Part shown: positions 1 through 64,000 of the stretch, piece after piece
Position numbering within the stretch: position 1 is the stretch's first letter
Layout: each line of letters starts with the position of its first letter
Notes under the pieces: generated by a model
Databases searched by the model: none
Told to the model about the DNA's origin: nothing
Seen by the model: the letters and a program-made list of their open reading frames with translations, nothing else
Translations under genes and position numbers: made by a program
Source: Methanosarcina acetivorans C2A
Lineage (GTDB): Archaea; Halobacteriota; Methanosarcinia; Methanosarcinales; Methanosarcinaceae
Length of the DNA: 64,000 nt
Direction of reading: 5' to 3'
NCBI RefSeq assembly: GCF_000007345.1
Contig: NC_003552.1
Span: forward strand, 1,240,001-1,304,000

Positions 1-54
1 TTGATTCTGAAAACTCCTGTTTCTCAGGTATTTTTTATTGCATTCAACAAGAAT

Positions 55-1217
55 GATGGTCAATTTGTATTTGATTGGTATTATATATTAGAAATTATAT
101 GTTCATATTATGGGAAAAAGAGGTCCTAAACCACAATTTACTGACGTTGCCTGTCCGAACAAAAGCTGCGAGCTCTACGGCCTTACTGGTCAAGGCAATG
201 TTACTGGAAATGGAACTTACATCAGCCGTGGAGAAAAAACAAGAATATATCGTTGCAATGAATGTGGCAAAGCATTTTGCGACCATACAGGCACTTTTTA
301 TCATGATCTTCGCAAAGATGATAAAACAATCGATTTAGCTTTAAAAATGTCTATGAAAGGTATGAGCATTCAAGCCATTGCCGAAGTTTTAGAGGTACAA
401 CCTGCCAGTGTAAAGCGCTGGCTAGCCCGTGCAGCTGAACAATGCGATAAACTAAATGATACTCTGATGAAGAACGTGGATGTGTTAAAGGTAGAAATGG
501 ACGAACTATGGGTTATAATCCAAAAAAATAGTTCCAAGAATGAAAAATTATGAAGATGATGGGCCCTGGATGTGGGTAGCTTTTGTACCAGGTTGCAGGC
601 TAATACTTGACTTTGTAATAGGGCCAAGAAAGCAGTATGTTGCGGATAAGTTTATTGAGTTAGTTAATAAGCATATTTCGGATAAAATCCCTGTTTTTGT
701 CACAGATGGGTTGAACTTTTATAGAGAAGCGCTTTTGAAACAATTTGGAGTTTTGAGAGAGTTTCCAAGAACTGGGAAAAGAGGAAGACCAAAGAAACCA
801 AAAATAGTTCCCTCTGAGGATTTGAGGTATGCTCAGGTAGTCAAAACAAGAGTAAATGGGGTGCTTGAGAAAGTAGAGAAGAAGATCATTTTTGGAGAAA
901 ACATTGAACAAAGCGAAATCTCAACAACTTTACTGGAAAGACAAAACCTAACCTTCAGGCAGGATAACAACAGAGTGTCAAGGAAAACAATAGGGTTTTC
1001 AAAAATGAAAGAATGGTTAGAAATACAGATGAAGCTCTATTGCACGCATTTTAACTTCTGTAGAGGGCATGGAGGATTAAGGTACAAAGATGAAAGAGGG
1101 GTTGAATGCAAAAATACACCTGCAAGAAAAGCAGGAATTGCGGATTCAAAATGGACTTTGAAGGAGCTGATGAAATTCAGGTGTTTTAAAACATCAATCG
1201 GATAAAGATGGACCATC
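55..1217 (+). mobile_element. IS1-family element with 8-bp target duplication
   Basis: Complete element of 1163 bp. The ends are inverted repeats, GATGGTCAA at the left and GGACCATC at the right. It is flanked by the direct repeat ACAAGAAT at 47-54 and 1218-1225, and 8-9 bp duplications are typical of IS1. It sits inside the tnpB remnant; removing it with one repeat copy joins the flanking TnpB codons. It carries one transposase gene, frameshifted at an A7 run. Confidence 0.85.
110..1205 (+). pseudogene. IS1-family transposase, two frames split at an A7 run
   Basis: DDE transposase of the archaeal IS1 type. The N-terminal half has a zinc ribbon (CPNKSC near residue 15 and CNEC near residue 51) and a helix-turn-helix (MSIQAIAEVLEVQPASVKRW). 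The catalytic half begins at MDELW and ends near 1205. The halves are in different frames: the first ends at 553, the second is open from 519. The switch lies at seven A residues (522-528). A run of six A would give one continuous frame, so this is a one-base insertion or requires slippage. The shift needed is +1, unlike the -1 shift of classical IS1. Everything else looks intact. Confidence 0.8.
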
Positions 1218-1299
1218 ACAAGAATGCTAATGAAATATTTCCCTGTAGAAGTTTTTGAACTAGTTGCTACTCGCAAATCTCCTTCAAACTTTCTGTGAA

Positions 1300-1558
1300 C
1301 TTACATTCGGCAGCAAGCACATTCTAATATTTAAATATCATTTATCATTATTTTTTGTAGTTTCAGTTATGAATCAGTATCATGAGGACTAGATATCTGC
1401 TCCGATTTGTTATTTCTCTCCTTTTGTTATAAACATATATTAATGATTTTATGGTCAACATTTAGTAATATTTAATTTAAATTTAATTTAAAACGTTCTG
1501 AAAAAAACGATATCAATAGAAAAATTGAATGGATTTTTTGTCGACCTGCCGAAAGCAG
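1300..1558. mobile_element. 259-bp MITE, copy 1 (target duplication TTCACA)
   Basis: Non-coding element inserted in tnpB. On the minus strand it begins CTGCTTTCGGCAGG and ends CTGCCGAATGTAAG, so the ends are imperfect inverted repeats sharing TTCGGCAG. It is flanked by TGTGAA at 1294-1299 and 1559-1564. A second copy lies in inverted orientation at 61823-62083. The TTCGGCAG core and 5-6 bp duplications resemble the IS1634 elements in this window (ends CCTAGATTCGGCAGG), which may be the source of transposase. Confidence 0.85.
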
Positions 1559-1709
1559 TGTGAAGAATAGCTTTAACTTCTCCTATTTTAGGAAGTTTAA
1601 TAACATTTCTTTCAAAATCTACTACATAATGTTGAGGAACGGGAAATGATTGAACAGGGTTTTTCTTAGATTTAAACCTTGGAAATCCATGTTTCTCTCG
1701 AAATTTCAA

Positions 1710-3245
1710 TTATGGATTTGCGTAAATGGTGAGATTGATTAAACTTTTTGAGGCCTCATAAGTATTTCCATATCTTCCAATGTTGGTCCGGTCTCCGTTA
1801 TTTTCAGGTTCATTTGAATAATCAGATGACAGGTACCCTGCATCAATACAGGGGGAACTTACGTTATCAGTTATCCATCCGGTATTACTCCATCTTCCGG
1901 CTTTTGATTTGAGGTGGTAATCATGATTTGAGATGTCAGCGTACAATGGATCGACATTTATGTCTGTAGTCGGGGTAACGTTTACGTAATTTCCTGCGGC
2001 GCTATTGTATACACAGTTATTTTCCAGTATAAACGTGTGATTTGAAGGATCACAATTTTTCACTCCCCAGCCTGAACCCACATCTGCGACATTTCTAATA
2101 GTGTTTGAAATTATATTATTTCTAACAATAGTTACGAATCCATTATCTTTTGGGATTCCGTAGGCTGGATATAGTTCGTATGCAACACCGTATTTTCTGT
2201 TTCCATCTATTACATTATTTTCAATTATGGTGTTATTAAATCCCTGAACTACAATTCCACCTGCTTCATGAAGGGTAGACGATGTTCCTGTGTCATAGAT
2301 AATGTTATGGTGAATCCATACTCCCTTAGCTCTGTCTTTATCATATTTGCTATAGCCTACTATCCAGATTCCCCATGCACGTGTATGATAAATTCTATTG
2401 TTATAAATTTCTATATCGTCCATTAATGGAGCAGTCATTTTTTTATCCAGCTCTATTCCAGCATATCCCTTATTATTTGCTGTTATCGTGTTGTTGTAAA
2501 TCTTGATATGCATCGTTTCTGTTAATCGAATGGCTGCATCTGCCTTTATAGTGATTGTATTGTTATATATGGATGCGTTTGACGAATGTTTTAACCATAC
2601 GGCATCATGTCCAATTTCAAATATAGTGTTGTTGTACACATTGATATTTGTCGGAACAGTTTCATATTCTCTTGAATAATCATGGAATACTTTAATTCCG
2701 TCCCCTAGTCCATCATAGAGATACATATCATGGATAGTTACATTATAACTGTTTTTCAGGTTAATCATGTCATAGAAACCTTTTCCAATGTCTTCATACT
2801 GTTTTTTGCAGTTTCCGTCAATTTCAAACCCGCGTATGGTTACATTTTTTTCAAAATCCTGTTTTGCTTCTATAAGCCCTTTATATGTTTTTCCCCAATT
2901 TGCGTGATTAACCAGTTTTATAACGGCATCTGAATCCCCTTCCAATATTGTGTTGCTTCCAATATATAGCGTATCGTTTATCCAATATGTATTTGAACCA
3001 TTGAGATGAACGGTCGTAAAATTAGAGTTCTCGTTTACAAATGAAAGTGCTTTATTTATTTCGATATGGTCATTTCTTCCATCACAGTTATAATCACCAC
3101 TACCATCTGTATCAATATATATAATGTGTGGTGTAGGAAAGTGGGAGGTCGTTTTGGTAGAGATTACTATCCCGATAATTATTATGGTTACAAATATAAA
3201 AAATATAATATCTCTTCTTGTTTCTGAATCTCTTCTACTACTCAT
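1710..3245 (-). CDS. Disaggregatase-like parallel beta-helix surface protein, C-terminally truncated
   Basis: Predicted surface or secreted protein of 511 aa. Residues 12-30 are a hydrophobic membrane anchor or signal segment. It is followed by IDTDGSGDYNCDGRNDH and a right-handed beta-helix built from Asn-rich turns (repeated YNNTI and NNTII), as in pectate-lyase-like polysaccharide-cleaving enzymes. Over about residues 40-490 it is almost identical at DNA level to the first half of the gene at 24681-27626, a disaggregatase homologue. It lacks that protein's Ig-like and repeat domains: similarity stops after YGNT near 1745. The last residues, about SLINLTIYANP, look TnpB-derived, so an IS605 insertion probably replaced the original C-terminus. 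Helix fold intact; activity uncertain. Confidence 0.75.
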   Translation of the reverse strand: MSSRRDSETRRDIIFFIFVTIIIIGIVISTKTTSHFPTPHIIYIDTDGSGDYNCDGRNDHIEINKALSFVNENSNFTTVHLNGSNTYWINDTLYIGSNTILEGDSDAVIKLVNHANWGKTYKGLIEAKQDFEKNVTIRGFEIDGNCKKQYEDIGKGFYDMINLKNSYNVTIHDMYLYDGLGDGIKVFHDYSREYETVPTNINVYNNTIFEIGHDAVWLKHSSNASIYNNTITIKADAAIRLTETMHIKIYNNTITANNKGYAGIELDKKMTAPLMDDIEIYNNRIYHTRAWGIWIVGYSKYDKDRAKGVWIHHNIIYDTGTSSTLHEAGGIVVQGFNNTIIENNVIDGNRKYGVAYELYPAYGIPKDNGFVTIVRNNIISNTIRNVADVGSGWGVKNCDPSNHTFILENNCVYNSAAGNYVNVTPTTDINVDPLYADISNHDYHLKSKAGRWSNTGWITDNVSSPCIDAGYLSSDYSNEPENNGDRTNIGRYGNTYEASKSLINLTIYANP

Positions 3246-3542
3246 TAAACCTTCCTCTCTTATTTTTCCAGTGACCCGAAGAGAATGATAATTATATAGT
3301 TTTTTAATTAAAAATGTTATCTTTTCTTTTTAATTTTTTCTGGTTTTCCTTCAATTTTAAGAAAATCACAAAATTTCATTCCAATTTGAGCAAATCAATT
3401 CACTCATTTAGAAATGTTGATTCATTCACGCAATCACTCACCGAAATTTTCTAAATTGTGGAACTATTTTTGTGGGAATTTCCGACAGCTACAGCTATAA
3501 AGCCATCAAGTTTAAGAACTAATTATTCTCCAATTCTAGCAT
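3246..3542. other. AT-rich intergenic sequence
   Basis: This is the upstream region of the beta-helix gene on the minus strand. It is AT-rich and I see no gene or clear repeat in it. Confidence 0.5.
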
Positions 3543-4198
3543 TATCCATATTGGAATCTTGCTCTCATTAAAGGTGAGAAACCGTTCCATTTTCCAGTGC
3601 TGAAACACGGTTTGTTGAAAAAAGTAAATAGATTGTAACAAAAATTAGTTAGCACATTACCGGTTTTGAACGACCTTGCTTTGTCCACGATATCACATAT
3701 CAAAGAAAATATCTGTTCCATTGTATTATCTATCTCAGCGTAAAACCTTTTTTCAAGAAGCTCACATTCTTGCTGAAAATCTCTTCGGCATAAGAAATCG
3801 CTTTATAAGACGCTTTTATTTATGATTACTTTATTAATCAGAAGTTCGATTGGTCACTGAAAATCAGAGATACAAAGAAGCAAATATTCAGAACTGTAAT
3901 TTGCAGAACCCTAAACACCAATAACCTGATTATGATAATGTTTCTTACAAGCAGGGCAAAACCAGTATGTAACATTCCGAGCTATAGTGCCGTAAGTTGA
4001 TAAAAGAAAACGAGTGTAATGAGAGTTCACATGTAATTTTCTGCCACAAACATCACAATGAGTAGGAGAAAGTATAGAGAACATAGGATAGTATCGATTT
4101 TCAACCAAAACTTTTGGTAGAGGAATTATTATTTTTCCACAAGCAACCGTTTTTACCATTGATTTGTCTATTGCGATGTTACCTTTTCCCATCCACAA
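3543..4198 (-). pseudogene. Decayed zinc-ribbon transposase, N- and C-terminal pieces only
   Basis: Two minus-strand coding pieces appear to be the ends of one transposase. The segment 4198-3911 (95 aa) has paired zinc-binding cysteines (CDVCGRKL and FCPACKKHYH). The segment 3779-3543 reads FQQECELLEKRFYAEIDNTM, then KTGNVLTNFCYNLFTF, and ends RARFQYG followed by a stop; it is too short to be a normal ORF call. The catalytic middle is missing. I do not recognise the family with certainty. That the two pieces belong together is inferred from orientation and order. Confidence 0.55.
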
Positions 4199-4821
4199 AT
4201 GTATTATCTCAATATAATTAAAATTTTATTGTTTTGCATGGTGAGAGAAGAAAATAAGAAGACCAGAAAATAATAAAAAGTCTCTTATTTTGTTTCAGGC
4301 ACTTAGCGATATATCTTGTCAATTCGAAATCAAATCCCTCTAAAACAAGGATTGAAATCCCTCTATTTTTTTAACTGCTCATTACCACAGATTTTCAGTG
4401 AAGACTATCTAATTACAATAAAAAAAAGTTAAATAAGATGACGACTTAAAACCTATTGTATATTTGCAAGTGAGATCCACTCAAACATGGATTAAAACCT
4501 CACTGCTGCACAGTACTTCAGGTTCGGGTGGTTATTTTTTCACTGATATTTTTAGTTGATTAACCACGAGATATCTGATATTTTAGTAGTTAATGCAGTA
4601 TGCTTTTAACAACGTGGAAGCTCTTGCTCTAGCTGTTCCTTTTGTGATCATCTTTTTTTAGATTGCGTTTGGGAGCATGGCGGAGAAGCTCGTAAAAACT
4701 TATCTCGAGCTATCAGGGCCAAAAATGAGATTAGTTCAATTACGAGGTTTGGTGTCCTTTGTTTTACTGGATCAAACTTAAGAATATACTTATTGGGAAT
4801 TTTTCATTAGGGGGTTTTTAA
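4199..4821. other. Intergenic region with degenerate CRISPR-like repeats
   Basis: No gene seen. It holds the two CRISPR-like repeats described separately. It ends in a purine-rich ribosome-binding site (AGGGGG) just before the beta-helix gene at 4822. Confidence 0.5.
4322..4498 (+). repeat. Two degenerate CRISPR-type repeats, possible array relic
   Basis: Unit 1 (4322-4358) ends CTAAAACAAGGATTGAAAT. Unit 2 (4462-4498) ends CTCAAACATGGATTAAAAC and contains GAGATCCACT. Both are 37 nt and match each other at 24 of 37 positions. Both resemble, from memory, Methanosarcina CRISPR repeats of the form ATTCG...ATCCACTAAAACAAGGATTGAAAC. The 103-bp gap is not one regular spacer and holds no clear third unit. 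No cas genes are in the window. Confidence 0.35.
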
Positions 4822-6078
4822 ATGGTACGGAATTTTAGACATAAAATAAAAGCAACTGGTAAATTTATTTACACACAGAATCGTGGTAGAAAATTCATTT
4901 TAGTATCAATTTTTTTATTATTATTTGTAGGAGTAGTGGGAGCTGGTGATGAAACCTGGATAAACTCAAAATTGCAGTCTCATGCAGGAGGCACTTACAA
5001 ACTTCCAGCTGGGACATTTGAAATTGAAGATACAATCTATATCCCGGATGGTACTACACTTGAGGGAACCGTAAAAAATGGGAAGCTCTTGTCAAAAATA
5101 ATACTTGTTGATGATGCAGGCTGGCCTTCTAAAAAAGCAATGATCGAAGTTGAAAATACTAAACAGAAGAATATTGTCATTAGGAATTTTGAGATTGATG
5201 GTAACTGTGAAAATCAAGATGAGATTTACGGTAAAGGATACCATGATATGATAATGCTTTCCCATCCATATAATGTAGAAATTTATGGAATGTATTTGCA
5301 TGATGGTTTATCCGATGGGATCCGTATTCATCATGATTATACTAATGAATATGCGACAGTCCCTACAAACATCAAAATTCATGATAATGTAATTTTCGAG
5401 TCCGGTCATGATGGTATCTGGATCAAACATTCATCAAGTGTCGATATTTATGATAATGAAATTACTCTCAAAGGGAATAGTGGAATTCGGCTAACTGAAT
5501 GTAGCAATGTCCAGATCTATGATAATGATATTTCTTCGAATAACAGGGGATTTGCAGGAATTGAACTGGATAAGGGTGCTTCCAGCACATCAATGGAAAA
5601 TATTGAAATTTATAATAATAACCTTCACGATTTACGTTGCTGGGGAATATGGCTGTATGGATATTATAAAAATGGTGCCGGCTATGATTCAGATCAAATA
5701 AACAATATCCATATTCATGATAACTCCATACTTAGGTGCGGAAGATCTGAGAATTCATATCAATATAGAGAAGCTGGTGGAATTATCATTCAAGGTTTTA
5801 ACGCTCTGATTGAGGATAACATAATCGATGATAATGCTAAATTCGGGGTAGCCTTTGAATACTGGAGTTATAGTAAGCTTGGTGAATCTTACAAACCACC
5901 TGCAGGAGAAAAGTTTACAGTCATTCTAAAAAATAACAATATTAGGAATACTGTAAAATCTGAATATCCCAAAGATAAACAGGGGTATGGTGTAGCGAAT
6001 ATCCTTGATAGTAATCATGTTTTCGTTTTGAAGGGTAATACCGTTAGTGGAAGCGAGACGAAAAATTATTTATGTTGA
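4822..6078 (+). CDS. Secreted parallel beta-helix protein, disaggregatase-like
   Basis: Protein of 418 aa. Residues 23-41 are a hydrophobic signal segment after a basic N-terminus (RGRKFILVSIFLLLFVGVVGA). The rest is a right-handed beta-helix with repeated IYDN, IHDN and IYNNN turns. Motifs shared with the two other beta-helix genes in the window include FEIDGNC, YHDMI, DGLSDGI, GIELDK and EAGGIIIQGF. It is more diverged and lies in the opposite orientation. The frame ends after NYLC; the other reading frame continues VDRVDP, matching the family's NVDP region, so a frameshift has probably cut the C-terminus. A strong RBS (AGGGGG) supports the start. Likely acts outside the cell on polysaccharide. 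Confidence 0.7.
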   Translation: MVRNFRHKIKATGKFIYTQNRGRKFILVSIFLLLFVGVVGAGDETWINSKLQSHAGGTYKLPAGTFEIEDTIYIPDGTTLEGTVKNGKLLSKIILVDDAGWPSKKAMIEVENTKQKNIVIRNFEIDGNCENQDEIYGKGYHDMIMLSHPYNVEIYGMYLHDGLSDGIRIHHDYTNEYATVPTNIKIHDNVIFESGHDGIWIKHSSSVDIYDNEITLKGNSGIRLTECSNVQIYDNDISSNNRGFAGIELDKGASSTSMENIEIYNNNLHDLRCWGIWLYGYYKNGAGYDSDQINNIHIHDNSILRCGRSENSYQYREAGGIIIQGFNALIEDNIIDDNAKFGVAFEYWSYSKLGESYKPPAGEKFTVILKNNNIRNTVKSEYPKDKQGYGVANILDSNHVFVLKGNTVSGSETKNYLC

Positions 6079-6475
6079 TCGAGTAGATCCTTAGTGCCCG
6101 CAACGAAATAACCTATGCAACTAATTATTTATTGTAACTTCGATTGGCGACCTTGATATTGAAAATCAAAACGTCAAATAGGAAATCTGCATAGGTTGTT
6201 CTGTAACGGCTACTTACACAACAAGGATTGAAACTAAATATTCTGACACTGAAATTGAATATAGTGATGTGGATATTGAAGGCTTCAATGATTTCGATAT
6301 GCTGGAGGGTTAGTTATCCATCAGGATCATTAAATCACGGGGTATTCAAATTTCAAATCCGCATCTACAATTTTTATTTTCGGAAGTGTAGAACTAAATA
6401 CAAGGCAAGAAGTATCCTCTTCAAATTTAATGGATTTTCAGGTCGTCTCCCCGAATTATTGAATTAGTTTTATGT
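6079..6475 (+). other. Degraded tail after the beta-helix gene, with a short inverted repeat
   Basis: The inverted repeat AACCTATGCA (6110-6119) / TGCATAGGTT (6188-6197) spans 88 bp; I see no clear target duplication. It is followed by an open stretch (6196-6312) reading GCSVTATYTTRIETKYSDTE and ending GFNDFDMLEG plus stop, possibly the displaced C-terminus of the gene before it. ACAACAAGGATTGAAAC at about 6213-6229 resembles a CRISPR repeat 3' end, but it lies inside this coding-like tail. Confidence 0.35.
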
Positions 6476-6812
6476 ATAGGAGCTCATCCCAAAAGTAATA
6501 TTATATTAAAATTATAAATTTACTTTGATGTCATTTCATGAAATCGATGACGCTCTATGGGAATCCATAGAACCTTATCTTCCTCCACATAAATCATATA
6601 CAGGAAGACCACGTGCAAATATGAGGAAGTTATTTAACAGTATTTTATACGTTGTTATGACAGGTTGTGCTTGGAAAGATGTTCCTCGCCGCTATGGATC
6701 TAAGTCAACAGTTCATAGATTTCATCTTTACCTGTGTGAACATGGCATTTATCAGAAGATCTTCAATGAACTTTTAAACAAAGGTTATGATTTGAAGAAA
6801 ATAGATCTTTCC

Positions 6813-8479
6813 AGACTGTCTCATAACCATTTTAAATTGTACAATTGGGTAATACCCATTTCAATTTTTATTTCATTTCAACAATGAGAGATAATTTTCA
6901 TGGGTCAACATAGAGTATTTGTTATTCTCGCTCGAATTCCCCCTTTATTCCATCCTTTACTTCCTCCTCCAACTATCATTTTCAGCATACTTTTCAGGTT
7001 TTTCCCTTCTCTTTTTATAAAGTCTGCTATTTTCTTTATATTATGTACAGTACACATCATAACAAATTCAATTCCTGTCTTCCTTTTTCCTCTCAATAAG
7101 AATTCTCTGAACCCTCTATCCTGTTTCATCTGACCAAACACAGGTTCTACGGTAGACATTCTTTTCTGATACTTTTCCGTCCCCTTCTCTGTGTTCAGTT
7201 TATCCCTCATATCCTCCATCAAATGTTCCCTAGGATCTCTTGTTATTGTCCTTTTTCCGCTCTTAGTACATGCATTTTTCAGCACACACTGAGAACAATA
7301 GCTACATACATAATACCTTAAATCAGGTTCACCTTTCCTCTTTTGTATTCTTGTAAAGGGGATTTCAAATGCAGCAGGACAATAATAGCAGTCTTTTTGT
7401 TCATCGTATGTAAAAAGAGACTTCCTGAACCTCCTGGTTTTTCCTTCTTTTTCAGCTTTATAGAAATTGTCAGGAATATAAGCATCAATGCCTTCTTCCT
7501 GTAAAAATTCCAGATTCCCATATGAGAAATAACCTGCATCTGCAAGTACTATTGTTGGTTTATATCCCAGTGTGTTTTTTACATTCTGTATCATTGGTTC
7601 TATTTGATGAAGGTCGTTTTCTTCGTTGACAACGTCTGCTGCAACGATTATTTGCTCTTTTTCATCAACAGCAACCTGACAATTGTAGGAAGGTTTCTTG
7701 CTTCCATCTTTATGCTTCATAATTCGAGCATCGTTATCTGTGATGTTTATTTTTTTCAGCTTTTCTTCATCAAGCTTCTTCTTAGCAGCTTTTATTTTTT
7801 CCAGTCTTTTCTTCTTGTCAACAAGCTCTTCTGGAATCTGATATGGTGTCGAGTCACCATAAATTTCATCTTCATGTTTATCTGTCTCAATACTCTCTTT
7901 GAGTATCTTATCTATTTCTTTTTCGAGAGCATCCGAACTCTTGCTCTGTCTTGATGAAGCATTTGCCTTAACCTTTGTTCCGTCAATTGAGATACTGGAA
8001 CCAATCATATCCATTTCTTTACAAAATGTGACAACCTGGGAAAAGATTTCTTTTATAGGGCCAAGATGAGTTGAACGGAATCGACAAATCGTATGAAAAT
8101 CAGGTTTTTGCATGGCTGCCAGATACATAAATGCAGTATCAGTTTGAGTCATTTGTTGCAGTTTACGTGAACTTCTAATGCCTATAAGGTAACCATAAAG
8201 TAATATTTTTAAAAGAGGTTTTGGATGATAGGCTGGGCAGCCTTCCTTAGAGTAAGTGGATTCAATAGCAGTGATATCAACGACATCTACGATGTCGTTT
8301 AGTACTCTGGCGATATGGTTTTCAGGAACAAAATCTTCCAGGTTTAATGGAAGTAAAAACTGCTGCTTTTGATCGTACTTTCGAAACATGGGAAACACTG
8401 GAATTTGTTTTGTAAAAAAGATAAAGATTACGGGTTTCTGACCCAAATGTATGATAGAGTATAGTTTTGAGACAACCTG
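6813..8479 (-). mobile_element. IS1182-family element, intact, in the IS5
   Basis: Element of 1667 bp. Left end AGACTGTCTCATAACC; right end TTTTGAGACAACCTG; imperfect inverted repeats. It is flanked by the 5-bp repeat TTTCC at 6808-6812 and 8480-8484. The single transposase gene is intact and on the minus strand. Confidence 0.8.
6905..8389 (-). CDS. IS1182-family transposase
   Basis: DDE transposase of 494 aa from the ATG at 8389 (MFRKYDQKQQFLLPLN). An upstream in-frame ATG at 8446 would add 19 residues that do not look conserved. Catalytic motifs are SIDGTKVKANAS (Asp), VLADAGYFS (Asp) and VEPVFGQMKQDRGFREF (Glu). A cysteine cluster (CYYCPAAF, CSYCSQCVLKNAC) lies between the second Asp and the Glu, as usual for IS1182. 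There is no frameshift or stop, so this is one of the transposases in the window that could still be active. Confidence 0.9.
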   Translation of the reverse strand: MFRKYDQKQQFLLPLNLEDFVPENHIARVLNDIVDVVDITAIESTYSKEGCPAYHPKPLLKILLYGYLIGIRSSRKLQQMTQTDTAFMYLAAMQKPDFHTICRFRSTHLGPIKEIFSQVVTFCKEMDMIGSSISIDGTKVKANASSRQSKSSDALEKEIDKILKESIETDKHEDEIYGDSTPYQIPEELVDKKKRLEKIKAAKKKLDEEKLKKINITDNDARIMKHKDGSKKPSYNCQVAVDEKEQIIVAADVVNEENDLHQIEPMIQNVKNTLGYKPTIVLADAGYFSYGNLEFLQEEGIDAYIPDNFYKAEKEGKTRRFRKSLFTYDEQKDCYYCPAAFEIPFTRIQKRKGEPDLRYYVCSYCSQCVLKNACTKSGKRTITRDPREHLMEDMRDKLNTEKGTEKYQKRMSTVEPVFGQMKQDRGFREFLLRGKRKTGIEFVMMCTVHNIKKIADFIKREGKNLKSMLKMIVGGGSKGWNKGGIRARITNTLC

Positions 8480-9345
8480 TTTCCCATTGTTTTACTGATA
8501 CAAAAGATATTTCGGCTAAAAAAGGGGAAATATCGGCTATGATGGTCACAAGAAAGTAAAGGGAATAAAATTAAGCGTTTTAGTAGATTTACAGGGTCTA
8601 CCTCTTTCTATTATCGTTGTCCCTGCAAATAAGAATGACTCAACACTTTACATACCTTCACTTAAAAACTTCAAGATTATGAGACCTGTAGGAAGGCCTG
8701 TTAACAGGCCTTCCAAAGTGACAGCTGATGGAATGTATGACACAGTTAAGATTAGGGTATTGTTAATTAAATATAGATAACTTTTTATTTCTGTGTTTCA
8801 TCAATAGAAGAACAGAGTACTTTAGCATTTCAAGACTCTTCGTATAACACTTTGTCTTTCGTCTCAACCTTGGCAGAAAGTGCCTTAATATGCCGTTATA
8901 TCCTTCAACTGTATACGTTTCTGCTTTGGATTGAGTATGAATATTTTCAGGAATAAACTCTGCATATGCCCTCCAGTGATCAGTCACCACTTCTCTAATC
9001 TCTTTCTTCTTTAATTTTTCCCAGAGTAGTTGTCCAGTTTTCGTTCCTCTGCTACCAAAAGAGCAGTTGATGAACTTTTTCCCAACTCTATCAACAGCAA
9101 TCCAGATCCAGCAATATTTTTTTTGTTACCGATGTAAGTGTGCATCTCATTCAGTTCAACAATAGAGATCTCATTTTCGCTTTTTAGCTCCTCTATCTCC
9201 TGACCAAATTTCTTTATCCATTTTTGGACAGAATCATGACTTACCCCTAAAAATCGTCCTATTGAGCGAAATCCTAATCCCTCAAGATAAAGTTGCAAAG
9301 CCTGTCTCTTAACTAAAGGAGAACTAGCAGTTGATTTCAGTCGAA

Positions 9346-9518
9346 TACCCCGCTAGCTTGCTGCGAGGATGGAAAACTTCCCCGACAACCGTTAATGATA
9401 ATATGGTTTATCAATTCCATTTTCTGGGTGTTAACTTCTGCTTAAACTAAATTATTTAGGTTTATTGCCTTCTTTAACGGAATTTTGAGCGATGGCGCGA
9501 ACATACCCCGTTGCTTGG
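9346..9518. other. Non-coding block between the IS1 gene and the inner IS1182
   Basis: It contains an imperfect GC hairpin (CCCCGCTAGCTTGCTGCGAGG, about 9350-9370) and a diverged version of the IS1182 outer end (GCGATGGCGCGAACATACCCC at 9491-9511; compare the reverse complement of about 14788-14812). AAATCAA occurs at both outer borders (complement of about 9337-9343 and 14829-14835). The IS1182 may have long outer repeats, or it may have landed inside another small element. I cannot decide which. Confidence 0.35.
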
Positions 9519-10421
9519 AGGCTGTCCGACAATTACTTTAGGTAATCGAGGTCTCCGCTTTTAATATATTAATTATTATATACTATTCTACTAATTTTTT
9601 GGTTTATGGTTTTTATTAAATCTTTAAAGAATCAAGTTTGGACTTTACCTCCAGATATCCGAGATCTTATTCCTTCAGATCATATCTGCTATTTGGTTGA
9701 GTCTTTTGTGGATGAGATGGATTTTAGTGAATTTGAAACCAGGTATGACGGTTCTGGACACCCTGCTTATCATCCTTGCATAATGTGTAAGATTTTGATT
9801 CAATCTATGCTTGATAGAGTTCGTTCATCGCGAGCGATAGCTCGCAATGTTCGAGAAAATATAGTTTACATGTATTTAGCTGAAAACCTACAACCTGATT
9901 TTAGAACAATCAGTGATTTCAGAAAAGAGAATGAAGAACTGATTACTGCAATGTTCAAAAACACAGTTAAGGCAGCCAAAGATCTAGGAGTAATAGGTCT
10001 TGAACAATTAAGCGTTGATGGATCCAAAGTAAAAGCCTCTGCGTCAAGAAAAAGTGCGGTTATGAAAAATGTCTTGGAAGTAATTGAAGAATATGTCAAA
10101 AATGAATTAAAAAAAGGTATTGAAATAGACAAAGTTGAGGATGAGCATTTTGGAAAGTGCCGTGGTTATGATCAGTTGAATGAAAGTGAAAAACATAAAG
10201 TAAGAGCTGTAGCCGTGAAGTACATAAAGCAAGTAAATAAGGATGAATCTAGCGATAGAAATGGGAAGATTGAAAATACGATTAAGAAGGCACTTAATGA
10301 ATTTGAAAAAGACAGTATTGATAATGTGAGCTTAACTGATCAAGAATCTCGGATTATGATTAACAAAAAAGGAACGATTGAACTGGCATATAATACTCAA
10401 ATAACAGTTGATCATAAACTA

Positions 10422-11593
10422 GTACCTTGACAATTTAATTATGAAACATAATATTTGGACATCTTCTCATTAGCAATTTTCTTTGTGAACTTCCAGTTTA
10501 TTTTCTTTTTATCTTCATTTCTTCTCCTGGTCCAAGCATCCACTTCATTCGTCAGCATTCCAATGTCACCTATTCGCCTATCAGTACACTCTTCATCCAT
10601 CACACTAATCTCTATTTCGGCTGCATTGAGCCAACTTGCATGTTTTGGCGTGTAATGAAATTCTATCTTTTCCAGAATCTTTTCAGCTTCATCTTCGCTG
10701 AATGTTTCATAGAATGATTTCTCTTTGTGGATATTGAGATTATCTGTAACTACCCGGACTACTTCAGTTTCTGAATATTCATCGATGACAAGAAGTTTCA
10801 TGAATCGTGCAAAATCTGTCATTGTTCTTCTTTGAGTAACTTGAGTGACCCTTTTTCCTGCTTTGAATTCTACAGCTATGAATATGTTTGCCACTCCATT
10901 CCTGGTGTACTCATAATCATACTTCTCTGGACTTCCAGGCTTCATTGGAATGGGCTTTCGCTTATCTTCGATAAGTTGTTTGGGTTTCTCATCGAGACAG
11001 ATAATAGGTCTTTTCGGGTCGTAATCTTCTTCGTACAGGTCAAGAACGTCGTACATTCTCTTTCTGTATTCAGAATTAATCGTTTCAATGCACCACATTT
11101 TTTTCAGTCAGGGTTTAATTTTATTCTTTTTCAAAATAAGTCTGATAGTTTCTTTGTTTATCGTTTCAAAGCCTTCTTTTTTTCTCAATTCCTCACAGAG
11201 CAGTGCAAGCGACCATCTCTTTCTTCCTTCAGGAGGCTTGGTGCATGTTAAAGCTACTATTTCTGCAGTATGCCTTTCATTATATTTTTTAGGTTGGCCT
11301 GATCTTGGCTTATCTACCAAAGCACTTTGTAGACCTTCTTCAAGATATCTTTTCCTTATCCTTAAAGCGGTGCTCCTACCAACACCTAACGTTTTTGCAA
11401 TCTCGGTGTCTCCTTTTCCCTGATTTGCCAGTAGTAGAATACGTGCTCTGGTAATTGATCTTGCACTTTTCAGTCCTTTTTTTATAAAGTTTGTAAGGAA
11501 TTTCACTTCATTATTGTTAAGATTAATATTTAACATAAGATATAAAAAGAACTCAAAGTATATAAGTGACTCACAACTAAGCTGTCAAGGTAC
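10422..11593 (-). mobile_element. IS630-family element at a TA target
   Basis: Element of 1172 bp with inverted ends GTACCTTGACA / TGTCAAGGTAC. It is flanked by TA at 10420-10421 and 11594-11595, as expected for the IS630/Tc1-mariner group. It stands directly beside the 166-bp MITE, sharing the TA between them. Confidence 0.9.
10439..11536 (-). pseudogene. IS630-family transposase with one in-frame TGA
   Basis: The N-terminal half (11536-11108) holds a helix-turn-helix (DTEIAKTLGVGRSTALRIRK) and KPRSGQPKKY. The C-terminal half (11098-10439) holds the DDE core: PIICLDEKPKQL, VRVVTDNLNIH, FHYTPKHASWLNAAEIE. Both halves are in the same frame, separated only by TGA at 11110-11108 and three codons. 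The family normally has Trp there (KIKP-W-LKKMW), so one TGG to TGA change has split the gene. It is non-functional unless the stop is read through. Confidence 0.85.
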
Positions 11594-11595
11594 TA

Positions 11596-11761
11596 GTACA
11601 TCGATTCCAAATTATGGGAAGAATTGGACTTTGAAATCAGCACTGGTCAATGTTTTTTCTATGAGAAAACCACAAGCGGACAAGAATAAACACGAATTGA
11701 AAATATTTGTGTTCACTTGTTTTTATTCATGGTTTATTGAGGATATATGGAATCGATGTAC
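11596..11761. mobile_element. 166-bp TA-flanked MITE
   Basis: The inverted ends are GTACATCGATTCCA and GGAATCGATGTAC. TA lies on both sides (11594-11595 and 11762-11763). There is no coding content. The GTAC outermost bases and the TA target match the neighbouring IS630, so this is likely an IS630-type non-autonomous element. Removing it with the IS630 restores the IS1182 reading frame. Confidence 0.85.
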
Positions 11762-12112
11762 TAGGAATTATAGTTGCAAACGATGTATGTCAAGACAGAA
11801 ACGATACCTATCAATTGAAGCCTCAAATTGAAATGGTAGAAAAAAATTGTGGTTTATTAAAAGTAGGCACTAAAATATGTGCAGACACTGGATACTATAG
11901 CGGAAACAACATACATTATTTGAATGATAAAAAATTGGATCCATATATTCCAGAGCAAGAAGTAACTAAAACAATAACAGAAAACGTTGAAGATCTAAGG
12001 TTCGATATTAGTAAGTTGTCAAGGGCGGTTAACTTTTTTCCATTTTGGGCGGTTTAGAATTTGCCAACCTTTTAATATAAATTTTACTCAATTTTTCATA
12101 AACTTTTAGAAA

Positions 12113-12886
12113 TTACTGGCATATATTTCCTGTTTTTATTCCCTGTTTCTTCCTTTCTTTCAGCCTGTAACTTTCCCCTTTGATGTTAATCGTAGTTGAA
12201 TGGTGGAGAATCCTATCAAGTACAGCAGCCGCTATTACATGGTCCTTGAATATCTCTCCCCATTCTCCATATGATTTATTTGATGTCAAGATCGTTGAAC
12301 TCTTTTCATACCGTCTTGAGATCAGCTGAAATAGGCAGTGAGCTCCTTCTTCGTCAAATGGGAGATACCCTATTTCGTCAATTATCAGCACTTTATATTT
12401 CATCAAGTCCCTTAGTTTCTTTTCAAGCATTCCTTCTCGATTTGCTATTTTCAACTTCTCGATAAGGTTTCCTGTATTGGTAAAGTAAACCGAAATCCCT
12501 GCTTTTGCTACTTCAATCCCAAGAGCGATTGCAAGATGAGACTTTCCAACTCCGGGAGGACCAAGGAAAACGACATTCTCTGAATTATGAACAAATCTCA
12601 AGGTTGCAAGGTCTTCGATTGCTTTTTTATCAATGGATTTCTGAAATTCAAAATCGAATTCCTCAAGAGTCTTTTTAACGGGAAAAACTGCACTTTTCAT
12701 CCTTCTCTCAATTGCAACAGCTTCTCTGTGTTTCTTTTCCTGTTCAAACAGATAATCAAGGACTTCCATTGTTGTCTTGTTGTCCCTTGCAGCAATTTCA
12801 AGGTAGTTATCCAGAAGCTCTTTGATAGAATTAAGTTTCAGGTATTGCAGGTTATTGTGAAGTCTCTCATAGGTGAAGTTGTTCAT
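12113..12886 (-). CDS. istB: IstB, IS21 helper ATPase (copy 1, intact)
   Basis: AAA+ ATPase of 257 aa that assists the IS21 transposase in target selection. Walker A GPPGVGKSHLAIALG is near residue 110; Walker B KVLIIDEIGYLPFDEEG is near 170; the arginine-rich C-terminus runs to GESYRLKERKKQG. Full family length, no frameshift. It overlaps the end of istA by the usual ATGA (12883-12886), indicating translational coupling. The second IS21 copy in the window has a broken istB. Confidence 0.92.
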   Translation of the reverse strand: MNNFTYERLHNNLQYLKLNSIKELLDNYLEIAARDNKTTMEVLDYLFEQEKKHREAVAIERRMKSAVFPVKKTLEEFDFEFQKSIDKKAIEDLATLRFVHNSENVVFLGPPGVGKSHLAIALGIEVAKAGISVYFTNTGNLIEKLKIANREGMLEKKLRDLMKYKVLIIDEIGYLPFDEEGAHCLFQLISRRYEKSSTILTSNKSYGEWGEIFKDHVIAAAVLDRILHHSTTINIKGESYRLKERKKQGIKTGNICQ

Positions 12887-14126
12887 TCAAAACCACCTTC
12901 ACTAAATATTTCATAGACATCAATAGACCTTTTTTCAACTTCGGGATCTGAGAACTTCAACGGGATCTGTGAATCTTTTTTGCATTTTGAGTTCTCTTTA
13001 AGAATCTCACTCAGGAGACCCTGGAAATGTTCCTTTTTCCTTGAAACTCTGCAGTTTCCAGGAAGGATTTCATGTTCACAGACTTTCTCATAATCAACAT
13101 AGACCTCGAATATTCCTTCAAGGATCTGAAGCTCTGCAGTTCTCCCTGCAAACCTGTAAGGAACAGAATACTTATTTCCAAGGAACGAAATATAACAGTC
13201 TCTGGAGACCTTTCTGGTCTCCTTATGGACAACTTTGTAAGGAGGAACCTGATCCAGAGGGCTCAGTTTCTCCTCCTTAAAGCGTTCAAGAGGGATTTGA
13301 TAGGTTGTTCCGTGGACAGTTGAATTTACCCTTTCCAACCACCTGTGAACTTGGGCGTTCAGGTCTTCGAGAGAGGTAAACCTTCTTCCAAGGAAGAAAT
13401 CCCTCTTGACGAAACCGACTGTATTTTCAATTTTCCCTTTTGTCTGAGGCCTGTAAGGCCTGCATAACCGTGGAATAAAACCAAAGCATTTGAAGAACTC
13501 CTCAAACTGTGGGTTCCATTCGGAATCTGATGATTTTAAGGCTCTTTTGATAACAACCTGTTTCATGTTATCATAGAGGATCTCCTGTGTAAATCCTCCA
13601 AAGTACTCAAAAGCGTTCAGATGACACTGAATAAGAGTGGGAGTGTCTATGCTCAGTGTAAATTCAACATATCTCATTCTTGAATATCCAAGAATCATGT
13701 TGAAGCAAAAGAGTTTCTTTACCTTTCCATCAACCTCAACTGTTCCATCTCTGCCCAGTCAACCTGAGCCTGTACACCTGGTTTTGTTTCATAGCGGAGT
13801 ACAGCAGGGACTCCCTGTTTAGGTCGGACTTCTCTTACGAAGTCCTTGACTATGGTTTTTCCTCCATCAAAACCCATTTCTTTGATTTCCCTATAAAGGC
13901 GAACAGCAGTATAAGGACCTTCTTTGAGTTTTTCTTGTATGTAAGGTTTGAAAGGATCAAGTTTACTCGGTTTTGGCGGACGTTTCTGAGGTTCTGGGGC
14001 AGTTTTCTTTTTAAGATATTTCCTCACAGTTTCCCTAGCATAACCTGTTCTTCTAGAGATCTCACTGATGCTGAAGCCTTGTGAATACAAATCTCGTATC
14101 AATAGCCATTCCTCCGTTTTCAGCAT
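12883..14126 (-). pseudogene. istA: IstA transposase of IS21 copy 1, one-base deletion
   Basis: DDE transposase. The N-terminal piece (14126 to about 13747) has a helix-turn-helix (FSISEISRRTGYARETVRKY) and reaches QAQVDWAEM, the first catalytic Asp. There a G is missing compared with copy 2 (GATGGAAC against GATGGGAAC, near 13744-13747). The rest continues in the next frame: MILGYSRM, LYDNMKQVV, RPQTKGKIENTVGFVKR (Glu region), ending FSEGGFE. A single-base lesion in an otherwise full-length gene. Confidence 0.9.
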
Positions 14127-15167
14127 TATCTACAATCCTCGAACTTTTCACAAGGATTGAGAATTGGAAGTTTTTAAACCGCCGAAATTGGAAGATTCTT
14201 AACCGCCCTTGACAAAGTTTGAATATGATGAAGAAAATGATGAGTTTATATGCCCTGAAAAACAAAGCTTGAAGTTTTTGTATGAGGGTTATGAGAAAGA
14301 AAGGAAGAGAAAATACAGACTTTATAAGGGAACTGAATGTAAAAAGTGTAAATTCAGCAAAAATTGTACAAAAAGAAAGGATGGAATTAGGCATTTAAAA
14401 ATAGCAGAGTTTTCAAAAGAAAGAAAGCAATTAGCCGAAAAAATGAAAACTGAAGAAGCAAAAGAAATATACAGACAAAGGCAGCAGGTAGTAGAACCTG
14501 CAATTGGAAACTATAAAGAGAATCTTGGGTTTAGAGAATTTCTCACAAGGGGAATTAAATCAGTCAGAAATGAATTTAATTTGGTATGTACAGCAGTTAA
14601 CTTAAAGAAAATATGGATTTACTCAAATAAAAACGAGATCATTAGAAAGAGAAATGGAATAAATGGAACTTTTCACTTTAAGAAAAAAATAGTGGATAGA
14701 ATCAAATTTAATAGAGCTAAAAAGTTCCAGTTTCACAACCGATGACTGCTAATTTATTACCACCAGTAATTGTCGGACAGCCTCCTTGCAGCGGGGTGCG
14801 CCACCGCAACTTTGATTTTAGCTCGACTGAATAATTATATCCACAATCGTGGCATTTGTAGCGTTGACGTCCACAAACTATACTGTTTTTTGTGTGATTG
14901 GAACTTTTGCATCTTGGGTAGTTCATGCAGAAATATAGGTTTTCATAATATGTAACTATAATTAATTACCAATACCTAATATTTTTATACTTTATATCTA
15001 TAAAATTGTGGGAACCCCAACAAAATGAAATTGTTGTGACTAAAATACTTTCATTTGTTAGACAATCGAAATTGATGTTTATTTAGAAAGAATTATATCA
15101 TAGCAGTAAGTTGAACTGTTCTAGAAAAATGAAATAAGAATATTAATCTGTAAAACAGTGTTACCTA

Positions 15168-16727
15168 ATGTCTCATATTACTCATAAATCTCTTAAGAGG
15201 GTAGCTCAAAGTGCTACGATTATCTTTATTGGAACAATTATTAATTTGTTTTTGGGGTTTTTAGGTAGAATTCTTCTTATAAGATTCACAACTCAAAATG
15301 AATATGGGCTTTACTCAATGGCCTTTACATTGATGAGTGTTCTTATCACAATATCTACTCTCGGTTTGTATGATGGAACTACTAGGTATATTGCAAAATT
15401 TAGAGCAGAAAATAAATCCGATAACATACAAGATACTGTTCTTTCATCAATGTTAATCGCATTAATTTCCAGTGTCTTGATTACTATACTAGCCTACACT
15501 GCTTCCGGCTACATAGCTATAAATATATACGATTTACCTGAACTTTCTCCAGTATTCAATATATTGCTAATTGCAATTCCTTTGTCGGTTTTGAGCAATA
15601 TATTCATATCAATCTTCCGAGGGTTTGGTGAGTCTAAAATAAAGGTTTTTTTAAATGAAATTTTAAGACCCGTTACTTATCTCTTGTTTTTGATCCCTGC
15701 AGTCTTTTTACAATTCTCGTTTCATACTATGGTTTACGTCTACGTCATATCTATTTTAATAACGTTTCTTGCATTTTTGTTTTATTTTATCAGAAAACCT
15801 CCGCTTAAGCTGAACTGGAACAGGGTACGCATTAATCATATTACAAAAGAACTTTTAGTGTATTCTCTGCCACTTCTTGCAGTAAATATACTGCTTACAG
15901 TAATGTCATGGACCGATACTTTAATGCTCGGTTATTTCAGAACACCTGAAGTAGTTGGGATGTATAACGCTGCTTACACTATAGCTAATCTTCTTTCAGT
16001 CTTTATTAATTCTGTAGGCTATCTCTATGTTCCAATCATTTCTCAACTGTATAGTAAAAATCAAATTGAAGAACTCGGGGTTGTTAATGCAACTTCAACT
16101 AAATGGGCTTTCATGTTTACATTTCCAATGTTCGCTTTATTCTTTTTGTATCCCGATTTTATCCTGACGTTTTTTTATGATTCTCGCTATGTCGCGTCAA
16201 GTACTGTTTTCCAGATTTTAGTATTGGGATTTATTACAAACGCTTATTTTGGTCTTAACTATCATACTTTAATGTCTGCTGGGAAATCTTATTTCCTTAT
16301 GAATTGCTCTTTAATCAGCTCCGTTTTAAACATAATATTAAATCTGATTTTGATTCCTCCATTTGGGATGGTTGGAGCAGCTATTGCATCAGCTTTATCT
16401 TTTGCCTCTATAGAAGTATACATGACTGTAAAATTGTATAAATTTTTGAAAATCCATCCCTTTACAAATGTCTATTTAAGGTTTACATTTGTGGCTATCT
16501 CAATTGTGTGTTTTTTTTATTTTGTTACGCACTTAATTCTCACAACATTTTGGACTTTGGTAATTTTGTATTCCTTGTTTTTGCTAATCTATGCTATTTC
16601 TGTGCTATATACAAAATCACTGGATAAAGATGATCTAAAACTAATGGCTGAAATTTGGGAAACCAGTGGGATCAGGTTTTCATTCCACAAATTTTTAAAA
16701 CTATGGGGTGATAAAGGAGTTAACTAA
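15168..16727 (+). CDS. Polysaccharide flippase, MATE/Wzx superfamily
   Basis: Integral membrane protein of 519 aa with about 14 hydrophobic helices spread along its length. The N-terminus (KSLKRVAQSATIIFIGTIIN, then FLGFLGRILLIRF) is typical of Wzx/RfbX-type lipid-linked oligosaccharide flippases. These move undecaprenol- or dolichol-linked sugar units across the membrane for surface polymers or glycoproteins. It is the first gene after the IS stack and is followed in the same direction by the membrane protein at 16865. The start is the first ATG of the frame; no clear Shine-Dalgarno. Codon use is AT-rich like the rest of the accessory region. Confidence 0.85.
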   Translation: MSHITHKSLKRVAQSATIIFIGTIINLFLGFLGRILLIRFTTQNEYGLYSMAFTLMSVLITISTLGLYDGTTRYIAKFRAENKSDNIQDTVLSSMLIALISSVLITILAYTASGYIAINIYDLPELSPVFNILLIAIPLSVLSNIFISIFRGFGESKIKVFLNEILRPVTYLLFLIPAVFLQFSFHTMVYVYVISILITFLAFLFYFIRKPPLKLNWNRVRINHITKELLVYSLPLLAVNILLTVMSWTDTLMLGYFRTPEVVGMYNAAYTIANLLSVFINSVGYLYVPIISQLYSKNQIEELGVVNATSTKWAFMFTFPMFALFFLYPDFILTFFYDSRYVASSTVFQILVLGFITNAYFGLNYHTLMSAGKSYFLMNCSLISSVLNIILNLILIPPFGMVGAAIASALSFASIEVYMTVKLYKFLKIHPFTNVYLRFTFVAISIVCFFYFVTHLILTTFWTLVILYSLFLLIYAISVLYTKSLDKDDLKLMAEIWETSGIRFSFHKFLKLWGDKGVN

Positions 16728-16864
16728 ATTCGCAGATTTTTTTTAAAACATTCCAAGAATTTGAATTTACTGTATTATCTATGACTTTCTCGATATTTTA
16801 TATCTTCAACCAAATCCTCAATATTTTAAATTATTTATAACTTTATTGTTTACTAGGTGGGTAT

Positions 16865-19009
16865 ATGAGTTTCATCGAAAAAATAATCAATAGCGATGTT
16901 AAAAAATTTATAATTATTGTATTTTCTATACAATTTGCACTTGTAGGTTCAATTATATTGGACTTTCTGAACTTTCCGATTCCAATCTTAAGGCAAGTAA
17001 TGGGTTTCATTTTTCTTACTTTTGTACCTGGGCTTATTATTTATAGAATCTTCAAGCTGCAAAAACTAAGTTTTTTTGAATCAGTTGCATGTATTATTGG
17101 TCTGAGTCTATTATTCGTAATGTTCTCAGGATTTTTTATAAACGAGTTTCACTCTTCTATTCTACCAAATCCAATTTCATCTATTTCTCTAACTTTAATT
17201 TTATGTGCTATAGTATCTATTTTATCTCTTCTATACTATATGAGTGATAAGGATAAAAATACGTCTGATGTGTTGCATTTAGGTAATACAGAAGATTCAT
17301 TATCTTTATCTCTATTATTTTTATGTACGATTCCATTTTTCAGTATCTTTGGAAGTTATCTCATTAACTTTTTTCATACTAACGTCCTTATGATTTTATT
17401 TGTTATCTTGATTTGTGGGGTACCAATTCTAATCACATTTACAGATTTATTGCCAAAGCGTCTATATCCTTTTGCAATATTCATAATTTCAATTTCAATT
17501 TTATACCATAATTCATTGTCATCCACTTTTTTAGATGGATGGGATATTCACGATGAATATTATTTTTCGAACCTTGTTATGATGCACTCTTTATGGGACT
17601 TTACAATACCCTCAAACATTAACGCAATGTTAAGTATTGTAATGCTTGCCCCCATATATTCAGAGATATGCAATTTAGAGCTGACATACGTATTTAAAAT
17701 AATATATCCCTTCCTCTTCTCGATAGTACCTGTTGGAATTTACCACATATCTCAAAAACAGGGAATTAATGACAAAATTTCTTTCCTGTCAGTATTTTAT
17801 TTCATATCTATATACACATTTTATACAGAGATGCTGGCATTAGCAAGACAACAAATTGCAGAATTGTTTTTAGTTTTAATCTTCATAATTATGTTAAGTA
17901 ATTTAGATCTGTTTAAAAAACGGGTTTTGCTAGTTTTATTTACATTCGGTTTAATCACGTCTCACTATGGTTTGTCTTATTTGACTATTTTATTCATGCC
18001 AGTAGGATATCTATTCATGATTTATGTTTTAAAAGCTAAGAGTGATACCTATACGATTAATTTTATGCTTATATTCTTTGTTTCTGCATCTATCTGGTAT
18101 CTTTATCTATCTGGCGGATCCCTATTCGAAACAATAGTTAATATATTTAGTCACATTTACGCAACTATAATGATGGAATTTTTTGCAACAAAATCAGTTG
18201 AACTGGCTACCAGTAATTCTCCTTTTTTGAGTGGGCAAATTTTAAAGATACTATATCTGCTGTCTCAATTCTTTGTAATTATTGGATTCGTGCGAGTATT
18301 TGTTAAATCAAAATATTTTAGAATTTCCAGTGAATATTTTAGTTTCTCGTTCATTCTTCTACTTGTACTAATCACTTCATTTTTCACTTCTTTTACAGGT
18401 ATGAATATCCACAGGTTGTATCATATTACATCAATTTTTTTAGCAGTTTTTTGCGTGATTGGTGGGATTACTTTTATTCATTTAATTTATAATGCTCTCA
18501 ATAAAAAATGGTCTGAGGAATCTTTTAAGCACTCATTAAGAATCTTGTCTGTTTTTTTTGCAATGTTTATGATTTTTAATATCGGACTTGGTCAGGAAAT
18601 AATACATGATAACCCTACTTCGGTTTCTATTAATCGAGAATGGATACAAAATTCAGATAATCTCGAATATCAGTACTTCCTCTACAAAATGCATTTTCCC
18701 ATTCAAGATGTTTTCAGTATTAAATGGTTATCAAAAAATAGAAACTTACAGACAAAGATATACGCTGATTTGTCATCGACAGACCTATTATTTTCCAGTT
18801 ATGGTATGATTCCTAACGAGACCAGATTATCCAATAACACGAAGGTAGAACAAGGTTCCTATATTTATTTAAGGTATCCTAACGTCCATTATGGTCTCAT
18901 GTTTGGGCCAAAACAGGGGATGAAGTGGAACATTGTTGATAACCCCATACTACTTGATCAAAAAAATCTTATTTATTCAAACCAGGATAATTTTATATAT
19001 AAATATTAA
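16865..19009 (+). CDS. Large multi-spanning membrane protein, DUF2206-like
   Basis: Protein of 714 aa. About 15 hydrophobic segments fill residues 15-580; a hydrophilic C-terminal domain of about 130 aa follows (from about NREWIQNSD). The loop DGWDIHDEYYFSNLVMMHS (about residues 223-241) is acidic like the active-site loops of membrane GT-C glycosyltransferases. It resembles archaeal DUF2206 proteins, whose function is not established. The RBS AGGTGGG lies 5 nt before the ATG. It probably works with the upstream flippase on surface glycans; this is inferred from context only. Confidence 0.65.
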   Translation: MSFIEKIINSDVKKFIIIVFSIQFALVGSIILDFLNFPIPILRQVMGFIFLTFVPGLIIYRIFKLQKLSFFESVACIIGLSLLFVMFSGFFINEFHSSILPNPISSISLTLILCAIVSILSLLYYMSDKDKNTSDVLHLGNTEDSLSLSLLFLCTIPFFSIFGSYLINFFHTNVLMILFVILICGVPILITFTDLLPKRLYPFAIFIISISILYHNSLSSTFLDGWDIHDEYYFSNLVMMHSLWDFTIPSNINAMLSIVMLAPIYSEICNLELTYVFKIIYPFLFSIVPVGIYHISQKQGINDKISFLSVFYFISIYTFYTEMLALARQQIAELFLVLIFIIMLSNLDLFKKRVLLVLFTFGLITSHYGLSYLTILFMPVGYLFMIYVLKAKSDTYTINFMLIFFVSASIWYLYLSGGSLFETIVNIFSHIYATIMMEFFATKSVELATSNSPFLSGQILKILYLLSQFFVIIGFVRVFVKSKYFRISSEYFSFSFILLLVLITSFFTSFTGMNIHRLYHITSIFLAVFCVIGGITFIHLIYNALNKKWSEESFKHSLRILSVFFAMFMIFNIGLGQEIIHDNPTSVSINREWIQNSDNLEYQYFLYKMHFPIQDVFSIKWLSKNRNLQTKIYADLSSTDLLFSSYGMIPNETRLSNNTKVEQGSYIYLRYPNVHYGLMFGPKQGMKWNIVDNPILLDQKNLIYSNQDNFIYKY

Positions 19010-19051
19010 GGGCACAGGACTCAGTCCCAAAATCTAGTGATAAAAGTAAGT

Positions 19052-19101
19052 GTAACATCACTACACAAAATTATAATCCTATAATTATGTAATGATGTTA
19101 C
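19052..19101. repeat. Large imperfect hairpin between the DUF2206-like gene and the transposase
   Basis: GTAACATCA (19052-19060) pairs with TGATGTTAC (19093-19101), and the inner arms also largely pair (AATTATA / TATAATT). It could terminate the upstream gene or be the left end of the element whose transposase starts at 19112. No matching sequence was found at the far end. Confidence 0.5.
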
Positions 19102-19331
19102 GGCAGAAGCAATGGTGACTATAAATCTTACACTTAATAACTTTTCTGAGCTCCATGCTCTCTTAGACGTTTTTGGTTGTTTTGGAAACGATTATGAATA
19201 TACTACACGAGGAATTTTTCGTAGAAAAATTCCTCCCGTCTGTTCAATTTGTAATACTCCAATGGTTCATAATGGCTATAATCCCCATACCAAAGACGGT
19301 CTTGGGGAAATCAACATTGGTCGGTATAAAT

Positions 19332-21050
19332 CCTAGATTCGGCAGGTTAACGTAATTAGAGATAGATATTTTCATATTTCTCTCCCATTAGACCCAGTAT
19401 CTTCCAGTGAATCTCCTCCATATTCAATATTTCTGACTTCATTTGTCCTTTGTTCTGAGAAATAAGTTCTGTAATTCCCTGAAAATTGAAAAATATCCAT
19501 CTCATTGTAGGTCTTTTTGTTGGTTTCCCTTTTTGATCTGGAATCGTTTCATTTTCTTCTTCTAATTTTGTCCTTAATTTCCATTCTGCAATTGAATAAA
19601 TCATTAAGCAGAGAACCATTATCATAGTCATCGCTTCAATTCTCTTTTTGTTCTTGAGGTAAACTTTCGATATGCTAAAGGTGTTACTTTTCAAGAATCT
19701 GAATCCTTTTTCCACGTTATCCTGCCCTTTGTAATACTTCAGCATATCCTCAGGAGAAAGATTGATATCATTACTTGCAAGAATAAAAAGTCCCATTTTA
19801 TCCATTTCATTTAAAACAAAAGCATCATTAACCTTTATGATTCCATTAATCCTGCAATAAGTCTTTAATTGCTCATCTTTTGAAGGTCTGCCTCTTTTCC
19901 CCAACTCACGTTTTTTAATGGATTTCACATCTACTTTTTCAAATGAGACAGAAGGGAAATCTTGAATCCATTTTTCTGCAGCTTTTAATGCATCCTCTTC
20001 GCAAAAAAAGTCCTCTCCTTTCAGTTTTTTAAAAGACTTCTCTGCTTTTTCAACCTCTTTTTCAAGCTTCGTCCTGAGAGTTTGCTCTTTCTTCTCTTTC
20101 ATCTTGTGAGAAAGCAGCAAAACCCACTTTTGTTTGACTCCACCATATTCCACAAAGGTTTGATAAAATGAGTATCTTTCGTCGCTTTTTAGCGTTTTCA
20201 GGTTCAGATTTGCAGTTAGCAGTTCCTTTGCCTCGGTAATTGTTGCGGGAACACGACTGATCCAGAATGACTTTCCCATGTTCTTGATATTATTGTCTGT
20301 GTAAAAGGAACTATCAGCGACGTAGTAAACTTCGCTTTCAGGTCTTAAAACTGATTTGAGAGACTGGATCGCTTCCAGAATTGTGTTTTTGTCGGAAGAA
20401 TTTCCTGAATGTGTGTTCATGAAAAGAGGTATCCCATGCTGATTAACAATCAAGCTAAGTACAAATTGTTTGAGGTCCCATCTTCCGTTTTTGGGAATTC
20501 CAAAAGTAATGTCAATAGACTCAGTTTCTTCGTCATCATAATCCCCATAAACGCTGACACTTGTAGTGTCAGCGTGTAAACAATGAACAGGAATAGGTAG
20601 ATGAGTCATGATGTGAAGAGCAATTTCCGTAAACAGTTTTGTAGGGCCATATTTTACGATTCTGTCAAGAGTCTCTCCGATAACGTATTGATTCAGATCC
20701 TCTCTTGTTATACCGTCTCCGAAAAGCCTTTCCGTAGAAATGTTTTTAAAAAAATCAGGAAACAGGTACAGACGTTGCCCTACGAAACCAAGACCATTGA
20801 GCAACATGGCAAGGATGCAGACTGAGTGAGGGACAGTATGATCCCTTTCTTTGGGAAGTTTTTCATCGATCAGATTGTCAACCTCAAGTTCTCGGAACAC
20901 TCCAACTATCAGACCAAGGTGACCTAAGAACCTTGTACGTTTTAGGGAGGATTCAACTCTTCTACTGCTGTCTTTTTCTGCCATGGGAAAACCAGGACAA
21001 AGATATAAAATTAATAATATTAAGATATTTGTTTACCTGCCGAATCTAGG
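19332..21050 (-). mobile_element. IS1634-family element, copy 1
   Basis: Element of 1719 bp. The ends CCTAGATTCGGCAGGTTAAC / TACCTGCCGAATCTAGG are inverted repeats. The target duplication ATAAAT lies at 19326-19331 and 21051-21056, inside the zinc-ribbon transposase. Its single gene is intact. The twin copy at 28346-30064 has the same length and orientation. Confidence 0.92.
19356..20984 (-). CDS. IS1634-family transposase (copy 1)
   Basis: DDE transposase of 542 aa, IS4 supergroup. The N-terminal region (residues 1-110) is DUF4277-like (LGHLGLIVGVFRELEV, VCILAMLLNGLGFVGQRLYL). Catalytic motifs: CLHADTTSVSVYGDY (Asp), VYYVADSSFYT (Asp) and GQDNVEKGFRFLKSNTF (Glu, in the Y-x2-R-type segment). 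Full length without lesions, so probably functional. It differs from copy 2 at only a handful of residues. Confidence 0.9.
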   Translation of the reverse strand: MAEKDSSRRVESSLKRTRFLGHLGLIVGVFRELEVDNLIDEKLPKERDHTVPHSVCILAMLLNGLGFVGQRLYLFPDFFKNISTERLFGDGITREDLNQYVIGETLDRIVKYGPTKLFTEIALHIMTHLPIPVHCLHADTTSVSVYGDYDDEETESIDITFGIPKNGRWDLKQFVLSLIVNQHGIPLFMNTHSGNSSDKNTILEAIQSLKSVLRPESEVYYVADSSFYTDNNIKNMGKSFWISRVPATITEAKELLTANLNLKTLKSDERYSFYQTFVEYGGVKQKWVLLLSHKMKEKKEQTLRTKLEKEVEKAEKSFKKLKGEDFFCEEDALKAAEKWIQDFPSVSFEKVDVKSIKKRELGKRGRPSKDEQLKTYCRINGIIKVNDAFVLNEMDKMGLFILASNDINLSPEDMLKYYKGQDNVEKGFRFLKSNTFSISKVYLKNKKRIEAMTMIMVLCLMIYSIAEWKLRTKLEEENETIPDQKGKPTKRPTMRWIFFNFQGITELISQNKGQMKSEILNMEEIHWKILGLMGEKYENIYL

Positions 21051-21728
21051 ATAAATGCTCAAACTGTGGTAGTACACACGAAGAAGATTATAGTTTTTGG
21101 GAAGATATGAAGACTTTACTTTTTGATACATTCAATGATTTTTTCCAGTTACTCAGATACCATAACGTTTCATATGATGGAATTTCTGATCTAATGGATT
21201 TCATATATCCAAGATCAAGAAGCACGATTTTTAGAGCATTCTACAAAGAAATGGAACAGGAAACTATTCCATATTCAGAAAATATACATATGGTGCATTA
21301 TGACGAACAACATCCAAAAGAAGGAAGATGTCAGAAATACCGTTTAACTTTACTGGATGCAAAAGCTCAAAGAACGATAGCAGATGAACTTTTCAAAGAT
21401 AAGAGTCCAGAAACCATCAAGAAATTTCTAAAGAAAAATCTTGATGCATCAGAGCCAGTGTTTATCGTTACGGATTTTGATAAGAGATACCCTGATATAT
21501 TAAAGGAAATTTTTAGGGATAAGTTAGTCCATCAATATTGTTTGATGCATTTAAATAAGCTTATTGTTAATGATTTTCCAAAGAACACAACGATAGAACA
21601 GGAACTTTTGAAGTACAGGTTATTAAGTATATTTTATAATTGTCAACGGCGGTTAAGAATTCCCCATTTTCGGCGGATTAAAATTCCCCAATTCTCAATC
21701 CTTGAGAAAAGTTCGAGGATTGTGAATC

Positions 21729-22973
21729 ATGCTGAAAAAGGAGGATTTATTCTTGATTCGAGATTTAAGTTCACAAAACTTGAGCATTAGTGAAATCGCC
21801 AGACAAACCGGTTTTGACAGGAAAACTGTGAGGAAATATCTCCAGCTGAAAACCTTACCTGAACCCCAGAAACGTCCCGGAAGAAAGAGCAAGCTTGATC
21901 CATATAAACCTTATATGCTCAAAAAGCTTGAAGAAGGCTCCTACACTACTGCTCGGCTCTATCGGGAAATCAAAGAAATGGGTTTTGATGGAGGAATGAC
22001 CATCGTCAAGGACTTTGTAAGAGAAGTCCGACCTCAGCAGGGAGTCCCTGCTGTATTCCGCTATGAAACAAAACCAGGTGTACAGGCTCAGGTTGACTGG
22101 GCAGAGATGGGAACAGTTGAGGTTGATGGAAAGATAAAGAAACTCTTTTGCTTCAACATGATTCTTGGATATTCCAGGATGAAATATGTTGAATTTACAC
22201 TGGGCATAGACACTTCCACTCTTATCCAGTGTCATCTGAACGCCTTTGAGTACTTTGGAGGATTTACACAGGAGATTCTCTATGATAACATGAAACAGGT
22301 TGTTATCAAAAGAGCCTTAAAATCATCAGATTCTGAATGGAACTCACAGTTTGAGGATTTCTTCAAATGCTTTGGTTTTATTCCACGGTTATGCAGGCCT
22401 TACAGGCCTCAGACAAAAGGTAAAATTGAAAATACGGTAGGCTATGTCAAGAGGGATTTCTTCCTTGGAAGACGATTTACCTCTCTCGAAGACCTGAACG
22501 CCCAAGTTCACAGGTGGTTGGAAAGGGTAAATTCAACTGTCCACGGAACAACCTATCAAATCCCCCTTGAACGTTTTAAGGAGGAGAAACTGATCCCTCT
22601 GGATCAGGTTCCTCCTTACAAAGTTGTCCATAAGGAGACCAGAAAGGTCTCCAGAGACTGTTATATTTCGTTCCTTGGAAATAAGTATTCTGTTCCTTAC
22701 AGGTTTGCAGGAAGAACTGCAGAGCTTCAGATTTTTGAAGGAATATTCGAGGTCTATGTTGATTATGAGAAGGTTTGTGAACATGAAATTCTTTCAGGTA
22801 ATTGTAGGGTTTCCAGAAAAAAGGAACATTTTCAGGGCCTCCTGAGTGAGATTCTTAAAGAGAATTCAAAATGCAAGAAAGAATTACAGATTCCGTTGAA
22901 GTTCTCAGGTCCTGAAGTTGAAAAGAGGTCTCTTGACATCTATGAAACATTCAGTGACGGTGATTTTGAATGA
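21729..22973 (+). CDS. istA: IstA transposase of IS21 (copy 2, intact)
   Basis: DDE (rve-type) transposase of 414 aa. A helix-turn-helix (LSISEIARQTGFDRKTVRKY) at residues 17-36 is followed by a basic linker (PEPQKRPGRKSKLDPYKPY). The catalytic domain has QAQVDWAEMG (Asp near 115), EILYDNMKQVV (Asp near 180) and RPQTKGKIENTVGYVKR (Glu near 227). The C-terminal Mu-type domain has YISFLGNKYSVPYRF. Its stop overlaps the istB start (ATGA at 22970-22973). The only complete IstA in the window. Confidence 0.92.
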   Translation: MLKKEDLFLIRDLSSQNLSISEIARQTGFDRKTVRKYLQLKTLPEPQKRPGRKSKLDPYKPYMLKKLEEGSYTTARLYREIKEMGFDGGMTIVKDFVREVRPQQGVPAVFRYETKPGVQAQVDWAEMGTVEVDGKIKKLFCFNMILGYSRMKYVEFTLGIDTSTLIQCHLNAFEYFGGFTQEILYDNMKQVVIKRALKSSDSEWNSQFEDFFKCFGFIPRLCRPYRPQTKGKIENTVGYVKRDFFLGRRFTSLEDLNAQVHRWLERVNSTVHGTTYQIPLERFKEEKLIPLDQVPPYKVVHKETRKVSRDCYISFLGNKYSVPYRFAGRTAELQIFEGIFEVYVDYEKVCEHEILSGNCRVSRKKEHFQGLLSEILKENSKCKKELQIPLKFSGPEVEKRSLDIYETFSDGDFE

Positions 22974-23741
22974 ACAATTTCAGCTATGAGAGACTTCACA
23001 GTAACCTGCAATACCTCAAACTGAATACTATTGAAGAGGTTCTGGACAACTATCTTGAAATTGCTGCAAGAGATAGCAAGACAACAATGGAAGTACTTGA
23101 TTATCTGTTTGAACAGGAAAAGAAGCACAGAGAAGCTGCTGCAATTGAGAGAAGGATGAAAAGTGCAGCATTTCCTGTGAAAAAGACGCTTGATGAATTC
23201 GATTTTGAGTTTCAGTCATCTATTGATAAAAAAGTCATAGAAGACCTTGCAACGTTGAGATTTGTTCATAACGTAGAAAACGTTGTTTTCCTTGGTCCTC
23301 CCGGAGTTGGAAAGTCTCATCTTGCAATCGCTCTTGGGATTGAAGTAGCAAAAGCAGGGATTTCGGTTTACTTTACCAATACAGGAAACCTTATCGAGAA
23401 GTTGAAAATAGCAAATCGAGAAGGAATGCTTGAAAAGAAACTCAAAGGCTTTATGAAATTTAAAGTTCTGATCATTGATGAAATGGGTTATCTCCCATTT
23501 GATGAGGAAGGAGCTCACTGTTTATTTCAGTTGATTTCCAGACGTTATGAAAAGAGTTCGACCATCTTTACGTCAAATAAATCATATGGAATGGGGAGAG
23601 ATATTCAAAGACCAGGTAATAACGGCTGCTGTACTTGATAGAATTCTCCATCACTGTACTACAATTAACATCAGAGGAGAAAGTTACAGGCTGAAAGAAA
23701 GGAAGAAACATGGTATAAAATCAGGAAATATTTACCAGTAA
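22970..23741 (+). pseudogene. istB: IstB of IS21 copy 2, two-base deletion
   Basis: The sequence is as in copy 1 through Walker A (GPPGVGKSHLAIALG), Walker B (VLIIDEMGYLPFDEEG) and TSNKSYG. Then GA is missing relative to copy 1 (TATGGAATGG against TATGGAGAATGG, near 23588-23590). The frame ends at 23638, and the C-terminal part (VLDRILHHCTTINIRGESYR) continues in another frame to 23741. The loss removes sensor and arginine-finger regions, so it is presumably inactive. Confidence 0.9.
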
Positions 23742-24343
23742 TTTCTAACAAGTTTATGAAAAATTGAGTAAAATTTATATCAAAAGATGGGGAAATTTAA
23801 ACCGACCAATGTGGGGAAAATTAAACCGCTGTTGACAATAATAGAGAGAATGAGATTAAATTTCTGCAAAAACTTCAATCTGAAGAACTCAACGTAATTA
23901 ATAACAAAGAAAAGCATCAAGAATGGATTAAAAAAGCAAAAAAGGAATTTTGCCAGTATAGACATAAATTAAAGCTTGAAATCAGAAGAAAAAAGGAAAA
24001 TCTTCCACGTAATAGTCTTGAAAAAGCAAAATATAACTTTGATAAATTAATGGAAAATATAAGAACATATGATGAAAAGGTTCAAAAACGATTGTGGATG
24101 ATCAATAAACACTGGTTAAATCTTACTTTGTTCCATTATCTTCCAGGAGCGCCAGCGACAAATAACCCTATCGAAAGCTATTATTCAAAAAGTCTAAAAA
24201 CGGATAACAAGAAGAAGTTTAGAACTGACAAAGGAATTGAAAATCGGATTAAACTTACTCAGATGAGAAGATTAAATTTACTTAAGAAACCACAAAAGTC
24301 ATTTATGGAATTGTTCAGATTATTTTCTCCATTTAAGCTTTAG

Positions 24344-24608
24344 TAATATCTATTTTTGAGAGAGTAGTTCAGAATGACATAGCGGAGCGTGTCGATTTTA
24401 GTCAATAGGTTCAGTGAAAAATTACAGAAGTAAAAGAATTCTTTGGCAGAAATGCCAAAAAAATTGTTTCTCAAGGGTTATATTACAGTTTATTTAGGAA
24501 GTTAGCAGAGAAATTGAAGTTTAAAGGATGGAAAAAAATGAGAAATCACTAAATTATGGAATTGTGTCGGGCACAGCATGAAAATATCCATTAAACTCAA
24601 AAAATTGC
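24344..24608 (+). other. Intergenic with a short protein-tail remnant
   Basis: After the transposase, 24418-24552 is open in one frame (KITEVKEFFGRNAKKIVSQG, then YYSLFRKLAEKLKFKGWKK, stop) directly behind a TGA. It looks like the C-terminal end of a lost gene. I do not recognise it. Confidence 0.35.
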
Positions 24609-24638
24609 CTGCACAGAAAGATTATTCCTTCTGTGCAG
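24609..24638 (-). terminator. Hairpin terminator of the disaggregatase gene
   Basis: Perfect 10-bp stem CTGCACAGAA / TTCTGTGCAG with a 10-nt loop. On the minus strand it is followed by CAATTTTTTGAG. It lies 43 bp beyond the stop of the minus-strand gene. Confidence 0.7.
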
Positions 24639-24680
24639 CGTATTTTGATATCTTTTCCACATTTGAGTAATGAGGAAAAT

Positions 24681-27617
24681 TTATTGTACTATTCTCATAT
24701 TCAGTATCGGTCTCTGGCTTTCGATTTCCCAGTCATTGCTGTAGAATGCAATGTAGTTATTGCTTTCAGTTTTTGCTTTGATCAGGAATCCAGTGTTTTC
24801 GTATTCCCCACTTACATATTCTTTAACAAGATCAGTTATATCAAGTTCGTAATACCTGTTGTCTGGAAGTTCTTTTCCTTTTATGGTGAACTTAGCATAT
24901 GGTGTGTTTCCCTGAGAAACACCTTCTTTGTCGTACCAGTCTCCTCCAGCATTCGTCCATTTCACGCCATTATCCCTGTTATTCCAGCTCACATAACTGG
25001 GATTCCAGGAAGCCGGCCTGTAAACTTCAATGACTGTATCTTCAGGCCTTGATTCTTCTGGATAGTACCAGTAAAGAGAGATAATTGCCTTACTGATTTC
25101 CTGGTCTGAATATTCGCTCAGGTTAAACCACATAACGTCTCTGTACCTTCCTACGTCGTCAGTGCCCCCTACATCAATGAAAGGTTTGTCCTGGAAAACC
25201 GTATCCGGGGAAGCTTCCCGCAGGCGGTTATCCTTGGCACCAGTAATTGCTACGTTTACTGGTTCTGCGGGTACTTGCTTTGTTATCTTAAGCTTTGGCT
25301 CCTGACTTTCGTTTCCGCAGTCACTGCTGTAGAATGCAATATAGTTATTGCTTTCACTGCGGGCTTTAATCAGGAATCCAGTGTTTTCGTATTCCCCACT
25401 TACATATTCTTTAACAAGATCAGTTATATCAAGTTCGTAATACCTGTTGTCTGGAAGTTCTTTTCCTTTTATGGTGAACTTAGCATATGGTGTGTTTCCC
25501 TGAGAAACACCTTCTTTGTCGTACCAGTCTCCTCCAGCATTCGTCCATTTCACGCCATTATCCCTGTTATTCCAGCTCACATAACTGGGATTCCAGGAAG
25601 CCGGCCTGTAAACTTCAATGACTGTATCTTCAGGCCTTGATTCTTCTGGATAGTACCAGTAAAGAGAGATAATTGCCTTACTGATTTTCTGGTCTGAATA
25701 TTCGCTCAGGTTAAACCACATAACGTCTCTGTACCTTCCTACGTTGTCAGTGCCCCCTACATCAATGAAAGGTTTGTTCTGGATAACCGTATCTGGGGAA
25801 GCTTCCCGCAGGCGGTTATCATATATTTTTATGTCCTCATCCGGGTTGCTATCATTTTCGACTACTGTTATATTTGCAGTAGTGGAGTCTTTCAATTCTC
25901 CGTCACTCACTTCAAAAATTACTGTGTAGGATCCTTCCTGGCCTGAAATCGGGGTCCAGCTGAATATTCTGGAATTTCCATCAAATGTTGCTTCTTCCGG
26001 AATGTCTAAAACGGAGTATGTAAGGCTGTCTCCGTCTTCATCTGAAGCATTTACTTCAAAATTAAGAGTTTTTCCGATCTCAACTGTAGCAGATGGGATA
26101 GGATCCATTACAGGGGGATGGTTGATGTTTATCGGTGCGTCTCCTGAATTTGAAGCGTATTTTGTGTTCCCGTAAGCTCCTATATTGATCCTGTCTCCGT
26201 TATCTTCAGGTTCGTTTGAATAATCAGACAACGGGTGCCCTGCATCAATACAGGGGGAACTTACGTTATCAGTTGTCCATCCGGCATTACTCCATCTTCC
26301 GGCTTTTGATTTGAGGTGGTAATCACGATTTGAGATGTCGGCGTACAATGGATCAACATTTATGTCTGTAGTCGGGGCGACATTTACGTAATTTCCAGCA
26401 GCGCTATTGTATACACAGTTGTATTCCAGTATAAACGTGTGATTCGAAGGATCACAATCTTTCACTCCCCAGCCTGAACCTACATCTGCGACATTTCGAA
26501 TAGTGTTTGAAATTATATTATTTCTAACAATAGTCACGAATCCATTATCTTTTGGGATTCCGTAGGCTGGATATAGTTCGTATGCAACACCGTACTTTCT
26601 GTTTCCATCTATTACATTATTTTCAATTATGGTGTTATTAAATCCCTGAACTACAATTCCACCTGCTTCATGAAGGGTAGACGATGTTCCTGTGTCATAA
26701 ATTACGTTATGATGAATCCATACTCCCTTAGCTTTGTCTTTATCATATTTGCCGTAGCCTACTAACCAGATTGCCCATGCATGTGTATGATAAATTAAGT
26801 TATTGTAAATTTCTATATCGTCCATTAAACGATCAGTCATTTTTTTATCCAGCTCTATTCCAGCATATCCTTTATAATTTGATGTTATCGTGTTATTGTA
26901 AATCTTGATATGCATCGTTTCTGTTAATCGAATGGCTGCGTCTGCCTTTATAGTGATATTGTTGTTATATATGGACGCGTTTGACGAATGTTTTAACCAT
27001 ACGGCATCATGTCCAATTTCAAATATAGTGTTGTTGTACACATTGATATTTGTCGGAACAGTTTCATATTCTCTTGAATAATCATGGAATACTTTAATTC
27101 CGTCCCCCAGTCCGTCGTGGAGATACATGTCATGGACAGTTACATTATAACTTTTTTTCAGGTTGATCATGTTATAGAAACTGTTTCCAATTTTTTCATA
27201 CTGGTTTTTGCAGTTTCCATCTATCTCAAATCCGCGTATGGTTATATTCTTTTCAAGATCCTGTTTTGCTTCAATAAATCCTTTATATTCTATATTCCAG
27301 TTTGCGTAATCAATCAGTTTTATTACAGCATCTGAATCTCCTTCCAATATTGTGTTGCTTCCAATATATAGCGTATCGTTTATCCAATACGTATTTGAAC
27401 CGTTGAGATGGACGGTTGTAAAATCAGAGTTTTTGTTTACAAATGAAAGTGCTTCATTTATTTCGATATGATCATTTTTTCCATCGCAGTTGTAGTCACC
27501 ACTACCGTCTGTGTCGATGTATACAATTGGCGCTGTAGGCGAAGCGCATAGTACTATTTGAATATTTATTAATAGAGTTAATGCTACTAGAAATAGCATC
27601 AGTAACTTTCTTTCCAT
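24681..27617 (-). CDS. Disaggregatase homologue: beta-helix, Ig-like domain and two disaggregatase repeats
   Basis: Secreted surface protein of 978 aa from ATG 27617, which has AAGGT 10 nt upstream (a GTG at 27626 would add three residues). Layout: signal peptide (RKLLMLFLVALTLLINIQIV), parallel beta-helix (about 30-490, many YNNTI turns), an Ig/cadherin-like domain (about 505-590, ASDEDGDSLTYSV, VSDGELKDS), then two copies of about 196 aa starting DNRLREASPDTV and matching the Pfam disaggregatase-related repeat. In M. mazei, disaggregatase cleaves the methanochondroitin matrix and releases single cells. The exact substrate of this protein is inferred. No sortase motif or C-terminal anchor is visible. 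Confidence 0.85.
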   Translation of the reverse strand: MERKLLMLFLVALTLLINIQIVLCASPTAPIVYIDTDGSGDYNCDGKNDHIEINEALSFVNKNSDFTTVHLNGSNTYWINDTLYIGSNTILEGDSDAVIKLIDYANWNIEYKGFIEAKQDLEKNITIRGFEIDGNCKNQYEKIGNSFYNMINLKKSYNVTVHDMYLHDGLGDGIKVFHDYSREYETVPTNINVYNNTIFEIGHDAVWLKHSSNASIYNNNITIKADAAIRLTETMHIKIYNNTITSNYKGYAGIELDKKMTDRLMDDIEIYNNLIYHTHAWAIWLVGYGKYDKDKAKGVWIHHNVIYDTGTSSTLHEAGGIVVQGFNNTIIENNVIDGNRKYGVAYELYPAYGIPKDNGFVTIVRNNIISNTIRNVADVGSGWGVKDCDPSNHTFILEYNCVYNSAAGNYVNVAPTTDINVDPLYADISNRDYHLKSKAGRWSNAGWTTDNVSSPCIDAGHPLSDYSNEPEDNGDRINIGAYGNTKYASNSGDAPININHPPVMDPIPSATVEIGKTLNFEVNASDEDGDSLTYSVLDIPEEATFDGNSRIFSWTPISGQEGSYTVIFEVSDGELKDSTTANITVVENDSNPDEDIKIYDNRLREASPDTVIQNKPFIDVGGTDNVGRYRDVMWFNLSEYSDQKISKAIISLYWYYPEESRPEDTVIEVYRPASWNPSYVSWNNRDNGVKWTNAGGDWYDKEGVSQGNTPYAKFTIKGKELPDNRYYELDITDLVKEYVSGEYENTGFLIKARSESNNYIAFYSSDCGNESQEPKLKITKQVPAEPVNVAITGAKDNRLREASPDTVFQDKPFIDVGGTDDVGRYRDVMWFNLSEYSDQEISKAIISLYWYYPEESRPEDTVIEVYRPASWNPSYVSWNNRDNGVKWTNAGGDWYDKEGVSQGNTPYAKFTIKGKELPDNRYYELDITDLVKEYVSGEYENTGFLIKAKTESNNYIAFYSNDWEIESQRPILNMRIVQ
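24690..25816 (-). repeat. Tandem duplication, period 588 bp, inside the disaggregatase gene
   Basis: The two C-terminal repeats are almost identical at DNA level; for example 24783 onward and 25371 onward run together for over 300 bp with few changes. The exact in-frame period is 588 bp (196 codons). Differences cluster at the ends of the units. Confidence 0.85.
26180..27530 (-). repeat. Long direct repeat with 1760-3130
   Basis: The beta-helix coding part is nearly identical to that of the truncated gene at 1710-3245. Both are on the minus strand about 24 kb apart. It is a ready substrate for homologous recombination or gene conversion. Confidence 0.8.
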
Positions 27618-27626
27618 AGTGTTCAC

Positions 27627-28345
27627 TACCTTTCACTCCATCGTGATTTTTTTAGTGGACTTTGAGTGTTTTTTGCCCCCTCGTATAGTCCACATTCTCA
27701 TTTAAAAAATATATTTTGTGTTTTAAATACAACTCTTTTTTTATTTCATATTTTTTTAATAGTTTTGATGGTTTACTTTATATATTTTGTGCTTAAGTTT
27801 CGGGACTTTTCCATTTTTACGGCTCTGTTTCATTTTTCTGTTTTTTAAGTAGTATTACATTTCAGAGGTTTCAATGAAATTTGAACAGCTTTTTTGTCTT
27901 TATTGTCCTTTGCCCCAGTAGGGGTGAAAATTTTCTAATTTCCAATATAATGTATGAAACTATCCAAATAAATATTTAAACAATCTAAAAAATACCCAAA
28001 TATGTTGTTTTTTTTTATTACTTTTTAATTTTATAGATTACATATGATTAATTTATGAATCTGGATAATTATTATTCTTACACGATTATCCATCTTAATA
28101 AATACTCAATTTTTATCGTAATTTTGGGGGTCAAAAAAAAGATATTATAAATGCAGAAGACTTTGTGTATGTTGATGGATGGTACAATTTTCATATAAAC
28201 TGTTCCTTATATATCATAAAGTTTAATGTGGAACACTCATTTTTCCAGGAATGAAATGCAATTTTTAAGAAATTTTTCAATATACTAAGCTATCTTATAT
28301 AAAATTTTAATCCAAAAAACAATAATACTTAAAATAATATTTTAT
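27627..28345. other. AT-rich region upstream of the disaggregatase gene
   Basis: No gene. A short inverted repeat, GTGGACT (about 27654) / AGTCCAC (about 27687), lies 30-60 bp upstream of the start and could be an operator or transcript hairpin. The rest is very AT-rich without recognisable repeats. It ends in the TTTTAT target duplication of IS1634 copy 2. Confidence 0.45.
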
Positions 28346-30064
28346 CCTAGATTCGGCAGGTTAACGTAATTAGAGATAGATATTTTCATATTTCTCTCCC
28401 ATTAGACCCAGTATCTTCCAGTGAATCTCCTCCATATTCAATATTTCTGACTTCATTTGTCCTTCGTTCTGATAAATAAGTTCTGTAATTCCCTGAAAAT
28501 TGAAAAATATCCATCTCATTGTAGGTCTTTTTGTTTGTTTCCCTTTTTGATCTGGAATCGTTTCATTTTCTTCTTCTAATTTTGTCCTTAATTTCCATTC
28601 TGCAATTGAATAAATCATCAAGCAGAGAACCATTATCATAGTCAGCGCTTCAATTCTCTTTTTGTTCTTGAGGTAAACCTTCGATATGCTAAAGGTGTTA
28701 CTTTTCAAGAATCTGAATCCTTTTTCCACGTTATCCTGACCTTTGTAATACTTCAGCATATCCTCAGGAGAAAGATTGATATCATTACTTGCAAGAATAA
28801 AAAGTCCCATTTTATCCATTTCATTTAAAACAAAAGCATCATTAACCTTTATGATTCCATTAATCCTGTAATAAGTCTTTAATTGCTCATCTTTTGAAGG
28901 TCTGCCTCTTTTCCCCAACTCACGTTTTTTAATGGATTTCACATCTACTTTTTCAAATGAGACAGAAGGGAAATCTTGAATCCATTTTTCTGCAGCTTTT
29001 AATGCATCCTCTTCGCAAAAAAAGTCCTCTCCTTTCAGTTCTTTAAAAGACTTCTCTGCTTTTTCAACCTCTTTTTCAAGCTTCGTCCTGAGAGTTTGCT
29101 CTTTCTTCTCTTTCATCTTGTGAGAAAGCAGCAAAACCCACTTTTGTTTGATTCCACCATATTCCACAAAGGTTTGATAAAATGAGTATCTTTCGTCGCT
29201 TTTTAGCGTTTTCAGGTTCAGATTTGCAGTTAGCAGTTCCTTTGCCTCGGTAATTGTTGCAGGAACACGACTGATCCAGAATGACTTTCCCATGTTCTTG
29301 ATATTATTGTCTGTGTAAAAGGAACTATCAGCGACGTAGTAAACTTCGCTTTCAGGTCTTAAAACTGATTTGAGAGACTGGATCGCTTCCAGAATTGTGT
29401 TTTTGTCGGAAGAATTTCCTGAATGTGTGTTCATGAAAAGAGGTATCCCATGCTGATTAACAATCAAACTAAGTACAAATTGTTTGAGGTCCCATCTTCC
29501 GTTTTTGGGAATTCCAAAAGTAATGTCAATAGACTCAGTTTCTTCGTCATCATAATCCCCATAAACGCTGACACTTGTAGTGTCAGCGTGTAAACAATGA
29601 ACAGGAATAGGGAGACGAGTCATAATGTGAAGAGCAATTTCCGTAAACAGTTTTGTAGGGCCATATTTTACGATTCTGTCAAGAGTCTCTCCGATAACGT
29701 ATTGATTCAGATCCTCTCTTGTTATACCGTCTCCGAAAAGCCTTTCCGTAGAAATGTTTTTAAAAAAATCAGGAAACAGGTATAGACGTTGCCCTACGAA
29801 ACCAAGACCATTGAGCAACATGGCAAGGATGCAGACTGAGTGAGGGACAGTATGATCCCTTTCTTTGGGAAGTTTTTCATCGATCAGTTTGTCAACCTCA
29901 AGTTCTCGGAAAACTCCAGCCATAAGACCAAGGTGACCTAAGAACCTTGTACGTTTTAGGGAGGATTCAACTCTTCTACTGCTGTTTTTTTCTGCCATGG
30001 GAAGACCAGGAAAGAGATATAAAAGTAATAATATTAAGATATTTGTTTACCTGCCGAATCTAGG
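28346..30064 (-). mobile_element. IS1634-family element, copy 2
   Basis: Element of 1719 bp with the same ends as copy 1 (CCTAGATTCGGCAGG / CCTGCCGAATCTAGG). The target duplication TTTTAT lies at 28340-28345 and 30065-30070. The differing duplications show that the two copies inserted independently. Confidence 0.92.
28370..29998 (-). CDS. IS1634-family transposase (copy 2)
   Basis: 542 aa, intact, with the same motifs as copy 1 (CLHADTTSVSVYGDY, VYYVADSSFYT, GQDNVEKGFRF). Differences from copy 1 are few, for example KKFKELKGE-type and LIYQNEGQM changes. It is presumably active, and may be able to mobilise related MITEs. Confidence 0.9.
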   Translation of the reverse strand: MAEKNSSRRVESSLKRTRFLGHLGLMAGVFRELEVDKLIDEKLPKERDHTVPHSVCILAMLLNGLGFVGQRLYLFPDFFKNISTERLFGDGITREDLNQYVIGETLDRIVKYGPTKLFTEIALHIMTRLPIPVHCLHADTTSVSVYGDYDDEETESIDITFGIPKNGRWDLKQFVLSLIVNQHGIPLFMNTHSGNSSDKNTILEAIQSLKSVLRPESEVYYVADSSFYTDNNIKNMGKSFWISRVPATITEAKELLTANLNLKTLKSDERYSFYQTFVEYGGIKQKWVLLLSHKMKEKKEQTLRTKLEKEVEKAEKSFKELKGEDFFCEEDALKAAEKWIQDFPSVSFEKVDVKSIKKRELGKRGRPSKDEQLKTYYRINGIIKVNDAFVLNEMDKMGLFILASNDINLSPEDMLKYYKGQDNVEKGFRFLKSNTFSISKVYLKNKKRIEALTMIMVLCLMIYSIAEWKLRTKLEEENETIPDQKGKQTKRPTMRWIFFNFQGITELIYQNEGQMKSEILNMEEIHWKILGLMGEKYENIYL

Positions 30065-30406
30065 TTTTATAATGAAATACTTGTATATTTCAAAGAACTA
30101 ATACGCAAATAGAAGGAGTTCAGATTTGTGAGATAGTTCAGATCCGTGAAATCAATCTAGAAGATGCAAGTGAAGAAGGCATATTCTCTGTAGAATTTCA
30201 AGGATTATACAGAGATTTGTTCAAAAGTACTATTTTTTAGCTGAGAACTTTCAGTGGGATTGACAAAAATCTGAGATTAAAAAAAGGATTTAGATGCCTT
30301 TTCTGAATGACGAAATCAAGGGGAGAGCTTCTGATAGGAGGTTTAAGTTCATTCCCTTGAGCATATAAGTGAAATGTTAGGAACACTTATTTTAGAGGGC
30401 CTTTGC
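30065..30406 (+). other. Intergenic with a short coding remnant
   Basis: 30115-30240 is open in one frame (GVQICEIVQIREINLEDASE, then EGIFSVEFQGLYRDLF, stop). It looks like the tail of a lost gene that I cannot identify. The remainder shows no gene. Confidence 0.3.
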
Positions 30407-31666
30407 TCAATTAGGTGAAGAATTGTAAGCAATCAATTTTTTATAAACATTTATCTGGGTTTCTGTCAACTTTTTCCAGTCGTATCTGGCTTCAACCAGT
30501 TTTCTTGCATTCATACCGATTCGACTTGAAAGTTCTTCATCTTCCAACAAGGATATAATTAAACTCGCAAATTTGGGCCACTCATCCGCTATTAAAATAT
30601 CTTTGTTGTCGCTAATTTCCAAACCTTCAGCACCAATTGTAGTTGAGACCACAGGTTTACTCATAGCCATATATTCGAGTATCTTCAAACGAGTCCCTGA
30701 ACCGCTCATTAGCGGTGCAATACAAACATCTGAGTTTGAGATGTATGGCCTCACATCCTCTACAAATCCAATAATCTCTACTGAATTATCTGTTTTTGAG
30801 TAGTCATTAAGCCAGTTTGGGCAGTTTTTACCCATAATATAGAGTTTTATACTCTGGAATTTCTTTTTTATTAATGGATGTACATGTTCCAAGTAATTTT
30901 TAATCCCGAATTCGTTTGGAGGATATGTTAAATTCCCCATGAATAATAAATTTGGATGGACTAATTTCATGTCATTTTCAATTATTTCAATTTTATAAAA
31001 ATCACAATTTACTCCATTCGGAACTACATTGATTTTATCTTTTGAAATTCCGTAAGATATATATATATCTCTGTCTACTTCTGAAACTACAAAAATATGG
31101 TCAAATTCGTTAAGAATATTTAACTCATATGCCTTGAATCCAGAAACAACTCGCTTATGTGCAAATCTCATCAATAAGCTTTTTTGATGATTGATTTGTC
31201 TTATAAAATTCAGATGGTCAACGTTATGAAGAGTTATGACCTTAGCTCCTTCAAAGTGGGAATTTGATGCAGCCTGTATTACAGGCGCTGCTTCTATGGT
31301 GTGTTGGGCGTGAATAATATCGAAATTGCTTTTTTTTAGTACAGATTCAATGGTTTTTATATTAATTGGTGAATTGTATCTGTAAAATGGGGGATACATC
31401 CCATCTAAAAGAACGGTTTTTATTTTTTTTAATGCTGATAAATCCGGGATTTCTCTTGTGTATATTTTTCCATTTAACTCTTTTTCAAGTTGAGTTATGT
31501 TATACATCGAATTATCAAATTTATTATCATTATAATAATTGCAAATTATCTGTGACTCGATTTTTTTCTCAGAAAGTTTTTTTATAATATTGTAATCTCT
31601 AACAGGGGCACCACTTATAGTAAAAGGGATATATGGCATTACATGTAGAACTCTCACGGGTTTCAA
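30407..31666 (-). CDS. Glycosyltransferase family 4 (GT-B)
   Basis: Cytosolic glycosyltransferase of 419 aa. The acceptor-side domain starts VLHVMPYIPFTISGAP (HVMPY-type glycine-rich start), with IIHAQHTIEAAP in the middle. The donor domain has INVVPNGVN, LLFMGNLTYPPNEFG and the nucleotide-sugar-binding region IAPLMSGSGTRLKILEYMAM followed by SKPVVSTTIGAEGL. The last of these corresponds to the E-x7-E motif, here less acidic, as in the Glyco_trans_1_4 subgroup. It is the last gene of the polysaccharide operon; its ATG overlaps the previous stop (31663-31666). Sugar specificity is not readable. Confidence 0.88.
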   Translation of the reverse strand: MKPVRVLHVMPYIPFTISGAPVRDYNIIKKLSEKKIESQIICNYYNDNKFDNSMYNITQLEKELNGKIYTREIPDLSALKKIKTVLLDGMYPPFYRYNSPINIKTIESVLKKSNFDIIHAQHTIEAAPVIQAASNSHFEGAKVITLHNVDHLNFIRQINHQKSLLMRFAHKRVVSGFKAYELNILNEFDHIFVVSEVDRDIYISYGISKDKINVVPNGVNCDFYKIEIIENDMKLVHPNLLFMGNLTYPPNEFGIKNYLEHVHPLIKKKFQSIKLYIMGKNCPNWLNDYSKTDNSVEIIGFVEDVRPYISNSDVCIAPLMSGSGTRLKILEYMAMSKPVVSTTIGAEGLEISDNKDILIADEWPKFASLIISLLEDEELSSRIGMNARKLVEARYDWKKLTETQINVYKKLIAYNSSPN

Positions 31667-32832
31667 ACTCCCACTTTTTTATATACCTTCAGAATTTCTC
31701 CAACAACGGTATCCCATTTGAAATTCTTAGCGTATTTTTTTATCTGTTCATTGTCCCATTCTTTATCTAAAGCTACCAGTATTTTTGCTGCTAATTCCTT
31801 TGAGTTCGCTGGTTCAACCAGATAACCATAATTTTCAGAAATCAAAACTTCTTCACTTCCCCCATTGTATGTTGCAACTACAGGTTTACCACAGCTCATT
31901 GCTTCTATCTGAACTATCCCAAAGCTTTCAAGCAGGCTCGGTAAGACAAAAACATCGCAGGCATTCATCCATAATGGAATTTCAGTATGTGGCCTGCTCC
32001 CTACAAGCTTTATGCAATCCTCCAGCCCTGCAGATCTAACCTGCTTTTTTAACTTCTTCTCTAATTTTCCTCCTCCAACTATGAAGCACATTATATCTTT
32101 TCTCTTTGATGTGATTTTGCTCATAGCTTCAATAAGGTACCTGTGTCCTTTTACTTCCCCGTACAGGCTCCCAACATTTAATATTACTTTCTTATCTGGG
32201 GGTAATCCAAGTTTTTTTCGGCAACTTTGTGAATCTAGAGCATGAAAATATTTTTGGCTATAACCATTTGGGACATAATACACTTTATTCAGGGGGACTC
32301 CAACATTCTGGAAAAGTGATATATCACCTTTCCTAACACGAATTATTGCGTCACATAAGTTCCATGCTCGAATAAATTGAGATTCTTTCTTTTCTACGGC
32401 ATGGGTGAATGTCCGAGAAGTATGTTCTGTAATAACTACCGGGACATCATATTTTTCCTTTAATTTTATAGCGACCGTTCCAGCTCTCCATGTAAAATGA
32501 GCATGAATTAAATCAAAGTGCAAATTTTTATCTTCAATTAATTTTTTAATGGTTTTTTCTTCAAAATGTATCCACAGATCTCGCCCGTATTTGAAAAATA
32601 GCGGGCAATTTAAGTATTTTGGAAAATATACGTGAACGTTGTCAAATTCATAATTCTCATGCCGTGTATGTCTTAAAAGTTCCATTCCAAAAGCAACTGG
32701 AGATACTACATATATGTTCTCAAAATGTTCTTTGAGAACCGTAACCTGTTCTTTTACGAAGATTTCTCTCACATACTTATTATCAGCATTTGGAAAATCA
32801 TTGGATATTATGAGTAAATTTTTTGATGTCAT
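31663..32832 (-). CDS. Glycosyltransferase family 4 (GT-B)
   Basis: 389 aa, classical GT4. The N-terminal half has NLLIISNDFPNADNKYVREI and LIHAHFTWRAG. The donor half has YYVPNGYSQKYF, VILNVGSLYGEVKGHRYLIE, SRPHTEIPLWMNACDVFVLP and ESFGIVQIEAMSCGKPVVAT (the E-x7-E motif), typical of retaining hexosyltransferases that use UDP- or GDP-sugars. Translationally coupled to the next gene by a 4-bp overlap and separated by 2 bp from the CapK-like gene upstream. Confidence 0.9.
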   Translation of the reverse strand: MTSKNLLIISNDFPNADNKYVREIFVKEQVTVLKEHFENIYVVSPVAFGMELLRHTRHENYEFDNVHVYFPKYLNCPLFFKYGRDLWIHFEEKTIKKLIEDKNLHFDLIHAHFTWRAGTVAIKLKEKYDVPVVITEHTSRTFTHAVEKKESQFIRAWNLCDAIIRVRKGDISLFQNVGVPLNKVYYVPNGYSQKYFHALDSQSCRKKLGLPPDKKVILNVGSLYGEVKGHRYLIEAMSKITSKRKDIMCFIVGGGKLEKKLKKQVRSAGLEDCIKLVGSRPHTEIPLWMNACDVFVLPSLLESFGIVQIEAMSCGKPVVATYNGGSEEVLISENYGYLVEPANSKELAAKILVALDKEWDNEQIKKYAKNFKWDTVVGEILKVYKKVGV

Positions 32833-32834
32833 AT

Positions 32835-34172
32835 TTATAACTCACTCAATATAAATTTGTATTTTCCAGCTTTGGTCCTTTCGATTTCGTCTACATAGAG
32901 GAATTCTATTTCCCATTGCTCAGATTTACTTTTAATTATCTTTCTAATAATATCCAGTTGATTCTCATCAAAATTCTCTTCTAAAACCATTTTTATGGTT
33001 ATTAAATTCAACTTTTTTTGTATTATCTGGAATTCTTTGACTCCATCAATTTCCCAGAAAATGCGTGAAAATAAACCCCCGTAAATAAATTTTCCTTCCG
33101 GGGTTTGCAAAATTTCCTGTTGTCTTCCCATGACTTCCTTTAATAATCTGGAACCACGGCCGCATCCACAATCATCACTTACAATATGCCCCATATCGCC
33201 GGTATCATATCTGATAAAGGGCATTGCATAGTTATGAAGACTTGTTGCAATTATTCTTCCAGATCCGTTTTCTAATTGAAAACCCTCATCATCCACAATT
33301 TCCAGGATGCTCCGCTCAGTGTCAATGTGAAGGCCATTATGCTCTTGGCACTCATAAGCCCCCAAACCGCCATCATTCAATCCATATCCATCAAATACAT
33401 CACATCTGAATACGTTTTCAATGTTTTTCCGCATATGGGGAATTAATTTTTCTGCAGCGGTGAAAACTGCCTGAGGAGTAATAATATCAATTTCATTATT
33501 ATCAAGATATTTTGAGAAAAAATTTAACGAAGAAGCATAGCCTCTTATGAATTGGGGTTTGAAGGAGTTAATTGTTTTTATATATTGCTGCATATCTTCA
33601 TTACTCATGTCATAAGAAGACAGTTTCCGAAGATTTCTTGTGATTCCATGAGCTTTCTGGACAATAAAGGAGCTGGAGCCAACGTCCAGGGAGGAACCTG
33701 CCAAAAATACCATCTTATCTCCTAATTCATATCCCGCATATCCCCACCCGCGATAGAGAGAGGCACCATTGAAAAATCTATCATATTTTAAAAGTCTGAA
33801 ATGAAGGGGGTTGCCCGTTGACCCTCCTGTTGAATTTATGTAGTATTTCATCGAGTTCAGGTTAAGTGGTTTGAAATCTTCAAAGTTCTCTTTGATTATT
33901 GCTTTATTCAGGATGGGAAGCTTTTCAAGATCTTCGAGTGTCCTGATCTCGCCGGGATCCAGCTTGAGTTTATTAAATAATTTATGGTAGTAGGGCACAT
34001 TTTTATAAGAAAAGTTGAGCAGATGCTTCAGTTGTTTTTCCTGAGCTTTTTTCTGTTCAGAGTAAGGTTTCCACTGAGTGGCTACTAAATTTTTATATGT
34101 TGGATAAAATCCCCGCTCTCCTAATTGATGGGCGAATATGAATAAAGATTTATGAAACATGTTTTCTTCCAT
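32835..34172 (-). CDS. CapK/PaaK-like adenylate-forming enzyme
   Basis: 445 aa of the phenylacetate-CoA ligase/CapK family. The ATP-binding loop NSTGGSTGNPLHFR lies near residue 112; the later adenylation motifs include FDGYGLNDGG and FIRYDTGDMG. The N-terminal region (WKPYSEQKKAQEKQLKHLL, SYKNVPYYHKLF) is typical of CapK proteins found in capsule and exopolysaccharide clusters, where they may activate an acyl or amino group for polymer modification. Substrate unknown. It lies inside the minus-strand operon. Confidence 0.82.
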   Translation of the reverse strand: MEENMFHKSLFIFAHQLGERGFYPTYKNLVATQWKPYSEQKKAQEKQLKHLLNFSYKNVPYYHKLFNKLKLDPGEIRTLEDLEKLPILNKAIIKENFEDFKPLNLNSMKYYINSTGGSTGNPLHFRLLKYDRFFNGASLYRGWGYAGYELGDKMVFLAGSSLDVGSSSFIVQKAHGITRNLRKLSSYDMSNEDMQQYIKTINSFKPQFIRGYASSLNFFSKYLDNNEIDIITPQAVFTAAEKLIPHMRKNIENVFRCDVFDGYGLNDGGLGAYECQEHNGLHIDTERSILEIVDDEGFQLENGSGRIIATSLHNYAMPFIRYDTGDMGHIVSDDCGCGRGSRLLKEVMGRQQEILQTPEGKFIYGGLFSRIFWEIDGVKEFQIIQKKLNLITIKMVLEENFDENQLDIIRKIIKSKSEQWEIEFLYVDEIERTKAGKYKFILSEL

Positions 34173-34199
34173 AAGCAGTTAGCTTGATGAATCAATTAT

Positions 34200-35240
34200 C
34201 TATTTTCCGTATTTTTCTACAGTCTCCGTCATAAATTTCGTCACGTCTATTTTTTCTACGAGTAATTTTTCTCTTTTTTGTCTACCTTCTTTTTTTAGAA
34301 GCGGATTATTCAATAGTTGCAGTGCCGTTGCTAAAGAGTCTTTGCCCATCGAGCCTTCATTATAAAAGTTGTATACTAATCCATATCTCTTTTCTTCTTC
34401 GTCTGTATATCCTCTACCTGCATAATCACAGAATATTGCATGTGTGCCCAGAACTGCACATTCTGAAGCCATTGTTGCACTGTCTCCGTACAGTAATGTT
34501 GCATAATATAACAGATCGTGCATCTTTTCCGGTGAAACATTTATCCGATATTTCTCAAACTCTTTCTGAAGAGGTTTTTCTGAACTTATAAGGACACGTC
34601 CATATTTTTCAAATTCTCTTACGGCATTTCTTTTATCCTCTAAAGTTAAACCGGCATGTCCAACATCGTGAATTGCGCCCCAGGAGACAAATCGCAAAAT
34701 AATAAAAGTATCGTTTTCTTTGATCCCAAGTTCTTTTATAACTTCTGGATTGGGTGTGAAATAATCAGGATGGAGATAGGCAAGTTCATGATTTCCACTA
34801 TACCGTATTTGCTTCTCACCCAGATCAGTCCTGTAACTTGATGGCGTACAGATAACAGTTGCAAAAGGATCCATCAAAAAATGTTCAACTTTTGAATGTT
34901 CGGTGTCATCAAATATAATAGAAGTTTTTCCAATCAATTTCCCAAGATGTGAAAGATATACATTCCCAACGCCGCCAACCAGGATATCGGGTTTAAATGA
35001 TTTAGCAATCCTGTACAATATATATTCTATTTTTATCATTTCAGTTGCTTTAGTAAAGGATGTGAATTTTGCATTCCCTACTACATCGTATTCAAATCCA
35101 TAAGCATCCAGCAAATTCAATGAAACTTCCTTATCAACAGCTGTAATTTTACAAATATGCCCTTTTTCTTTCAGATTCCAGAGTAAATTCTTAAACAAAT
35201 GGACCTGAGCAGGATGACCTATATTGAAGAGTATTCTCAT
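34200..35240 (-). CDS. DUF354 protein, GT-B / UDP-GlcNAc 2-epimerase-like fold
   Basis: 346 aa. The start MRILFNIGHPAQVHLFKNLL is characteristic of DUF354 proteins (GHPAxVHxFK). Further conserved segments are KPDILVGGVGNVYLSHLGKL, SIIFDDTEHS, ILRFVSWGAIHDVG and LYGDSATMASECAVLGT. The family is found in archaeal and bacterial surface-sugar clusters and shares the fold of UDP-GlcNAc 2-epimerases and GT-B transferases; the reaction is not established. Operon context supports a role in making or transferring an aminosugar. Confidence 0.82.
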   Translation of the reverse strand: MRILFNIGHPAQVHLFKNLLWNLKEKGHICKITAVDKEVSLNLLDAYGFEYDVVGNAKFTSFTKATEMIKIEYILYRIAKSFKPDILVGGVGNVYLSHLGKLIGKTSIIFDDTEHSKVEHFLMDPFATVICTPSSYRTDLGEKQIRYSGNHELAYLHPDYFTPNPEVIKELGIKENDTFIILRFVSWGAIHDVGHAGLTLEDKRNAVREFEKYGRVLISSEKPLQKEFEKYRINVSPEKMHDLLYYATLLYGDSATMASECAVLGTHAIFCDYAGRGYTDEEEKRYGLVYNFYNEGSMGKDSLATALQLLNNPLLKKEGRQKREKLLVEKIDVTKFMTETVEKYGK

Positions 35241-35296
35241 TTCCTCACCACTACGATTTTTTTCTCTAATTTAAATGCCTGGTTTGAATGCCTGGT

Positions 35297-35986
35297 TTAA
35301 ATGCATGACTCCGCATTTTGACCATGTTTCTTTACAATGAAGACTAAAGAGCAGGGCAGTTTTGTTAATTTTGATATCAAAATGTGTATTTTTGTTGAAA
35401 ATTTGTTAAATACCAAAGAATGAAACATTTTTATAATAAACTGCCTGTCATAAAAATACACCTCTTCAACTATACAGTCAAGATCTTCAAAAAATAGCTT
35501 TAACTCTTCTATCTTATGATTTCTCCAGCGCGTTTTTCTGATATCTCCTGTCAGGTTGGAGCTGTGCACAAAAACCAGTTTACCTCCGTTGTCAAGTAGC
35601 AGTAGGTATTTTTCCATCAGTTCGCTGTCTTGTTTAATGCCAAATAGTGCAAATCCGGAAAGAAATATAATCCCGAATTTATCAGTAAAATATTTTTCAG
35701 GATACCTGCCGTCAGCAACCAGAAACTCGACTTTTGAGTTCAATTCTTTTTTTCTCTCATTTGCTTTTTTAATCAGGGCTTTATCATAATCAAAAGCAGT
35801 TACTTCTGCTCCACAAGCTTCAAACAAAAAAGAGTAATGTCCGTTTCCACACCCAACGTCAAGAACCTTAGTATTTTTATTTTCAGAAAATTTCAAAATC
35901 TGCTTTATGAAGTATCTGTCTTCCGGATAGTATCTGAATCCCCTGCTTAAGACCAGTTTGTGAATAATTCCGTCAATGAATTTCAC
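35297..35986 (-). CDS. Class I SAM-dependent methyltransferase
   Basis: 229 aa with the Rossmann-type motif I VLDVGCGNGHYSFLFEACGA near residue 40, the acidic ribose-binding end of beta 2 (VTAFDYD) and KVEFLVADGRYPE. Such enzymes in polysaccharide clusters often O-methylate sugars, but no substrate-determining feature is visible. The start overlaps the end of the upstream deacetylase-like gene (ATGA at 35983-35986), so translation is coupled. Confidence 0.82.
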   Translation of the reverse strand: MKFIDGIIHKLVLSRGFRYYPEDRYFIKQILKFSENKNTKVLDVGCGNGHYSFLFEACGAEVTAFDYDKALIKKANERKKELNSKVEFLVADGRYPEKYFTDKFGIIFLSGFALFGIKQDSELMEKYLLLLDNGGKLVFVHSSNLTGDIRKTRWRNHKIEELKLFFEDLDCIVEEVYFYDRQFIIKMFHSLVFNKFSTKIHILISKLTKLPCSLVFIVKKHGQNAESCI

Positions 35987-36759
35987 GGTCTCACAGCCAT
36001 CAAAATCTTTTTTCCCGAATTAAGTATAAAATCATATATCCAGAACAAACTCCAATTGACTATATTTGACTTCCAGCGGTCCGGATGTGCGGAGATATAG
36101 AAATTGCTGATCTCACATTTCTCGATTAATTCGATAAGGTCATCCGTTTTTTCGGCAAAAATCCGTTCCTTTTTACCTGGAATGAAGTCTCTGAGATTAT
36201 TTTTTGAATTCCAGCTCCTCCCAGTATCTGTAAAATAGTTGAGGTCCTCTCCTGTAGATAAATAAGCTTCTCCAAGAATCCCGAAATCTTCTAAATTGTA
36301 GAATTTCCATAGTTCCCGGTTGTCATACTTTGACAGTACCGCTCCGTGCATACAGATAGTTTTGAGGTTGCAAATTTTTCGGAACTTCTGCACATCGCTT
36401 TCAAATAATTTTATGGCTTTTTCATGGTCTCCTTTTGCAGTGCTCAGTACCTCATAGTGATATCCTACCTCATGTCCCATTTTCTCAATTTTCTGTATGA
36501 TTTCGGGAACAAATGCTTTCTTATGGGTTCTGAAATAGTAAGTAGCCTTTATGCCGTACTCTTTTTCTATATTTGCTGTTTCGAGCGCATTCCTTGCCAG
36601 TTTATCAACATCGTGACGAATTAATACAAATTTCTCAGGAAGATTGTCGCCTGCTATCACGTATTCGTGCATGGTGAGGAATGTGTACCTATCAGATATG
36701 GCAGAACAAAGCTGACGATATTTATCATGTGTAAAATCCAGATTATGAAAGTTTAGCAT
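35983..36759 (-). CDS. Polysaccharide-deacetylase-like protein
   Basis: 258 aa. The NodB-like metal motif is FVLIRHDVDKLARNALETAN (Asp-Val-Asp, near residue 48), followed by KATYYFRTHKKAF and MGHEVGYHYEVLS. The histidine pair is not in the standard H-x3-H spacing, so it is a distant member. ICMHGAVLSKYDNRELW may provide a further metal ligand. It is strongly similar along its whole length to the N-terminal half of the next gene (36872-38596), indicating tandem duplication. Likely acts on N-acetylated sugars or a related group; not proven. Confidence 0.7.
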   Translation of the reverse strand: MLNFHNLDFTHDKYRQLCSAISDRYTFLTMHEYVIAGDNLPEKFVLIRHDVDKLARNALETANIEKEYGIKATYYFRTHKKAFVPEIIQKIEKMGHEVGYHYEVLSTAKGDHEKAIKLFESDVQKFRKICNLKTICMHGAVLSKYDNRELWKFYNLEDFGILGEAYLSTGEDLNYFTDTGRSWNSKNNLRDFIPGKKERIFAEKTDDLIELIEKCEISNFYISAHPDRWKSNIVNWSLFWIYDFILNSGKKILMAVRP

Positions 36760-36871
36760 TCAAATTCACCATTCCCAATTATCTGGCTCTCCGATCCAAT
36801 TGTCCTATCGATAAGCAGCGGGCGCAATTTTTATTTGACATTATAATTTTATTTAACATTCTAATTTTTAT
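36760..36871. other. Gap between the two deacetylase-like genes
   Basis: 112 bp, AT-rich. No gene seen; it may hold the promoter for the distal part of the operon. Confidence 0.3.
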
Positions 36872-38596
36872 TCAAATTTCAAAATAACTTCTTGCTTGAT
36901 TTTTTAACGGAACTTTATTGATATTTTCAATCTCTTTAAACACGTAACGAAGCCTCTCTTCAACGATCTTTCCTTTTATAGTCCAGTAGAAAGGCCTCCT
37001 GTTTCCGATAGATGGAAATTTTTCCCGGGAAATGTCAATAGGGTGAAAATAAAAGATTGTATCGCCTCTGTTCAAACTTTGCTTCAGTCCTCTGAATTTC
37101 AAATGAGAACCTAAAAACCTCAGAGTAGGCCCGCCATATGTAGGAATCTTAATACCTATATCATAGTAAGCCCAGGGAAATTCAACAAAATTTCTCTTTT
37201 CGGAGGAAGGTTCGAGGCTTCCCGGGGCCGGATAATAGGGAAAGGAAGAAACATGTCTTAAAGAAGAATCCGATTTATTATACAGTGAATTCACCGATAC
37301 CGATGAATCGTACTTAAAACCGATTTTTTCTAGAGAGTCAAGCATCCATCCTGTAACTGCTCCGTTTGGTGCTCTATATCCGATAACTTCCTGACCGGAT
37401 GTCCTTTCAAGTAATTTTTTTGCATTCAGGGTCGTTACTTCAAATTCTTCAACATCGATAAGAGGCTCTTTTGTTTTCGTATCGACCACACATCTATGAT
37501 CCGCTCCGTGACATGCAATCTCATGCCCTTTCTCAGAAATGGATTCGATAAGTCCAGGATAACGTTTTACAACATCTGCAACAATAAAGAATGTCGCAGT
37601 GATATTGAACTCATCAAGAAGGTCCAGTGTTTTTCTTGTCGGTTCACTCAGGTAATCATACCTGTCATTCCATTTTTTAAAAAATTCGTTCACATCTTTA
37701 TATACGGAAAAACTGGACCCGCAGACCGATGGAATATGATACCAGTCTTCAACGTCAACCGTAATTGACATCTTGTTTTTACTTAACATCTTGTTTTTAC
37801 TTATAACCCGGAAATTTCTGTTTTTTTCACGCCATTTTATCAAGATTTTCTTCCCAAGATTAACTGACGTATCTGTAGAGTAATATAAACCCCATCCGAG
37901 TAAACTTGAAGGCCATCTTTCAGGATGCACTAAAATATAAAAATTATTTAATTCTCTTTTCTCTATGAGCTCAATAAGTTCATCAGTTGTTTCGGCAAAA
38001 ACCCGTTCGGTTTTTCCGGGAATACAGTCTCTTATACTATTTCTATGACCCCATGTTCTTCCGGTATCTGAGAAATAGTTGAGGTCGTCTTTTACGGATA
38101 GGTAGGCTTCGCCGGTTACACCGAAATCCCTGAAATCATAATTTTTCCAGAGCTCGCGATTGTCATGTTTTGAGAGAGGTTTTCCATGCATGCAGATCGT
38201 TTTTATCTCACACATTTCTCTCAACTTTTCCAGATTTGATTGAAAGAGGGCAAGTGCTTTTTTGTGATCTCCCTTTGCCTCACTTAAGGTTTCGTAATGA
38301 TAACCGATCTCATGACCCATACTTTTTATCTGCTTTATGATTTCAGGTTTGAATACATTTTTTACAGTCCTGAAATAATATGTTGACTTTATTCCAAGTT
38401 CATGTTCTATTCGGGCAGTAACCAGGGCACGTTCCGGCATCCTGTCAATATCGTGGCGCATCAATACAAAACATTCTGGATGCTCTTTCTCCATATATTC
38501 GGCCATCGTTATTGTGGGGTAATTACTCGATATTGCTTCACAGAGCCTAAGGAATTTATGGCTGGTAAAATCACGAGTCTCACTACTAATAAACAT
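36872..38596 (-). CDS. Fusion of two polysaccharide deacetylase-type domains
   Basis: 574 aa. Residues 1-265 repeat the distant deacetylase-like domain of the neighbour (FVLMRHDIDRMPERALVTAR, MGHEIGYHYETLSEAKGDHK). Residues about 270-574 are a standard NodB deacetylase: MSITVDVEDWYHIP (catalytic Asp-Glu-Asp), ATFFIVADVVKRYPGLIE, GHEIACHGADH (H-x3-H), VIGYRAPNGAVTGWML and FYFHPIDI. This C-terminal layout matches the deacetylases of XrtA/exosortase exopolysaccharide clusters. The join includes a short repeat (SKNKMLSKNKM). The fusion is unusual; both halves retain metal motifs. No signal peptide, so it is probably cytoplasmic. Confidence 0.82.
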   Translation of the reverse strand: MFISSETRDFTSHKFLRLCEAISSNYPTITMAEYMEKEHPECFVLMRHDIDRMPERALVTARIEHELGIKSTYYFRTVKNVFKPEIIKQIKSMGHEIGYHYETLSEAKGDHKKALALFQSNLEKLREMCEIKTICMHGKPLSKHDNRELWKNYDFRDFGVTGEAYLSVKDDLNYFSDTGRTWGHRNSIRDCIPGKTERVFAETTDELIELIEKRELNNFYILVHPERWPSSLLGWGLYYSTDTSVNLGKKILIKWREKNRNFRVISKNKMLSKNKMSITVDVEDWYHIPSVCGSSFSVYKDVNEFFKKWNDRYDYLSEPTRKTLDLLDEFNITATFFIVADVVKRYPGLIESISEKGHEIACHGADHRCVVDTKTKEPLIDVEEFEVTTLNAKKLLERTSGQEVIGYRAPNGAVTGWMLDSLEKIGFKYDSSVSVNSLYNKSDSSLRHVSSFPYYPAPGSLEPSSEKRNFVEFPWAYYDIGIKIPTYGGPTLRFLGSHLKFRGLKQSLNRGDTIFYFHPIDISREKFPSIGNRRPFYWTIKGKIVEERLRYVFKEIENINKVPLKNQARSYFEI

Positions 38597-38699
38597 CAGG
38601 GATCACCGTAAATTTTAGGGGAATGTATGCGAGACATTAAGCCTCTACTTTTCTATGAAAATTTTTATTCCCGGTTGAAGGCATACTTCACCCAATTAA

Positions 38700-40238
38700 T
38701 CAGTTTGGTTTTGCATAATTCAGCGATGTCGTCTTATTAACTTGCATGTCAAAGAACATGGCAAAAAGAAGTAATTGCATACCCATGAGCGAAATAAACA
38801 CATCCAAAAGTGGGTAATTTGCCGAAACAGATCCATGTAAAACTATTTTTTGTAAAAAAATCCATAGCCCAAACAAAAATCCTACTGGCACAAGCACCAT
38901 GCTGAGAATATAAAATAGTACAAGGGGATGGAAATCGAGAATCATGTACTTCATCTTCAATCTCCACAAAAAACCTCTAAAAATCATGGGGGCAACTTTT
39001 ATTATGTAGGCACTATATTTGATGGTTGACTTTTCTCTTCCATAACGTGCAGGCATGGCTACATCTATTGTTTGCAGTCCAAGGGCGTTGAGTTTTATAA
39101 GAAGATCGTTGCAGTAACCATAGTAAGTATAAACTGAATCCAGATCAATATCTTCAAGTGCTTCTCTGGATATTACTGTATAACCGTTTTGAGGGTCGGT
39201 AATATGCCAATATCCGCTTCCTACTTTTGTGATTAGAGTTAGGAGCCCGTTTCCGAAGGCTCGCCAGGTGCTCATTCCTTTCCTCATTTCTTTTGAAAGA
39301 AGGCGGTTGCCTTTAGTATAATCGGCTTTTCCCTCAATAATAGGAAAGAGTAACCGGGGTAGTTGAGAGGGGTCCATCTGGTTGTCTCCCGCCATAACCG
39401 CAACCATATCCATTTCATCAGCCAGAGCATACTTATACCCATTTATTATGGCTGCTCCGACACCTTTGTTGACTTTGTGGTGTATTGGCACTAGTCTTGG
39501 ATCGGTCATTCTGTCAATGATCTCTCCTGTTCGGTCGGAACTACTATCGTTTATGACATAGATCTTATCTATGTAATCCGGGATTCCTTCAATTGTTTCC
39601 TGGATCAAAAGTTCTTCGTTATAAGCCGGAACCACAACTCCGATCTTGTAGGCTTTAAAGAGATTTTTTTCGTGCTCTTCCTGCAGGTCTATGTGATAGG
39701 CATTTATTTTTTTTCTTTCACATATGGACATAATAGAACGAATTGAGTTAAGATATACATCAGAAAGATCAAGTTCCTCGAGGCAGGCTTTTGAGATTGC
39801 CAGAAACCCAACTGGTCTTTCTTCGGTCTTTTTATTTTTTATCAAATGAACGCTCTCGTGATTCCTTTTATGCCTGCCAATACACGTTCCTACCGTAAGG
39901 TCAAAGTTTCCTTCTCTAATAGGCTTAATCATTTCCGGGATTAATCTTGGATCTCTACAAACATCCATATCCATTGTGACCAGAATATCGGCACCTTTTG
40001 CAGCTTCAACACCTTTTCTCAGTGATAAATTTTTGTTTGTGCCTGAAAAACCCTGAATTACTTCAGCTCCTGCAGCTTCGGCCACTTCTGAACATTGATC
40101 TGAACTGCAGTTATTTACAACGATTATCCGTTCTGCATAACGCTTAGCGATAAGCACGACTGTCCCTATTTCCAATTCTTGGTTAAAAGCAGGAAGAATA
40201 ACTGTAATCTCCGATAAACCCTCCTTATACATATTCAT
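38700..40238 (-). CDS. Two-domain family 2 glycosyltransferase with C-terminal membrane helices
   Basis: 512 aa. Domain 1 (about 8-200): TVILPAFNQELEIGTVV, IIVVNNCSSDQCSEV, LVTMDMDVCRDP (D-x-D). Domain 2 (about 205-430): VVVPAYNEELLIQETIEGIP, IYVINDSSSDRTGEI and VAVMAGDNQMDP, as in dolichyl-phosphate hexose synthases. Two hydrophobic helices follow (VLFYILSMVLVPVGFLFGLW and FISLMGMQLLLFAMFF). This suggests that a lipid-linked sugar is made at the membrane. It is the first gene of the minus-strand operon, with a long AT-rich upstream region. Having two GT2 domains in one chain is uncommon. Confidence 0.85.
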   Translation of the reverse strand: MNMYKEGLSEITVILPAFNQELEIGTVVLIAKRYAERIIVVNNCSSDQCSEVAEAAGAEVIQGFSGTNKNLSLRKGVEAAKGADILVTMDMDVCRDPRLIPEMIKPIREGNFDLTVGTCIGRHKRNHESVHLIKNKKTEERPVGFLAISKACLEELDLSDVYLNSIRSIMSICERKKINAYHIDLQEEHEKNLFKAYKIGVVVPAYNEELLIQETIEGIPDYIDKIYVINDSSSDRTGEIIDRMTDPRLVPIHHKVNKGVGAAIINGYKYALADEMDMVAVMAGDNQMDPSQLPRLLFPIIEGKADYTKGNRLLSKEMRKGMSTWRAFGNGLLTLITKVGSGYWHITDPQNGYTVISREALEDIDLDSVYTYYGYCNDLLIKLNALGLQTIDVAMPARYGREKSTIKYSAYIIKVAPMIFRGFLWRLKMKYMILDFHPLVLFYILSMVLVPVGFLFGLWIFLQKIVLHGSVSANYPLLDVFISLMGMQLLLFAMFFDMQVNKTTSLNYAKPN

Positions 40239-41364
40239 ACACCCACAGCCGAAATACTATCTTTCATTTTAGTTTTCTTGAATCGGAAAAGATTAACCCA
40301 CCAACTAAATTCGGAATAACTGTATCTAAATTGTAGTACACCAACTACAAATCATTTTATAATGTAATACATGCTAAATAATAGCAAAGAATTCTTATTT
40401 CTTCCTAACATTCCATTGTTTGTAAGATTGATTTGCAAATTGAACATATCAATATAAATAGCTTTGGATATTCCTTTATTTCATAAAGGATAAATATCTA
40501 TTAAACTGGAATCTTTTTTAAATGATGTATTTTTACAACTATTTACTGAAAATTGTATTAATAAATGGGATATCCTATTAAATATATAATTAGTATTTCC
40601 GTAGTTGTTTATAATCTCTGTCCAATTCTTCTTTAATTTATTCAATTAACCGTAAAAGTTCGATGTGAGAGCAATAATTTTAGAAGAGAGGCTCCCATAA
40701 CTATTTTTTTTAAGAAATGTATTCCTCCTAAGAAATAAGGGAAGATTCTATTTAAAATGTAATCCAAAAAAGAAAGAGGAGGAGCATGATTATTTTATGA
40801 AAAATCCGGACCTATATCAAGACATTATATATTTTTTTAATTATACTATATTAAAAAGTTAGTGTCATTTTCATGTACATATAATATAAGGAAATTTGAA
40901 TCCTTATTTAATCATTGTAATCCACCTGGTTATTTTCTAATGACTGTTCTAAGACTGAAATAAAAGTTTCCAAGTAATTATAAAAATCTTTGATCAAAAA
41001 AGAATGTTTTGAACTATTATATTTGAATGTTTTGAACTATTATTTTTATATGTATACTCTTTATAGGTTATACTTGTGATTGTTTCATGGATAACGTTTT
41101 CAGAGAATATTTATATTCCTGGCGAATTAATCTCTGGATTCAAAAATTTCTTACAATCTCTAAACCATAATAATCTTTATAGCATCAATCAATACATTCG
41201 TGCTTATTAATCAGATTTGGAGAGTACCATCTTAAGTTGCCTTCGTTTGAAGTAAAAAGTGGGACCTAAGATCCCGCTTTATTTCTATTAAGAAAATCTC
41301 TCCTATCGCGATTCTTACATCTGGATAAATATATGAGAGGCTGAGCAAATACGGAGAAATAAGT
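40239..41364. other. Long AT-rich intergenic region
   Basis: 1.1 kb between two divergent transcripts. No gene could be supported. A 19-bp direct repeat (GAATGTTTTGAACTATTAT) occurs twice at about 41003-41042. A TATA-like AAATATATG lies about 30 bp before the gene at 41365. The GT2 operon promoter must also lie here. Confidence 0.5.
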
Positions 41365-42216
41365 ATGACATATTTCGACAAACAAACAAGAATTTTCTGG
41401 AAATTAGCAGGAAATCCAGAAGTACGACAGAAAAACTCAAAGCATCAGGGTAAGGAAACCCTTGCATATTTTCTCCTTCTTCTTATCGCTCTACCCGAAT
41501 CTTTAATCTATTCTGAACATACTCAAACTGCTCTCTTGCTGTATGCAGTTCTACTGGTAGCTCTATCTTCAATCTCAATATTTGTGAAAGAGCAGGAAAT
41601 CCGCAACATCTGCCAGGTTTTACTGTTATTTCCTATTCTCCGCCTTACGAATTTTTCAGTGCCGTTCTTCCCGGAAAGCCCTCTTCTCTTCTTTGTGTTC
41701 GTTTACAGTCCTATACTAATTCCTTTAACCATTGTTGTGATTCGTCAACAGTTTACATATGAACAACTAGGACTCAATTTCAAAAATGTAGGCTATTATC
41801 TCCCAATCTCTATTCTTATCGGTTTCGTCCTCGGGTACGGTGAATCTCTTCTCATCCAGACAACCTCACTTATTCCTGATCTTTCTTTTATAAATATCTT
41901 AAAACTTATAGTTGTAATGGTTTTATTTGTCGGAATTATTGAAGAATTAATATTCAGATCAATCCTCCAGACAAGACTTGAGGAAATATTTGGGACACGA
42001 AGTGGTCTGGTTCTTTCAAGCCTGGTTTTTGGATTCATGAACTCCGGTTATGGGACTTCATATGAGATCTTATACGCTTCCTTTGCAGGATTTATAATTG
42101 GATATTTGTTTTATAAGACAAGAAGCCTTCCTTTCATTGCACTGACACACGGCTTTATAAACGTATTTTCGTTTGGAATTCTACCTCTTATGGGTTATGG
42201 GTTTGGCTTTTTCTGA
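41365..42216 (+). CDS. CPBP-family intramembrane metalloprotease
   Basis: 283 aa with about eight hydrophobic helices. It has the CPBP (CAAX protease/bacteriocin-processing) motifs: IIEELIFRSILQTRLEEIFG (the EE-x3-R glutamates), the F-x3-N/H position in FGFMNSGYGTS, and LTHGFINVFSFG (catalytic His). Members of this family cleave prenylated or other membrane-embedded peptides; the archaeal targets are not known. Start at the ATG following GGAGAAATAAGT. Neighbours give no clear partner. Confidence 0.85.
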   Translation: MTYFDKQTRIFWKLAGNPEVRQKNSKHQGKETLAYFLLLLIALPESLIYSEHTQTALLLYAVLLVALSSISIFVKEQEIRNICQVLLLFPILRLTNFSVPFFPESPLLFFVFVYSPILIPLTIVVIRQQFTYEQLGLNFKNVGYYLPISILIGFVLGYGESLLIQTTSLIPDLSFINILKLIVVMVLFVGIIEELIFRSILQTRLEEIFGTRSGLVLSSLVFGFMNSGYGTSYEILYASFAGFIIGYLFYKTRSLPFIALTHGFINVFSFGILPLMGYGFGFF

Positions 42217-42342
42217 ATGTGAGTCAACATTTTTGGAAAAAACATCAAGTTTTAATATTTAATTCTCTGGATAATATACAAAATTGTTAAGTACCAAGCT
42301 TCGAATAGCATAAATGTTCAATTTTATAAGAGTTGACTTCGT

Positions 42343-42585
42343 ATGTTTACAAGCATAATCAATACTACACTATCAAGTACAGTTTTTACGAATATGGTGT
42401 GCAGTCTCCCAGATTACTGTATTTTCTCTATGGTCGGATTGAGTTTACTTCTTAGTATCAAGTATGTCCTTTCAGGATCAAGTTTCTGGGAAGAGTTTAC
42501 AGAAAGTTCTTTCAATATGGGGATTTTTCCATTGTTATTGTTATTTATCTGGATAATCATTTATCGTGTTTTTAATGCTTTGTAA
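42343..42585 (+). CDS. Small membrane protein
   Basis: 80 aa with two hydrophobic segments (CIFSMVGLSLLLSIKYVL and GIFPLLLLFIWIIIYRVF) separated by an acidic loop. I do not recognise the family. It is in the same direction as the CPBP gene after a 126-bp gap, so cotranscription is possible but not shown. Confidence 0.5.
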   Translation: MFTSIINTTLSSTVFTNMVCSLPDYCIFSMVGLSLLLSIKYVLSGSSFWEEFTESSFNMGIFPLLLLFIWIIIYRVFNAL

Positions 42586-42588
42586 TTC

Positions 42589-42776
42589 AGCAAGTGGCTT
42601 ATGAAGCCGGGAGCAGGCTTGCAATAAACGTGGCAATGGTCGGGGTAGTTTCGGGGTTACCTGCCCATCCCGAAAAAGGCTCTGCTTGAGAGTGTGAAGG
42701 CTCTTGTGCCGCAGAAGACAATTGAGATTAATGTCAGGGCTTTTGAGATGGGAAGGCAGAAGGTAGAGGAAAGCTA
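42589..42776 (+). pseudogene. iorB: iorB remnant (indolepyruvate oxidoreductase beta subunit, C-terminal)
   Basis: The sequence reads VAYEAGSRLAINVAMVGVVSG and then, after one extra T (about 42657), YLPIPKKALLESVKALVPQ and IEINVRAFEMGRQKVEES plus stop. This matches the C-terminus of IorB, whose family ends with PVKKEAL...NLKAFELG-type sequence. Only about 60 codons survive and one is frameshifted. Codons are GC-rich, unlike the local background, so it is a relic of a native gene lost from this position. Confidence 0.7.
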
Positions 42777-43295
42777 AATCTTTCCTTTTTTTTGAATCAG
42801 GAAGGTTTCAGCCTTTCCTTTTTTCTCAATTTTTTTAGTCCGCCGATCCTTCAGTTCTTTTTTCTTATCTATAATTGCTCTCAGAGTAAGTACAAAAAAG
42901 ATAACACAGATATGTGCAAGTACGAGCCTGATGAGGTTTGAGATCGCATCTGCTACACTCGGATCACGGTACGGCAGAAAAGTCTGGAATATTTCGTTCA
43001 ATATGCCGTAAGCAGTCCCAATGAATACTGCACCAATTGCCGAATATTTTACAAGTGCCGAGTTTTTTGAGCTTAAAAAACGAAGTATAGTAAAACTCCG
43101 AGTCCGAAGTATATCTCCACATGCCCAAGGTCTATGGATGCGTTCTGAACTGTATGAAGCGAGGCAAGTAAAAAAGTCTACTACAGAAGACAGATCATTC
43201 GCAAGGAGAGCATTTCTGATCGGATATCCCATGTCCATTTTCAGGAGATTTTTGAGGTACCCTATTCCGGCGCTGACTGAGAGGTAAAAAACCAT
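42774..43295 (-). pseudogene. VanZ-like membrane protein, frameshifted
   Basis: The C-terminal part (from about 43075 down) is VanZ-like: AVFIGTAYGILNEIFQTFLP, YRDPSVADAISNLI (the conserved E..Q..P.R..S..D...N), then a basic tail. Upstream, the reading that fits the family (LHTVQNASIDLGHVEIYFG, LGVLLYFVF) is in another frame, ending at a T-run near 43080. The annotated frame there is not family-like. Two indels, or decay, have therefore hit the first half. A full-frame product of 173 aa would be possible but chimeric. Confidence 0.6.
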
Positions 43296-43323
43296 AATTG
43301 AATATAATGTGGTAATTATAACC

Positions 43324-43440
43324 GGCTCTTCGCTGTTTCGTATGGGTTGAAAATAATTACTCAGTTAGAAAGTAATCAGGAAAAACAGGGAAACATCAAG
43401 CTTGAATTTGATAGTTACCCACTCAAAACATCGAAGAGCC
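43324..43440. mobile_element. 117-bp MITE with ISL3-type ends
   Basis: The inverted ends are GGCTCTTCGCTGTTTC and, from the right, GGCTCTTCGATGTTTT, similar over 24 bp. The perfect 8-bp duplication TTATAACC lies at 43316-43323 and 43441-43448. GGCTCTT ends with 8-bp duplications are characteristic of ISL3. No coding capacity; no ISL3 transposase is present in the window. Confidence 0.85.
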
Positions 43441-43494
43441 TTATAACCTTAGTTCTGCATTTTTAAGCGCATGGACGTCGTCTGATGCTGACTT

Positions 43495-43626
43495 ATGCGC
43501 TTAAGTTCTAAAACAGTTGAAGTATATGTAACAGCAAATGTACCTGAATTCCCAACCATTGCCGCTTCTATGGCAGGTATACTAGGGCTTCTTTTCATCA
43601 TCGGACGTAAGAAAGAAGGGCTGTAA
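43495..43626 (+). pseudogene. PEF-CTERM surface protein, C-terminal remnant
   Basis: The frame MRLSSKTVEVYVTANVPEF continues PTIAASMAGILGLLF and IIGRKKEGL, then stop. This is a textbook PEF-CTERM tail: the Pro-Glu-Phe motif, a transmembrane helix and a basic end. It is the sorting signal recognised by archaeosortase C-type enzymes. The extracellular domain is missing. An inverted repeat (TTAAGCGCAT at 43463-43472 / ATGCGCTTAA at 43495-43504) sits at the break point, so an element or deletion removed the rest. Confidence 0.7.
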
Positions 43627-43983
43627 TTCCCCCCACAACTCTTCTTTTCCTTAAAATTTTCAAACTTTTTTTTCTTTATTAACTAATTTTTTTCCTTTTA
43701 AAACCCTGCAAAACTTCTTCACTTCTCAAGTGTCTATCTTCAGAAACTATGTTTCCTAAAGTTATTTACTCATCTGATATCTAGCTATTTACAATCGTAT
43801 TTACGATTAGATAGGTGGGTTTGAGCAAAATTCTGGGGAGTTAGTGTTCTGGCAGCATAATATCCTACTTAATTAATATATTTATTTAACAATGCTCCGC
43901 TACGCCTTTAATTTCTTTTCGTGGAATAAAATACGTGGCTGCTGCCTTTTAAAAAACGTTATCGAAAATGGAAGTTAAAACAA
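43627..43983. other. Intergenic region
   Basis: T-rich sequence after the PEF-CTERM stop could terminate transcription. No gene seen up to the first zinc-finger gene. Confidence 0.4.
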
Positions 43984-44151
43984 GTGGGTGATATTCTGGA
44001 GTATGTAAGAAAAATATGCCCTATTTGTGGGCGCGAGTTTACAGTCCTGAAAAAATTTGAGGAAAAGGCAATTTATTGTACGCTTGAATGCCTTTCAGCA
44101 TCTCAGGGGAAGATAAAGAGAGAGAAAGCTTCCTCCTTCATGTCTGTATAA
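43984..44151 (+). CDS. Small zinc-finger protein, copy 1
   Basis: Protein of about 51-55 aa: LEYVRKICPICGREFTVL, EEKAIYCTLECLSASQ, ending SSFMSV. Cys pairs CPIC and CTLEC suggest one zinc site. It is a clear paralogue of the gene at 44550-44705. The position of the other copy's ATG is CTG here (43996), so the start is that CTG, an in-frame GTG at 43984, or the gene is dead. GGTGAT precedes the CTG as in the paralogue. Confidence 0.5.
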   Translation: MGDILEYVRKICPICGREFTVLKKFEEKAIYCTLECLSASQGKIKREKASSFMSV

Positions 44152-44460
44152 ATTCATTCTGTTTCATCGTAAACAGTATGATTTATTTATTTTTTAGTTT
44201 TTTTTATTTTTAACTCCCGGTCTCTTCTTTTATTTATGTGGTTTTTTCCCATTGCTACTGTTACCAGGCAAAGTTTTGTGTATGCTTGGGTAATATATTC
44301 ATAGAGATATTTTAAAATACATATTATTTTTTTTACAAAGTTTCTTATAAGTTGAGGTCTTATTCTTTTAATCAATTTTTGTTAATTGTTAGGAGATCAA
44401 TGATATGGGAATTGTCGATCCGGAACTTTTTAATGTTCTCTCTGGGGGAATGATTCGAAA
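44152..44460. other. T-rich intergenic region
   Basis: A run of T and T-rich blocks after 44160 may terminate transcription. A tiny frame at 44404-44463 (MGIVDPELFNVLSG) may be a relic. No supported gene. Confidence 0.35.
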
Positions 44461-44550
44461 ATGACCCTTACGATTGCAGAGGGACGGATGGTTCTGTATG
44501 CCAGAACACATCCTGGAAACTGGATACTAAAACAGGTTGGTGATATTTAA
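44461..44550 (+). other. Short ORF before the second zinc-finger gene
   Basis: 29 codons (MTLTIAEGRMVLYARTHPG, then WILKQVGDI, stop), overlapping the next start in TAATG. The end (W-LKQVGDI) is also found, fused in frame, just before copy 1 (RKWKLKQVGDI). It is therefore either a conserved upstream piece or the tail of a duplicated lost gene. Confidence 0.35.
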
Positions 44551-44705
44551 TGGAATATGTAAAAAAAATCTGCCCGATTTGCGGAAGTGAGCTCATAGTC
44601 CTGAAAGAGGTGGAAGAAAAGGCAGTTTACTGTACTCTCGAATGTCTTTTAATCTCTCAGGAAAGGATGAAGGGAGAGGATATTTCTTCTTTTATGTCTG
44701 TATAA
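44550..44705 (+). CDS. Small zinc-finger protein, copy 2
   Basis: 51 aa: MEYVKKICPICGSELIVL, EEKAVYCTLECLLISQ, ending ISSFMSV. Cys-x2-Cys and Cys-x3-Cys suggest a single zinc ribbon. GGTGAT lies 5 nt before the ATG, a spacing seen before many genes in this window. The function is unknown; its size suggests a regulator or a protein-interaction module. Confidence 0.6.
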   Translation: MEYVKKICPICGSELIVLKEVEEKAVYCTLECLLISQERMKGEDISSFMSV

Positions 44706-45284
44706 GTTAGTGCTTTCGTTTCAGATCCAGGGAATTCTTAAAGTGGTTCTGGAAGTCGGAGGGCGGGTTGAAATGGTAGCCGGAAGGGCGATCATCGCCG
44801 GCCTTGATAGCAACTCTGCCAAATTGGTTAAGAGAACATCGGGCGTGGAGCTTGCAGGCGAGATAAACTTCAGGGGCAGGAGGGTCCCTAAAATCGTAAA
44901 AAATGTTTCTGCCGAACCAGGCAGAGCCCTGAGCTTTTTCAGGTTCTTTTCCATCCGAAAACTTTTTTGCTTCTTTTTTACAGGGCTCCGTTTTCCGAAC
45001 TAACTCCCGGGAGCTATAACTTGCAGACGCTGCTGATAAATCGCTGCTGCTGACGGCTTGCTGTCTGGTTTGTTGTCCTGAATGTATTATATAGGGGCTT
45101 CACAATATGTGAAGATGCTTCATGCGGTGTAATTAAGATGCTTCACAACGGCTTATTAACCGGCCAGCTCGGAACGGCATGTTAATCTGTATAACCCTCG
45201 AAGCCTTCAACTTTTTAATTTACTGACTTTTTTCTCCCCTGCAATTGATTCTTCTTCCTCATTTTACTTCTCCCCCTGCAAAGG
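44706..45284 (+). other. GC-rich stretch with an unrecognised coding-like frame, then intergenic
   Basis: 44710-44940 is open (FQIQGILKVVLEVGGRVEMV, AGRAIIAGLDSNSAKLVKRT, RRVPKIVKNVSAEPGRAL). It has codon-like GC bias, unlike neighbouring AT-rich spacers. No plausible start fits and the frame decays into T-rich sequence, so it is probably a gene fragment; I do not recognise it. Further on, CTTCACAATATGTGAAG (about 45102-45118) is a 7-bp palindrome with related GATGCTTCA copies nearby (45114, 45138), possibly an operator. Confidence 0.35.
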
Positions 45285-45307
45285 CTTTATATATTAGATG
45301 TGCTATT
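45285..45307 (+). promoter_or_regulatory. Promoter of the ribosomal-protein operon
   Basis: CTTTATATATTAGATGTGC contains a strong archaeal TATA box. Nearly the same block stands before secY (57591-57610). It lies about 690 bp upstream of the uL3 start, which implies a long leader. Confidence 0.65.
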
Positions 45308-48011
<2,704 letters not shown>

Positions 48012-48018
48012 GGTGTGA

Positions 48019-48738
<720 letters not shown>

Positions 48739-48741
48739 TGA

Positions 48742-49164
<423 letters not shown>

Positions 49165-49169
49165 GGTGA

Positions 49170-53579
<4,410 letters not shown>

Positions 53580-53586
53580 GGTGATT

Positions 53587-56013
<2,427 letters not shown>

Positions 56014-56019
56014 GGTGAT

Positions 56020-57115
<1,096 letters not shown>

Positions 57116-57122
57116 GGTGGTT

Positions 57123-57585
<463 letters not shown>

Positions 57586-57590
57586 ATAAC

Positions 57591-57610
57591 TTTTTATATT
57601 AGATGTGATA
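57591..57610 (+). promoter_or_regulatory. Promoter of secY-adk
   Basis: TTTTTATATTAGATGTGATA contains a TATA box and shares the TATATTAGATGTG block with the operon promoter at 45285-45307. It lies 81 bp before secY. Confidence 0.6.
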
Positions 57611-57690
57611 TATACCATTATCTTACGGTAAAAACATAATCTAATATTTAGTATAGTATCAATAAACGTATATTTTGAATGGTGTAATCG

Positions 57691-59166
57691 ATGACTCTCA
57701 GGGATACCTTAGAACCGTTTTTTAATAAGTTACCTGCAGTAGCGAGTCCGGAAAAACACGTCCACTTCAAGGATAAACTCTGGTGGACTCTGGGAGTTCT
57801 GGTGCTGTACTTTGCTCTTGCGAATGTACCGCTCTTCGGGATGTCTCAGGATTCTATTGACCTTTTTGAATCTTATCGTGCCTTTTTTGCCGGGGCTTCG
57901 GGATCTTTAGTCCTTCTCGGGATCGGGCCAATTGTCACTGCTTCGATTGTTCTGCAGCTTCTTGTTGGGGCAGATATAATTAAAATGGATCTTTCGGACC
58001 CCAAAGATCAGGCATTCTTCCAGGGAGCTCAGAAGTTTCTTGTCTTTGTCATGATCATACTGGAGGCTCTACCGCAGCTTCTTGGCGGATACATCCAACC
58101 GGATCCGGGGCTTGCTGCTACTCTTAATGTAGGCCTGGGAGTGATCACTTTACTGCTCCTTGTCCAGATCTTTATCGGAGGCACGCTGATCCTCTTTATG
58201 GATGAAGTGGTTTCCAAGTGGGGCATCGGGTCAGGAGTCGGGCTGTTCATTGTTGCGGGAATCTCCCAGCAGATCGTTACAGGAATATTTAACTGGGAGT
58301 TTGAGGAAGGGCTTCCAGTAGGACTCATTCCCAAATGGATCTACATTGCCCAGAATACAGGTGCAGACTACCTCTTCTCCGGTGAAGGTCTGATGTTCCT
58401 GCTGGTCAGAGGAGGAATTCTTGCCCTTCTGAGCACGGTCGCTATCTTCCTGCTCGTCGTATACGTGGAGAGTACGAGAATAGAAATCCCTCTCGCCCAC
58501 AGCGCAGTTAGAGGGGCAAGGGGCCGTTTCCCTGTCAAGCTCATATACGCCTCAGTTCTGCCCATGATCCTTGTCAGGGCTCTTCAGGCTAACATTCAGA
58601 TGGTCGGAATCATTCTTGCCAGCAGAGGGATTACTTTCCTCGGAGAATTCAGTGGCTCAAAGCCCCTGAACGGGATAATGTATTACCTAGCTCCCATCCA
58701 CAGCCCCTATGACTGGATCCCGTCTCTCGTACGGGAATCCTTTGCAAGCTATGGTGCAACTGCTCCGGCAATCTGGCAGATCGGGCTTCACGTCTTGGCG
58801 GACGCTATTATGCTGATCGGAGGCGGGATTATCTTTGCCCTCTTCTGGATAGAGACCACAGGTATGGGTGCAAAGCCCACAGCCCAGAAGATTTTCAATT
58901 CAGGAATGCAGATTCCGGGTTTTAGGCGGAACATCGGCAGTATTGAAAAAGTTATGCAACGTTACATTCCAAAGGTTACCGTTATAGGTGGAGCTTTCAT
59001 TGGGATTCTTACCCTGGTCGCAAGCTTGCTCGGTACGCTCGGAAGCGCCGGAGGTACAGGGCTTTTGCTTACTGTCAGTATTGTGTACAGGCTGTACGAG
59101 GATATCGCATCCGAACAGATGATGGAGATGCACCCGATGATCCGCTCCTTCTTCGGGGAGCAGTAA
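57691..59166 (+). CDS. secY: SecY, protein-translocation channel
   Basis: 491 aa, ten predicted membrane helices. SecY61-alpha-type features: the plug/helix-2 region IGPIVTASIVLQLLVGADII, the loop GVRGARG-like segment HSAVRGARGRFPVKLIYASV used for ribosome contact, and the C-terminus SEQMMEMHPMIRSFFGEQ. With SecE and Sec61-beta it forms the translocon. Unlike in many archaea, it is separated from uL15 by a terminator and has its own promoter. Confidence 0.97.
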   Translation: MTLRDTLEPFFNKLPAVASPEKHVHFKDKLWWTLGVLVLYFALANVPLFGMSQDSIDLFESYRAFFAGASGSLVLLGIGPIVTASIVLQLLVGADIIKMDLSDPKDQAFFQGAQKFLVFVMIILEALPQLLGGYIQPDPGLAATLNVGLGVITLLLLVQIFIGGTLILFMDEVVSKWGIGSGVGLFIVAGISQQIVTGIFNWEFEEGLPVGLIPKWIYIAQNTGADYLFSGEGLMFLLVRGGILALLSTVAIFLLVVYVESTRIEIPLAHSAVRGARGRFPVKLIYASVLPMILVRALQANIQMVGIILASRGITFLGEFSGSKPLNGIMYYLAPIHSPYDWIPSLVRESFASYGATAPAIWQIGLHVLADAIMLIGGGIIFALFWIETTGMGAKPTAQKIFNSGMQIPGFRRNIGSIEKVMQRYIPKVTVIGGAFIGILTLVASLLGTLGSAGGTGLLLTVSIVYRLYEDIASEQMMEMHPMIRSFFGEQ

Positions 59167-59258
59167 GGCTGGTAAACCTCTAACTACAGGATAACTGAAA
59201 TGATAGAGCAGAAAGAAAACAATCCCAAGTAAAAAAGGATAAAAAAGGGGATCTTCGA

Positions 59259-59906
59259 ATGAATATAATACTCTTCGGGCCCCCGGGTGCCGGCAAAGGT
59301 ACCCAGGCCAAAAAACTGGTTGATTTCTACGGAATTCCGCAGATTTCCACAGGGGATATCCTGCGGGCAAATGTTAGAGAAGGAACAGAACTGGGCCTTG
59401 CAGCCAAGGCATATATGGACAAAGGAGAACTTGTCCCTGACCAGGTGCTTATCGGCATAATTAAAAACCGTCTGAATGAGGCAGACTGCGAAAAAGGTTT
59501 CATTCTCGACGGATACCCGAGGACTGTCCCTCAGGCTGATGCCCTGGAAGCAATCCTCGATGAAATCGAAAAACCCATCGATGTCGTCCTCAACCTTGAG
59601 GTGCCTGACGAAGTGCTTGTAGGAAGAATAAGTGGGCGTCTTATGTGCAAATGCGGGGCAAGTTATCACATTATTTCCAATCCCCCAAAGAAGGATAACG
59701 TCTGTGACATATGTGGCGGTGAGGTCTTCCAGCGTGCTGACGATACCGCAGAAGCCGTCCAGAACCGCCTGGATGTCTACAAAAAGCAGACCCAGCCGCT
59801 GATCAACTACTATAAAGAGAAAGGCATCCTTGTCACCCTTGACGGGACAAAGGAGATAGATGTGGTCTTTGAGGACCTGAAGGCAATTCTGGCAAAGTTT
59901 GCCTGA
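59259..59906 (+). CDS. adk: Adenylate kinase, zinc-LID form
   Basis: 215 aa, bacterial-type Adk: ATP + AMP to 2 ADP. P-loop GPPGAGKGTQAKKLVD at residue 7; AMP-site GFILDGYPRTVPQADALE near 80; a LID with four Cys (CKCG and CDICGG). TDDTAE-like segment RADDTAEAVQNRLDVY. It starts 92 bp after secY and is probably cotranscribed. Confidence 0.97.
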   Translation: MNIILFGPPGAGKGTQAKKLVDFYGIPQISTGDILRANVREGTELGLAAKAYMDKGELVPDQVLIGIIKNRLNEADCEKGFILDGYPRTVPQADALEAILDEIEKPIDVVLNLEVPDEVLVGRISGRLMCKCGASYHIISNPPKKDNVCDICGGEVFQRADDTAEAVQNRLDVYKKQTQPLINYYKEKGILVTLDGTKEIDVVFEDLKAILAKFA

Positions 59907-59945
59907 ATTCCTCCTTTTTTTTCCTTTGTTTTTTCTTTTCTTCAT
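59907..59945 (+). terminator. T-rich terminator after adk
   Basis: CTCCTTTTTTTTCCTTTGTTTTTTC: several T-runs with no strong hairpin, as in archaeal intrinsic terminators. Confidence 0.6.
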
Positions 59946-60098
59946 TTAAGTTCCCATGTTTTCAATCTATCCTTGAAATTTTGGTATTTTTAGGTCCGTA
60001 AATCCTCTCTCTCTATGATTCCCAATGCGACAGAGTGATTAAATTTTAAATATTATGCGGCTGCTTATTTCCCTAGGAAGCTTTTGCTGGAGAATCAT

Positions 60099-60377
60099 AT
60101 GACTGAAAACTCAATTGAAGAACTGATGAAATGGGTTATCAGCGTTGACCGCCGCCTGATACTCATGCAATACATGAAAAAGCACACTGCAGTAAGGGCT
60201 TCGGATATCGCCCATGAAGCAAGCAGGTCCACGCAAAATATTAGTCGTGCCTTAAAAGAACTTGAGGACAGGGGTTTAATCGAATGCCTGACTCCTGAAA
60301 AAACGACATGGAAAAAATACGTGCTTACGGATAAAGGAAAAACGGTTCTGGAAAAGCTGGAGGGTAAATACCTTTAA
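60099..60377 (+). CDS. Winged-helix DNA-binding regulator
   Basis: 92 aa from ATG 60099 (RBS TGGAG; a TTG at 60084 would add five residues). Helix-turn-helix AVRASDIAHEASRSTQNISR and wing RGLIECLTPEKTTWKKYVLT, ending VLEKLEGKYL. ArsR/MarR-like. It stands where the conserved downstream genes of adk would be expected in many archaea. Target unknown; possibly autoregulation. Confidence 0.8.
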   Translation: MTENSIEELMKWVISVDRRLILMQYMKKHTAVRASDIAHEASRSTQNISRALKELEDRGLIECLTPEKTTWKKYVLTDKGKTVLEKLEGKYL

Positions 60378-60424
60378 CCTCCTGCCAAAATTTTTCGATT
60401 TGATTTCCTGCTCTATTTTTTCCC

Positions 60425-60970
60425 TTAGCTTTCCTCTCTGAGTTTCATATACCCTTCCACAAGTTCGATATTTGCTCTGACCACCGACCTTTTGAACTCG
60501 GTCATTTCTTTTGTGATAGGTTCAAGCGCATTGGCATAGGCCTGCCTGGTGATCACAGTCCCGTCAGGAACTATCCTGCCTGAGAAAATATCTATCCCCC
60601 GGACAACGGACCTGTGAAGGACAAGCGTGTCTTTCCCGATATTGCAGTCAAACACCACTGCCCCGAACCCTATAAAGCAGCCTTCTCCGATCCGGCAGGG
60701 GCCGTGTACGATGCAGCTATGCGCAAGGGAAGTATTTTTGCCGACAAGCACATCGGAATGCGAGAGGGAATGGACGACAACATTGTCCTGTACGTTGCAG
60801 CCGCTTTGAACGGTTATGGACGACCCGGGCTCGTCTGCCCTGAGGACTGCATTGGGCCCTACGAATACGTAATCTGCAATACTTATGTTCCCTATTATTA
60901 CTGCAGTTTCGGATATCCACGCCCTTTTACTGACTCTCGGGTGCTGTTTACGGGGGTTTGGAAGGTTCAT
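60425..60970 (-). CDS. CamH-type gamma-class carbonic anhydrase
   Basis: 181 aa left-handed beta-helix of hexapeptide repeats (TAVIIGNISIADYVFVGPNA). Zinc ligands: VVVHSLSH (first His) and SLAHSCIVHGP (two further His), matching Cam His81, His117 and His122. The proton-shuttle loop of Cam (acidic, with Glu84) is absent, which defines the CamH subgroup; the LRADEPG segment keeps the Arg59/Glu62 equivalents. It presumably hydrates CO2 in the cytoplasm. No signal peptide. Convergent with the winged-helix gene. Confidence 0.88.
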   Translation of the reverse strand: MNLPNPRKQHPRVSKRAWISETAVIIGNISIADYVFVGPNAVLRADEPGSSITVQSGCNVQDNVVVHSLSHSDVLVGKNTSLAHSCIVHGPCRIGEGCFIGFGAVVFDCNIGKDTLVLHRSVVRGIDIFSGRIVPDGTVITRQAYANALEPITKEMTEFKRSVVRANIELVEGYMKLREES

Positions 60971-61640
60971 TTTAAAACTCCTTTTTCCATGCCTGAAGGG
61001 GCTGCCCCGAATCCCGTTTGAATTTTCTATCCCGAATCCGGTTCGCTATTTTTCAGGCTTCGATGATTTTTATGATAAATTATGATAAGTTATTTAAATC
61101 TATGTTTTGATCTTTACTTTCCCGGTCGAAGAGTAATTTCTTGATCCTGAGAGCCTCATTTTAATTCGCGTAAAAATCAGCACCTCCGCCAGCTTGTCTG
61201 GAGGCTCTTCGAGGCTCTCAAATTAGAATTTTGACTTAAAAATTTTAATCTTTTTTCTCTTTCTTTTGGATTCTCTTTCTTTTGGATAGCTCCTGACAGG
61301 TGATATTTTTGCTTCAACAGTAATTTCTGCCTTCTCTTCTGAGTCTTCAAAGGTTCTGGTGCTCCCATTAAGCGGTTGATATTTTAAAAGGCTTATAATT
61401 CAACAACTCTTTTAAAGTCCATTTTTTTCTGAGTTATTCCACATTCTTGTGAGGGAGTCATCTTATCCAAAAGACCATTTTAGTTTTCTTTTGTTAAACC
61501 CTCATGTTCTCTGCAAAAGTTAAAATGAGCGCAATAAAGCCTTATTTGGTGATATACCCCCTCAGTATTTGTTCTTTTTGGAAACAAGTTTTCATCTGGG
61601 TTTTTCCAGGGCTTAACAAGATAAAAGCCAAAGATTCTTA
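60971..61640. other. Intergenic region with a nested hairpin
   Basis: No gene seen. GAGAGCCTC (about 61148) / GAGGCTCTC (about 61212) encloses CCTCCGCCAG / CTGGAGG, giving a stable stem that may be a terminator or part of a small element. The rest is T-rich. Confidence 0.45.
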
Positions 61641-62264
61641 TTAGGAGTTTGCATCCACATACCTCACTATGTCATTTCCTTCCTCATCCGTTCCTCTGAA
61701 AATCCAGACTGGTTTATAGAAATCCTGTTTCTCTCCCGGTGTATCCGAATAGTAGTCAATCTCTATTTCGTTAATTTCTACAGGTTTATTGATGCTTTTT
61801 ATGGGTTGAACTGAATCTCCATCCTGCTTTCGGCAGGTCGATATAAAAATCCATTCAATTTTTCTATTGATATCGTTTTTTTCAGAAATTTTTAAATTAA
61901 ATTTAAATTAAAAATTACTAAACATCAATCATAACAGTATTAATATATATTTATAGAAAATGGAGAGAAATGACAAACTGGATTAGATATCCAGTCCTAT
62001 GGCGCTGATTTTCAACCGAAACGACAAAAAATAACGATAAAGGATATTTAAATGTTAAAATGTGCTTGCTGCTGAATATAGGTTCCATGATTAAGTTTTT
62101 CGATTGCAGAGTTTATATCAAGAATTGATACTTCTCCAAGCTGCGTTTTTTCAGTCTTTTTGCTGTATCCGTTTCTGTAATTTTTCGCTTCTTTTTCATC
62201 GAAATCGGCCTTGTGTTCCTGTTTGTTATACCCTAGTTCAGTTTCCAGTTCAGCTTCCTGTTAC
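61641..62264 (-). pseudogene. Unknown protein, C-terminal remnant split by the MITE
   Basis: From about 62264 the frame reads QEAELETELGYNKQEHKAD, NGYSKKTEKTQLGEVSILDI and NSAIEKLNH. It is cut by the MITE (61823-62083) and continues GDSVQPIKSINKPVEINEIE, IDYYSDTPGEKQDFYKPVW, IFRGTDEEGNDIVRYVDANS plus stop (61641). Removing the MITE and one TCCAT copy restores the frame. Upstream of 62264 a stop and frame change break it. The tail resembles the ends of extracytoplasmic proteins, but I do not recognise it. Confidence 0.6.
61823..62083. mobile_element. 259-bp MITE family, copy 2 (target duplication TCCAT)
   Basis: Element of 261 bp in the opposite orientation to copy 1. It begins CCTGCTTTCGGCAGG and ends GCTTGCTGCTGAATATAGG; the internal sequence is closely alike (for example CCATTCAATTTTTCTATTGA and TTTTTTTCAGAA). 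It is flanked by TCCAT at 61818-61822 and 62084-62088. Separate target duplications show two independent insertions. Confidence 0.85.
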
Positions 62265-62288
62265 AGCCCCTTTTACAAATTCTTTTCT

Positions 62289-63281
62289 TTACCTTTCCGG
62301 TTGATGTTCATCAATAGTACTCTTCTCAATTAATGACTGTTTATTCTCATTTAATTCTTTCATTTCTCTTTTTACATTCTTATGCCATTCATATATAGTA
62401 CAACAAATACTTTCTACTTGGCCATGAAGGTTTTGGGATCTATTTTGGGCCTCATTTATCCTTGATTGAACAATCAAGTCTACTACTAATCCATCAAAGG
62501 CATAGTCGGCAAATGTAGCTAATCCTCCAATATTTATCTTAACTTCATCAGGATCAATTTTTTTTATATCTCCAAGTTCTCTCTGCAGGCTGTTTAGATT
62601 TTTCTGTACAGCAGCAATCTGCTCCCTTGCATCCCCTATCCTGGAGTGTTTGATAGCAGTTGTTATTAAACCGCCGCCAAGTATGTCCACTTTCCCCCAA
62701 TTATCGGCGCTCTTAAGGGTTTCCATCAGTTGATTCAAAGAGGATATAACATTTTGGGCAGCATATTCAGCCTCCCTTAATTCTTTTTCTTCGGCTGCCA
62801 GCCTGCCCTTTTCTTCAGCAATATATAGCAGTTTCTGTGAGGTTTCCCCAGGCTGTCCTTTTAATACTTCTTCTTTCTCTCGCAGCAACTGTCCGTATTC
62901 ACTTTCTATATCATAGAACGATTTCTTTCTTTGCCCCAATAGCGAATTTATTTCCTTTTCCAGTTCTTCAATAACTTTTTCAGAAGCTTCATATTTTAAT
63001 TGTGCTGCCCAATACTCCTGGCGTTCTTTTTTTATTTTCTTGTCTTTAGTTCCTTTAATTTTAGCTATAATCAGAGTAATACTGGGCTTCTCCAGATTTT
63101 CTACATCATTTTTTTCTTTTGTTAGTTCTTTTGCCAGTTTTTTGCTATCCGTTTGAGCTGTTTTAAGTTGCTGTCTCGCAACCGCAAGTTTACTCTCCAG
63201 CTTTTGAGCAACCTCCATTTCATGCCGGGCTAAACGCAGGCGCTTTTCTAAATCTTTGCGCGAAACTAAATCTTCATCCAT
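62289..63281 (-). CDS. Coiled-coil protein of unknown function
   Basis: 330 aa, no signal or membrane segment. Residues 5-195 are heptad-rich coiled coil (KDLEKRLRLARHEMEVAQKL, KVIEELEKEINSLLGQRKKS, EEKGRLAAEEKELREAEYAA). A conserved-looking block follows near residue 205 (SADNWGKVDILGGGLITTAI, KHSRIGDAREQIAAVQKNL) and resembles a DNWG...GGG...KHS domain I recall from hypothetical Firmicutes proteins, so transfer is possible. Low GC, with AT-rich flanks. Function unknown. Confidence 0.7.
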   Translation of the reverse strand: MDEDLVSRKDLEKRLRLARHEMEVAQKLESKLAVARQQLKTAQTDSKKLAKELTKEKNDVENLEKPSITLIIAKIKGTKDKKIKKERQEYWAAQLKYEASEKVIEELEKEINSLLGQRKKSFYDIESEYGQLLREKEEVLKGQPGETSQKLLYIAEEKGRLAAEEKELREAEYAAQNVISSLNQLMETLKSADNWGKVDILGGGLITTAIKHSRIGDAREQIAAVQKNLNSLQRELGDIKKIDPDEVKINIGGLATFADYAFDGLVVDLIVQSRINEAQNRSQNLHGQVESICCTIYEWHKNVKREMKELNENKQSLIEKSTIDEHQPER

Positions 63282-63449
63282 ACTTTAATCCCCATAACTT
63301 AAATTAAATGACAATATATTTGCTGAAAATCCCCCTTGAAACAAGTCACAAAACAAAATATGAAGAAAGGGGGGTTATCCTGTTAACTATATTATATACT
63401 ATTGTCAATACATTTACATATTTTATACTTTATATGAAGAAGCGTAAAA

Positions 63450-63801
63450 CCCCTGAGGCTTTAAGCTCAGGGGGTATAAGCGTCAACTTCTCAACATTCT
63501 CTTGATATTGATTCTGCAAATAAGTTTGTATTCTTAACTATATTATAATATTTAATACTGTCACCACAACCAAAATGCGAAAACCAAGCTGAGGAGTTGG
63601 ATAACAGGGTATCCTCATACCTGAAGGGATCGGGAACGCCAAGCCGGAGAAAACCGGAAGCTGAAAAGCATCTCAAGTATAATCTCACGTTCATATTCTG
63701 TTTCACCTTTGGAACGAGGGGCAGAGCCTGTACGACTCGCTAACATTGGTTGGGGGGATGACTCAGGAAGCCGCTAAATCTTTAGTTTAGCGGTAGTTCA
63801 C
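63450..63801 (+). mobile_element. ORF-less IS200/IS605 derivative (PATE-like) with possible omega-RNA end
   Basis: Left: hairpin CCCCTGAG (63450-63457) / CTCAGGGG (63466-63473). Right: perfect stem CCGCTAAA (63771-63778) / TTTAGCGG (63786-63793) followed by TAGTTCAC, which matches IS605-type right ends (AGGAAGCC...GGTAGTTCAC). The GC-rich block 63595-63770 resembles the conserved non-coding part next to archaeal tnpB genes, where guide (omega) RNA is encoded. No tnpA or tnpB is present. The element limits are inferred. Confidence 0.5.
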
Positions 63802-63855
63802 AACAGGTTTGAATTTCCTATGCTCATACATTTGCGCTGTTCCACCCTATTTTTT

Positions 63856-64000
63856 TAATGAATATCTCCTGTTCCGGCTTCCAATGTAGTCTTGTAATAC
63901 CAGCATTTAAAATTGATAATTTTCATAGTTTTTTTCAGTTCTTCCATTTGAGCACTTACAACTGCCTTCCGTTCCACAAACATGTCATGGCGCTGCTGCA
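63856..64000 (-). CDS. MerR-family transcriptional regulator, C-terminal part
   Basis: Runs off the right edge. The visible end reads QQRHDMFVERKAVVSAQMEE, LKKTMKIINFKCWYYKTTLE and AGTGDIH, then stop. It has the pattern of the dimerisation helix of MerR regulators (LLxxR...V...I..L...L..I..K...Y). The DNA-binding and ligand parts lie outside the window. Confidence 0.65.

Follow-up and report, generated by a model that had tools for sequence, protein, structure and literature searches.

We propose that the eight-gene operon at 40238-30407 of the window, by which we mean the whole 64,000-nucleotide stretch of the Methanosarcina acetivorans C2A chromosome analysed here (NC_003552.1, positions 1,240,001 to 1,304,000), is most probably one allele of a variable Methanosarcina surface-glycan island lying beside the ribosomal-protein operon, from which a neighbouring archaeosortase C (ArtC) locus has been deleted. 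It is not a locus for methanochondroitin in particular, and the best reading of its gene content is that the product would be an amino-sugar glycan that is deacetylated and decorated. All eight genes lie on one strand and, in transcription order, are:

38700..40238, minus strand: GT2+GT2 single protein (domain and profile matches)
36872..38596, minus strand: deacN + deacC fusion, whose C half is a TIGR03006-like CE4 deacetylase with DUF3473 and has CE4 relatives in the PDB
35983..36759, minus strand: stand-alone deacN, predicted CE4/NodB fold
35297..35986, minus strand: class-I SAM methyltransferase (domain match)
34200..35240, minus strand: DUF354 protein (domain match and predicted GT-B fold)
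32835..34172, minus strand: CapK/PaaK-like adenylate-forming enzyme (profile match, no Pfam match)
31663..32832, minus strand: GT4 glycosyltransferase b (domain and profile matches)
30407..31666, minus strand: GT4 glycosyltransferase a, TIGR03087-like, with a TTG start in the ORF call

The gaps between genes run from -4 to 112 bp, and relatives keep the gene order at 72-90% identity, so that the grouping is not a product of chance. The open reading frames and domains of the single operon described in the sequence-only reading were confirmed, with two refinements: its double GT2 is a pair of domains within one gene, and its two deacetylase-like genes are both of CE4 type, the first alone carrying two such domains.

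The C-terminal half of the GT2+GT2 protein, which ends in transmembrane helices, is similar to polyprenyl- and dolichyl-phosphate sugar synthases (AglJ, PpgS, DPM synthase). By inspection the CE4 motifs TVDVEDW, HGADH, RAP and FHP are kept in the fusion protein, and the stand-alone deacN has its own conserved motifs (RHDxD, GYHYE, HG, HPxxW). Foldseek by itself placed the deacN model weakly (best E 1.3e-3); a second structural comparison, with PplD 6dq3 (Z 12.1, rmsd 3.8, 179 aligned), supports a predicted CE4 fold. The DUF354 model has a GT-B fold resembling UDP-GlcNAc and UDP-diNAc-GlcA 2-epimerases as well as GT-B transferases (8sxy: Z 28.6, rmsd 3.1, 320 aligned), and the best solved relative of the CapK-like enzyme is the phenylacetate-CoA ligase 4r1l (E 1e-23).

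Comparison with 31 Methanosarcina genomes shows how variable this cassette is, the CapK type of the window occurring in 8 of them and the fused deacetylase in 4. In three relatives (G023, G009 and G006) the gene order is that of the operon here, with the end genes (GT2x2, deacNC, deacN) at 72-86% identity, 81-86% for the GT2+GT2 protein, and DUF354 at 45-90%; the middle of the cassette is swapped. The slot adjoining deacN holds a methyltransferase in 7 cassettes, the window included, and FemAB in 6, never both. A tree of deacC separates genus-conserved copies from those of the fused family with support of 1.0, the fused clade's own support being weak (0.40). A 206-aa gene of the G006 island was searched for in M. 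acetivorans and one relative, and a plasmid search was made with the operon; neither returned a match. Beyond the genus, the core of GT2 followed by deacC was found in 41 of 73 loci from archaea and bacteria, with DUF354 downstream in 27.

Several genes outside the operon bear on the extent of the locus:

15168..16727, plus strand: Wzx-type flippase (PF01943, 100 bits)
16865..19009, plus strand: multi-pass membrane protein of the DUF2206 type, which is a candidate polymerase or transferase for the locus
24681..27626, minus strand: disaggregatase-family protein (PF08480 and two PF06848 repeats)

In G009 DUF2206 and the flippase directly follow the last GT4, DUF2206 being convergent with the cassette end, and on this synteny we assign both to the locus of the operon. 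That genome carries a window-type cassette and an alternative one, and between them a disaggregatase that is a 66% homologue of the window's. In M. acetivorans two IS1634 copies, one IS21 and one disaggregatase lie between the cassette and the flippase/DUF2206 pair, and since the insertion elements split the locus it may be partly non-functional in this species. As a Wzx/Wzy-type locus it has a Wzx contiguous with the cassette in G009, and for Wzy the sole candidate seen is DUF2206. A search of solved structures by sequence found none similar to the disaggregatases.

The enzymatic steps and the sugar we infer as follows. The GT2+GT2 protein would load the first sugar onto polyprenyl phosphate, after which DUF354, with its 2-epimerase/GT-B fold, and the two GT4s would lengthen the oligosaccharide. 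The CE4-fold deacetylases would strip N-acetyl groups off amino sugars. The slot gene (the methyltransferase here, FemAB elsewhere) and the CapK-like adenylating enzyme would decorate the glycan, plausibly on the amines exposed in this way. Export would fall to the Wzx flippase, and DUF2206, as a candidate, may polymerise it or pass it to the S-layer or envelope.

This scheme recalls two known systems. The sequence-only reading saw a surface-polysaccharide operon with XrtA hallmarks, and an operon of exosortase-cluster flavour it is: as in XrtA/PEP-CTERM exopolysaccharide clusters (PMC1569441), CE4 deacetylase, GT4s and a CapK-like gene stand together, with FemAB in sister cassettes, and Haft et al. 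2006 list MA1063 of M. acetivorans, probably our gene at 32835-34172, as a relative of exosortase-cluster CapK (PMC1569441). The XrtA-type scores, however, are all below curated cut-offs, at 132.5 against 276.2 bits for the TIGR03006 deacetylase and at best, among the GT4 profiles (TIGR03087, TIGR03088, TIGR04063), 174.1 against 316.65 bits for GT4 a with TIGR03087. There is no exosortase in or near the cluster, and the genes scanned include neither a PF02397 priming transferase nor a chain-length protein; an archaeal AglJ-like GT2 and DUF354 are present instead. The second system is the Wbp/Vim linking-sugar pathway of Porphyromonas gingivalis, where the CE4 deacetylase VimE and then the TIGR03019-like acyl/aminoacyl transferase VimA act on a diamino-uronate (PMC7468200). 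By analogy, the cassette may follow the same logic, a CE4 deacetylase being followed by a modifying-enzyme slot, and for the DUF354 model UDP-diNAc-GlcA 2-epimerase shares first place with other 2-epimerases. In haloarchaea, ANME-1 and Chloroflexota the core adjoins Wbp-like genes: immediately upstream, in those loci that were inspected, lie genes for a UDP-GlcNAc 3-dehydrogenase-like enzyme and for a nucleotide-sugar dehydrogenase, joined in haloarchaea and ANME-1 by an aminotransferase gene, pointing to putative diamino-uronic sugars. The operon is nonetheless not a member of the Wbp/Vim pathway. A domain scan of the window cassette found no FemAB/VimA, the methyltransferase and CapK standing in its place, and the UDP-diNAc-GlcA gene set is incomplete in M. 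acetivorans, whose genome holds one NDP-sugar dehydrogenase only, with no WbpA-type or second enzyme.

The deletion itself is read from the other flank of the cassette:

41365..42216, plus strand: CAAX-protease-like (Rce1-like) gene, found at the cassette border in G006, G009 and G023
42565-42774: gene fragment
42774..43295, minus strand: VanZ-like gene, which in relatives (53-57% identical) flanks the ArtC locus on its far side
43322..43542, no strand: collapsed ArtC-locus site (scar), 221 bp here against 29.8 kb in G009 and 37.4 kb in G008
43495..43626, plus strand: PEF-CTERM relic, 43 aa, with the end NVPEFPTIAASMAGILGLLFIIGRKKEGL (16.7 bits against a cut-off of 23)
45985..46998, plus strand: ribosomal protein L3, with which the conserved ribosomal operon anchoring the island begins

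In G008, G009 and G022 the same island beside the ribosomal operon contains an ArtC/PEF-CTERM/deacetylase/FemAB locus, followed in G009 by the operon of the window. The G008 island scores 464 bits for ArtC (cut-off 100) and has a TIGR03019-like FemAB, and in relatives a sister cluster of deacN2, FemAB, DegT and DUF354b is directly divergent from ArtC. The island and its homologous syntenic flanks are shared with M. acetivorans, both sides of the scar being collinear with G008 and G009 DNA, but here the ArtC locus is missing at a precise scar. No match to ArtC (TIGR03762) was obtained in the M. acetivorans genome with a model that does recognise the G008 copy, nor to an intact PEF-CTERM substrate above cut-off in a search at a laxer threshold; exosortase PF09721 gave no match, and the genome's sole archaeosortase match (TIGR04178) lies at 139,986, 1.1 Mb from the operon. 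The exosortase hint of the sequence-only reading holds in part: the PEF-CTERM remnant that it pointed to is the scar of a true ArtC locus of relatives, but in this genome no archaeosortase accompanies the operon. We infer a deletion rather than a gain. That the ArtC-type second archaeosortase occurs in just 8 of 31 genomes would suit insertion in G008, G009 and G022, yet we hold this improbable: both position and DNA mark the relic as a homologue of the 3′ end of PEF-CTERM genes at the locus edge in relatives, and G006 too retains a truncated PEF-CTERM C-terminus with matching 3′ flanking DNA, whereas an empty ancestral site would hold no such C-terminus.

Methanochondroitin binds Methanosarcina cells into multicellular clumps, and its biosynthesis genes were unknown as of 2025 (PMC12369344). 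That the operon makes a methanochondroitin-like matrix cleaved by the neighbouring disaggregatases, as the sequence-only reading had it, agrees with the sharing of the island by disaggregatases and flippase and with a number of glycosyltransferases fitting a short repeat, but is very improbable given that M. acetivorans is reported to make no such capsule in freshwater or marine medium (PMC12369344), that the cassette is patchy rather than genus-wide, that the operon core is shared by haloarchaea, Methanomicrobiales and further lineages not known for this polymer, and that UDP-GlcA/GalNAc supply genes are absent from the operon. Genome comparison further indicates, pending strain phenotypes, that some methanochondroitin producer may naturally lack the operon. 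The UDP-GlcA genes lie in a separate genus-conserved superlocus (5.474-5.512 Mb) with an AglJ-like GT2x2, a deacetylase paralogue and several disaggregatases; here the sole NDP-sugar dehydrogenase of M. acetivorans, at 5,506,259 (5.506 Mb), adjoins GalU and a GalE-like epimerase. A second sugar-nucleotide dehydrogenase of the superlocus is absent from M. acetivorans alone among the 31 genomes; it belongs to the T04-T18 block, together with an aminotransferase, four glycosyltransferases, a membrane protein and a disaggregatase. It is a tentative and rather doubtful proposition that this superlocus is the missing methanochondroitin locus, M. acetivorans being capsule-free through loss of T04-T18 and the ArtC locus having been lost independently. 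We no longer take T04-T18 as necessarily the chondroitin block, since with a dehydrogenase, a UDP-GlcNAc 3-dehydrogenase, an aminotransferase and an acetyltransferase it resembles a diNAc-GlcA pathway, which does not fit the published GlcA-GalNAc-GalNAc polymer.

A sub-variant of the island reading, in which the product of the operon is an N-glycan or a lipid-linked oligosaccharide destined for S-layer proteins and not a secreted polymer, is a sizeable minority possibility. The GT2 C-domain is nearest AglJ-type enzymes, M. acetivorans depends on a glycosylated S-layer (PMC12369344), and neither a chain-length regulator nor an ABC exporter was found among the window genes scanned; the multi-pass DUF2206 and the disaggregatase neighbours hint at polymer instead. 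It is unlikely that insertion elements and ArtC loss have left a non-functional relic, as the three IS copies, the PEF-CTERM relic and the fragment at 42565-42774 might suggest, given that all eight operon ORFs are intact at full length compared with G009 and G023 and that the CE4 motifs are retained.

The variable-island reading removes one methanochondroitin candidate and indicates another, which is genus-wide and can be compared with a strain that lost genes naturally. Furthermore, the disappearance of the ArtC locus is documented at base-pair scale, while the glycan cassette beside it, which is related in gene content, was retained. For exosortases, clusters of this sort have been proposed to produce the sugar that serves as the attachment point of sorted proteins (PMC7468200), and the loss of ArtC with retention of the cassette bears on this proposal.

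ORF calls with Pfam and NCBIfam profiles bear out the gene list that the sequence-only reading gave for 30407-40238. The eight minus-strand ORFs, with intergenic gaps of -4 to 112 bp, are, in order of transcription:

From 40238, minus strand: GT2x2, a GT2+GT2 protein
Minus strand: deacNC, 574 aa, fused CE4-type deacetylase domains deacN and deacC, with DUF3473 at the C-terminus
Minus strand: deacN, 258 aa, slightly below the Polysacc_deac_1 cut-off
Minus strand: methyltransferase (MTase)
Minus strand: DUF354 protein
32835-34172, minus strand: CapK/PaaK-like enzyme, with no match in the Pfam profile search and clear NCBIfam and PDB relatives
Down to 30407, minus strand: two GT4s (GT4b, GT4a)

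The 258-aa protein and the N-terminal part (one half) of the 574-aa fusion share ~58% identity, and thus the deacN domain occurs twice in the operon. The AlphaFold model of deacN (19 homologues, pLDDT 85.6) is matched by CE4 deacetylases (PplD, Z 12.1, rmsd 3.8, 179 aligned), and that of DUF354 (pLDDT 92.1) adopts the GT-B fold seen in non-hydrolysing UDP-GlcNAc 2-epimerases, with UDP-2,3-diacetamido-2,3-dideoxy-glucuronate 2-epimerase among top matches tied within Z 1 (Z 28.6, rmsd 3.1, 320 aligned). Judged by families, folds and neighbourhood, the operon is a real, intact, species-variable cassette with a putative surface-glycan function.

Four of 31 Methanosarcina genomes carry the fused deacetylase, and eight have this type of CapK (at least 58% identity), once in pieces. 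One relative, G023, has the same cassette up to its contig end; in G006, FemAB-DUF354-GT4-SDR-DegT-flippase replaces MTase to GT4a, and G009 carries two cassettes in tandem with a disaggregatase between them. The slot beside deacN holds an MTase in seven cassettes, ours included, and FemAB in six, never both. DUF2206 and a flippase directly follow GT4a in G009, indicating that IS1634, IS21 and a disaggregatase came between them in the window. The two IS1634-type transposases (19356-20984 and 28370-29998) have the same length and the same domain layout and lie on either side of the IS21 and disaggregatase; a composite arrangement is possible. Three PF08480 disaggregatase-type genes lie in the window (1710-3245, 4822-6078, 24681-27626); the family has eight matches in the genome.

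The exosortase hallmarks proposed for this locus hold in part. CapK-like and CE4 relatives are present, but among the closest XrtA models TIGR03006 and TIGR03087 score 132.5 and 174.1 bits against cut-offs of 276.2 and 316.65, and the M. acetivorans genome has no PF09721 match and no archaeosortase C (ArtC), its single archaeosortase-family gene, at 139,986, being of a genus-wide type. Exosortase-cluster CapK relatives include M. acetivorans MA1063, scored PEP-CTERM-negative (Haft et al. 2006, PMC1569441); judging by its place, the CapK-like gene of the operon (32835-34172) is almost certainly this one.

A second archaeosortase is carried by eight relatives (L080:6423-12481 and the corresponding sites in G009, G010, G011, G018, G022, G023 and G024), always with a deacN homologue some 0.9-1.5 kb away; that of G008 is ArtC (TIGR03762, 464 bits, cut-off 100), adjoined by a TIGR03019-like FemAB (216 bits, cut-off 260). 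FemAB and DUF354 follow the deacN homologue in G008, G009, G022 and G023. This arrangement suggests that the cluster makes a sugar moiety linked to PEF-CTERM sorting. In G008, G009 and G022 the ArtC locus comes immediately after the ribosomal operon, which is likewise a neighbour of our operon. G009 reads ribosomal operon, PEF-CTERM genes, ArtC, deacN2-FemAB-DUF354b, disaggregatase, VanZ-like, CAAX, GT2x2-deacNC-deacN and cassettes, DUF2206 and flippase, and M. acetivorans has this order minus the ArtC block.

A probable ArtC deletion scar adjoins the glycan cassette. Window 43543-44212 matches G009 866036-865343 at 76% and 42893-43321 matches 896264-895836 at 75%, the flanks enclosing 221 bp in the window versus 29.8 kb in G009 and 37.4 kb in G008. 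The PEF-CTERM remnant noticed earlier is a 43-aa relic, the truncated end of a gene intact in relatives, terminating in NVPEFPTIAASMAGILGLLFIIGRKKEGL where theirs terminate in IPEFPTVAAPVAAILGLFLIFGRKKEGL; G006 likewise has a relic and no ArtC. Because the relic is the end of a gene cut short and the DNA 3′ of it still matches, loss of the ArtC locus by deletion is the simplest reading. A second decayed gene lies nearby (42565-42774, a C-terminal fragment with 57% identity to a 200-aa gene intact in G008 at 3227619), and two similar short zinc-ribbon-like ORFs (CPICG...YCTLECL; ~43980-44150 and 44550-44706) sit between relic and ribosomal operon.

In a scan of genome contigs, the core with the deacetylase turned up in genomes named Methanococcoides and Methanomethylovorans, in Methanoculleus, Methanogenium, Methanoregula, haloarchaea, ANME-1 and Asgard archaea, and in several bacteria. 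Of 73 loci, 41 have a GT2 no more than two genes upstream and 27 have DUF354 downstream. UDP-GlcNAc 3-dehydrogenase-like and NDP-sugar dehydrogenase genes just upstream (haloarchaeal, ANME-1 and Chloroflexota loci checked), with an aminotransferase in the first two, point to diamino-uronic sugars and a deacetylate-then-acylate logic, like that of P. gingivalis VimE/VimA, where VimA was already tied to the exosortase-associated FemAB family (PMC7468200).

A 2025 review describes the methanochondroitin genes as not yet identified and reports no capsule for M. acetivorans in either medium (PMC12369344). The operon does not appear to be specifically a methanochondroitin maker: it is patchy in the genus, its host is reported capsule-less, and the UDP-glucuronate genes, although present in the genome, lie elsewhere. 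The only NDP-sugar dehydrogenase of M. acetivorans, at 5,506,259, is next to a GalE-like epimerase and to GalU, whose G029 orthologue scores 377.8 bits against a cut-off of 326.8; GalNAc and GlcA supply was earlier linked to ugd/galU/galE-type genes (PMC9723798, PMC11362671). These lie within a ~60-kb polysaccharide/disaggregatase superlocus conserved across the genus (in M. acetivorans 5,474,001-5,512,000, stretches L031 and L174; reference stretches L164-L166 and L037). Read in G029, G004, G008 and parts of G005, G006 and G007, it has in order flippases, DUF354, VimE-like proteins, GT2, GT4, an AglJ-like GT2x2 (gene T32), disaggregatases (from two up to five or more), deacC (T37) and DUF6541. 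T32 and T37 are paralogues of the operon's GT2x2 and deacC; T37 forms its own clade in the deacC tree (support 1.0), with orthologues of at least 70% identity in 24 of 31 genomes. Of the Methanosarcina superloci examined (L036, L037, L039-L042, L044), nearly all have disaggregatase genes immediately next to deacC, including that of M. acetivorans, for which no matrix is reported.

M. acetivorans keeps T19-T47 and lacks T04-T18; T06, a second-class sugar-nucleotide dehydrogenase, is absent only there among the 31 genomes, and T15 only there, in KYL-1 and in one 60%-complete genome. Since T06-T09 look like a diNAc-GlcA rather than a GlcA route and the GlcA supply is retained despite the loss, the capsule link is correlational, from one phenotyped strain. 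Given its GlcA supply genes and the loss of T04-T18 in the reportedly capsule-less M. acetivorans, the superlocus is a better methanochondroitin candidate than the window operon.
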